The translations under genes were made by a program, and so were the position numbers. Shown here one piece after another: positions 1-64,000 of a stretch of 64,000 bases of DNA (its first letter is position 1; every line of letters begins with the position of its first letter). This stretch comes from Branchiostoma floridae (taxonomy: Eukaryota > Chordata > Leptocardii > Amphioxiformes > Branchiostomatidae), in contig NC_049979.1 in the NCBI RefSeq assembly GCF_000003815.2, forward strand, positions 28,018,249 through 28,082,248, written 5' to 3'. The notes beneath the pieces were generated by a model that was not told the origin of the DNA, did no database searches, and worked only from the letters and a program-made list of their open reading frames with translations.

Positions 1-2
1 AG

Positions 3-116
3 AATCATGATGGCTTGTCTAAAAAGGAGGTTTTGCTCTGCTTGGAAGATTTAGAGAAGGCCAGAAAGGCTGAGAAACTGAATGCTGCAAAGAGTGATGG
101 CAAACAATCCAGTTGA
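3..116 (+). CDS. C-terminal end of an unidentified gene (partial)
   Basis: An open frame enters from the left edge and runs 37 codons to TGA at 114-116. The peptide starts NHDGLSKKEVLLCLEDLEKA and continues as a charged Lys/Glu/Ala-rich helix ending in QSS. NHDG followed by a Lys/Glu stretch recalls the second half of an EF-hand loop, but the spacing is one residue short of the consensus, so calcium binding is only a possibility. The composition is coding-like and the other two frames are interrupted. The rest of the gene lies outside the window. It would be convergent with the CUB/EGF gene that follows on the minus strand. Confidence 0.5.
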   Translation, partial: NHDGLSKKEVLLCLEDLEKARKAEKLNAAKSDGKQSS

Positions 117-658
117 AAACATGAACTTTTATTTTCTTGACACAATGGTTATCTGTAATTTTTGTGCATTTTTTTCCTGTTTAGCAAAAATCTGAGCATT
201 TTTATAGAAATCTAATTATGTAATTGTTAAATGACCATTCATATCCACAATAATCTCTTTGTAACGTTATGTTATACTCATCGAATTCACATTTCTCTCA
301 ACACTTCTGCTCTATTGTCTGCTTTTTTTTTTACAAAGTACAAAGATATGTGATCATATTTTTTGTTCACGATAGCTTTTAATTAGTACTCATTACAAAG
401 GTCACATTTTTTTTTACATAGCATAACATTTTCAGATGAGAATACATTTAATAACACTTTTCTTGCCTTGTCATCACATATATCACTGTAAACTGTCCTC
501 ATCACATACGATGTACTGTAAACTGTCACCACATACTGTAAACTGTTTCATCACATATATCACTTACTGTAAACAACTGCTTACACTGTAGACAAAGATA
601 AACAGCTGTGTGTGTGTACCTGTGTGTGTGTGTGTGCGTGCGTGTGTGTGTGTGTGTG

Positions 659-693
<35 letters not shown>

Positions 694-717
694 ACATGTG
701 TGTGTGTATGTGACAAT
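117..717. other. Convergent intergenic / 3' UTR stretch
   Basis: AT-rich DNA between the plus-strand gene ending at 116 and the minus-strand gene whose stop is at 718-720. It should hold both 3' UTRs. A short imperfect repeat built on CACTGTAAACTGT/CATCACATA occurs at about 470-570, followed by the TG microsatellite. No coding potential seen. Confidence 0.5.
607..712. repeat. (TG)n microsatellite
   Basis: About 100 bp of nearly pure TG/CG dinucleotides with a few interruptions, directly beyond the stop codon of the CUB/EGF gene, so probably in its 3' UTR. It gives rise to spurious Cys-Val and His-Thr open frames on both strands. Confidence 0.95.
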
Positions 718-986
718 CTACACCCGTGTAAACCCTGTCGAGTCGCTCTCGTGCTGGGAGTCCCGCCATTCTTTCCTGGACCGCGCCTGACTGTCGTGGC
801 GGTTGTAGCTGCCAGGAGTGGCCCTGCCTGTCATGCTGTAATCTTCCTTGTAGCGGTGGTGCCGCCTTCTGGTAACACAGATCACTATAAACACTATGCA
901 CAGCAGCAGGGCGACGGCAATGGGCGACACAATCAGGGTCACTTTCTTCCACATGTCACTGTCGTTGTCACCTGGTCTAGTTTCTC
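718..986 (-). CDS. Transmembrane and cytoplasmic exon of the CUB/EGF gene
   Basis: Encodes ETRPGDNDSD, then a hydrophobic span (VTLIVSPIAVALLLCIVFIV), a stop-transfer TRRRHHR and a tail with YKEDY, SYNR and several Ser/Arg. It ends at the stop at 718-720. The tail has Tyr and Ser residues that could be phosphorylated, but no motif I can name. Confidence 0.85.
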
Positions 987-3900
987 CTGTAACAAAAAGA
1001 AACAAAATAATTTAAGGTCCCCAAAATTGATAGTAGCATCTTCCTTTATGCATCTTATCAAAATGTAGTACTTGATTCCTGTGTTAGATAATCAAGTCAT
1101 TTTTTGACATCATTGTAAACACAGCAGCCTGTTCGAAACCTGGCATGACACACAAAAGAATTCAAGAAGCAGAAAAGCAAACAATATGAAACCTTGTACC
1201 TTGTGACAATTACTGGTATGCACTGTTTTCTTCTCAAAAGAGCGCCTTTTTTTGGTGAGTAGTGATACCAGGTTTTGACTGGCTGCTGTGTTTACTATGC
1301 CAACTATATTCGTCAAAGGTAGAAGGATTTATAATGACAGTTATCATACCATATACATCTATCGAAAGCAGATAATTATATGAGCTTTACATTTTTGTAT
1401 TGCAAAAATTGTTTTGTACTCTTAAGGGTTTTAGAAAGTTTTCATTTCAAGGTCCTTCCTAATTACCTTTTTCCACACAAACCCGCTGCTCAGCATTGCC
1501 GCTCGCTACGTAGCCCTTCTTACAGTGGCAGGTGTAGGACCCGTCTGTGTTGATACAGTCTGCATATTGGGGACAAGTGTGCCATCCCAGGGCACATTCA
1601 TCCAGATCTAGGATGGACACAAAGTTGGTACTGTTTAATACTGTGGACTAGGGGTGGGTCTTCGTCTAAAACAGGCAGTTAGTGTTGTTTACGAACAGGA
1701 TTTTAAAACGTCAATGGATACTCCACCGAACAGAATCCTTTGTAGCAAAATGGACCATTGTTTGATTATTGCCCATTCGCAAGTTTTCACAGATAATTAG
1801 TTTTCACAGATAATTAGGTCCAGGTCCGGACCTGGACCTGATCCTCTGTAACTGGACCGTACCTGGATTTTCTGTACAGGTACCTACTCCTACTGTGGAT
1901 AGATTTCTGTGTTCAAAGAAATGGTATAGTGGGTCATAGGGGCATTTTGCTTTGGGTTTTTCCTCACTGAAGCCAGGTGAAAATTATTACCAGACTTTGT
2001 TTGGTGAGGCTTAAGGAGAGAGTTGGACTTTGCCTTCCAAAACCATACAGGTACAGCGCCCTGCGGCTTTAAAAAGACTTTCGGACTACCTACTGTAAAT
2101 GCAGAAATGTTCGCGGTGGTTTTATGTTCACGGTTTTCGCGGTGGCCACTTAACCGTGAACTTAAAACCACCGCGAACAATTTTCCGTTATAGTTTTAGA
2201 CTGCAGTCTATGGCGCTACCGCGAATTTAAAACCACCGCAAAAACTCCATTTTCCCGCTAACGCAAAATTGATTCCCCGCGAAATTAAATGCATTTACAG
2301 TATTACTTTCTTGACGTGACATATTTCTTACCAGAAGATCTCATGGATGCAGCCTGGAAGTTAAAAGCGCTGGCTGCTGTAGTGTTCCACTGGCTGGTCT
2401 GCATGGCACTTCCTATGATGCCCTCAATGACTTTCATGCTTACAGTTGAAGAAGGCAGCATCTCAATGGCTGTCTCCAATGTGGCAAGTCTGTTGCCTTT
2501 GCTGTAAGACATTTTTCAAAAGTACATTTTCGATCATAATTATTTCTATTGTACCATGCATTTCCATTTTCACTGACATTTAAGTCTGTACCTGTTTAGG
2601 CTTCAAACTAGACATAGTGCATTTATTGAGTACAATGTACCTAATCCCTGCTACCTTATCCCATAAGGCCATAATATAAATTTGGTTGTCTAGATGAAAT
2701 CCACTGCAAATCCCAAAATTGATTCAGGCGTACAAATGAAAAAATTGATAGCAAACAAAACTTTCCTTACCATTGCAATGAGACATAGAAACAAATTCAA
2801 AAATACCTTTTCCTCAGTGCTCTTACCTGATTAGCCTCAATCCATGTATGCCACTATAGTCTCCTCCAAAATAACTGTTCTTCAGGCCTTTCTTCATCTT
2901 AAATGACAAGATGATGTAAGTTTAGTCTCAAAACAAAAGAAAATGCCACAGATATGCAAGGAAATACTATCAATCTTAATGGTCACCGTCCGTTTCACTG
3001 GACAAAGATTACTTGCCAAAGTTTTATCCTTCAGCGAGTAATGGAAATTGCTGTGCTAATAAGGTAGATTTGCAACAATACAGTACTCATTGCGTTTTGA
3101 TGATTATATGACCTCTGTGTTTTTCAATTAGAGAAGACTTACCACAGCCAAGATTGACCCTAACATGTTGTCTCGCACCTTTCCATCACTGTAAACAGCG
3201 TCGGCGTCCGACAGATTCAGATCAAACTTCATGGTGTACAAACGGAAACCTGAAGGGAATGGAAGAAAATGGAACAATAGGTAGAATTAATTTTCAATTA
3301 GGATTTGGACAAGCTGACTGGTTATAGGTTACAAGTAGTTCAGTTCCTACCTTTTGTTTAAAATTTCCAAAGCATTATATACCGACACAGATATGGTGTC
3401 ATACTATAACCAGGCCTTTATGTTGAGCCTGTAGTTGCTTCGCTCACTCGGTGAATTTATTTGGTGGTTATAGCAATTGACCAGGCCTTATGACACCATA
3501 GATCTATACACCTCAGGGCGGGTCATTTGCTCTTTAATAACATTCGTACCCAAGGCAACTTCTACAAAGAGCAAGCTAGTAAACTCACCCCCTGGTGCAT
3601 ACTCAGTTTTCTGTCCCTTAGGCATGAGGTCCACTGGCGCCACTGTTGCTGGAGACAAACTGGTATGTTTTCCTGTAACCCTAGTCAAAGGGGTAGAAGA
3701 GACCACTCTGCCATCAGCATCATTTGAATCCAGGACTTTCGGTTCTCCGGGGAATCCGCTACCCACAGAAGAGTTCACGCTTGGAGATATCTGCACATTG
3801 GTTTCAGCAAAATTTGATGAACCATTCTGGGATGGGCCTGTAGTAGGACATGCAGACGAACCATTCTGGGATGGGCCTGTTGTAGGATGTGTAGATGACC

Positions 3901-6900
3901 CATTCTTGGATTGACCCATAGTAGAAACTGCAGATGAACCATTCTGGGATGGGCCTGTAGTAGGACATGCGGATGCAGATGAACCATTCTGGGATGGGCC
4001 TGTAGTAGGAGATGCAGATGAACCATTCTGGGATGGGCCTGTAGAAGGAACTGCAGCTGAACCATTCTGGGATGGGCCTGTAGAAGGAACTGCAGCTGAA
4101 CCATTCTGGGATGGGCCTGTAGAAGGAACTGCAGCTGAACCATTCTGGGATGGGCCTGTAGAAGGAACTGCAGCTGAACCATTCTGGGATGGGCCTGTAG
4201 AAGGAACTGCAGTTGAAACATTCTGGGATGGGCCTGTAGTAGGAACTGCAGCTGAACCATTCTGGGATGGGCCTGTAGAAGGAACTGCAGATGAACCATT
4301 CTGGGATGGGTCTGTAGTAGGAGATGCAGATGAACCATTCTGGGATGGGCCTGTAGAAGGAACTGCAGATGAACCATTCTGGTATGGGCCTGTAGTAGGA
4401 ACTGCAGATGAACCATTCTGGGATGGGCCTGTAGTAGGGACTGAAGATGAACCATTCTGGGAAGAGCCTGTAGTAAGAACTGCAGATGAACCATTCTGTG
4501 GTGGGCCTATAGCAGGAACTGCAGATGAAACTGTCGGGGTTAGGCCAGTAGTACGAACTGCAGATGTAACAGCTGGGGTTAGGCCTGTAGTAGGAACTAC
4601 AGATAAAGTATGCTGGTTAGGATCTGTAGTAGGGACTGAAGATGAAGCATTCATAGGCGGGGTGGAGGATACATCGTCATTAATCAACATTTTGTTATCC
4701 CCCAGGTTCCTACCGTCAAAAGGAGTGTCTAACGTCGTCATTCGAGATGTACTTGACACCTGTTCTCGCTCATCTTCCCTGTCGAATGAGGACGTGGTCG
4801 GTATCTCTTTGTACGCTGCGAAAAATCCCATGCCGTCAGAGAAGGGCTGTTCGATACGAGACATCAGTTTGACCATGGCCGTGTGACCGCTGATGGTGAT
4901 TAGCCTGGAATCCTTATCACACAGCACCCACCTCTGATTGGGCACAGAGTTCACCACAACAAAGTCCAGAGAACGTTTGCAAGTTTTGTCAGGTGCATGT
5001 TCGTCCCTGGACCCGACTGCAAAGTTGAAGAACTTCAACTTGATATCGCTGCCCTTGGCGACATTGATGTTCCAAGTTGTTGTGTAGTTGAAACGGTCTA
5101 CTTTATAAGGGCGGGGGTATCCAGGTGAACTGAATGTCCCAAACGGTTCTGTCATGTTGTAAGTGATTTGTTGTTTCTGTAAGGGATGAATTGGGGGTGT
5201 TAAACTGATCTCAAAGTCTTGAGGAAGCTGGAATACTTGCGCCACCTGCAGCTTAAGATTTGACACATCTAGCTCAGGTTCTTTATCCTCCTCTTCAGAT
5301 CCGCCATTGCCAGCTTCACCGCCATCTGCTGCTGTACTTATAACGTCAACTGTAGATTGTAGGTCGCTAGACGTATCATCACTCTCCAAAGCGGCGGCAA
5401 TCTCTCCAAGAAAGCTCTCTTCTTCGTGGTCTGGAACAGCTGTCTGGAAGTTTGGTGCATCCCAGAAATTATCCCAGTCACCTTCCTGTTGATGCAGAAA
5501 AACATTTGGTGAAGGAAAACAGTGCTGGAATTCGAAAGAGAGCATTCATTCCACATCATGACATCCTTTAGCAGTGTAGGATGTACTTTAGTGCCGTTTA
5601 CTCCAGGTGTTTTGAATGACAAGAATATTCATTGTACACAACCAAGTGTTTTATTCAACTGACATTTCAGGGCCCACCTGTCACCTTTCCAAACGTTAAC
5701 ATTTGCATACATATACAGATAGTTAATCCAGTGTTAACAATGGGGCCCTGAGCGTAAAGGAGCATGTGTACAACAAAATACTTTACGTTTGGGACCGCAC
5801 CTGTAAGCAGCAACACCTGTGCTGCAGTACAATGTGAACCAATCAAAATTAGATCCTGAGGAAGATGTTGAATAAACCACTTGATTGTGTACAAGGATTG
5901 TTGTTACTGTAAACGCAGAAATGTTCGCGGTTTTCGCGTTGCCAATTCATCGTGAACTCAAAACTTCCGCAAATACTCTTCCAACTAGTATGTGACTACA
6001 GAAGATGGTGCTACCGCGAACTTAAAACCACCGCGAACACTACATTTTTCCGCTACCGCGAACTTAAATCCCGGTAACCTACTAACCTGATGAAAATATT
6101 CACGGATGCTGCAATGCTAGTATAGAATATGCTCGCGAAATGGAAATGTGAGAATTTCTGAGAGAAAAAAAATGTGGATTACATTAGAGGAGTCGTTGTG
6201 CAGGGGAGAGGCCTTGTCCGGCACCGCACTGCTTTTCCCTCCGAAAATCTTGCTCCAAAAGTCTCCCGAGAAGATACCACGTCTCAGCCGCTCGTGTACA
6301 CCTGTAGTGAAGGGGGAGAGAAACTTTGCTTCGAAACACGTAGGTACGTAAAAACCAATGTAAAGCACACAGGAGCTTTCGTTTCGATTATGAAGAAAGA
6401 CATCGTTAAAGTAGCCTTTCATGTCATTGTCAACAAATTCACTTGATGCAATTTTTACATCAACGACAACGTCATAAGGCAAACCTTGGCCCGAAAGTTA
6501 TATTTTTCTGGCAGCTTGCATTCAACTCGATGCGATATGACGATTTACTATTTGCATGAAAAGCCTTCAAATTTACAATAAGCCTTCTCACATTACTTAG
6601 GGTGCATGTGCGCGACAGGAAGTCTAGGTAATATGTCAAAGGGTAAGGCACACAAAAAGTAAACAGTCCTTGTCTTCACCATTGTTTCGATTTGCATAAC
6701 AATATCCAGACGGGTTTTGTTTCCTTTCTGTCTGCCTTACCCTTTGACATATTACCTAGAATTTAACTAAAGTGAGAAGGCTTATTGGAGTTACTTGTTT
6801 GAAGCACCAAGTTCAATGCATGAAAATGAGGAATCGCGGAGGGTATGAACTACGCATACGCTTGGTTTGTCAGCGTGTGGCGCAACCCACGATTGTTGAC

Positions 6901-7398
6901 CTGTCGGAAGACGAAATCATTTCTTAATGACAAAAATTTTTAATCAAATATACATTTCGCATACACAGTTCGTAGCTTGGGATGCTTTCGTGACGCGCTC
7001 TGTCATCAATCATTTCATATATGCATTGAATTAGTTTTTGCATGAAAGGCTTGTGTAGGATCACACGTCAGTCAAAAAGATCTGCAAATATTCTTCCGAA
7101 CAATAGTGATAGAATATTTAAGATTTCCATAACATCAGCTGGACTTGACATTATTTAGTTCTATTCTTCAATTCATATCGGATAACCACCGGTTTGACTG
7201 ACAAAGTAAAAAAAAAAACTAAACGTATTGCCCCAAACTACTTTTCTAGTTTTTCTATTCACACAAGTTGGAGGAAAATTGACCGTCCATGTGATTGACG
7301 TAGTACCTTACCTGTTGAGGTTGGCGGGTGGCACAAACCGACACAAGCGACCAGCACAGCAAACCAACGAGGACTTGACAGAAGTAGGAAGGCTTCAT
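718..7398 (-). CDS. CUB - mucin-like repeat - EGF type I membrane protein
   Basis: Complete gene, coding exons in order 7398-7312, 5485-3589, 3249-3143, 2897-2827, 2501-2332, 1607-1467, 986-718; all junctions are GT-AG and phases join. The predicted protein is 913 residues. Residues 1-22 form a signal peptide (MKPSYFCQVLVGLLCW start, good Kozak A at -3). An acidic region follows, then a CUB domain at about 138-255 (FGTFSSPGYPRPY motif). Next come roughly 20 Thr/Ser/Pro repeats of 13 residues (310-600), a SEA-like segment (663-777, tentative), a calcium-binding EGF (DLDEC, 778-823), a membrane helix (840-863) and a 50-residue basic/Ser tail. The CUB domain keeps only the second cysteine pair. 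The architecture suggests a glycosylated cell-surface mucin or adhesion protein; ligand and role are unknown. I do not recognise a named orthologue. Confidence 0.85.
1467..1607 (-). CDS. Calcium-binding EGF-like exon of the CUB/EGF gene
   Basis: Forty-six complete codons encode one EGF module: LDEC, then cysteines in HTC, ADC, YTC, HC and RVC, with the N-T-D-G-S-Y hydroxylation/calcium motif. The initial Asp is completed by the G left from exon 2501-2332. Phase 1-1 borders are typical for EGF exons. Confidence 0.9.
2091..2302. mobile_element. Short inverted-repeat element, TACTGTAAATGCA family, copy 1
   Basis: Begins TACTGTAAATGCAGAAATG and ends with the complement-type AATGCATTTACAGTA. The interior contains repeated GTTCGCGGT / ACCACCGCGAAC blocks in both orientations. 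It lies in an intron of the CUB/EGF gene. Related copies are at 5904-6076 and 47722-47939. Confidence 0.75.
3589..5485 (-). CDS. Large exon: acidic region, CUB domain, mucin-like repeats
   Basis: A single 1,897-bp exon of 632 codons plus one base. The CUB region lies at about 4806-5161; its two cysteines (in TCKRSLDFV and VLCD) match the second disulfide of the family, and the first pair is absent. The C-terminal half is the 39-bp repeat array. The donor is GGGG|GTGAGT. Confidence 0.85.
3810..4640 (-). repeat. 39-bp coding minisatellite (PTTGPSQNGSSAV repeats)
   Basis: About 20 tandem 39-bp units encode 13-residue repeats of the type P-[TS]-T-G-P-S-Q-N-G-S-[SA]-A-V; the upstream three units are more diverged (TTGLTPAVTSAV). 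About 18 units carry an N-x-S glycosylation sequon (17 NGS, one NVS), and Thr/Ser/Pro are abundant as in O-glycosylated mucin stalks. The middle units (4030-4200) are almost identical, a sign of recent unequal exchange. Because 39 is a multiple of 3, a second minus-strand frame is also open over 3775-4494; that one is a by-product. Confidence 0.9.
5632..5898. mobile_element. Inverted-repeat element ending TTGTACACAA
   Basis: Left arm TTGTACACAACCAAGTGTTT and a right arm that is its imperfect inverse (AACCACTTGATTGTGTACAA) enclose about 200 bp. A half copy with the same left arm and internal CATCTGTCACCTTTC is at 59968-60085. No coding potential. Confidence 0.55.
5904..6076. mobile_element. 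TACTGTAAATGCA-family element, copy 2 (right end lost)
   Basis: Starts TTACTGTAAACGCAGAAATG and has the same GTTCGCGG / ACCACCGCGAAC interior as the copy at 2091-2302, but the terminal GCATTTACAGTA on the right is not present. In intron 1 of the CUB/EGF gene. Confidence 0.65.
6579..6784. mobile_element. Foldback element, TAAGCCTTCTCAC family, copy 1
   Basis: Left end TAAGCCTTCTCAC, right end GTGAGAAGGCTTA. Inside, a second inverted pair (CTAGGTAATATGTCAAAGGG and its complement) makes the element one long hairpin. The second copy is at 53292-53492. Confidence 0.8.
7312..7398 (-). CDS. Signal-peptide exon of the CUB/EGF gene
   Basis: Twenty-nine codons beginning with ATG (complement of 7396-7398) and ending CAA CAG before GTAAGG. 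A hydrophobic core (VLVGLLCWSLVSVCA) is followed by a small-residue cleavage region. Phase 0 joins the large exon whose acceptor is at 5486/5487. The intervening intron holds two repeat-derived inverted elements. Confidence 0.8.
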
Positions 7399-7945
7399 GG
7401 TCAATGTCTTTTCATAACAGGCCAGTTGTACAAGAAAAGACAGACTTGAGGGGGCGCTAAGACTGGTCAGGGGCCGGACGAGAGCTCTCCTGCGACGTTC
7501 CCCAGCCAGCCACCGTACCCAGGTGTTCTTAGCGCGGGGAACTGTGGGATAATAAAATGCCAATCAAAATGAAGCAGGTGCGACAATTAATCAGGTTAAG
7601 TCTGAACAACTGTCTCAGGATAAGTGATTAAATTAGGGAGGGAAAATCTGAAATTCAGTCCTTACCAACGAAGTGCACTCCACTATAGCTAGTTACGATG
7701 TCTTATTTCTTTTTTCATAATTTCATTTGTCATACTAGTAACGTGTATTCCCCGTATTTTGAGTGTATGGGGAAGGTAGGCTTCATATTCAATCATTTGC
7801 AGTAGTCGAGGGAATCAGAACACTTATGAGGGGTGATCAATATTAAAGTTCTGAGCCTAACTCATCATGTATGGCTTGTCTTTCTTTGTATGTGTGTGTC
7901 TATTATTTCCAAAAAGCCGTCAAAAGGACCTCCATGGTTCTAGCA

Positions 7946-8156
7946 AATCTCCAAGCAGATCCTATGGTAGCATAATATAAATTTAGTATCAAAAGCTGGC
8001 AGAGGAGTAAAGCCGGCCTCGGAGTGTGTTTCGCTACGATAGAAATGCTCCTCCCTGTAATCAGTGAAGGCAGATCCCCGGTAGCGAAACACACTCCTAG
8101 GCCGTCTTCACTCCCCTGCCAGCTTTTGATGCTACCGTAGGATCAGCTTGGAGATT
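7946..8156. mobile_element. Foldback element A (AATCTCCAAGC termini)
   Basis: Two imperfect inverted arms of about 80-100 bp (7946-8043 and 8077-8156) surround a short loop. The outer ends are AATCTCCAAGCAGATCCTAT and the inverse ATAGGATC-type sequence ending CTTGGAGATT. The inner arms include AGTGTGTTTCGCTAC and GTAGCGAAACACACT. Related ends occur at 19094, 19607, 20825 and 49817. Confidence 0.85.
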
Positions 8157-8164
8157 AGGCTCTA

Positions 8165-9112
8165 GCTGATATTGGAGCGTCTAGTACTACAGAGACATCA
8201 AGTCCGCAGTTTAGGAGTTGACCAATGAAAAGTCCACGGCAGTTGAATACAACAATTTCAAATCAAGGACCCTCATGGCTCGGGCTGGTACTGGGGCGTC
8301 TAAGGTATCAAGTCCGCGGTCTTAGAGTTGTAACCGCTTAATTACACTTACGGTGACTTTGTTCTAAAACCAGAAAGGCAAAGACGGTTCGACTAGATTC
8401 TAGTCCCGGCAAAGTACATTTATTGAAGCGCAACAACACAACAATCTGGGTAACAACCGAAACAGTGCGCCGAGGAATACAACATATTATTAAAGCCGTT
8501 TGTGACAAGGTTACATACTCGGAATCGGACATTTCGTACTCACAGTCACGGGTTCGACAGATCAGGCTTTAACTTTCAAGTCGGGTCAGCGGATATCCCA
8601 GTGTATCCAAGTGTTACCACTGTGCTTCCTCCATACAGACTGTCTCTTAGACTCTAGCATGCCGCTGTATTTATCCTACACTAATCAGTCGGCATTATTC
8701 CATTGATTTTGATGAGAAAGTCATGTCATTTCTATCACACAACACAAGGTGCAAGGTTCTGTTTGGCACCCTTTTGTCCTGCAGAGTAGGACTTGCTGAC
8801 GGAATTAACACAAGGACGTCAAGAAACTACAACATCAGAGAGCCTTGGCCGACATGCATACATAACATTCAAGGTGTAAAATATAACGTGAGTCGTAATA
8901 CAAACATCCCTGTTGCTAAGGGGTCTCCTTGCCTAGTCTCTACTCTGGTCTATAGAGACATCAAGTCTGCGGTCATAGAGTTCACCCATGGAAAGTCCAC
9001 GGCCATAGAATACAAGTCTCGGGCTGGTATTGGCACATCTACAGGCATTACGTCCGCTGTCCTGGAGTTCATCCATAAAAAGTCTACGGCAGTGGAATGC
9101 AACCAAGTCTTT
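8165..9112. repeat. Degenerate internal repeat with AGACATCAAGTC motifs
   Basis: Similar segments containing GACATCAAGTC(C/T)GC, AAAGTC(C/T)ACGGC and GGGCTGGTA(C/T)TGG recur at about 8170-8310 and 8950-9110, suggesting two or three diverged copies of one unit. Function unknown; probably a decayed mobile element. Confidence 0.45.
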
Positions 9113-9659
9113 TAAACTTCTTTCTAGATCTGATGTGTCTGAGCATGCAGAGGTTCAAGCCATAACTGTGCCAAAAATCAAGCATTTGCCCGTGAATAAG
9201 CTAATGGCGGCCCAAAATGGCCCCAATAGAGTTTTCGTCAATTTTGTAAATTTACGAAAATACATCATCTTTTATAATAACATCTGCTGCACCTCACTAC
9301 AAAATGTTTTGAGCAAAACTTTATATCATTTTTTTTGTTATTAGAGAATGGGTAACAAACAATATATGTAGAATGAAGAGAATATCTGGAAATTCTGGGG
9401 GTTTACAGGAGTCCAAATAAAAGATTTTCTATTTTGGACAAGACTGCCATTTTGAAAAATGGACATAACCATGGCAACCGGTTAACACAGACCTAAAACA
9501 TTCCCATTTTTATAAGTTGGGGCCAAGGCCAGACCAGCATACAAAGTTTGTGGAAACTCGATTTTTTTTTAGTTTGGCTAAATTTTCTTTTCATTCTTGC
9601 TTGGATTTTACAGACATCAGCTCTTAATACATCTGCTCTCTGTTGGTGAAGTCTGATTG

Positions 9660-10145
9660 TCCTCTTTGCCATATGAATCAGTTACTGATTGGGTAGTGAG
9701 CAAAATACTTGAAATAGACTCTAACCAAACAACTAGCCATTTTACCATAGACCATGTTGATACATGGATGACAGCCTCTGGGAACCCCAAAGCTTGTGCC
9801 TGTGATAAAAAAAAAAGTTGCTTTCATTTTGAAATTTGAGTGGTCAGGAAGATCTAATAAATGGCTCAACACACACAGATAGAGTATGGTATACCAAACA
9901 ACAGATTCTTCTTTGCTTTTTCGCATCATGATGTAATTGACAACCAATTCATCAGTTTTTTCAAATCATCTTCGTTGGAATTGTTTTTCCGATCTTCTCT
10001 TGGGCAATTTACAGCATATATATTTGCTCACTTTGCAGCTGCTTTGTACAATGTATGGTATGGTCCATGGCTTTTGCGGTAACAGACTTATTATCACCTA
10101 CGAACGTCATCCATGCAATCAAATCAACATGGCCCAATTTTCAGA
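9660..10145. repeat. Dispersed repeat also present at 44030-44250
   Basis: Segments such as GAGTATGGTATACCAAACAA, CAGCTGCTTTGTA and GTCATCCATGC...ATCAACATGG are shared, in the same order, with 44030-44250 in the SLC35 gene. The ends look like imperfect inverted copies of each other (ATGGATGACAGCC versus GTCATCCATG). Probably a decayed transposable element. Confidence 0.45.
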
Positions 10146-10180
10146 GTCACATACACGATATCAGGTATTTAAGCATAATC

Positions 10181-10186
10181 TTTATT
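10181..10186 (-). promoter_or_regulatory. Candidate poly(A) signal of RAB1A
   Basis: AATAAA on the minus strand, about 2 kb downstream of the RAB1A stop codon. Long 3' UTRs are common in RAB1 genes, but nothing here proves that this signal is used. Confidence 0.3.
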
Positions 10187-12238
10187 GTCATAATAAACAG
10201 ATACAGCAAAATCTACCAGTTAATAGAGTAGTAGTAAAGCAAATACAAGCAAAAAATGGTCCTCACATATTATATAGTAATTACATTGATTTACACTCAC
10301 TAGGGTTTCAGTCATTGCTTGTCAGAGTCTTCTAAACAGAACCAAATATTTATAAACGTCTCCAAAATCTGTCAACATGTGTTGTGATAGAGTTGTAACA
10401 CAGCAGCCTCTTTCCCCTGCATACCCCCAATCAGGAGATATTCCTGACCAAAATTCTACATAGGGTATGGTCCATAACTTTATATAGTGTGATCGGCTTA
10501 TTCAAGACGACACAAAGTGTAGCAAAGCGTAGTGATGTGTTACCAGACGAGCTATCATTTTTTTTTACCTTGGCGTGGAAGAAAAATCTGGTAGCCATTT
10601 TGTACAGTACAAAAAACATCATGTGATGAGGAAAAGGTAGATATCATAAGATCTTCTATAAGGTCAACTATGTATTAATAAATGCTTACAGTTCCCTACA
10701 AGTACATTCTCATTGCTATACACATGACTGAAACATGTAAATTTTCCACTTACAAACATAATAGAATCAGATATATATCAGCTACAACTGGACATGCTAA
10801 CATGGCAGGCTTATGAAAACAAAAGTAAAACAGTAAAAGTGTTGAGTTTATATCTCAACACTGGTTTAAGTTCGTGTGTTGGGGTATTCCGGACATTCCA
10901 AGTATACAGCAAGATATGAAGACGTCCTGGCAAGGTATCTACGCTGCGATCTTGCTGGCCTCTTCTACACTACTTCTCTTTGTGCATGTAACAACGCATC
11001 TTTTATTTGTGCAATCAAATACCTGAACTGTGACAAAAGGGGTATCTTACTACTTAGAACTGGAACCAGAACATAGCACATGCTCTTTCTTCTTCCTTAC
11101 ATAGACTCTCTACTGTACAGGACAACATAGCAGAGCTTGGTGCAGACCCTGACCTGGCAGAAGTCACACACATTGATAAGAGACCAGCACACTACACATA
11201 CATACCTAAGGCACAAACCATCGACGGGAAATAAAGGAGGACTGGTGTAGTACTGTCTAGCAAGCAATGACTGAACGGATCTGGACAAAAATGAAAATCA
11301 TATCACAAAGGAGGCTGGAACAACAGTGTGTGTGTGTGTGATTTAACTAGGATTGAAGGTAACAAGTGCGCTACGTCACAATTGGGAACACCTATTGTAT
11401 GGGCAATCTCTCAATGGGAAGAGGTGCAGAGGAAAAGTGGTAAAATTTGTATTTGTTTAGACTCGTAAACAGACTATGGTCAATCTGTCTGTCGGCATGT
11501 TTGACCGACAGCACTCTTACAACATCTGGGCATGTGTATAGTAAAATCAAGCAAGTCAAACATAGCAATTTTCTTTGTACTATTCTGTAGAACTTCATTT
11601 TTTCTGACATCGCGAAAACTCTGCACCCCCTCCCATTGAGAGACGTGATCGTGACAGTGTCTGGCAATGTTCTACACCAACTACTATTGTCTCATTGCAA
11701 TCTACACATTAGTAAAAAGAACGTAACATGGTCTCATTACTGTACTACTGATGATTGGTACAATGAACTGCTTAACGTTACACATCGATATCGCTAATAT
11801 CTTTCCTCATGTATCCATATAATTTATGCTGCATGCCCAACATTCTCTGCTACTATGTATCTTTTTTCCTGGGAAAAAAATCCTCTCCACTGCAAAATTT
11901 CTACACATCTGATGTTGACTGTACATACGTGGTTTTTGCAATGTACATGATCATTTCTTCCAAAAACCACAAACCCCCACCCACCCAAAAAATGCATGGC
12001 AAAAAAGTAAAAGGAAAAAAGAAATACAGAATCAAAAACTCATCACTTTGGTGAATAATGACTAATTATTTCTTGTCATATAACTGGTATAATTTTTGTA
12101 TGGAAACTGGAATGGCCAGTCATTCCACTGTAGGGTAGCTTGGTTTTTTTCATTTCAGTCTTGGTGATTGCAAGTCCAAGTCAAGAATCGAACGTTACCC
12201 CACCTGGGGTACAGAGAAGGGTGAGACCTGTCGGATCT

Positions 12239-18822
<6,584 letters not shown>

Positions 18823-19093
18823 TGCCAGGAGGATCCTACGATGAAGAAAATATCTGGTCTGGGGTCCTTGGAAGGAAGAAATCCACCTGTACGCAGCTAA
18901 CAGAAAGAGGAATCAAACGGAAACGCTTTTCAATATGGCTGCTACTCCCTCGTACAGATTGCAATTGGGGCCTATAGGGGGGGTACGAGTATTGCTCATG
19001 TATGACGTCACTCCTCCGACGTGGCATCACATGTTATATTAGCATAATTTATTCTACTAGGTCATGCCACTAAAATAATCAGGGGGAAGCAGG

Positions 19094-19299
19094 TACTTTC
19101 CAAGCAGAGGTTAGGCTCCGGCTGGTTTTTGACGTCTTTTTTGTTGTTTTTACTTGGTTTGCTCTTTTGTCAGATTTTCTGTTTGGCTGGTGGGTACACA
19201 CAACAAAACAAAAAAGCTGACAAAATAGAAAGCCCGATAAAAACGCTTTTTAAAAAGACGTCAAAAACCAGCCGGACCCTAACCTCTGCTTGGAGAGTA
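19094..19299. mobile_element. Foldback element B (CCAAGCAGAGG termini)
   Basis: Left end TACTTTCCAAGCAGAGGTTA, right end the inverse TAACCTCTGCTTGGAGAGTA. Inner arms GGCTCCGGCTGGTTTTTGAC and GTCAAAAACCAGCCGGACCC pair as well, so the whole 206 bp folds back. Same terminal motif as elements C and E. Confidence 0.85.
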
Positions 19300-19606
19300 G
19301 GAAACAGATCACTCAAGCAAGGAGTAACCTTCAAGCAGATGTACGCGGCTCAGAGTTTTACCTGTGTTTTGCGATATCTATATAGTATCCCTAGTACACT
19401 TTATTTTACTCCTCGCCCCTCCTAGATCCTACGAATCATTTCCCTCAAACCGAAAATGAGGAACATATTCAGTTAACGTTAGTTTATAATAATATAACGT
19501 GTTATTGTTTCGTTTCCCGTGCCTCATCAGAAGAAGGCACGTACCAAATAAAAAGTACATGTACCTGTTGATATCATGTAACACTTCTTTTTGCAACGTT
19601 GGTGTT

Positions 19607-19732
19607 AACGTTTATTCTCCAAGCAGAGGTTGAGTCGCAGAGCCAGTACTGAGAGGAGCGCGCCTGTAAATTTCCCGACTACTACTAACGTTATATCTCC
19701 CCGACTCAACCTCTGCTTGGAGAATGAACGTT
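19607..19732. mobile_element. Foldback element C
   Basis: AACGTTTATTCTCCAAGCAG at the left and the inverse CTGCTTGGAGAATGAACGTT at the right, with arms of about 37 bp continuing through AGGTTGAGTCG / CGACTCAACCT. Total 126 bp. Confidence 0.85.
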
Positions 19733-20824
19733 ATGTACAGCCGCATGTTAAATATGTAACTGGTACTGGTATTTCCACATTGGATACGGAAACTCCCTCT
19801 CCCGGCATTAATTACAGCGAACCTTAGCCAATGTTGAAAGTCACGAAACAACGCTCCCCCATAAGATAAAAGCCAGCGCAGCTAGAAGTGAACTGATGGG
19901 GTCATACATTGTTCGCAGTTAAAAGCATGAAGGGCGTGGTCGGTTGCTGATTGCGCAATAGAAATGGGCAGGCACAGACGCTGTATAACGTTTGGCCAAG
20001 GACTATCGTACAGGAGTACGAGCAGGTCCTTAATTGTGCTGACTTAGTCTCCAACAGATAAATAGGTCGGCGTTGGTTTGTAGGTTTGTTGCGGTCTTTT
20101 CTCTGCGTTTTAACTGAACATCACAGCTGAAAAAGCTGAACACATTCATCAGGCCGCAAAGTACCAACAGGGCAACATCACAGAGCCAATTCGGACGATG
20201 ATGTAATCCCGAAAGCAGGTGTTATGTCTAGCGACCTTTGGAGCGTACTAAAGCTTTGGACGAAGCTGGACTCCAGGCTAGCAAATCACCGCTCATGGAA
20301 AAATAATAGAAGTCGGTGCTGCCAGAAGTCTACGATTGTCGAAAGAGGCTAGTCATATTTCTGTTGTTATTGGTTTTACCAAGGTTTTACCTGGACGTTG
20401 GGGCGCCAAGTTAACGCAGAAAAAGTAGGGTCGAATGGTGGTGACTGAATATACCACAACCTTTCATGACGCCTCAAAACAGATAAATAGATAGAGAAAT
20501 AAGTAAATACATGTAGTAGATAGATAAAATAACGTTAAGTCGCTCCAAAATTTTTACCGCCCTCAGTTGCCAATGAGGTTCTTGGTGCCACTTGTTTCTA
20601 CTAAACAAGGAAGTATGTACCGTTACGTGCGTATTATATGATATAATAAACACCAGAAGATGCTCCCTGTCAGTCCAATAATCTAAAACCAGTTCTGACG
20701 TCGTGGATCATTCTCAATAAAAAAGTTCGCACTTGAGAACAAACTGGAATCAAATCTAGATATTGAGTTTATCGTCGTTTATTGTCCGGGCTTTCTTTGA
20801 CCAAACTTTCTTTGGGACAGTCGG

Positions 20825-20920
20825 TAATTTCCAAGCAAATCTATCTGTGGCAAGGCAATATACAAAGGGTCACCCAGTACCCAAAAGGCCCTTTCCACCG
20901 ATAGATCTGCTCGGAGATTA
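20825..20920. mobile_element. Foldback element D (diverged)
   Basis: TAATTTCCAAGCAAATCTAT ... inverse ATAGATCTGCTCGGAGATTA, 96 bp in all. More diverged than B and C, close to the AK7 5' end. Confidence 0.65.
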
Positions 20921-21236
20921 GACAGATGGGGGTCAGTCTGCCGCGCCGGGTGCGCCGAAGTTAATCCCGGCGGCGGAAAGCTTCATCTGCCCCGTAGAGG
21001 TCCTGGATAATCCACGGTAGACTGGATGCCAGGATACTCTCGACCCAGGATGACGCTACAGGCTTGGACGGCCCCCGTAATCCGAAATACGGAACAGTTA
21101 TACAGAAAACCTCACGATCCTCCCTCTCAACATCTGCTTGAAGATTTACGCTCTCGTTCACTGACCGCTCTGTCGAACACTGCCCTGGGATCGATGTTGC
21201 CAAGCAACAAGGGCCTACACTCAACAACAAGGCAAG

Positions 21237-24200
21237 ATGGCGGACGCAATCGACGATAGACCGCAAACCAAGCGGATTTTCGTCAATCATGTTGACGCAT
21301 ACTCTGGGAAGAACATTTCAAAGGTAGGACAATCTAAAGATATAGGTGCAAGTGACAATGTGAACATAACATGCTGTCGAAAATACTCTAGAGAACGTTC
21401 AACGAGGGTGTTGTGTGTATTGTTTGTGAGCATGTGGGAGGGGGGTATCACTGGTCTGGCAGCGATTCTAATGCTAAAATTTCACATGGGAAAGGTCTAC
21501 TGCCACACCGACCACACTATGATCACCATTGATAGCAGTTTTTATTTGATATTTTCAGTCATATGTCATATATTTTAATGTACAAACAACAGTGTATATC
21601 ATACCAGATGATAGTTCTACATTTGCTAATGGGTCGGTCAAGATCGTTAAGTTCGATTTATGTCACTTCAGAATTCGGATGGATTGTTTTTAAACCTTTG
21701 CTTGAACATTCTTAGCCCCCAAGTCTGAGTCATGTCGGCAGCGTTTAGAATGATAATTCATAGGCATTTGCTAAATATACTTTGCAAAGAGTGAAAGTAG
21801 ATCTTGAATATTTGGTGTGTTTACTAAAGGTTTTTGATTTTGGTTAATTTTCCTTCAACATAAGGTAATGAAACTTTGCATACCTATTCGATAAAAAATA
21901 CCATTATGTGTGCAAGATTTTGTTCCTCTTACAGCAGTTAGTATGGAAATTATTTAACATCCAACAAATATGATATTACACTGTTTCAGTTTCTGTCAGA
22001 CTGTGTGGTTGGATCATCGCTGGAGGAAGGAGAGGAAGGAAGTGAGGGTGAGGAGGACAGGGGCAGTGACTACATCCCTCCCAACAAAGAGGGGACGTAC
22101 ACGATCATCGGCACATTACAGAACCCAGCCAACGCTAAGCCAGACTGGGTGAAAGAGGTTGTACAGGTAAGGAGCCTAACAATGTCTTTTCAAAAATACA
22201 GCAGAATCATAGCCTAGCTACAGTGCAGCAGAATCTTAAGTCTTAAAAGTTAAAAGTAATTAAACCAAGCTGAAAAAGATAGACAAATAGAGTTAGAATT
22301 GTTTACCATGCAGAAAATTTATCTGCCAGGAATTAAGGAGGTATATTGGAGGCCACTATATAAAAAAAATCAGAACATAAAATCAGAACATAAAATCAGA
22401 ACATAAAATCAGAACATAAAATCAGAACATAAAATCAGAACAAAAAAATCAATTTTTTTGTCCTAAAACATAAACTAGCATTTAGCGACTGGTTCTGTAG
22501 CTTTGGATCTGTTTAACTTTAAGATAGCCTGGAGTCCAGCCTTGTTGTGCTTTTAAAAGCAGACCTTTTGGGAGTGACTAAAAGAACAACAAGGCTGGAC
22601 TCAAGACTGTGCTTCTGCAGGTTTTTTGGGGGTAATTTTTGCAGTAAAACTAACAGGAAATTCAGATACCTGTCCATGAAGTTAAGTGTCTTAATCCAAT
22701 ATCCCGTTCTTTCTGTGTACTCTAGTATGCAGCCAAAGAGGAGCTGGCGGATCACCTGATGGAATGTGACATCATCATCTATGACATCACAGAGGACCCT
22801 GACCAGATTGATGAGGCATCATGGGCATGCTCAGGTAAAGGGAGGGAAGTTGTAGGGGGATATTGCTTTTAGCAATAGAGGACTTGAATTACATGAATAG
22901 GGGGATTTTGCTCCTAAACTGTCTATGTCGTCGCACACATCAGTAGATAATAGAACGCATTGAATTTCGTACGAAAACCTGCAAGTATCACGGGGCCCGG
23001 TGTATTGTGGTTGCCCACTTTCTCACATATACTGTCAAACGTTTCTGGATTTTACTATACAATGTGGATTGCAATTCTCCTTCCTCACTTGAGTAAAATA
23101 TGGAGAAAAATGGCTTATTTTCTACTTTATGTTTCCTGTCGTAAATCAGGATGAAGATTGTAAATCTGTTGCCCTGGACACCTGATTTATCAACTGTCGT
23201 ACTGGCTCTAATGTCGTATGTCAGTCCATCCTAGCAGCACATACCTTCATACGATGTAATGTGGACGTTTACAGCCTTCTATAATATGTGAAATCTGTTT
23301 TAGAGAAATATTTATTGGAGTTCATTCCTAAAATTTGTTTTATCAAACCCCTCGCTGTAGCTCTCCATGCTGAGTTGGAACATTTTGACAACCCAAAGAT
23401 GTTCATCCTGCTGTCCTCCGTCATGACCTGGGCCAAGAGTAAACCTCTGGACCCTGTAAGTACAATATTAGCTGACATTATTCCATAAAGTAGTGTCTTT
23501 GACCTTCAAAATGTTTTGAAGATTGTTTCCATATTACTAGTAAATGTTTATGCAATGATGCCATTCTGAATCACCATGTTGATTGCAGAAGTACATTGAG
23601 TAAAATGTCTGACTCACTGTAATCATTATTTTGCAAAATGTTAAGTAGCCTAGTAGATACTTTTGAATATCATTAAGGGGTTTTATCAAATCTGTACAAC
23701 TTTTACCAAATAATAATTACTAATTACTACTACACTGTACATGTCATTGAGTTTTTATGGTACTTTCAGTATGTGCACTCACTGTAGGACTACTAAAGTT
23801 ACTCACTTTAGCATGTATTCAAGTCGCTAAGAGTTGCATTATTTTTAGTTAAGGTAAATTTTGAGACTGAAGAAGTAGTTTTTCTCCTTTAAAAAATCAG
23901 GCTGCACAAGGCAGGTCAATGTAAAATAATGTCTAAATCCCTGCAAGTATCATTGGAACCCTAGACTATAGAAGTAACTGGATATTTCTGTAATGTTTTG
24001 AAAAAAAAATTAGCTTCCAAAACACTAACTTTTTTGATTGTCCTATTTTTTTAAACCTCTGCATATCAAGGAATGGAGAATGCAGGTATCTCATAATGTG
24101 ACTTGTGTATGAGAAGCTAAACATTGTACAACAAAGATGAAAACCTATTCTACAGTGGTTATCTGCCATCTAATTTGTTGTTACAAAATTTACAAATTAT

Positions 24201-27200
24201 AGACTGTTATTTGTGAAAGTAGCAAACTGTTTGTTCAAGTATCATTCGTAAACAAAGTACACAATTCAGCACTTTGGCTCCAATGTACTTGTCTTGACAG
24301 ATCATGATAAACCTTTTTATTTATTTGTTTATTTATGTATTTATTTTCTGTTTTCCATCAGGATGATCCTGAGATTCCCTTCACAGAAGATGACTACAGG
24401 AGGAGGAAGCCCCACCCTAACTTCAAGAACCACATCAGTGCCGAGAAACTGGTCATCAAAAATGGCAAAACAGTAAGGGAGAACGTTTTTACCTTCACCA
24501 AAAATGTTGTGTGTGTCTGTCTGTCTGTGAGCTTTATAACTTTTAAATGTCTGGATGGATTGTCTTCATACATATTTGGGTAGGCCTCAATTTTGGGCCC
24601 TCTGGTGGCTGTCTGTGGTACTGAACTTCTGGTTATGATATCTCATGTTCTGGACAGGCTCCTAATGGTTTGTAGGTAGCTCCTGTGGACAGGAAGAAGA
24701 GAAATTTCAAAAGTCTGGATCCTCTTGCAGATTTCTTTGTTTCAGTTGCAGATTTTGTTTTTTTCTATTCTATCTTAATGATTTTCTCAAATCCAATCAG
24801 CTTTATCATTTATTAATTCCCATGTAGTGCTCAATGTTCTAATACTGGTGGTTCACAGTGTTTGTTGTCTATTACAGAACAAGGGAAAGTTTGTGACCTA
24901 CGTTGTGGCAGCAGGATTGGCCTTTGGGATGGGAGAGAGCATCTTCCACTTCCTCTTTAAGGTAAGTTTAAGTGAGTGAGTAGTGCATGAACGACTGGGT
25001 CTCCAGCTTTACAAATTTTCCATCCCACTTATAGTTTGAAAGCCAATGTTGTTTATTACTGTTGTTGAATCTGTCACTTTGAAGTTTAGCAAGAGTACAT
25101 TATTTGTCAATTTTATTTCCTAAAGTTGTGATTTTTTGGACAAATGGGGTGCATTTTTCTATGTCCCAACAAGCAAATTTATGTCTCAGGATGGAAGGAT
25201 AGGTCCTGGAAACAGCTAATGTGTAATAGACTAATTCCATTGTCCTCATGTAAAAATACGACCTTGGTTTATTTTCTCTTATGCCAAGGTCACATTACAA
25301 AACAAGGGCCAGACTGCGTTTGTAGGAACGAAAAATGAGTGTAAATCAAGAAATATACACAAACTATGCTCATGACATTATAACGTTACATTAAAACTAT
25401 GCTAATGATATGACTAACTGTTTACAATGTTTTCATATCCAGGCTGCATGGGAAGGCAAGTCCCCAGCATTACAGGTGTTTGGAACTGGTACCAACATCG
25501 TGCCTACCATTCACATCAAGGACCTGGCTGGGTATTTGTTTCTTCATATTCTTCCAAGTTCATAATTCAATTCACATTTTCACATAAAAGACGTAGAGTA
25601 GGACCTCCTTTTGACTGCTTGCAATTGATATCGAAAGCAATCAATTTTATGCTTCCTAACTGTTTGTGTTAATGTCATGAAATATAGTTCATTTTTAGAT
25701 ACTGAGTGTACACTGTGCGAAAGGGTGTCATTTCCGGACGTTTCTACGTTTGTATACATCCGGATCGGGACCGTTTCTGGATATATCCGGACAATATCCG
25801 GACGAAATCTGACATGACTCCCCTGCGTTTTCGGATAATTTCAGGAGTCCGGAACGGGACCATTTAATTCCTGCCTCATATCCGGATTTCCAGTAATGGA
25901 ACGTTTTCGGACTCTTTGGAGACAAATCACGTTCCGAATATTTCGTATATATCCGGATAATTTCAGGAGTCCGGAACGGGACCAAATAATTAAGTCTCAT
26001 ATCCGGATTTCTAGTAATGGAACGTTTTCGGACTCTTTGGATACAAATCACGTTCCGAATATTTCGTATAAATCCGGATAATTTCAGGAGTCAAGAATGG
26101 GACCATATAATCATGTCGCATATCCGGATTCAAAGTAATGGAACGTTCTAGGACTCTTTTGAGACAAAAGACATTGGCTAATATTTCATGTTTTCTGATC
26201 ACGTCCGGAACTTTTACGTCCCGGAAAGGTCGCATATGCTGAGCATTTCCGTATTCCAGAATGTAGCATTATCATGTCTCATATCCGGATTCCAAATTAT
26301 GGAACGTTCTCGGACTCTTTGGAGACAAAACACGTTATTTTCTGAGCGCGTTCGCGACTATTACGCCCCGGAAAGGTTGCATAAACTTAAGATATACTGA
26401 AACATCATAGGAACAATACAACACATTATTTCAGAATGTCCAGTAACTTTACGATCATGCTAAATACCTAATATTTAACGTTTCCTGTCCGTTTTAACCC
26501 CGAAAATGCTTTCTCGGTAAGGCTACAGTTTGTGAAAGACTTTCCTGTATAAATCAGATGACACAAGTATCACAACAAATACATTATGTGGAGGAACAGA
26601 TCATGTTAACGTCAAGGGGCAAATCAATATGCATTTGTCTCTTAGTCATACCAAGGAAGTTTTAGCTCACTACAACCTCATTGGTCTTCACAAAAAGTGA
26701 AGCTCGAACGAAGCCAAAGTTAAACAGTTCACTGTCAGATCCAATAATATCAAGCTCAAGTCATAACAAAACTGATCAGTTTAAATGTACAATATCAAAT
26801 GTACAGTATCCGACACAAGTCTAACGTTATATACCATACAATCGATATTCGTAGGATAAAAGTGTCATTACGAAATCAGTACGACAGTCCATTTTCAAGT
26901 CCTTTATAAGTCCGTATCGTGTTGACTGTATAATCATCGTCCGGGTCGCCCTCTTCTGCGTCTTTGTGGTAGTGGACGATCATTGGCGACGGAAGATGCT
27001 CTGGCAAGACCCCGCAATATCGACGGCACGTCTCGAGGACAGTCCGCTCCATTGCACAGTCCAGGCGCTGTCCGTCTTCAAAGTAGAAACCGTTCTGGCA
27101 GGATAACGGCACCGGGCACAGACTGTCGTAAGTGTTACCAGGAAGTAGCCTGGCCTCGGTCGTCGGCTTGGCAGGACAGGCGATTGGGAAACAGGGGCTC

Positions 27201-30200
27201 AGCGGCTGGAATGGAGAAAAAAAACGGCTTGTAACTGCCCCGAACCCATGAACGGTACATGTAAAATTATTCAAACAACAAGGTCATAAAAATCACAGCA
27301 GGACAAGACGGGGACAAAGGCAGGAATCTGGAGCCGGCTATCATCAAAGGGCGCGGGCCACACAGATGGCACAGATAAGGACCCCCAAAGAACGAATGGA
27401 ATTTGAAAATGCACACAATCACATTGGTCCTAGTAAGGAGATTACAGTTCCTCCATGGTTCTATTAAAGATTTAGCCAGCCGAAACAACAGGACAGGAAA
27501 GTTTAGAAGCAACAGTTACGGCACAAAATAATATGAGAATTTAACTAACTATGGAACGGGCAATTTGTAAACAAGCCGGGGATGACACGCGGGGGTTCGA
27601 GCTGAAAGAGAAGTGATCTATCATACAACAATCTTTACAAAAAGATCACACTACTAATTATTAGATACACAAAACACTAGGAAGGGATAACAGACATTGC
27701 TGACAGACATATACGGAACTAAGAACGGTAACTGCTATGTATATACAATCTATGTACTAGAGAGCTACACTACTCACTTCTTGGTCCGGTAGCGGCTAGC
27801 GGTGGACGGCAACTGACCGGTTCAAATCTAGTTTCAAACCTAACTGCTGTCACCAGCTGGTCTACTATTGGTCTAGTCAAGTCATGTGACTTCCTAATAT
27901 AGTCTTGTTACCTAAGGACTCCTCCAGATGGTTCCAAGCAAGTTAGTGCCATCCATCATGCCTGTTTCACAGAAACACATGGCANNNNNNNNNNNNNNNN
28001 NNNNNNNNNNNNNNNNNNNNNNNNNNNNNNNNNNNNNNNNNNNNNNNNNNNNNNNNNNNNNNNNNNNNNNNNNNNNNNNNNNNNNNNNNNNNNNNNNNNN
28101 NNNNNNNNNNNNNNNNNNNNNNNNNNNNNNNNNNNNNNNNNNNNNNNNNNNNNNNNNNNNNNNNNNNNNNNNNNNNNNNNNNNNNNNNNNNNNNNNNNNN
28201 NNNNNNNNNNNNNNNNNNNNNNNNNNNNNNNNNNNNNNNNNNNNNNNNNNNNNNNNNNNNNNNNNNNNNNNNNNNNNNNNNNNNNNNNNNNNNNNNNNNN
28301 NNNNNNNNNNNNNNNNNNNNNNNNNNNNNNNNNNNNNNNNNNNNNNNNNNNNNNNNNNNNNNNNNNNNNNNNNNNNNNNNNNNNNNNNNNNNNNNNNNNN
28401 NNNNNNNNNNNNNNNNNNNNNNNNNNNNNNNNNNNNNNNNNNNNNNNNNNNNNNNNNNTCAAAATATTGTCCGGATATGGACCTATCCCAAACTGCACCG
28501 CTGGTGTGGAGTGTTTGGACTGAACGTTGTTCAAGATATTGTCCGGATATGGACCTATCCCAAACTGCACCGCTGGTGTGGAGTGTTTTGACTGAACTTT
28601 GTTCAAGATATTGTCCGGATATGGACCTATCCCAAACTGCACCGCTGGTGTGGAGTGTTTTGGCTGAACTTTGTTCAAGATATTGTCCGGATATGGACCT
28701 ATCCCAAACTGCACCGCTGGTGTGGAGTGTTTTGACTGAACTTTGTTCAAGATATTGTCCGGATATGGACCTATCCCAAACTGCACCGCTGGGGTGGAGT
28801 GTTTTGAGTGAATGTTGTTCTTGATATTGTCCGGATATGCAAAGAAACAATAATACTTGACTCATAATTGTTACCATCGCAAAGATTGTTTTCTGTGTCA
28901 TTTGATTGTAAATGTCGATGTCAGTATATTTGCACATGTATATGGAAGCTTAAGCTTCAAAGACCAGAAAATTAAAGAGTAAACATACATTGACATCGGG
29001 CATACTCGTTGTAGAATAAAAACACATATACAGAAGCAAAAACGTTAATGACGTGTATTTGACAAGATAGGAAACCTTTTTTTAGGATACCCAACAAAAC
29101 AATCTCAGATTCATGTATGACAAGAAAAGTAATTTGTTAACCAATAAGTTGTCCGAAAACTGATCTCTGGAATGTTTCTGTTTTGGACATCTGTCGTAAA
29201 TGGAACGGAATATGAATTCGGAAGGAGCGAAAATTTCGGCAAAAAATTGCAGTCTTATTTGTTCAGATGCGCAATAAAACAATCACCGATTCACAATTCA
29301 CGTATAGAATACCTTTATCGGTAACGGTCAGAATATGCTAACTCCGAATCTGTCCTAAAACTAATCCATGGAATATCTGTCGCGGATATGTCTCGTAAAT
29401 GCATGGAAAGAAAAGAAAATAGTATGAGTTCGAAAACATGAAACGTCCCTGACACGTATTCGGAAGAACGGGAAATTCTATCCGTCCGGTGCTGAAACAT
29501 TTCATGACTCATGATATTCTGAGACATAATGAATATGAAAATGTTATCTGACAATGGCCCAGAAAAAATAAACTTCATGCTTCGTGCAAACTCCTAATTT
29601 GTCCGGGTATTCCGTATCGAAATATATGGACCTTGGATATGTAAAGAATGTAGAACATATCACGTATTCGGAGGCAAGAAACGTCAATGGCGCGTATCTT
29701 GAAAAACAGGAAAGTCTTATTTGTCCGGATACATAACAAGACAATTCCTGACTCATGATATTTCCAGATATGGGAAATATTGAACATCGTGCCCGGACAC
29801 AGTCCGAATATTTAGCATGTCCAAAAATATGTCAACTCCGACTTTGTCCGGAAATCACACCCTTTCGCACAGTGTGTATTTTCATATTTTTTCCTTACTG
29901 AAAGCCTTCAGCTGATGTATAAGGTTAGAAATAGACATTGATGTTTTGAGTTGCTATGATCATACAGGGTTCTCCAGAACATCTGTGACCAGCGCCCCAA
30001 GACTCGCTACATTGTTGCTGTGGACGACTCACAGAACACCCTGGAAGAAATTGTCCGGGTAAGTTTGCTTTTATCAAAACTTTCAGCTGAATCTAATTTT
30101 TCGCACTCATTTCTGGGCTTTTCCATACAGTTGTGATTTATTTTAGCACTTAAGGCTGAAACCTTCCATGTGGGTTCAACCAAGTCTTGACAAACCCCTT

Positions 30201-33200
30201 TGAGGCCTGCTGTAATTTTTCTAATCCACCTATAACATCTGACTGAAGGGTAGCAGAATACTTGACACATCCTCCAGATTAGTTTTGGACAAAATATATA
30301 GCTTGTATAATAACTCCCAACAATCTCAAGATTTTTAAAAAGTTTCAAGATTTTTTTCAAACAATCTCAAGATTTTTTTCAAACAATCTCAAGATTTTTT
30401 TAAACAATCTCTATTTTATAGATTGTTTAAATAACATCTCTAGATTAATTGGAACAGTCTAAAAAGAATTGATGCAATATTGAAAGTAGTGTTGAAATTT
30501 CATTCAAGATGATGCATTGTTGATAATCTTTTTTAGTCACACTCTCACATCTTAATGCTACAACTGAGTCTGGCAACTAATCTAGCTGTGAAATTATACA
30601 ATCTTGCTGGACTGTTTTACTTTTACTATAACAGTTTGACCCCTTCTTCATTAACCTACCAGGAAATAACTGACCTTTCTTTTCAGGTGCTCTTCTTTCA
30701 ACCTCTAACATTCGCATTGTCTCAGCTTTCCAGCTCTTGGGTATGCTGTACTGGTGCTTTCTGGCTGATGCATGTGTGCATGTGTGTACTGTTTGATACT
30801 GATTTTCTACTTGAAAGCTAACAACAAGAAGTGTCTTAGTCTTTTAACACAATAACCATTCTTACCTTTCTTCCTTTTTCTACATTAAGCTGAGGTGACA
30901 GAGTGATAACTTCAGAGGCAGTTGTTGGTGTTGGACTTGGAGCTTGCTTTGTTTTCAAAAAGCATGTTGAACTGAAAGTTGAATTCATGAAAATCGTGAG
31001 GGTCTTTCAGGACAAAATTTGCAGCAGTTCTTGAGGAAAAATTTAACTCTTTTTTTTCATTCACATATCAAGAATTTGTCTCAGCTTTAAAAAAAAATGT
31101 TAACGCCAGCTCACTTTTATCCATGGGGTAACCTGTATCTGTCATTTTTAGAAATGTGTTTTTAGGGATATCAAGTCGAAACTGGGTGGTTTCAAACTGC
31201 AATATTTTCGAAATACTGCAGTTTGAAACCACATCTGTTGACTTGCCACTTGTCATCCCTAAAGGCCTCATTCTTAAAAACAATTGATATAGGTTACCCG
31301 CTGCGCAGATAAATGTGAACTGTCTTTCTCAAACTATCTAAATCTTTTGGTCATTTTCAATTGATAAACACCTTCAAGAGCACTCCAAAATGAGATGTGA
31401 ACAAAGCAAGTTGCCAAGTGAAACCCATAATTTATGGTGACATGACACTCACAGGCATTGTGTTTCCACAGGCCATTGCATCTAACCTGGGCAACGGGAA
31501 GGTCAAGAAACTCTCCAAGGAAGACTATGACTTCCTGAAAGTGTGTGGTACACCTAAGTGCATGAGTGTGTGCGGTTTAAGGACATCTGAATATTAATTT
31601 GGTGGAAGATTTCTGTTGTTGACAGTGAGCTATCACCATTTAGTGTATTACAGATCTTTTGCCTCATTCATAATGATCTATTTTGATATACAAACAATGG
31701 TGGAAAGATCAGTGGTAAGAGCGCAAAGTATACAGTCAATTTTCCATAATATTCTAAGTCTGGTGCATTATTTATTGCGCAAATGTAGCTCAAGACGACA
31801 AGAGAGAAAAAATCTGCGAAATTTGGAATTTTTACCAAATGAGTGACTGAAGAGATTTAACGATACTTGTCTACCTTATGAAATTGGTACTGCAGCTGTC
31901 ATGAGTACCCCCCTCCCTTCTCCTGTAAAGAAATTGAACTACAATGTATCACCCATATACACAATTGCAGAAGATCCGTGATATCACATGGTATCAGCTT
32001 GCTGTTCCATCATGACAATGTGTGTCGCAGACAATAGAATAACTCAGGTGTACAGGTAACTCAATGATGGTTACCACCTGAGGTATTGATGTCTGCCTGA
32101 ATGTTGTTTACTTTCCTTGTTCTTGATGAGTTTTTCTAACCTTTTGCAGCATATCAGCTCTCACCTGGGTGATGGTAAGGTGAAGCATGTCACCAAGGAG
32201 GAGGCACTGCTTAGCAAGGATCTGGCTGTGAGTAGTCTTCCCTATATTTCTTAGGTTTTGAATAAAGATCATCTGATCTCCGTTCCTGCCAAAATTGGGC
32301 ATTTTTCATATTTGCCATCTTTAGACATCCTTTTTGTGGATGGCTTCAGCTGCAATCTAATGTTGCTAAAAAAAATCTTCTGGACAAAGTGCTAAAGTTT
32401 TGCAAACATGGAATAAAAGACCATATTGTATTTTTAAAAAGCACTTAAATTGCTACTCATTATGATACATTTACATGTACATGTATGGGAGCCATGACTT
32501 TAAACTGAATCAGATTTTCCAGATTGGAGTGTTTTACCGGTTTATCTGTCCAATGAGTTATATATAATATTTGATCTTGATGAGAATCTATACGTAAACT
32601 AGTTCAAGAAATGTCAAGTGGCAGTTAAAATAATTTCAGTTTTTAGTATTTAACAATAATTTTTTGTTTTTTTGTTGTCATAGCAAGCAGATTTTGACCA
32701 GCTTCTGGTGAATCTGCGCATGGAGGCCATGTTTGTGAAGGAGAGCATGCGGATCATGTGGATCGCAGAGACGGGCATGTGTGAAAACATCGACACTGTC
32801 ATCAGGGAGTACAAGCAGTCCCGCGGGCTACTGGTGAGTAAGTGAGTGAGTGAGTGAGTGAGTGAGTGAGTGAGTTAGTGAGTGTGTGAATGAGAGATAG
32901 AAAGATAGAGCAAGATAAAGAGTTGAATGCAATTACTGCATGTGTTTGGATGGTTTCAGCACCAAGGACAGATATACTTTTGTTTTTGTAGGTACGACCA
33001 CCAAGGTCAGGGGATGAAAACATTTTTTAGATTACTTGATAAGGAGAACTGACGACCGGCGAAAATCAACTTCTGACAGTGAGACTGAAAGTGTTCGAGG
33101 TTGAATGTGTCTTGATTGCAGAAGTGTCTGATAATTGACCAAGCAAATACTAAGCGAATAAAATAGTTAGTTACTGAATGTTGATCTAGATCACAGATCC

Positions 33201-36200
33201 TCATTCTCACAGCCTACTGTTATGTAAGCTATTGGTATGTTTTAAAATGTTTCTGTTGGTTCACAGCCTATGCGTGCATGTATCATGGGCCCTCCTGCAG
33301 TTGGAAAGACAACAATAGCCAAGAAGCTGTGTGAACACTACAAACTGCACCACATCAAGATCAAGGATGTCATTGATGAGGCTGTGGAGAACTTGGTGGG
33401 TCTTTGTCTATCATTATGCTTTGACTTACCAGTAGTACTGAACCTATCCAATGTAACTTGTTGGATAGGATTTATTAACATCTTAAAGAATGGCTACTTA
33501 TTCTAAGATACATGGACTGATTTCTTTCCATCATTAGAGATGCTAGTTTGAAACCTTTTGCAAGAACTGATGGAGTTTTTCTAAGAGGCAGCAGCTGTCT
33601 GATAAAAAGTCTTTTAGGACATTTGAAGTCCCTTCCAAAGGACAGGTGCAGCCCCAACCGAGATGCCCTTCCCAGGATTGAACGAGGGTTTACCTGTTGA
33701 AACCAGGAGCGCAAGTGTGAGGCTGCTACCATTTGAGCTACAGGGACATCCCCAGTGTCATGTAATACTAACACATAATGTGTGACTATAATATCACTAT
33801 ATGCAAATGTAGTACCACTACATAACACCACCTAACATCTGATTACCATCCATGTAGAAACGTCTATCTGCAAGGGCTGAGGGAGAGGAGGAGGAAGAGG
33901 ATGATGGGAAGGCCCAAGAAGCGCAAGAATTGCTCGATGCCATCCAGGAGTCACGAGAAAACAACAATGGTATGTAGAAGCACAATTGTCCGATGACCAT
34001 AGCACACTCCAGTCCGAGACAACTGTTCTTGACCCCCTAACTGTGGGGACAAAGGAGTTCCTATTTCACTGCTCAAAATGCATTTCTCTGCATACATGAA
34101 TACACTGGTTCAGGAAACATTTAAGTTTACGTTTACATATTGCTATCCTCTCCTGTTAAATGTTATTTGGGGTAATGTTCATTTTTCACTAAGTAGTTTT
34201 GCATACTCATTAATCTTCTTGCTCTCCATGCTGCTACTAGAAATAGATGAATTATAAGATATGCTTTTGATGATCTTTCTGACTGTATGAAACCATTTAT
34301 GCTTGTGGNNNNNNNNNNNNNNNNNNNNNNNNNNNNNNNNNNNNNNNNNNNNNNNNNNNNNNNNNNNNNNNNNNNNNNNNNNNNNNNNNNNNNNNNNNNN
34401 NNNNNNNNNNNNNNNNNNNNNNNNNNNNNNNNNNNNNNNNNNNNNNNNNNNNNNNNNNNNNNNNNNNNNNNNNNNNNNNNNNNNNNNNNNNNNNNNNNNN
34501 NNNNNNNNNNNNNNNNNNNNNNNNNNNNNNNNNNNNNNNNNNNNNNNNNNNNNNNNNNNNNNNNNNNNNNNNNNNNNNNNNNNNNNNNNNNNNNNNNNNN
34601 NNNNNNNNNNNNNNNNNNNNNNNNNNNNNNNNNNNNNNNNNNNNNNNNNNNNNNNNNNNNNNNNNNNNNNNNNNNNNNNNNNNNNNNNNNNNNNNNNNNN
34701 NNNNNNNNNNNNNNNNNNNNNNNNNNNNNNNNNNNNNNNNNNNNNNNNNNNNNNNNNNNNNNNNNNNNNNNNNNNNNNNNNNNNNNNNNNNNNNNNNNNN
34801 NNNNNNNNNNNNNNNNNNNNNNNNNNNNNNNNNNNNNNNNNNNNNNNNNNNNNNNNNNNNNNNNNNNNNNNNNNNNNNNNNNNNNNNNNNNNNNNNNNNN
34901 NNNNNNNNNNNNNNNNNNNNNNNNNNNNNNNNNNNNNNNNNNNNNNNNNNNNNNNNNNNNNNNNNNNNNNNNNNNNNNNNNNNNNNNNNNNNNNNNNNNN
35001 NNNNNNNNNNNNNNNNNNNNNNNNNNNNNNNNNNNNNNNNNNNNNNNNNNNNNNNNNNNNNNNNNNNNNNNNNNNNNNNNNNNNNNNNNNNNNNNNNNNN
35101 NNNNNNNNNNNNNNNNNNNNNNNNNNNNNNNNNNNNNNNNNNNNNNNNNNNNNNNNNNNNNNNNNNNNNNNNNNNNNNNNNNNNNNNNNNNNNNNNNNNN
35201 NNNNNNNNNNNNNNNNNNNNNNNNNNNNNNNNNNNNNNNNNNNNNNNNNNNNNNNNNNNNNNNNNNNNNNNNNNNNNNNNNNNNNNNNNNNNNNNNNNNN
35301 NNATCAAGTAAGTTTGAAGTATTTGTTCTATTTGCCAGACCGGATCGAGGACCAGTACATCATCCGGTTTTACCGTGAGAAGCTGCGTTCCATGCCGTGC
35401 CAGAACCAGGGCTTCATTTTGGATGGATTCCCAAAGACTTATGAGCAGACCAAAGAACTCTTTGCAGGTAAGGAAATGTTGAGACACGTGTGAGGTATAG
35501 ACACACCTGTTAAACTGCGGACTGATTGTTACAGCAGGTCTTCCTATGCTTTGTCGCTGGCTATACTGGTACTTTGAATTTGCAAAGCTTCTTTGGAACA
35601 ACAATCACTAAAAGGAACACTTTTTTCGACCAATCAGAGAAACTTGCTGCAGTAAATGTGAACTGTGCAGTACCATGTTCATTTTTTATTCACTTTCAAA
35701 TGAGTTTCATATTGTGTTCAGCACCAAGGACAAGTTTATTTGCCTGTGTGTGGATGGTGTTCAAACTAGGGATATACATAAATGTTTGCCTGTGTGGATG
35801 GTATTTAGCACCAGAGACTGATGTGTTTGCCTGTGTGTGGATGGTGTTCAGCACCAAGGACTGATGTATCATCCTGTACGTGAACATTGTTTAGCACCAG
35901 AGACCTCTGTATTTAGCTGTGTGTGAATGTTGTTTGGCATAAGGGACAGCCTGGAAAGTGTTCAGCACCATGGACAGGTCTGTTGCCTGTATTTGGAAGC
36001 TATGTTTACCTGTGTGTGGATGGTGTTCAGCACCAAGGACAGGTGTGTTTAACCATGTGTGTATGGGGTTCAGCACCATGGACAGGTGTGTTTAACCATG
36101 TGTGTATGGGGTTCAGCACCAAGGATAGGTGAGTTCACCTGTGTGTGGACGGTGTTCAGCACCAAGGACAGGTGTGTTTACCTGTGTGTGGAGTGGATGG

Positions 36201-39200
36201 TGTTCAGCACCATGGACATGTAAGTTTACCAGTGTGTTTGTGGTGTTCAGCAGCAGGGACAGGTCTGATTGCCCATGTGTAGATGGTGTTCAGCACCAAG
36301 GACAGGTCATATACTAAATGAACTCTCAATATTCTTGCGAGTTCAATAGTCTAGTCCAAATTCAACAGAGCAAATTCAAGATCACAACAGTTTCTCAAAA
36401 TGTGAAATTCTATTGCATTCCCATGAAAGACAAGTAAGAAGAAATGAAGACACACCTCCAGAAAGCTTTATTTATAGACTAAAGTTACTAGTCAAGCAAT
36501 ATTTCTAAATGGTATTTTCTAACAAAGTTTCTTTCTATTGTTCTCTTCCACACTGTCATGACAGAAGGCGGTTGTAAGTAGACGAATTTGACGTTTTATC
36601 ATTGAACTGAACAGACACCAACTGTGACATATATTACTCCCTGTTTAACTTAAGTCAAAAGTTGCATCTCAGAATTAAGCAGTGTACAAGACTGGTGGAA
36701 ATCACTGAACATCTTAGAATTGGTGTTTGAATGGTCAAGGATTGGCATGAATGAGGTTTGGACGGTTCTGTGAAATGGGTTCTAAAATGGGCTCTTTTTA
36801 TGCAAGTCAGTTCCAAAGTTCCAGTATATTATAAGTCTGTTCTGTAGTTTTAGTACATTGTTTTTTGGTAGTTCCTGTACAATATTGAAGTCTGTTCTGT
36901 AGTTCTAGTACATTATGTATTCTGTTTGGTAGTTCCAGTACATTATGCAAGTCTGTTCTCACCGTTATTCCAGTACATCTTGCAAGTCTGTTCCATAGTT
37001 CCAGTACATCTATTGTTTGGTAGTTCCAGTACATTATGCAAGTCTGTTCCTTAGTTCCAGTACATTATACAAGTCTGTTCTTCAGTTCTAGTACATTATG
37101 CATTCTGTTTGGTAGTTCCAGTACATATGCAAGTCTGTTCCATAGTTCCAGCGCATTATGCTAGTCTGTTCCTTAGTTCAAGTACATTATGGTAGTCCGC
37201 TTTGAAGTTCAAGTATAATTTTGGCACATCTGTTTGGCACATTAGCTACATGTAGTTCTAGTACATTATGCCAAGTCTTTTTACTAGTTCCATAAAGAAA
37301 GATTTGAAATAAATATGCGGGTGTGTACCATATGATGGACAGATGTTTTACATAATGTATTGTTTCTAATCTCTGTTTTTGTCCCTAGTGGATGATGAAG
37401 AGGAAGGAGAAGATGAAGGAGGAAAGGTTCCCAGTTACCACAAGGGGACCATGCCAGGTAGGACAGTCCACATTGCACATGATATGTATGATGAAATTTG
37501 AATATATCTGAAAAAAATGTTGTCAACAGATTAGGGTTATTTCAACATTTGACACTGCCGTTTTGAAATTAAGTATGGATGAATGAAAGAATGATGTATT
37601 TGTAAAACTTAGCAGCCTATAGGCAAAATTGTGTAATACATTATGAGGGAATCTGATTTAATTTTTGGTCCCTATATTTTTCTAACCAAGTTCAACAAGA
37701 GCCTGTTTTTGTCATCATTAAAGATGGCTCATACTGTACATGTAGTCAAATAAAACATTTCAGAATTGTAGCAGACTTTATCTTTTTTGTTTTTACTGGA
37801 ACTTAATTTCTTGTATGGATTGAATGTTCTGTGTATGTAAGTTTGTACAAAGACTCATCATAGTAATGTCGTGTTGGTGTCTACAGAGGTCGTCATCTCC
37901 CTGGACGCGCCAGACGATTTCCTGAAGGTCCGCGTAATGAACCTCCCCGAGGGGCAGGTGGCCGGTACACACAACACGGAGGAGGGTCTGACCCGGCGCC
38001 TCACCGAGTTCCGCAACATCAACCGGGAAGATGAGACCATCCTGAACTACTTTGATGAACTGGAGATTCATCCAGACCACATAGGTACTTGTATTACAGT
38101 ATTGGTAAGAGTTTGCTCTGCCAAAGCTATAGTCTGCTAATGTAGGGGTACTAATTCTTGTGCATTTTAAGGTATAAATGTATGTTGATACAGCATTAAA
38201 CAGGAAGAGAAAAAGTCACGGATAGGAGTTACTGCAAGCAACTAGAAATGGTTTTGAAAATGGTCAGACATTTGAGATAGTGTCCACCATCTTTCATCAG
38301 TTACCTGGATGTCTAACCTTCATCTACATCACAGACCATGCATTGTTCTGTCTAGAAGAGCTGTTATTTCATCCCATGTTATTTCATCCCATGTTATTTC
38401 ATCCCATGTTATTTCATCCCATGTTATTTCATCCCATGTTATTTCATCCCATCACATATTGGATCTGTTCACACGTTACAACTGAAGTTTCTGTGAACCT
38501 ATAACTCTCAAGTAGATCTTCACACAAACTCTTTGTGCATTCAATGATGAAGGTTTTCGAGTAGGCCATGTACATGTGTCTTGCTACCATATTTAGAGCA
38601 AAGAGCACATTGTTTGATATATAAAACTGTTACAATAAACAGTGGATGTCTTTTCTCTGTTTCCAGATGTGTCAAAGGATGTGTCTGATGACATGAAGCA
38701 GACTGTGGATAAGCTCATCAAGACCATGGGGGAGCCCAGGAACTATGGTTGGTTGGACTACTTGTTGTAGTTCTGTCTGAGCCTTTGGATTTGTCTACAC
38801 GTTTAAAGTCCTCTTCTTCATAACTTGTTCAACATTATTTACTGTACTTTTCTATGGACCAAAAGGTTGTATTTTGAGAATATTTCTTGACATTACTGTG
38901 GATTGAAGAGAAGCCTAGGAAAGTTATGTTTGGAATTCGAACATACCCAAATGTCCAGTATTTGTCCAGAAATGTCAAGTTCTTTTTCCAAGTACATAAC
39001 ATCAATGGGGTGTGTCAGGACATTCTATCCCATCACCTTTAGGGTCTGGACCACAAAAACACCATCATGCCATGCCAATGCCAGACATATCCCCATATGC
39101 TATATGTTGGATGTAGCATTACTGATTTGTATGACTCATCTCCAGGCCCAACACCTGAGGAGTTAGAGGAGATGGAGAGGAAGGCCACAGAGGAGCGGCT

Positions 39201-40636
39201 GAAGCGGGAGGCTCAAGAGCAGGAAGAGCGAGAGAGAAGAGAGGCAGAGGAGGCGGCAGAGAGGGCTCGTCGGCAGGAGGAATGGGTAAAACGTCTTTCC
39301 TTCAGCATCCATAGTTATGCTTCTGTCATTATTGCACTGGTGCCCATAGGGGGTGTTGCCCGACTTGTTCTTAAATTTGTCCTCATTGAGTGTCCACAAA
39401 TTTGTCCTCATAGAGTGCTGGATACCTTGGAGATGCCTCTCGTTGTTTACAGGTTTATAGGTTACGGCATCTAATTGTTGCTGGGTCCTAGGTTGATTTT
39501 GACTGTTTGTTAGAAAATGTGGGGCCCAACTGTGCCCGAAATTAGCCCAGCAGACGCTAGATGTCCCATGGGCAACATAGGGTTCAAGCCCAAAGTTGAA
39601 AAAAACAAATTAGTTTAACTGAGAAGTCCCAAATATAGTATTTTGGTTAGAAAAACTGTCCTTGTTGACCTTCTACATACATTATATGCAGCTAAAACTG
39701 ACACAATTATTGCGACAAATGTAGAATCTTTGCAAAAGTTGCCATGCTATTGTTGAGAAGTAAAAGTCCTACCATCCTTGCCATGCTATTGTTGAGAAGT
39801 AAAAGTCCTACCATCCTTGTGACTGGTTCTATCCACCCGCACACTTTGTAGGCTGAGCGTCTGGAGGAAGTGCGTCGTCAGGAGCAGGAAGTGCTGGAAG
39901 CCCAGTCCACGCCCCTCAGGAACTACCTGATGAAACACGTCATGCCGACCCTGACGCAGGGCCTGATCGAGGCCTGCAAGGTCCGCCCGGATGACCCTGT
40001 AGACTTCATGGTAAGAGCAGCCGATCTGTATAGACTGGTATCCAAACCTATTATGACTGTCTAGTCTAATCGTCCACTCAGACGGACCAAACACTCAAAG
40101 GGCCCAGACCTATTTATGTGAGAGTATGAAGATATGTGGCAGATATGATAGGTTTAGATACCAGGTTTAGATATCTAGTCATGTGAGCACCAAGATGAAA
40201 ACTGCTCTGATTGATCTCCTCCCCTCCCTACCCTTTCCAATGCACAATGTGCATTAATTTTGCACATGTACATGTACATGTGTAGCTGCAGTTGTACTTT
40301 ACTGACCTAATGTGATATAATTGCATTGCATGCTATTCTGATAGTGAAATAGTTTCTTAATGTACCAAATGTCATTGTTGTTTTTAATTAGAGTACATTT
40401 ACAGTAGTCAATTGTTTCAATTTCATTGCAACCTGAAAGGCATGTTTGAATGACCTGAGTGTGTCTGACCTGGTTGTAAACAAGAAAGTGAAAGGTAAAA
40501 GTTTCCAATGAATGGTGTACGTTAGAAAGTAAGTTATCAGTTGGATGTAAATGAACCACTGTCACCATTAATCATTGCCACCTCCCTTTGTTTTCAGGCC
40601 GAGTATCTTTTCAAGAGCAATCCGCAGGTCGACTAG
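21237..40636 (+). CDS. AK7: Adenylate kinase 7
   Basis: Complete gene of about 708 residues (human AK7 is 723). Exons: 21237-21323, 21990-22166, 22726-22834, 23361-23455, 24362-24472, 24878-24961, 25443-25531, 29968-30058, 31472-31540 and/or 32150-32227, 32684-32833, 33267-33395, 33858-33969, 35339-35467, 37389-37457, 37887-38084, 38667-38747, 39146-39285, 39852-40010, 40598-40636. Phases join at every junction. Residues 1-350 form the AK7-specific N-terminal Rossmann-like part. The P-loop GPPAVGKT lies at about 365-372, [12 protein letters not shown] follows in the kinase core, and an acidic insert lies between. A Glu/Arg-rich coiled coil (598-665) and a Dpy-30 motif (667-705) end the protein. 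AK7 transfers phosphate between adenine nucleotides and works in motile cilia; that role is family knowledge. The start has a good Kozak context. Poly(A) signals AATAAA are at 41097 and 41114. Confidence 0.95.
22370..22443. repeat. 13-16-bp tandem repeat (AAAATCAGAACAT)
   Basis: Five near-identical units in an AK7 intron. Not coding. Confidence 0.85.
22530..22604. mobile_element. Short inverted repeat GAGTCCAGCCTTGTTGT
   Basis: Arms of 17 bp (GAGTCCAGCCTTGTTGT at 22532, inverse ACAACAAGGCTGGACTC at 22586-22602) around a loop that itself pairs (CTTTTAAAAG). In an AK7 intron; hairpin element of unknown family. Confidence 0.6.
26876..27205 (-). CDS. Cysteine-rich terminal exon carried inside the transposon
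   Basis: On the minus strand a strong acceptor (polypyrimidine TTTTTTTTCTCCATTCCAG) precedes 109 codons ending at the stop 26876-26878. The peptide has seven cysteines ([24 protein letters not shown]), then an acidic tail ([19 protein letters not shown]) ending GLENGLSY. The exon is GC-rich relative to its surroundings, as coding exons here are. The upstream exon was not found; it may be in the gap or outside. The product family is not recognised. It could be a captured host exon, a gene nested in the AK7 intron, or part of the element's own protein. Confidence 0.5.
   Translation of the reverse strand, partial: PLSPCFPIACPAKPTTEARLLPGNTYDSLCPVPLSCQNGFYFEDGQRLDCAMERTVLETCRRYCGVLPEHLPSPMIVHYHKDAEEGDPDDDYTVNTIRTYKGLENGLSY
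27985..28458. other. Assembly gap (474 N)
   Basis: Run of N inside the transposon, directly left of the 72-bp tandem array, which probably caused it. Open frames crossing it are artefacts. Confidence 1.
28459..28850. repeat. 72-bp tandem repeat next to the gap
   Basis: At least five units of exactly 72 bp, each with GTCCGGATATGGACCTATCC and CCAAACTGCACCGCTGG. Period read from the starts at 28471, 28543, 28615, 28687, 28759 and a last partial unit at 28831. 72 is a multiple of 3, so all frames stay open; no protein is implied. Confidence 0.95.
30303..30412. repeat. CAATCTCAAGATTTTT tandem repeat
   Basis: Four to five imperfect units in an AK7 intron; not coding. Confidence 0.7.
31107..31320. 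mobile_element. Inverted-repeat element, GTTCACCTTTATCC family, copy 1
   Basis: Left end GCTCACTTTTATCCATGGGG then TAACC; right end GGTTACC...CAGATAAATGTGAAC, its inverse. The centre holds a hairpin GTTTCAAACTGCAATATTTT / ACTGCAGTTTGAAAC. Further copies are at 48167-48381 and 51160-51277. Confidence 0.75.
31472..31540 (+). CDS. AK7: AK7 exon 9a (duplicate / alternative exon)
   Basis: 23 codons, phase 0 at both sides, acceptor TTTCCACAG, donor AAA|GTGTGT. The peptide [20 protein letters not shown] matches the next exon 9b ([20 protein letters not shown]) at about half the positions. It is three codons shorter at its end. Either exon, or both, can be spliced without a frameshift. Confidence 0.65.
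32150..32227 (+). CDS. AK7: AK7 exon 9b (constitutive-looking copy)
   Basis: 26 codons with acceptor CTTTTGCAG and donor GTGAGT. Its end, LLSKDLA, is the better match to the human AK7 segment (LTKDLT), so this is probably the ancestral copy. Confidence 0.8.
32832..32892. repeat. (GTGA)n microsatellite at an AK7 donor site
   Basis: The GTGAGT donor of exon 32684-32833 is the first unit of a GTGA array of about 14 units, so there are many overlapping GT dinucleotides just downstream of the exon. Confidence 0.9.
33267..33395 (+). CDS. AK7: AK7 exon with the kinase P-loop
   Basis: 43 codons starting [20 protein letters not shown]: the Walker A motif GPPAVGKT and the following helix, then [15 protein letters not shown], the start of the NMP-binding part. 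Phase 0 on both sides. Confidence 0.9.
33595..33775 (-). mobile_element. tRNA-derived SINE, minus orientation
   Basis: On the minus strand a tRNA-like head has an A box (TAGCTCAAATGGTAGCAGCC) and a B box-like CGTTCAATCC, followed by GGGAAGGGCATCTCGG, a core like the one at 60160. It lies in an AK7 intron. Not a functional tRNA gene: the acceptor stem does not pair and a SINE core follows. Confidence 0.55.
34309..35302. other. Assembly gap (994 N)
   Basis: Run of N inside the AK7 intron between exons 33858-33969 and 35339-35467. The phases of those two exons (1 and 1) join directly and the protein aligns with human AK7 without a missing piece, so no exon need be lost here. Confidence 1.
35716..36307. 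repeat. About 40-bp minisatellite (GTGTTCAGCACCAAGGACAG)
   Basis: More than ten imperfect units with GTGTGGATGGTGTTCAGCAC and CAAGGACAGGT in an AK7 intron. Also read as short open frames on both strands; not coding. Confidence 0.9.
36813..37290. repeat. About 30-bp minisatellite (AGTTCCAGTACATTATGCAA)
   Basis: About fifteen imperfect units with TTCCAGTACATTATGCAAGT and CTGTTC in the same AK7 intron as the preceding array. Confidence 0.9.
38363..38452. repeat. 15-bp tandem repeat (GTTATTTCATCCCAT), 6 copies
   Basis: Six virtually perfect units in an AK7 intron; recent expansion. Confidence 0.95.
39852..40636 (+). CDS. AK7: AK7 last two exons: Dpy-30 motif
   Basis: Exons 39852-40010 and 40598-40636 encode the end of the coiled coil ([18 protein letters not shown]) and the Dpy-30 dimerisation/docking motif ([32 protein letters not shown]). 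The stop is at 40634-40636. In ciliary proteins this motif binds AKAP-type amphipathic helices. Confidence 0.9.
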
Positions 40637-41096
40637 AGGACACCCAATAGGACCTACCAATAAGTTTTACACTGTAGTGCCATTACATAAGGAGCATCTG
40701 TTAGGCCTCTTTTCTGACTTCTGTAATTCTATTCTAATGCAAAAGTCTGACTTGGTGTATGCAAGGGCTCTGCACATTCTACAGACCTTAAAACCACATG
40801 AAATGTAACAAGGTTTACATTTTTGTGCATTTATCTCAATTGAAAATATTGCACTTAATACACACACTGTATTTTGAAGATTGAGAATTCTCAGAGTATT
40901 TTCTTCTATGGTAATACAAATTTATGTAAATCTTGATCACTGTACAAAGTTTTTTTGTATTTTTTTTTCTTTCCAAAAGAGTTGATGTTAGTACCACAAA
41001 TGGTTGAGTGTTGCTTTTTTCTTCTTTTGATGGAAATGCTTCAACAATGGTGTAGTGTATGTGGCAACCTATAATATTTTTTATTGTACATTGAAA

Positions 41097-41119
41097 AATA
41101 AAGTTTGTGCTGAAATAAA
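41097..41119 (+). promoter_or_regulatory. AK7: AK7 poly(A) signals
   Basis: Two AATAAA hexamers (41097-41102 and 41114-41119), about 460 bp after the AK7 stop. This spacing is reasonable for the 3' end. Confidence 0.6.
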
Positions 41120-41312
41120 TCATTTTGTATCTGATCTGTTATGAACTATATCCATTCACTCTGATGCACGCACAAAATATGTTGAAAAAGAAGAACAAAA
41201 TTACGTCACTCTTGGTACCACATACAGGATGGCATTAGCATAACAAATCTGTGCACGTTTTTTTGCACACTTTTGACAGATTGGGCATCACACCACCGTC
41301 AAGAAAAGTTGT

Positions 41313-41432
41313 GTAATTTATGAAGCCTTTCCCAAGGACACAATGTTGGGGGCATGGGTATCGAACCTTGAACCTCTCTGTAATTCTGAGCCTAACGCTC
41401 TACCAGTTACGCCACAAAGATGCCGCAAAAAT
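41313..41432 (-). mobile_element. tRNA-derived SINE fragment, minus orientation
   Basis: On the minus strand: GTGGCGTAACTGGTAGAGCG (A box), GGTTCGATACC (B box), then TTGTGTCCTTGGGAAAGGCT, the shared SINE core. Just downstream of the AK7 3' end. Confidence 0.65.
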
Positions 41433-42589
41433 GAAGGAATTTCCCTTGGTTACAATATTCACCACACTAGCCTGTTCTCAATCAAAGGAATTTCAATTAG
41501 TCAGAGTGTGACTTCCATCACATAAGTTGGTAACTCATTGAGAGAATGGTAGAAGTATGAAGTTGGCAGGAGTTATAAGCGAGTCTCTTAGGGACCTAAA
41601 CTTCACATCCTGTCAGTGGGCTGGGGTGGTGGTAAATATGCTTGATAGGTTTAAAGAAAGCAGCTATATCAAAAGCTATAGGTGTGAGCGGCTGTACAGT
41701 GTGATATAGTCAGCTGTTGCTGCACTGTGTGCTTGGGATTAGCTGGTGCGTTACGCCGAAGGGAGATTATACAGATGCTATGCGGAAAATTTAATTTAAC
41801 TAAAACTAAAAAGGAATATTTGCAGGGACTTAAAAAAGTAGTGAATAGGGAATGGAGTAATAAAAAAAATGGATTTTTCTCAAAGGGCTGAATTGCCAAA
41901 TTTTTATTTTACAACAATGACTAAAATGGAAGTGCCATGTTGAAAGTAATTCTATTTACAGTCCTGAATATCAAAAATTCATAATCATGACAAATACAGG
42001 ACATTCATGTACAAGTGACATCTGCAACAAGTTAATACACAGACTAAATATGTCAACTAAGTACTTTCAGTATTATTACTTATTGCACATTACGATTCCA
42101 ACCATGATAGACAGACAATTCAATGAGAAGTTATAAGTCAAATGATCTGTTCCATAAGTTTGAAATTAACAATGTCCAAACTCTATGGGACCGACACAAT
42201 GTCATGATGGTTGGCTTGACATTGACTTGACATGTATCAACTGGCCTGACACAAATTTCCTCACATTCTTAAATGCAAGTACCTTACAATATTGCATTGA
42301 AAAAGTATGCATTGCACAGTGTCAGGGGAATGTACTATTACAGATATTGTTACCATACTTAGGTTACAATGTCCATTTTCTCATCATCTAGGATCGTGGA
42401 CAACAATCGTTGATATTCAACATTTGGGAATGTTTACGTAGACACTGTCCTTTCTCTTCAACATTTTTAAAACTTCATAATGGAAGGAAAGAATTCTGTC
42501 CTAACTACCACTCCCACAGATTTCATCTCTACCTCTCCCAAACTCCCCACCCCAGTAGGTTCCATAATGTTGCTCCCTCCCCTACACTC

Positions 42590-43030
42590 CATTCACCCCA
42601 ACTCCACTGCTCCCCACTCACACTCCAAAGGTCCCCTAACTCCATTGCTCCCCTCACACTCCATTGTTCCCCCCTCAGACTCCATTGCTCCCCCCTCACA
42701 CTCCATTGCTCCCCCCTCACACTCTATTGTTCCCCCCTCACACTCCATTGCTCTCCATAATCCCTTGCCCCCCTCACACTCTATTGCTCCCCCTCACACT
42801 CCATTGTTCCCCCCTCACACTCCATTGCTCCCCCTCACACTCTATTGCTCCCCCCTCACACTCTATTGCTCCCCCCCTCACACTCCATTGTTCCCCCCTC
42901 AGACTCCATTGCTCCCCCCTCACACTCTATTGCTCCCCCCTCACACTCCAATATTGCTCCCCCCCTCACACTCCATTGCTCCCCCCTCAAAGTTCCATTG
43001 CTCCCACACACTCTACTGTTCCCTCCCTTA
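42590..43030. repeat. About 22-24-bp minisatellite (CTCCATTGCTCCCCCCTCACA)
   Basis: About 18 imperfect units; the plus strand is almost free of G and the minus strand reads repeated GGGGGGAGCAATGGAGTG. It is downstream of the SLC35 stop on the transcribed minus strand, so the likely RNA is G-rich. All plus-strand frames are open; these are by-products of composition. Confidence 0.9.
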
Positions 43031-43234
43031 CATTTCATGGCTCCATTCCTTCTAACCAGAGATCTAGACAGTGTCACCCTCACTCCCTATCCCCAGTGCC
43101 CCTCTCTTCTGTCCCCCAGACTCCAAACCTACTTCCCCCTTAACATCACTCCTTCCTCCTCAGGCTCTCTACTGTCTGTGGAAGTGAATTCTGGTTAAAA
43201 CTCAAAGTGTAATGCTTCAGACTAACTATCAAAA

Positions 43235-46200
43235 CTACACCCCAACTCCATTTTGTTTGCTTGCAAGTGTCGCGTCAGAGTCTTTTGTTTGTCTACTTGG
43301 AGCTGGGTTGACAACAGGGTTCAGAGAATAGAGAAAGGTGGCCAGACAGACAATGACAATGGCAATGAAAGTAAAGACGTCAACTGGAATGCCAAAGATG
43401 TACCAGCACAAGACTGCAGTAAACATGAGTTCTAGTGCGCTGGCGAAAGTCTTGAGTATAGAGTTGAGACTCTTGAGGAACAGACTAGTGATGATGCCTA
43501 TGGCTGTTTGGTTGAGGGTGACGAGAATGACGGTTGGTTGAAGTATGGAGTTGATGCTCTCTGTAGTGAAAGCAGACAGCAGGTCGCCAGTATAGGCCAG
43601 TACACACATGTTGCAGATGATAGAGTCCAGGTACATGAAGACATTCTGCATCATGAGCGGCACGTGGCTGGTCTTCTCTCCCTTCAAAAGGAACTCCGTA
43701 TACACACCAGCAAAGCACGAGCAGAACACCTGAAACAGGAGAACTCCACAATTCAACATTTTAAGACTACTAGAAATTGAATCATGATTGTATGGTATTA
43801 GGTACATGTACATACCAAATATCCATATATGATCTGAACAAATCAACTTATAGAATAAGCTTGTAATGACTGCAACATGACCGGTGAAATCACTACAAAA
43901 AAAGGTAAACGTAGACCCATATAATATGAGGCCATAGGGACAGTGTAGGGCACAGCAGGTGGAGGCAGAGCCCAACCCTCTCCCTTCACTACCTTGTCCC
44001 TCCCCAACCAAAGTCAGGTACACATTTTATAACTGGCTTAACAAATATCTGAGCACACAGAGTATGGTAAACCAAACACATCTTCTTAAGTTTTCAGATT
44101 TTTTTTCAATCTACGGCATATACTTACTCAATTTACAGCTGCTTTGTATGATTTGCAGTATAATGGTCGAAAACTTTTTTTTTTAAATGGCTAGAAATTA
44201 ATGCATAGGAATGTCATCCATATACTATGGTCAAATCAACATGGCCTTTTCAACTGAAGATGCAAGTAAGAAATGGGAGAGCTGTTACCTGGAGAAGGAT
44301 GTGTAACAGGTTGGCGTTCAGGTGCAGACTGAGGGACTGGCCGCCAAACGACACCACGTCTCTCATGTGGGTGTCGTGCTTGATCTGTTTAACTACACAG
44401 CCAATAGTCAGCAGCAGCAGTGACAGCCACTGCATCCTACTCAGTGTCTTCTTGAACAGAACCTAAAGGAAAACAAGAAATTAATGCGACAGTAATTTGT
44501 AATGCATACTGAGTTTACCTTACTAATAGGTTAAATGTTGAAGATATTGCACTGTCAAGCTACCTTGGTATCTTTATCTTAAACTATTTCACCTCTGTGT
44601 ATGGAGGCATTGTTTTTGGCTTGTCTATATCTTTCCTTCTCTGTGTTTTGGCAGCTACTTTATTTCTAATGTATATGCTATGGTATATATACATGTACAT
44701 ATCACCACTGAGTGAAAGGATAAAAAAACTGTTACAAAATGTATGGGATGACAGGACACAAAGTTGAGTTGGTAGAATTAGACACTAATATATCAACACT
44801 CTCTAACAGCTGACAGACATTCCAGGTCATGAGGTCAATCGGAGAGGTTACTAATTCATGAGGAGGTGCCTGTATTATTTTTGTTCTGTTTGACTGATTG
44901 TGCTTTTTCAGTATTTCATACCTAGTCAACCTAATAGAGTGGCAGGAAGTGGTTAATGGACACATGTAGTTTTCATCAAAACCTTATTTGCAAATAAAGT
45001 AATCAACTAAAATTAAACATGAAATAAAACCCTAAGATTTTAGGTAGTTAAGAGATCTTTAAAGTCTTACTGCTGTACTGCTATCATCTGCAAATGATTT
45101 ATCAAATCAAGCCTAACCATGTTGGACTAGGGTAATATACCGGTACTAAGTTGCAAATGCAAACTTATGACGAAAGCAACAGAATGTTCCCACTGACCTG
45201 GAAGACGATCCCAGTGGTGACGACCCTGAACTGCAGCAGCAGGTAGTAGGTGGTGGGGTCGTACACGGCAAGGTTCACAAACTGGAGGTTGTTGTACAGA
45301 CAGTACAGCGATGCCGGCACCAAGTACAGCAGTAATACTGTGAAGGTACAGTAAGTGAGTAACATTAGGAATGTACGAAACTCAGTGGATTCAAATTTTT
45401 AGATAGTAGATTTACCAAGTATAGAAATGAGCGAGTATTGCAATTACGGTAGCATGGAGCAATGACCAAAGACATGGTAGGGAATAAGCGCCCTCTGGCA
45501 AGACTTGGCCTGTCTGCAGGTCAGACAATTCAGAAGGGATAGAAGGAAAGCTGAAATCAGGCACTATAACATGCAACCGATAGGTTGCATGGCAAAAAAC
45601 CTTTACTTATTATGAGCATGAAAGGTTGATTGTGATGGTGAGGGGACAATGTCATGGTCAAACAGTATTAAGAAATCTTACTTTATTGAATCCTTACCTT
45701 TCTTGTCCTTAGCAATGACTCTTAGCACTTCCTGAAACGAGTTGCTGTCAAAAGAGGAAAGACTTAGACTTAGGCATAAACGAGTTATCTGCATTTCTCA
45801 TGATAGTCAAGAAGATGCGTGGTGTGTCGGTATGAACAGAGCTGGCAAAAGTTGCTTTCAAACTGTGACACACATACATGCACAAACACTGACATACACA
45901 CAAGCATGCACATACAAATGATGCACAAACACACACACATGCATACAAACACACACACAGTAACACACAAACATTATGCACAAACACACATACTGTACAA
46001 TCATGTACATTTATTTCACATACACATGTGCACACACACATTTGCACACATGCATGCGAACATACACACAGACACATTCAAAGCTCATTATATAATGTGT
46101 GCAATTCCAATTTTTGTGCAAATGAATTTTGAAATATGTTAATTAATAAATGGTAGGGAATCAGTGTTTTTGATTACATGATACTCTATTTGTAATACCC

Positions 46201-49200
46201 TTTAAGCCGTCTTTGACAACTTGAAAAATTATACTCACTCTTTAACATATATCATTGAGGCCACCATCAGCTTGAAGATCTCTGTGATCATCACCACGGT
46301 AACGGTGTTGTAGGGGTAAGTGTTGTCCGCCTTCCGACTGGCAGTCACCAGGATTCCTGTACAAACAAGAGTTCTGAGACCTCATACCTCTAAAAGATAC
46401 TTAATACATTTTGTAGAGCTTTGTAAATTTCTTGACAAGTTTTCTTGTCTCATTGATAATGTAAAGAAGGCTGTGACCAACATGATTTACTACTGACAAT
46501 TGATGGTCTTCTAGACCAAAATTACATAATTTTAACCCCAAGAGCTGTCTACCACTCAAAAATCGCGACCACAGCATGTCCAGAACTCGAAATATCAAAC
46601 CAGGATGTTCTGCTGCAGTACCGCAACAAGTGACTAGGGAACCCCAAAACTAATCGTTTCAATTATCATCAACTTTCATCAAGAACTACGTACCCACATA
46701 CCAAATACCAACACATAGTATCCATACACTGTTCTCCCGGTAGTAATGCTGGTCTTCTACAAACACACCCACAAACGCTACCCAAAATATATTAACCTTG
46801 TTGGTAAAGGTAACACGGAAGAAATTTTGTGTAAAGACTAGAAAAGAAGTCAGTGAGCATCTCACTAAAACATTTTCTTCACTTAAGAAAAACAAGAATA
46901 AAACTCTTCGTGTAGTTTTTGCAGGGGGTTTCTTGAGTTTTCTTGATTTATCTTTATGTACAAGAAAACCTTTCTCTCCATGAGAAAAAATAGAACAAGA
47001 AAAAAAAATTTTTAGTAGTGTATTCTTCAAAATGAATTTTGAGCTTTGTAGGATCATGGAGAACTGCAAACATGTATATCCTGGTGAAATACAAATAAAT
47101 AGATAAACTAAACTGTATCTTACCATGGAGAACAAAGGCAGAAAAATATAAAACGAAGATGACCAAACTCTTCACATCAGGGAAGCAGAATCTCTCCCCA
47201 ACAAGACTTCCCAACTGCATGGTGACAATTATTACAACTTATAGCTGTGGGAAAGAGGATGCAAACCAACTCCTCTATTTACAGCGCATGTCAAGTAGGC
47301 TTTAAAAAATCAATATTTCAGTACAAGGCCTAAGGAAAAACATTATGTGTTTTTGATTCCTGAAAAAATAATGTCGGGCGGTAGGGATTTTTTCCTTTTC
47401 CTTTGTAAAGATGAACTACAGAAATGCTGCTTTAAATTTCACCACTCACATGTCCTTCTCAACTCCAAAATAGGCTAGGGTTGACAGGTAACCAGAAACA
47501 TAACATTTTTTCTCTTGGCCTAAAGAAAACACAGTCACTCACCCAATAAGAGGAAGCCAAAATAATGGAAGCATTAGGTGCTACATTTGTTCTTTCTTTG
47601 TATATGACTAAACACACTTCCATCACTTATTTTTGTTTGTTTATTCTTACCACATAATTGAAACAGAAGAAGAAAAAAGGAAAAAAAATGTAATGTCAAT
47701 GAGGCAATGAGGCCAAAACAGTTACTGTAAATGCAGAAACTTTTGCGGTGCTTTAATGTTTGCGGTTTTCGCGGCAGGCTCTTCACCGCAAATTTAAAAC
47801 CACCACAAACATTTTTCCATAACAGTGAGAGACTACAGTGCACGGTGCTACCAAGAAATTAAAACCACCACGAAAATAAAGTCTATTTTCCCGCTACTGC
47901 TAAATTAAATCTCTGTGAACTTAAATGCATTTACAGTAATATGCAAATGAATATTGATCCAGTACTCCAGTATTGTGAGGTGTGTCCTCAGCATCTCTCA
48001 ATCCAGGATACAGACCTGAAGTGGACTTGAAGTGGCAGGGGTTAACAAGACTGCACCTGCCTGGGGGATTAGTGAATGAACCTTGTGTACATATGGGCAG
48101 GGGGCAGTTCAATAACAAATTGCCAATTCTCTGAGGCCATATCAATTCAATTATATGGATGATATAACGATAGTTCACCTTTATTCGCGGGGTGACCTTT
48201 ATTCGTTGCTTGTTTTTAAACATGGTATTTTAGGGATGTCCAGTTGTCAGACTGTGGTTTCAAATTGTAATATTTTCAAATTATGGAGTTTGAAACTGTC
48301 GTCCGTTGACCTTATCCCTAAATACCCTGTCGTTAAGACCAATGGATATAGGTTACCCTCCGGATAAAGGTGAACTAGCGTTACACACACACAGATACAT
48401 TTTTTGTTATTTCCAAATATAGCAAAGTTTTCAATCATAAATTGTAAAATGCTGCTGCAAAATGAGCACATAAATGCAGCTGTAAGTTTCAAAGAATATT
48501 ATGATAAGAAAAAGAACAAAAATGAAGAATCTATTGTTATTTACACCAGACTCTTTGTGTACACTCAAGTCATTTGTTGAACCTTCCAGATCACTTGATA
48601 ATGGAGGCAACTTTTTTGACAGACTTTCTTTTTATTTGCATCAGCTTGGGGGTTCATAGAGGATGTCATCCATATATTCAAATTAGCATGGCCATCTATT
48701 TTAGTAAATATGATTTTGGATGGAAAGGTTCACAACCTGTTACTTAACTTTAAACTTTGTCCGTGCTAAGTGTCACTGACAATAGGTACTGGAATTTGCT
48801 GAAACATTTCACCATTTTCCAAATCTTCAAATCCAGTTGCTCAAGAGTTACTGCTATTTGGCATATCTTGTTAGCTGGATATCTAATAATCACATCCGTC
48901 ATCAACGTATATGTTATTACTTTATTACAGGGCTCGAAATACTTTTTTCTGCAAACCTGCACTGATGTGGGTTACATTGAAAATAGCCTGTACCAGACAA
49001 ATTTTACCTGCACCACTCTGAATTTAGGAATCATGGATCATACTAAAATAGTTCAGGTACCATTGCTATTTTTTTTCTTTTATACTTTATAGGTGGTAAC
49101 AGCCAATGCAGCTAAGAGCAATCCACATGCACCTACATCATATGACATTTATGTATATAACCCTGAGTACATGGACCAGTGCAGGTAGACACTAGAAATA

Positions 49201-50138
49201 CCTACACAGCTCCATTCTACCTGTACTAACCTACATATGCAGGTGGTACTTCCAGCCCCGTTATTAAAAGTTTTACTTTTCTGCCAACTCATTAGACTAA
49301 TTACTCTTTGATTTAATAATAGGCTCATTCATTTCACTTGACTTCATTTGGATCCATATACAGTGTATTTACCTTGACATTTCCACCACAATACAATAAA
49401 TAAACAAGGACATTACATATCAACATCCTTGATATACTATGTTACAGTTTTAGACTGTATTATATCCGGACACAAAATATAGAGCGCTTACCAACAAGCT
49501 TTCAACCGGTCCTCTGATCCTTATCAAGTTGAATCAGGAGAATCTTCAACACCCATGGAATTAACATGGTTCAAACCTACTAAGACCCTGAGATAGTATC
49601 CTAGAAGTTGGGCCTAAGGGCAAAATGCCTAAAGTAAACAAGTGTGGTGTCATCTATCACATTCCCTGTCAGGGCCAAAACATCCGTGGCCCTTGCCAAG
49701 AGTCCTACGCAGGGTTGGACAAGTCCACATTGTCGCGGGCAACTTTTAAAAACGCTGATCGGGCAAAGTCCCTTTCCCAGCATCAGAGACATTGAAAATC
49801 ATGAACCAGTCCCCCCTTCTCCAAGCAGAGGCTAGGCTCCGGCTGTTAAAAAAAATTTTTTTTAGTCGTTTTTATTGGGCTTTCTATTTTGTATTGTTTC
49901 TTGAAGGTTTTGACAATACAAGATACATCACTACAAAAACATACGACTAAAAAAACATTAAAAAAAAGAGCCCAACCTCTGCTTGGAAAGTAGCCCCCCA
50001 TTAAATATCTCTTTACCTACCTTGATTGATGAATAAGATCATGTAGGCTAAGAACACCGCTGCGCTCCATCTTGTTGGAAAGAGCTTACTGAGTCGCCTC
50101 CTTTTGAGGAACACCGGTACCCATTCTGATCCTGCCAT
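43235..50138 (-). CDS. SLC35-type nucleotide-sugar transporter
   Basis: Coding exons: alternative first exon 50138-50021 or 47220-47124, then 46356-46239, 45744-45698, 45337-45198, 44462-44289, 43729-43235. Phases join throughout, giving 323 or 316 residues, the normal length for the family. About ten hydrophobic segments are seen, with family hallmarks: TVTVVMITEIFKL in helix 2, YLVPASLYCLYNNLQFV, DPTTYYLLLQFRVV, LLLTIGCVVKQ and CFAGVYTEFLLK. These place it in the SLC35A/UDP-galactose-CMP-sialate branch (Pfam Nuc_sug_transp). It recalls insect senju-like proteins, but that is from memory. The expected role is antiport of a nucleotide sugar into the Golgi lumen; the substrate cannot be read from sequence. 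The tail ends hydrophilic (SRQTKDSDATLASKQNGVGV). Confidence 0.88.
44030..44250. repeat. Dispersed repeat, copy related to 9660-10145
   Basis: Shares GAGTATGGTA(A/T)ACCAAACA, CAGCTGCTTTGTA and ATGTCATCCAT...AATCAACATGG with the region near 10 kb. In an SLC35 intron. A shorter match (ATGTCATCCATATATTCAAA) is at 48660-48700. Confidence 0.45.
45855..46085. repeat. CA-rich microsatellite-like stretch
   Basis: Irregular CACACA/CATACA/CAAACA runs in an SLC35 intron. Open frames of Cys-Val or His-Thr here are by-products. Confidence 0.8.
46543..46790. repeat. Dispersed repeat, copy related to 13799-14060
   Basis: AGAGCTGTCTACCACTCAAA, GGATGTTCTG, GCAACAAG and ATCAAGAACTA in the same order as in the RAB1A intron. 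Confidence 0.6.
47124..47220 (-). CDS. SLC35 gene, alternative first exon 1b (proximal)
   Basis: 32 codons plus one base: MQLGSLVGERFCFPDVKSLV, then IFVLYFSAFVLH, ending CAT G|GTAAGA. It has the same phase as exon 1a, an ATG in good context (ACCATGC) and also encodes a first membrane helix before the shared exon at 46356. No obvious acceptor that would force it to be internal. Confidence 0.6.
47722..47939. mobile_element. TACTGTAAATGCA-family element, copy 3
   Basis: Full-length: TTACTGTAAATGCAGAAACT at the left, AAATGCATTTACAGTAA at the right, with the interior GTTTTCGCGG and AAAACCACCAC motifs. In an SLC35 intron, between exon 1a and exon 1b. Confidence 0.8.
48167..48381. mobile_element. 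GTTCACCTTTATCC-family element, copy 2
   Basis: AACGATAGTTCACCTTTATT at the left, inverse GGATAAAGGTGAACTAGCGT at the right, with central hairpin TTTCAAATTGTAATATTTTC / GGAGTTTGAAAC. In the SLC35 first intron. Confidence 0.75.
48932..49267. mobile_element. CAGGGCTCGAAAT-family element (diverged)
   Basis: Begins ACAGGGCTCGAAATACTTTT and ends with the diverged inverse TACTTCCAGCCCCGTTATT; inside, TGCACTGATGTGG and ACCTGCACC words. A better-preserved relative is at 52764-53119. Confidence 0.5.
49817..49991. mobile_element. Foldback element E (CCAAGCAGAGG termini)
   Basis: Left CTTCTCCAAGCAGAGGCTAG, right inverse GCCCAACCTCTGCTTGGAAAG (shortened), same ends as B and C near 19 kb, with A/T-rich arms. 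In the SLC35 first intron, about 30 bp from exon 1a. Confidence 0.75.
50021..50138 (-). CDS. SLC35 gene, first exon 1a (distal)
   Basis: 39 codons plus one base: MAGSEWVPVFLKRRRLSKLF, then TRWSAAVFLAYMILFINQ, the first membrane helix, ending CAA G|GTAGGT. A at -3 and G at +4 give a good start context. The join to 46356 creates QG-ILVTAS, the usual family sequence, so this is likely the main N-terminus. Confidence 0.75.
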
Positions 50139-50318
50139 CCTACTACGGCTACGGCTGCATCTTCTACTACTTTCTGGAAAAGGGAGCTGATGGATAGACA
50201 GATCTGAAAGTAAAAGGCCATCAAGCTTTTAGCTAGAATTTCATGATAGGGGGTCTTCTTTAAGTAAAATCTCTTTTAGTTTAAGTAACTAAATTAAGTT
50301 TTATTTTTATTTTAGTGA

Positions 50319-50686
50319 GGCCACACCAATTTAATTTCTTGGTTCACGGATTTTTTCATAAAAAATATGGAGCGAGAGAGTGAAATAAAAATAAAAATAA
50401 AAATTGTAAAATGGTTGGGATAAAGGTAAGGGCTAATCCAAAACATAAAGAATAAAAAGTTTTTAGCTTGAAAAAAGTACAAAAACACTATTACTGTACA
50501 GTAACAGCACATGTACCCACACTTTAAGGACCTTATAATATAAAAGCCCATTTGCTACACCAGAAAGTTGGTGAATGGTTTCATTAATGGTGAAAATTTG
50601 CTGAGTGGTAATTTTTATTTTTATTTTTTTTTCCAAAAAATAGGAGCGAGCGAATCCGTGAACCAAGAAATTAAATTGGTGTGGCC
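50319..50686. mobile_element. Harbinger-like 368-bp element, copy 1
   Basis: Begins GGCCACACCAATTTAATTTC and continues TTGGTTCACGGATT; the right end is the exact inverse (AATCCGTGAACCAAGAAATT, ending GGTGTGGCC). A 3-bp direct TGA lies at 50316-50318 and 50687-50689. Long inverted ends beginning GGCC with a T-x-A 3-bp duplication fit non-autonomous PIF/Harbinger elements. A second copy of the same 368-bp length is at 56685. It lies upstream of SLC35 exon 1a. Confidence 0.88.
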
Positions 50687-51159
50687 TGACTGAAAATTGT
50701 TGAGTGCCAAGTGTAGCACGGCGTTTACTAACTAGTGTAGCACTTGCCAAGTAACGTTGTTCACAACAGGCATGAATATTGTAGTGGGTCTAGGGGCGTC
50801 CCCTTTACAATGTGCAGGATTTTAGAGAATTTCACGTTAAAATGGTTCGTTCTAATGTATCCTGGGGGCAAAGTTACCGTCAGAGAGGTCACAGTTGAAG
50901 CTAGACTGTGACCACATGTGACCTAGTAGCATCCCTGGTCAATCAGAATGTCATGCTTGTCAGAGGAACTGCTCCCCAGTGTAAGCGCGTCTTAAGGGCG
51001 TCTTGCTTAAAGTTAAGTGCATCCAATCTAATCATATTTTTAGAACTGAGTGTCCAAAAGACGGACGGACGCATGCCTGGCTAAATTTTGGAAGGTCGTC
51101 CTCCATTGAGGGGAAGCGTGGTGTTTACCCAGGAGCAAACACAGGCTCATAGGGTTAAT

Positions 51160-51277
51160 TGCAAATATTGCAATTTAAAACATATAGTCTGTCTGTTGAC
51201 TTGACATTCCTAAATACACTGTTTTTTAAGACAACGGATATAGGTTACCAAATGGATAAAGGTGAACCAGCGTTAAC
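51160..51277. mobile_element. GTTCACCTTTATCC-family element, copy 3 (left half lost)
   Basis: The right half, with GTTGACTTGACATTCCTAAA, GGATATAGGTTACC and GGATAAAGGTGAACCAGCGT, is clear; the left end was not found. Confidence 0.6.
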
Positions 51278-52763
51278 TTTTTTCGCACCATCTTACAAGA
51301 TACACCGAGGGATACTTATTACATAAAGGAGTTACAGGTAGGGCTGACAGTGTCATGGCCATCCTGTCAACAGTGCCAAGAAAATTCTTATTGACAGGAA
51401 CATCCTGTGAACAGTACAAGAACATTCTGTTTCTGTCTTTATAGTGCATGGAAACTTCAATAACTGATGAGGGTTACAGAAACATCCTGGCAGGAAATTC
51501 TTATTGACAGGAACATCTTATCAATTTGATACAGAAAAAAAATCTTATTGACGGAAAGGTAACTGAGGAGGGTTAGAAAAACACGTTGTCAATGAATGGT
51601 ACAAGAAAAAATCTTCTTTCCAGAAACATCACAGTACAGGACTCAGGAGGATCCTGTTATTTATACCACAACAAAAAACATAATGTGTTATTGACAGGTA
51701 ACAGCATAGTGTCAAAGTTCCTTACTTGTGGAGGGTTCCAACGTGCTGCTGTGGACCCATGACTCCTGACTTCGAGTCACCGAACCTTGATCTATCCTTT
51801 ACCCATTGTATGCACAGTCAATTAAATCTTTAACATTACATGACGGTATTTACTCGTCTCGGCCTTCTTTCTTTCTTATCAGGTCAAAGGGTAAGGGTCA
51901 AGTGAGGTTATACCATTGCAAAAGCAAAATATGGGTTTCGTATAACATAATAATGTTAAATTTCAGTGTAATACAAAAATGTAGTAAATAAAAAAACCTT
52001 GATATAGTGCCCATGTATGTGTTTTCAGGTATGTTAAATATGATTACTCATTTGTATTGATATCTTAGAAAAAAATAAATTCAGCTGAAACCCCCGTTGA
52101 CTGAATTGAACTCGTTCAATGACCACATGTCGCGCGCAGTTCGAAATGTTGAAATGCTGCAGTTTTTACCGTCGATCTTTGTGGATTGATTGGATTTATG
52201 CTAATCATGTTGCAAGCTCCTCGTAGTTTTACTATTACTCAGGGCAGAATGGATGAATTAAATGCGGAGGCATGGCTCCATCTGCTATTTCTTCAGCGGC
52301 TGCCGAAACACTTTCTGTTCCTGCTCAAATTTGGTTCGGGCAAGGAGGTTAAATATTTTTTTTAACCTCCTTGGTTCGGAAAACTTCTTGAAGCGGGAGA
52401 CAATTTAAAGGGCGATGATGCAATTAACCACCGAGTATGCATAAATATCGTGATTACCATACGTCTGGAGCAGCTATACCGGCAAAATTCTTTTATAATG
52501 AGCAGATCTGTTACAACCAACCAGCTGTGAAAAGTTCCCAACAGAAGTCTGGTGGCGCTGTATGTAACGTAAACGTGCAGTGCAGCAACAGCCGGACACT
52601 TGGTTCTTGTTCAACTTGTTCTGCTCCCAGCCTTTTCAGGTTTTCAAGGTAGGTTATTGTTAGTCTACAGCTATTCAACACGTGTTATACATTTGTAGAG
52701 AGTCACAGAGACTCAATGATGCCCCATCTTGTTTGATGCTCTGATGATGCACTGATTTGTATC

Positions 52764-53119
52764 ATCAGGGCTCGAAATTCATTTTTGGGATTAGGTGCAC
52801 TGGTGCACCCAGCTTAAAAAATTAGGTGCACCAAAAAATGTTTGGGTGCACCACTTAAATGTCAGTAGAATGTCAGAAAAACCTAACAACAATTTTAGTT
52901 ACATGCTATCAAATTCTTAAGCAAGTACCATGACAGACATCTTTATTATATCTCTAACACTTAGATGTCAAGAATATGATGTATACTAGTATACTTTGAT
53001 ATCTTACATACATAAACCAAATAAAATATTTGGGTGTACCCTGTGCACCCACTGAAAATAATTGGGTGCACAGCTCCAATTTTGGGTGCACATGCACCCA
53101 GTATTTCGAGCCCTGATCA
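52764..53119. mobile_element. CAGGGCTCGAAAT-family element
   Basis: ATCAGGGCTCGAAATTCATT at the left, inverse ATTTCGAGCCCTGAT at the right. GGGTGCAC words are repeated on both sides (for example AGGTGCACTGGTGCACCC). 356 bp, non-coding, just upstream of the EAR gene start. Confidence 0.8.
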
Positions 53120-53190
53120 TACTGGGCCCTGTATTCAATAACTGTTACGAAAAACATGTTTCAGTTTAAACTCCAGACAGGATAGCCTGA

Positions 53191-56100
53191 ATGCAGCTCA
53201 TCCTGTGCACTCTCCTGTTGAGCTGGCAGGCAGCAGCCACACTGTCTGGTCATGATGCCACCCCGCTATCAACAGCAGAGGTAAATGTTCTATAAGCCTT
53301 CTCACATAAATCAGGATGCATGTGCGGCGACAGGAATTCTAGGCAATATGTCAAAGGGCAAGGCCCACAAAAAGTTAACAGTCCTAATGTCTTGACCATT
53401 GTTTTGAATTGCATAACAATATTACACAAATTGTTACCTAGAATTCCTGTCGCCGCACATGCGTCCTGACTATATAATGTGAAAAGCTTTATTAACTGGT
53501 AGCCCTATTACATGAAAGTATTTTGGTTGCAAGTGGTGTTGGAAAGCAAATGGAGATTTAAAGTTACTGCAGCTTCCGGGTACTATGGAGGATGGCATCC
53601 AGGCTAGGTGACTATTTTCCCTGTCATGTGTGTTTTGTAGAAAATGTGTCGAAAATTGTATTTTTCCTGCTCTAAAGTACTAAACACTTTCCTGTGGCAT
53701 CATCGGTACCCTCGCTGCTTGGCTAGTTGGATCGAATTCCATGGATCATTAGACCTGGGTTTTATCAGGGTTTGCTCAGCTCGGACATGATTACGGATGG
53801 TGGTGGCCACTTTTATGAAGAAGCATTAAGGTATAAGTCTGAAGGAGTGAAGTGTCATCCCTCGATCTGCATGTAAAAGAACCCAGCTTTCTGGTGTGCT
53901 TTGTTGAAAACGCATTCCGTGGCAAGGTTGCTGTGCTCTAGGATCAGGGCTCTAGCCAGCTCCACATTTTTTTTCCGTCAGCCAATTCCCATTGTCGTGA
54001 AAACACTATTCCAGGAGTTGGAGAGACTGAACTGAGACCTTAAAAAACGGGTTTTAATGAGATTACCGTATGCGAAAGGGCGCCGACACACATTGCCAAC
54101 AATCATAACAATAGCAAAACAAACAGTTTGTGGCTTTTACGGCTGTGGACAGCGTCCCCAAGCCGCCTGTAGCTTCCACCAAGGATTTTTGTCCGTCAAG
54201 GTTGACGGATTGGTTTTAAAATTTTTCCGTCACACACAGCAAATTTCTGTCAATTGACGGAAAAACGGACGCTGACCAGAGCCTTGTCTAGGATGATGTA
54301 TGAATAGCCCTGAGATTCTGCCCTAGACGTTCATTTCATTCATAATGGAGATATGAGAAGTTCTAATTGAGGAGAGTCTGTATACTTAAGTACAACGTAG
54401 ATGTCTTGGTTTGTGAATTTACCTTACAGGATCTACTCAAGACGGAACTAAGGAATTTCAAGTTAGAACTTGCAAGATCTGAGAGTATGCTGTTAGGAAA
54501 GCTGCCAATCCCCTTACAGAGGCCCAGTAGAAGTGCTGACATCACTGCTTCAAACCTGTACCATCCCTTCTCTTTCCCTACGGAAGCTGGCAGTCATAGA
54601 GGTGAGGCCTAGGAATAAAATACATGTTCATTGTGTACATCCGCACCCCCTCGTCCATTGCTGAACAGGGACAGGGGGCGACACAGGTTATCTGGTATTT
54701 ACGACCCTCTGCTGCAGTCATGTTTTTCCAACGTCACCTTCCGGAAGCTACAGTAGATGGGTCTATTCTGTGAACAAGGCTGACAGAGTTGGCTGAAAGT
54801 ACCAAGGTCCCAATCAATTTATTGTTGGTCAGGTAAAATTTAGTTTATCCATTATGTCATTTACCAACACAGATGGCGCACCCGGGGAAGCCACAACCAC
54901 AAATACCAGCCCATCTTTGCCCGTACTGACACATACAAACATTATTTTTTTCCACAAACCATCTCTGAGTGGAACGCCCTGCCTGGCACGGTTGTATGTA
55001 CTCCCAACGTTGAGTGCTTCCGTGCCAGGCAGGCGGCCTGCCCGCCCTAACCCGGGAGCCTCAGCTACCCACCCCCCCTACTTTGCCCCTCGCGGTGTTA
55101 TCTGGGGGTATAGATATGTAGATGTAGATGAACTTTCATTCTGACATGTTCATTGTGTTTCTGTCTTTCTGGTTACCCAACTGACCCAGCAAAAACCTGC
55201 AAACCATAGCCTTTTCTTATGTTGATTTCATGTAAAACTAATACTCATGACCTCAATGAAAAGTGGCCTGCAGGCCAATTTAATTTTGAGCTTCTCATGA
55301 ATAAACAAAAGTTCAAACAGACAGAAACAGGTGTAACTTATACCCCCGGTGCATGGGCTATTTTCTGGCCTGTTACCTGTACCTTCTGACTCCCTTCTAC
55401 AGACATAGCGGTTGAAGACGTTGTTGTGGATCAGTCCTTCTACACACCTGGGGTGACTGACCTGGAGTATTTGGAGTACAGCGGCCAGAAGTTCATCACC
55501 ATGGTAACAGGAGATGGCAAGGCTGAGGTCTACCTGTTGAACATGACAACCGGTCACTTCAGCTGGACAGCTGAGCTAGACATCAGTGGAGGTCAGTTTT
55601 ATGTTGATTCAGTATAAAGTATTTTCTCAATTATAACAGTATGCACCCCAAGCAATGTTTCCGCCAGAGGGCCGTCCACCCGTCCAATGACGGCCTCATT
55701 TGTTTTTTGACGGCTTGGACACAAATGGTGGCAATCCTCTTAAAAAATTGCAACACATGTGCACATTTTGCAGAGAAATCGGTACAAATTCGAGAAAATG
55801 TGAACTGCAGTTTTGAGTTTAGCATTGAAGCCACATGCTCAATGGGGACACTGTACACTGTTTGTTTTGCTATTGTTATGTGCCCTTTCACATATGATAA
55901 TCTCATTAAGGACCCATTTTTCAAGGTCAGTCCTTATTAGACATCTAGTATCTACAGTTCCTTTAATCAATAAAGAATCGATTTTCAAGGTTTATGCCAT
56001 GCCAGTATTATTCTAATAAAGCATTGTTGTAAAATATAACAATGACAATGACAATGACAATGAAGTTTATTAAAGGGTTAATGCCCCGGCCGCGAGGTGT

Positions 56101-59100
56101 ATATGGTGAGATAATCCCTGGTCAGGTGCGATAACCACCGAATAAACCACCGAGTGAGCGTCGATTTGCATCGACAGTGGCGATGCTGTCGATGCAAATC
56201 GACACCGGTGCCGGTGTCGATTCATTCTGACCAATCAGGGGAGCGATACCCACCTTCCTGGCCTGAATCTACGTGTTACGGCATCATAACCAATGTGGAA
56301 CGGGGCCTTCTGATTGGTCCGCGGCGCCTGGCTATATGATAATGCATATTCATGCCCTCCTAGGGCTAAATGCAGTAAGTCGCATACAAAGAGCCTGATA
56401 AGTAAGCTATTCTATGTTCTACTTACGACTATATTTCTACATGCTTCCTCCCTCTTCTTAAAACATGTGAAGACGAACTTACAGAGTTCTTCTATCAAAT
56501 CATAGTTAACTGATGTCATTATATATTTGAAAAAGTCTTCTTTTGTTAGTTGTGCATATTTCTGTTTTGCAAGCGTAGTACTATTAACAAAGGTATTGCG
56601 TATATCTTTATACAGTGAGCATTCTAGAAGAAAGTGCGCTTCATCTTCTATATACCTATAGTTCTTATCACAAAACATACATAAGGCCACACCAATTTAA
56701 TTTCTTGGTTCACGGATTTTTTCATAAAAAATATGGAGCGAAAGGGCGAAATAAAAATAAAAATAAAATTGTAAAATGGTTAGGGTAAAGGTAAGGGCTA
56801 ATCAAAAATATAAAGAATAAAAAGTTTTCTGCTTGAAAAAAGTACAAAACCACTATTACTGTACAATAACAGTACCTGTTTGTTGATTTTAAGGAGCTTA
56901 TGATATAAAGGCCAATTTGCTACACCAGGAAGTTGGTGAATGGTTTCATTAATGGTGAAAATTTGCTTATTGGTAATTTTTATTTTTATTCTTTTTTCCA
57001 AAAAAATCGGAGCGAGCGAATCCGTGAACCAAGAAATTAAATTGGTGTGGCCTAATCTATCATTTGGAGGAGTTCGGGTGTATCTACCGGCTTCAATTTG
57101 TAGAGGATGATCGCTGATCCTTAGTTTAGTCATGGTTCGGCGATAGCTAAAATTTGTTATATCGAGGTATTTTTCTCTTTCATATGTATACTTGAATTTT
57201 CTGTAGGTTCTTAATTTATGCCCTTGGTTTTCTTTAATACCAGGGGAGTTAATTTCTGAGTAAAAGTTTTGAAGAAAGGTGTCTTCCAGTCTTTGTTTTA
57301 TTTCAGCCTGAGCCAACGATGTGTTGTGATCACTGTTAAGCAATAGGTACGCAAACCCTGACTCCTCCAGGATTTTACTAACATTGGATAGCCAGCATGG
57401 TAGCTTACGTCTGTGCAAGTCCTGTTGTACAAGGAAGGCTTCAAATTGTAGGCTATTTGTTGGAACTTCTTTAACTAATCTTTTGTAATATGAATATAAT
57501 CTAGTATATACTTCAATCCACAGGGGATACCTGCCCACATATCATATAACACACATCTTGCTGAGAAATTGGTAGAAAGTCGAGAAATGTCAACCGCAGT
57601 TTTGCGTTTTGCATTGAAGCTACAGGCTTGGGGACAATTTTCCCTATTACATAATCTATTATGTGGTACATGGAAATATTATCATTCACAGGTGGCGATG
57701 CACCACATAACCGCTTCCTGGGCGTGTCGACAGGAGAGATCCCCAATTCTCGTATCAAGGCCTCATCCAGCAAAAGCAGGTTCCACCAAGCACATCAGGC
57801 CAGGCTCCACCTGCAGGAGACTACCAGAACTGCAGGTCATAGTCTTTTAAAATCAGTATGTGGTTTATGGAAAACTTTTGACACACAACAAATGTTTTCC
57901 TACTGATCTTGATGTCACAGTTGCATAAAAGAACTATTTCTTGGTGTTAAACCATTCATGTGACATATTTTAAGCAAGTTGATTGATAGCACTTGTAGGA
58001 GTGACGTAAGAACCATAAGTTGTTGAACGCCACCCATGTTGGTTTATGTTGTATTTATTAGAATAACACCCCTTTGTTACGTTGGTTCCGTACTATAGTT
58101 AGTCCAACCACCGACTCCTACTGTATCGCCATGTTGGAATAAAGCTCCTCAATATAGTTGCATCGTGTGCCCAAGAGTCGTTCCCTTTAGTGGTCCTAGT
58201 CCTTACTGGCGGAATGGTTTCTCTCAGGTGCTTGGGTAGCTGGTGAAAATAACAGGAGGCAGTGGCTACAGGTGGACCTAGGACAGGTGACTCAGGTGAC
58301 AGGTGAGAATATGGTCACTTCTTGTTTCAACAGTGTGTTCAAGATACAGGCTATGGACACTACTGGGGTACGGACACTACATGTACCTAGGCTATGGACA
58401 CTACGTACATACGGGAGTACCGACACTGCAGGACACTACCTGGGCTACAGACACAACAGGGGTATGGACACTACAGGGGGTACTGACACTACATGCAGGA
58501 TTACTAGTATGTACATTACAGGGGTTACGGACACTACCAGGGCTAGAGACACCACAGGGGGTAGGACACTACAGGTTTCTGTTGCAACGTATATAAATAA
58601 GCAGGAATATCTGCATGTTGTTGGACTGAGCATTCAAGAGTTAACTGCTCAATGAATTACATGTATAGTGATTTTGAAATATCGTTCTCCTTCAAGTGAT
58701 AAACTGGATGTATGCATTTTTAGGCTTGAGAAGAACATTGAAACCGTTCCACTTTATCCTTAGGCATAATCACTCAAGGAAGGAACTACCACCTCCGTAA
58801 CGCAGATGGCAGCCATCTTGAGTATGTAACACATTTTAAGGTGCAGTTCACTAATGACGGGACAACATTCACGACATATAAGGACAAGTCAGGCAATGAT
58901 GTGGTAAGGGCTTATTTGCTATTGCTAAACAATAATACTGATACATAAGCTGATACAATCAAATGGGGTATGATGTGTCAGTGTTTTTTCTAACAACAAA
59001 AGCAATCTTTTTCATCTACTTTGCATTTTGTCGGTTTTCACATAAAAAATAAAGTCAAATCTTCAGAATAATCCTTCAATCAGTGACTCTTTAAAATATG

Positions 59101-62100
59101 TAAAACATGAGTTGAGATTGAAGAACTATTCTAAAACCTTACTCAGATGTGGCTTGTGAACCACTTCAACGATATTCGTTGAAATCTGTTGTACTTAAAA
59201 AAAAAAGAAATGTGAATAACCCATTGTGTAAGACATCATATTTAGAGTGTTCCATAACAATTTGGAATTCATTTTCAATTGATGAACATCGTTATTCAGC
59301 CCAAAATCATACATTCTTATTTCCGAAACAAAATTTTATTCTTTATTTGTTTTTAACCTGTTTAACTCTGTATCTGTAATTGATGAACATCATGAGTCAG
59401 CCCAAAATGTTACATTCTAGTCCCCAGAACAAAATTTTATTCTTTGCCTTTGCCCTGACAGGTGTTTGATGGTAACAGTGACCGAGACACCCCACAGGTA
59501 AACATGTTCGTGCAGAATGGACCAATCACAGCCCAGTACATCCGGGTGGTGCCAGTGCAGTGGAAGAACAACATCGCCATGAGAATAGAGCTACTCGGAG
59601 AGAAAGGTATGCACCCAACAGGACACATAGTTACTAAGGCAGAACTTTTACCTCTAGGTGAACCACACACTTGGTTGGGTGTGACTCAAGTCCTATGCAG
59701 GGAACAGTCAGCATATGCATAAAATGATTCATTTCACACATATCCATACAAACATACAAACAAACACTGCTGAAATCATATTCTTGGTGATGGTAAAGAG
59801 TAAAATAGCATAAGATGCTAAGTTGGCAACAGAGGCAGAAAATGTGCAATAACTCTTATTTCAGCACCAAGGAAAGAGCTAACTGAATAATGTTGCATTT
59901 TATCTGGAAGGCTGCATGACCAAGCCATCCAATGTAATCAGTTTGAAGATGATGGTACTCTCAATTGAATAACAAAGTTCTTTGTACACAACCAAGTCAA
60001 GTGTTTTATACCACAAAAGTTTGGGGATCATCTGTCACCTTTCTCAGGGCGATTCTGACTGGTTCACTTTGTACTGCAGCACTTAGTGGTGACCGCGTGG
60101 CACAGTGGTAGCATGTCCGGAGTTGCACCGAGAGGTTGCGGGTTCGAATCCGCCTACCGTGCCACCGATCTTGCGCCCTTGGGAAAGGCACTTTACACAA
60201 CTTTCCTCACTTTACTCAGGTGAAAATGGGTCGTCCCTCGGATAGGACGTTAAATGGAGGTCCCGTGTATGGGGAGAGTCACACCCCATGCACGTTAAAG
60301 AACCCCCACACGTGCGATGGTGCGGTGTGCGATGGAGCAAACCATTCTGTCTGGAGTTGGTGATTCACTACAAATCACCCGGATGGAGGCCTGGCGAACC
60401 TTCGTGTCGTATCAGCCATACGGTGATTTACATCATTCACCATGCCCCGGAGAGGAGATAGGCGCTGCCAGGGGACTAAAAGCCTGTTGAGTCAGCATAA
60501 CATGTTGTGCTGCCCCTACGGCTGATTAATCAGCCTACGGCTGATTAAAAGGCTATGGGACGAACGAACGAACGGACGAACGAAGGAACGAACGAACGAA
60601 CGAACGAACGAACGAACGAACGAAGTAGGTGTCGCTGCTTACAGATGCAACTGTATTTTTTTCAGAGTCAGTAAAGCAGCTCAGATACTTCAGTGCAGCT
60701 TCCAACTGTCATGGCGAGGGTGACCCTGCTGTGAGACAGTACTGTGCAGTCTTGTCTGACAACACTTTGAGGATATATGATGTCATCATGCCTTTCTTTT
60801 TCCTGGTGAGTTTCCTATAGTTTTCTAAAGATAGACCCATGTTTTACAGTATACTCCTAGGAAAAGAAATTTTGACTATTTCTGAAGATGGTTCTGGAAG
60901 CATTTGGATTGGCAGGCAGGGATTCTCTCTTTCTTTTTTTAGACTTACTTAGGGATCCCACAATTATATTTCTAGCATAATGTAACACTGAAACACATCA
61001 TGCACTGCCAGGTATTTTCAATGTCATATAGTAGTAACGTTACAGATATATATTGGACAAGCAGTTGTATATTGATAAATTGAATAACAAAGAAATACAA
61101 TGTTTTGTACCTATTCTTACATCACAGCCCTAATATTAACAATGCAAAAGACAGGGCGTCTGTTTTTAACTTCATCACTCAAAGATGTTAGGTCCCTTGC
61201 TTGCAACCAACAAAGATAAAAGCTAAGGTTGGCAGGTTTTTTAGTTGGGCTGTACAACAGAAGTGAATATCTGAAAGACTTTGAGCTCTGTATTCTATAT
61301 TCCAATGAGTACCAACATGTGCAATGACATAGTTTGTGAGCAAAGTCCCCCTATGATAAAAGCAGTTTGTCTCTCTCTCTCTCTGTCTAACATCTGTCGT
61401 TACCAGTCTGGCAATGCAGTATGTTGATCAGGTCTGATTGCTGACCTCCAGGAGATCAGGCAAAAAAAACTTCTCGACTTAAGGGTGCTCTATTAACTAT
61501 TATCACTACAAATTATCCCACCTGCCCTTCTCTCTCCAGATGCAGACACCTGTGCAGACCCTCCACTTCTCCTACCAGGCCAGAGGTCTTCACCTGTTCC
61601 ACATCCCACAGCAGGGACCCACTGATCCACTGTACCTACTGGTCCTGCCTGCGAAGGGAGCCATGGTGCCCACTGTGGATGGACAGCTGACAGTACCTAT
61701 ATACAGCTGGCAGAGAGACACTGAGTGTAAGAGATTGTCTGTAAAGCATGTTGTTTGATATGCAATTCTTTGTCAAACTTTCTGGCTCCAAGTATGTTGA
61801 AAAACATCATTGAAGTCCTTGGTATATAGACAGGGTGTTTGGCCCCAATGTACAATGATTAAGCTTTGTCAAAAGAGATTTGCAGTGTTCACACCTGTTG
61901 GCACATTAGTCAGCACCCATTCAACACATTTTGCTGTTGAGTTGCATCATGAGTTTGAGTTTATTTAGATCCAGAATTAGCCTCATAAGAGGCTATACTT
62001 CTTGTGGTCTACACATTCATATTTAAGCATTACAATTAAAACATACAGAGACATACAAATTGACAATAATTACAGTGTTGTGTTATTCCACAACTGAGGC

Positions 62101-64000
62101 ATTCTGTACAGAAAGTGCATTTTCTGAAAGTGGGATGTAATTGTGATTTTTTCGATTTTAAAAAAGTTCACAATTTCAAGTGACATGTACGTGTAGGTGA
62201 CGTGTTACCAAATGTCTTGTACAAACAACTGCCAACAAGAGCAGACCAGTGAGATATTCATTTTAAGCAACAAAAATTGAAGTAAAAACGTAAACTACGT
62301 GTAAGTAATGTTTAATTTTCCTTCTCAGCCCAGTGTTTGTTCCACCACATGAGCAGCGATCCTGTCATCCCAGAAACAGGACAGGATGCAGAGAGTTTCC
62401 TCATCAACAGTGAGATGTTCATGGTCATCGCGCATCACTCCGACTCCCAGGGAGAAATCTCATCCGAATCTACAGTTCTGAAATACAACCAACATAATGC
62501 TGTGTTTCAACATCTGCAGAGGTAGGTAGAGTTTCTCCGATAAAAATGAAAATAATCTTTACCGATAACAGGACATACATACATAATAATAGCATGCTCC
62601 TTCATAAACATACTGAATGAACTAACTGATATCAACTATTAGCATAATTACCAAGTGAACAAAGGACATGAATCATAATTTATTCATGTTGTTGAAGGTT
62701 TGACATCCAGGTGATAGATATACCAAATGGGTAATGATTTTGGAAATGAGCAGACCTTTCAGACAGCATCCACTGTCTTTCATCAGTGACACTGAGCAAG
62801 ATCAGTTGAAGAGCAGACTTTAAACCCTAACTGTATAAAATTGATATTCAAGCCATGCTGAATCCCAAGCTTCAATTATTGTGCCTGGCTTAGCTAGCAA
62901 CATTTCACATTCTGTTGTTAAGTCATACTGCCATACAGGCAAACCTGTCTATAGTGGCCACTCAAGGGACCGGACAAATGTGGCCACTATAGAAAGGTGG
63001 CCTCTGTATAGAGGTGGCAACTTGTAGATAAAATACCCAAGGGACCGACAAACAGTGGCCACTATGGACAGGTGGCCCCTCTGTAGAGGTGGCCCCTAAT
63101 ACAGGTTTGACTGTACTTTTTTTTCAAATGTATAAAAGCTATAATTACAGACTAGTGTGTTTCTTATTATTGTCTGACAATGTTGTTGATCTGAACAAAT
63201 ATTTACCTGACGTATCCAATTTTTTTCAGCCTCGATGTAAAGGGAGCTGTAGATGTAGAATATTTCCGGATAGGGCAGGATCCATATCTGGCCCTAGCAG
63301 CAGGCTCTGGTACTGCAGAAGCCAGGCCAGGAGAAGTGCAGTCATCGTACATCTTCAAGTGGAATGGCATGTGACCAGAAATCTTCTTTACACTTTTGCT
63401 GTCAACCGGTTAACCATATTGCTGTGCTTTTTTATCAACTTCAAAATATACTGTGACGTTAGAGTGTGGGAAATGCAACTTTTAGACATAGGACAAAAGC
63501 CAGTGCCATGACAGTATTTATCCTAGTCTGAGTTCTAGCATTGTTTAATTTGTCTTCAACTGTTATTACCTTGAAATCAGATCTTGATTATTTTCAAGCT
63601 ATAATGTCCTTCACTTGATAGCCCCCTTTGCAGACGTCTCCAATTACTGTGTTTTAATTTTTTTGCAAAGCTGACATGCGATTTGAACATGGGCTAAGGT
63701 CTCATAATGCTGAGAAAGTGGGTTTTCCAACCTCAGCTTGACTCCCTTTTCTGGCATAGAGAACTGTAGCCAATGTTGAAAATTGCAAGTTGATGTATTG
63801 AATTAGATATTTAATCTTCTAATATCATGTTGTTTTGCAGGTTATCATTTTGAGTTGCTGCAGACCATTTCAGTGAATGGAGGTCAAAAGTTTGAGTCCG
63901 TTTCAGTCCCAAGCAGTGAGAAAACTAAACTGCTTTCTCTTGTACACCATGGCACCATCCATTCTTCACATAGTACAACCAGCATTTTCCAGTACAGAAA
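53191..64000 (+). CDS. Secreted EAR (EPTP) repeat and discoidin-domain protein, 5' part
   Basis: The first 590 residues of a gene that runs off the window. Exons: 53191-53280, 54430-54601, 55403-55591, 57692-57835, 58228-58302, 58764-58903, 59462-59606, 60666-60805, 61540-61726, 62329-62521, 63230-63366, 63841-64000 (continues). Residues 1-20 form a signal peptide (MQLILCTLLLSWQAAATLSG). An EAR-like unit (SGQKFITMVTGDGKAEVYLL) is at about 105-145 and an F5/8 type C (discoidin) domain at 152-317 (WVAGENNRRQWLQVDLG, YITHFK-like core, QYIRVVPVQW). EAR-type propeller repeats follow (DPYLALAAGSG, KFESVSVPSSEKTKLLSLVH). The usual two cysteines bracketing the discoidin domain are absent. EAR repeats fold as a beta-propeller in secreted adhesion proteins (LGI, TSPEAR, ADGRV1). 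Ligand unknown; no named orthologue recognised. The start ATG has a weak context but the signal peptide supports it. Confidence 0.85.
53292..53492. mobile_element. Foldback element, TAAGCCTTCTCAC family, copy 2
   Basis: ATAAGCCTTCTCACATAAAT left, ATGTGAAAAGCTTTAT right. Inner arms GCATGTGCGGCGACAGGAAT and its inverse. It begins 11 bp after the donor of the EAR gene's signal-peptide exon. Confidence 0.8.
53943..54290. mobile_element. Element with CAGGGCTCTAGCCAGC ends
   Basis: Left TCAGGGCTCTAGCCAGC, right inverse-like GCTGACCAGAGCCTTG. Inside are CCGTCA/TGACGG words and a CATAACAATAGCAAAACAAA block whose inverse occurs at 55860-55880. Relatives in the other orientation are at 55641-55925 and 57540-57690. 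Confidence 0.55.
55641..55925. repeat. Relative of the 53943 element, inverse orientation
   Basis: Shares GCCGTC/GACGGC words, TTTTGCAGAGAAATCGGTAC, GCATTGAAGCCACATGCTC and TTTGTTTTGCTATTGTTATG with 53943-54290 and 57540-57690. In an intron of the EAR gene. Confidence 0.5.
56159..56204. other. Perfect hairpin containing ATTTGCAT octamers
   Basis: GTCGATTTGCATCGACAG, an 8-base loop TGGCGATG, then the exact inverse CTGTCGATGCAAATCGAC. Each arm holds the octamer ATTTGCAT/ATGCAAAT, the POU-factor binding word, and GTCGAT. Short palindrome in an EAR-gene intron; binding is inference only. Confidence 0.6.
56412..57538 (-). pseudogene. LINE (non-LTR) reverse-transcriptase C-terminal fragment, interrupted
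   Basis: Minus-strand frames at 57538-57053 and 56684-56412 are two halves of the C-terminal region of a non-LTR retrotransposon ORF2-like protein. The first has KLRISDHPLQIEAGRYTR; the second has CMFCDK...EDEAHFLLEC, the Cys/His signature that closes such proteins. The 368-bp Harbinger-like element lies between them, and the two frames are in register once it and one TAA are set aside. A stop codon just upstream and lack of the polymerase core indicate a 5'-truncated copy. The clade (RTE, CR1 or other) cannot be set from this piece. Confidence 0.8.
56685..57052. mobile_element. Harbinger-like 368-bp element, copy 2, inside the LINE
   Basis: Same ends as copy 1 at 50319 (GGCCACACCAATTTAATTTC), same 368-bp length, flanked by direct TAA at 56682-56684 and 57053-57055. 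The insertion site lies within a coding part of the LINE, so it came after the LINE. Confidence 0.9.
57540..57690. repeat. Relative of the 53943/55641 repeat
   Basis: GCTGAGAAATTGGTAGAAAG, CCGCAGTTTTG and GCATTGAAGCTACAGGCT match 55775-55840. The LINE fragment abuts it, so the LINE may have inserted into it. Confidence 0.45.
57692..59606 (+). CDS. Discoidin (F5/8 type C) domain exons
   Basis: Four exons (57692-57835, 58228-58302, 58764-58903, 59462-59606). They encode, in order, FLGVSTGEIPNSRIKASSSK, WVAGENNRRQWLQVDLGQVT, GIITQGRNYHLRN with the FKVQFTNDGTTFTTYKD strand, and VFDGNSDRDTPQVNMF with QYIRVVPVQW and IELLG. This is the complete jelly-roll pattern of the family, but the terminal Cys residues are missing. 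Confidence 0.88.
58345..58575. repeat. About 15-20-bp degenerate repeat (TATGGACACTAC)
   Basis: Some twelve imperfect units with (T/C)GGACACTAC and GGGGTA, in the intron after exon 58228-58302 of the EAR gene. Not coding. Confidence 0.8.
59968..60085. repeat. Half copy of the TTGTACACAA element
   Basis: TTGTACACAACCAAGTCAAG, ATCTGTCACCTTTC and TGTACTGCAGCAC match 5632-5898. The SINE begins directly after it and may have split it. Confidence 0.5.
60088..60624 (+). mobile_element. tRNA-derived SINE with (CGAA)n tail
   Basis: A tRNA-like head has A box TGGCACAGTGGTAGCATGTC and B box GGTTCGAATCC. It is followed by the core TTGCGCCCTTGGGAAAGGCA with CTTTACACAACTTTCCTCAC, widely seen in invertebrate SINEs, then a body with CATGCACGTTAAAGAACCCC and a (CGAA) tail at 60561-60624. 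In an EAR-gene intron, ending 41 bp before the next exon. Core fragments are at 16725 and, inverted, at 41313 and 33595. Confidence 0.85.
62935..63113. mobile_element. Element with TACAGTCAAACCTGT ends
   Basis: TACAGGCAAACCTGTCTATA at the left, inverse CAGGTTTGACTGTA at the right, with GTGGCCACTATAGA / GTGGCCACTATGGA and CAAGGGACCG internal repeats. 179 bp, in an EAR-gene intron. Confidence 0.75.
63230..64000 (+). CDS. EAR-repeat exons joined by an apparent GC-AG intron
   Basis: Exon 63230-63366 ends TGGAATG|GCATGT, and exon 63841-64000 begins after TTTTGCAG. Using the next GT (63370/63371) would shift the frame into a TGA within a few codons, whereas the GC donor gives FKWNG-YHFELLQTIS, a typical EAR repeat with its F-x-W motif. 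Confidence 0.7.

Follow-up and report, generated by a model that had tools for sequence, protein, structure and literature searches.

Introduction

Tandem exon duplication is a well-described kind of event. In human, 236 substitutions between tandem duplicated exons have been reported, most of them ancient, and the same report states that exons are often duplicated but that the duplicates are not commonly spliced in a mutually exclusive way (PMC9741552). An atlas of human mutually exclusive exons (MXEs) took as candidates those exons that share the reading frame, differ in length by up to 20 aa and are similar to each other; it predicted 1,722 novel exons in human introns, and for 654 of these one or more junction reads confirmed that they are MXEs (PMC5740500). 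The outcome of a duplication can also be the reverse, as in the vertebrate COE/EBF genes, where both copies of the duplicated helix exon (H2d-H2a) were included in all cDNAs that the authors of that study analysed (PMC2394523).

For the ciliary adenylate kinase AK7, two versions or copies in one structure are described at the protein level. The head of radial spoke 3 in mammalian cilia contains two copies of AK7; each is attached through its DPY30 domain, and their partners differ, being EFCAB5 or AK9 (PMC11779644). In Tetrahymena, Ak7A and Ak7B are both assigned to radial spoke 3, and Ak7A is possibly located elsewhere too (PMC12399478).

Here we describe two neighbouring copies of exon 9, named 9a and 9b, in the AK7 gene of the amphioxus Branchiostoma floridae. 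The window, which means the whole stretch of DNA that was analysed, is 64,000 nucleotides long. Like the human tandem exon and MXE events, 9a and 9b are adjacent homologous internal exons with equal phase and similar length. Like H2d-H2a of COE/EBF, 9a is a tandem duplicate of a short exon with symmetrical phase 0, lying adjacent and in frame. They differ from the atlas in that 91 of its 122 annotated MXEs are not divisible by three (PMC5740500), whereas both exons here are, and their exclusivity is putative. The comparison with Tetrahymena goes both ways, since two AK7 versions per organism would be a likeness, but Ak7A and Ak7B are named as two adenylate kinases and not as exon variants.

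We found no earlier report of an AK7 exon duplication in the accessible literature on AK7, on tandem or exclusive exons and on amphioxus, a body from which subscription papers are mostly absent. The main text of PMC5740500 does not mention AK7, and the passages on AK7 in two human cancer prognosis studies (PMC8298452, PMC8442315) describe no such duplication.

Results

The AK7 gene and the position of its exon 9 copies

The exons of AK7 were located by tblastn with a human AK7 sequence as the query, and their limits were then refined by splice sites (Table 1). The resulting open reading frame is complete from ATG to TAG, with 19 coding exons when 9a is excluded, and encodes 708 aa with exon 9b. 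The first 357 aa of the predicted protein matched the AK7 chains of PDB entries 9d2f (E 5e-130) and 9fqr (E 1e-125), while the remainder was covered exon by exon in the tblastn comparison with the human sequence. In the form with 9b, Pfam detected an ADK domain at residues 363-561 (1.4e-13) and a Dpy-30 motif at residues 664-705 (9.5e-19). Judged by its full-length similarity, its ADK domain and its C-terminal DPY30 motif, the predicted product is an AK7 protein. Assembly gaps (N) are located at 27985-28458 in intron 7 and at 34309-35302 in intron 12. The protein is continuous across the former gap when compared with 9d2f and 9fqr, and across the latter when compared with human AK7, which suggests that neither gap hides a part of AK7.

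Table 1. Positions of the AK7 gene, its exon 9 copies and neighbouring features in the window
Feature	Position	Strand	Remarks
AK7 gene	21237..40636	+	tblastn, splice-refined model, PDB chain matches, Pfam
Exon 8 (upstream neighbour)	29968..30058	+	ends in phase 0, ...TLEEIVR
Foldback (MITE-like) element, intron 8	~31107..31320	+	approximate limits; ends ~150 nt before 9a
Exon 9a, 69 nt, 23 aa	31472..31540	+	duplicate of 9b, probable alternative exon
Intron between the copies, 609 nt	31541..32149	+	
Exon 9b, 78 nt, 26 aa	32150..32227	+	canonical copy; co-linear with 9d2f and 9fqr over its full length
Exon 10 (downstream neighbour)	32684..32833	+	starts in phase 0

The positions and peptides that an earlier note on this DNA had given for 9a and 9b were exact, and the neighbouring exons end and start as listed in Table 1. 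Exon 9a is bounded by an acceptor (ccacag/GCC) and a donor (AAA/gtgtgt) and contains no stop codon; exon 9b is bounded by ttgcag/CAT and GCT/gtgagt. Both exons are in phase 0-0 and both lengths are multiples of three, so that, as had been claimed, either can be used without a frameshift.

The donor of 9a had also been described as the weaker one. Judged by the intronic hexamer only, GTGTGT is indeed further than GTGAGT from the usual donor consensus, but the order was reversed when the sites were scored with a crude matrix built from AK7's own sites (19 scored sites each). In this matrix the donor of 9a scored 4.1 (rank 15 of 19), above those of exons 5 (3.5), 7 (3.2), 15 (3.0) and 9b, the last of which was the lowest of all with 0.65. 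The acceptor of 9b was the best of 19 (12.4), and that of 9a ranked 11th (5.8). Both scores of 9a are within the range of AK7's other exons; they are ordinary values, as AK7 contains 154 GTs (of 1205) and 103 AGs (of 1112) that score at least as high. The supposed weakness of the 9a donor is not distinctive.

In the protein, exon 9b encodes residues 282-307. The Pfam kinase match begins at residue 363, after a further 55 residues that are encoded by exon 10 and the first part of exon 11. The earlier description of the segment as a linker directly preceding the kinase domain does not agree with this distance; in the predicted protein it is a part of the N-terminal portion, which we take to be Rossmann-like, and not a kinase-adjacent linker. 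The statement that human AK7 has one such segment can be upheld as far as chains 9d2f and 9fqr go, which are presumably mammalian and were the only ones compared: each has one segment equivalent to 9b, and a second is absent from both.

Homology between exons 9a and 9b

The peptides of 9a and 9b are identical at 10 of 17 positions in a local alignment and at 11 of 23 without gaps. Their BLOSUM62 score of 54 was reached by none of 20000 shuffles of 9a (maximum 42). When the 2091 nt that lead from exon 8 to 9b were shuffled 3000 times with dinucleotides preserved, the best match to 9b again stayed below this score (mean 24.1, maximum 45, Gumbel P ~2e-6). We compared each of the 19 exons with its two flanking introns, with ~2 kb of sequence beyond the gene taken as the outer flank of the first and last exons, and found that 37 of the 38 comparisons scored 14-33, with exon 9b against its upstream intron (54) as the sole outlier. 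Exon 9a by itself also resembles the two solved AK7 chains, with local scores of 45 and 40. It is 3 residues shorter than 9b, and its last 5 residues are unmatched except for the final K.

At the DNA level, blastn detected a match of 44 nt with 75% identity that lies within the exons, and the identity over all 69 nt is 0.55. This is below the lowest identity (57%) found in a DNA-level survey of tandem exons (PMC9013439), and such pairs are thus easily missed at that level. The 300-nt flanks that follow 9a and 9b are slightly similar (15 of 200 shuffles as high), so these flanks may be related; for the upstream flanks 182 of 200 shuffles scored as high.

Being adjacent, homologous, equal in phase and similar in length (69 vs 78 nt), 9a and 9b are a tandem duplicated exon pair, and the tandem duplication with equal phase proposed earlier for AK7 is borne out by the local score of 54 between two phase 0-0 exons lying side by side. 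We found no third copy of exon 9; the best match in intron 10 scored 19, and when all of the window was searched the next-best match scored 36. An exon 6-like tblastn match at 24583-24615 was considered as a second tandem duplicate and rejected as an apparent intronic chance match without context.

Predicted splicing of the two copies

All four arrangements of the two exons are in frame, giving proteins of 708 aa (9b), 705 aa (9a), 731 aa (both) and 682 aa (neither). Because both exons are multiples of three, double inclusion and double skipping preserve the frame as well, and neither a frameshift nor NMD enforces a choice between the copies. The frameshift upon joint inclusion that marks some mutually exclusive exons is therefore absent here. 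That type is not obligatory, since exons whose length is not a multiple of three occur in 377 of 629 human clusters and are absent from the others (PMC5740500). Steric exclusion is not expected either: the atlas uses a limit of 50 nt (PMC5740500) for the distance from donor to branch point, and the intron between the copies has 609 nt. The YTNAY branch-point motif occurs three times within the final 61 nt of this intron (32107, 32123 and 32136) and once within its first 80 nt (31594).

We then considered RNA structure, with the foldback element masked and without gaps. The best pairings among the three introns were equalled by 84, 81 and 79 of 200 shuffles, and the score of the best shared docking site was reached by 169 of 200. 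Control of exclusivity by docking and selector pairing was set aside, as no pairing exceeded the shuffles in this ungapped search. None of the three enforcing mechanisms tested (frameshift, crowding of donor and branch point, ungapped RNA pairing) is thus present. Eight regulatory motifs were searched in the four 150-nt flanks, and none exceeded chance; the lowest background fraction (0.057) belonged to a single TGCATG in the flank that follows 9a, which is a lead only. TGTGTG is found at the 9a donor itself.

Splice-site competition together with regulators has been proposed for 484 clusters of the atlas (PMC5740500). Mutual exclusivity of 9a and 9b, raised earlier as a possibility, is plausible; with 654 of 1,722 predictions validated in the atlas, the prior for exclusive use of 9a is not high. 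With the best acceptor of the gene but its lowest-scoring donor, 9b may be the default, and 9a may be taken when activated.

The most serious competing explanation is joint inclusion of 9a and 9b, either in every transcript or with 9a as a cassette exon, in which case the protein carries two consecutive copies in a 731 aa form. We regard it as unlikely, although several observations speak for it. The symmetrical phase 0 of both exons keeps such a transcript in frame, we found no pairing or other feature that forbids joining 9a to 9b, and the COE/EBF genes of vertebrates, with both helix exon copies included, are a precedent (PMC2394523). The bit scores of the corresponding fragments against 9d2f/9fqr were 306/307 with 9b, 297/300 with both exons, 292/291 with 9a and 263/264 with neither. 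The double form scores above the 9a form, and these values therefore do not favour substitution over tandem inclusion. In the phmmer alignment of the double form, DFLK of 9a followed by 9b was placed opposite the DFVK-CIS... junction in 9fqr. The end of 9a can thus take the place of the last residues of exon 8; this 7-residue resemblance is weak (shuffle P 0.04-0.24). On the other side, both PDB chains hold one segment only, the double form loses 6.5-8.9 bits relative to 9b alone with its alignment split into two stretches, and 23 extra residues in a conserved part would be likely to disturb the fold.

Coding constraint on exon 9a

A somewhat less probable alternative is that the duplicate 9a is dead, or nearly so, and no longer spliced in. 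Its off-consensus donor, its shorter length and its unmatched 3' end would fit such a relic, and the following four comparisons bear on it.

The substitutions between 9a and 9b over 23 codons gave a pN of 0.36 and a pS of 0.76, and the codon bootstrap P for pN being at least pS was 0.011. Silent divergence was estimated at 1.43 for the first 18 codons and was saturated when all 23 were used; these estimates rest on only 12-15 silent sites.

In a neutral-drift simulation of 9a, a run passed when at least 11 of 23 identities were kept and no stop arose. At a divergence of 1.4 the probability of passing was 0.001-0.006, and at 2.0 none of 4000 runs passed in each of two settings. At lower divergence neutral copies passed more often, in 3-8% of runs at 1.0 and in 35-49% at 0.6, which leaves room for drift if the true divergence is ~0.6-1.0.

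The base composition of 9a is that of a coding exon at third positions. GC3 is 16 of 23 (0.70) compared with an intron GC of 0.38 (P 0.002) and with 0.65 for AK7 exons overall. Its overall GC is unremarkable, since 12% of intron windows are at least as high, and at first codon positions its GC (GC1, 0.48) is lower than that of the gene (0.60). Codon log-odds, trained on AK7 with 9b and without 9a, were 11.3 for 9a; the mean of 3843 overlapping open intron windows was -10.8, and 13 of them scored as high.

Compared with the solved chains over 18 columns, 9a and 9b each have 8 identities to 9d2f, and they have 7 and 8, respectively, to 9fqr; between themselves they share 10 of 18. This near-equal distance indicates that the two exons evolved at similar rates over these columns, which argues against a relic.

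These results indicate that both copies keep coding constraint, although a neutral 9a is possible at a divergence of 1.0 or less. The excess of silent change, the drift simulation, the GC3 and codon bias, and the chain distances favour a 9a kept by selection. With no stop and both splice sites present, 9a is probably a used exon and not a relic.

It is very unlikely that 9a serves as an alternative terminal exon. An in-frame stop codon at 31595-31597 past the 9a donor would end the protein 18 residues later upon read-through and produce an AK7 without its kinase, but the 609-nt intron contains no AATAAA or ATTAAA and the donor dinucleotide is present. Least probable of all is a chance resemblance of an intronic open frame: unrelated matches of 51 (exon 13) and 47 (exon 1) did arise when the 19 exon peptides were compared with both strands of the whole window, so that the significance of the 9a/9b match rests on adjacency, strand and splice phase, and 9a is not among the plus-strand matches listed by tblastn of human AK7 at E up to 100, but its position, phase and splice sites, the intron-restricted controls and its independent resemblance to the solved chains all stand against chance.

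A model for the use of the two copies

The explanation that we consider reasonably likely is that exon 9 was duplicated long ago and that both copies were retained as coding sequence, with substitution of one for the other as their most likely use. The duplication is placed far back because silent changes between 9a and 9b are close to saturation. In this model most transcripts would take 9b, which has the best acceptor, and some cells would take 9a instead. The two AK7 proteins would then differ in a piece of 23-26 residues at positions 282-307, with the adenylate kinase domain and the DPY30 motif unchanged. The choice would have to depend on splice-site competition together with trans-acting factors, supported by selection against proteins with neither or both copies.

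If 9a is used, AK7, an axonemal ATP-recycling enzyme, gains an alternative form, and a radial-spoke enzyme becomes a case of tandem-exon substitution. This would also provide a handle on whether the cilia of different tissues, or positions within one spoke, differ in their form of AK7. One gene giving two forms by exon choice would parallel the spoke 3 settings that hold two AK7 copies. A more specific idea, to which we give little credence, is that the two variants serve two non-equivalent places, for example the AK7 copies of the radial spoke 3 head, or sperm as opposed to epithelial cilia; were it true, the exon pair would be the exon-level counterpart of two AK7 genes. Should both exons be included instead, the locus would resemble the COE case, in which a duplicated exon turned permanent.

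Other features of the window

The stretch 31100-31330, which contains the foldback element, folds at -94.1 kcal/mol (z -11.2). The element, with ends near AGCTCAC.../...GTGAACT, has relatives at 48189-48358 and 51163-51256 that are ~70% identical. Because of these relatives elsewhere in the window, the intron 8 hairpin was set aside as a splicing device, and its location near 9a is probably incidental.

Coding-like codons were also observed at 26879-27420 in AK7 intron 7, a region that adjoins a 135-aa minus-strand ORF and may be a nested gene fragment; this ORF had no Pfam match at E 0.01. Among the 13 intron windows that matched the codon log-odds of 9a, the 12 listed start at 27289-27317 in the same intron.

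The minus-strand ORFs 50466-50789 and 56801-57541 share closely similar stretches (KIKIT..QIFTINETIHQL) and so probably belong to a repeated element; the longer of them had no Pfam match at E 0.01. Another minus-strand ORF at 3491-5545 has a CUB match (2.6e-5) and many tandem GPSQNGSSAVPTT-like units, and a tandem repeat array at 42400-43195 is open in several frames (CSPLTLH and PPSHSIA units). The AK7 gene is flanked on one side by a Ras-family GTPase exon at 13508-13771 (minus strand, Pfam Ras 6.7e-13) and on the other by a nucleotide-sugar transporter at 43238-44026 (minus strand, 1.6e-16).
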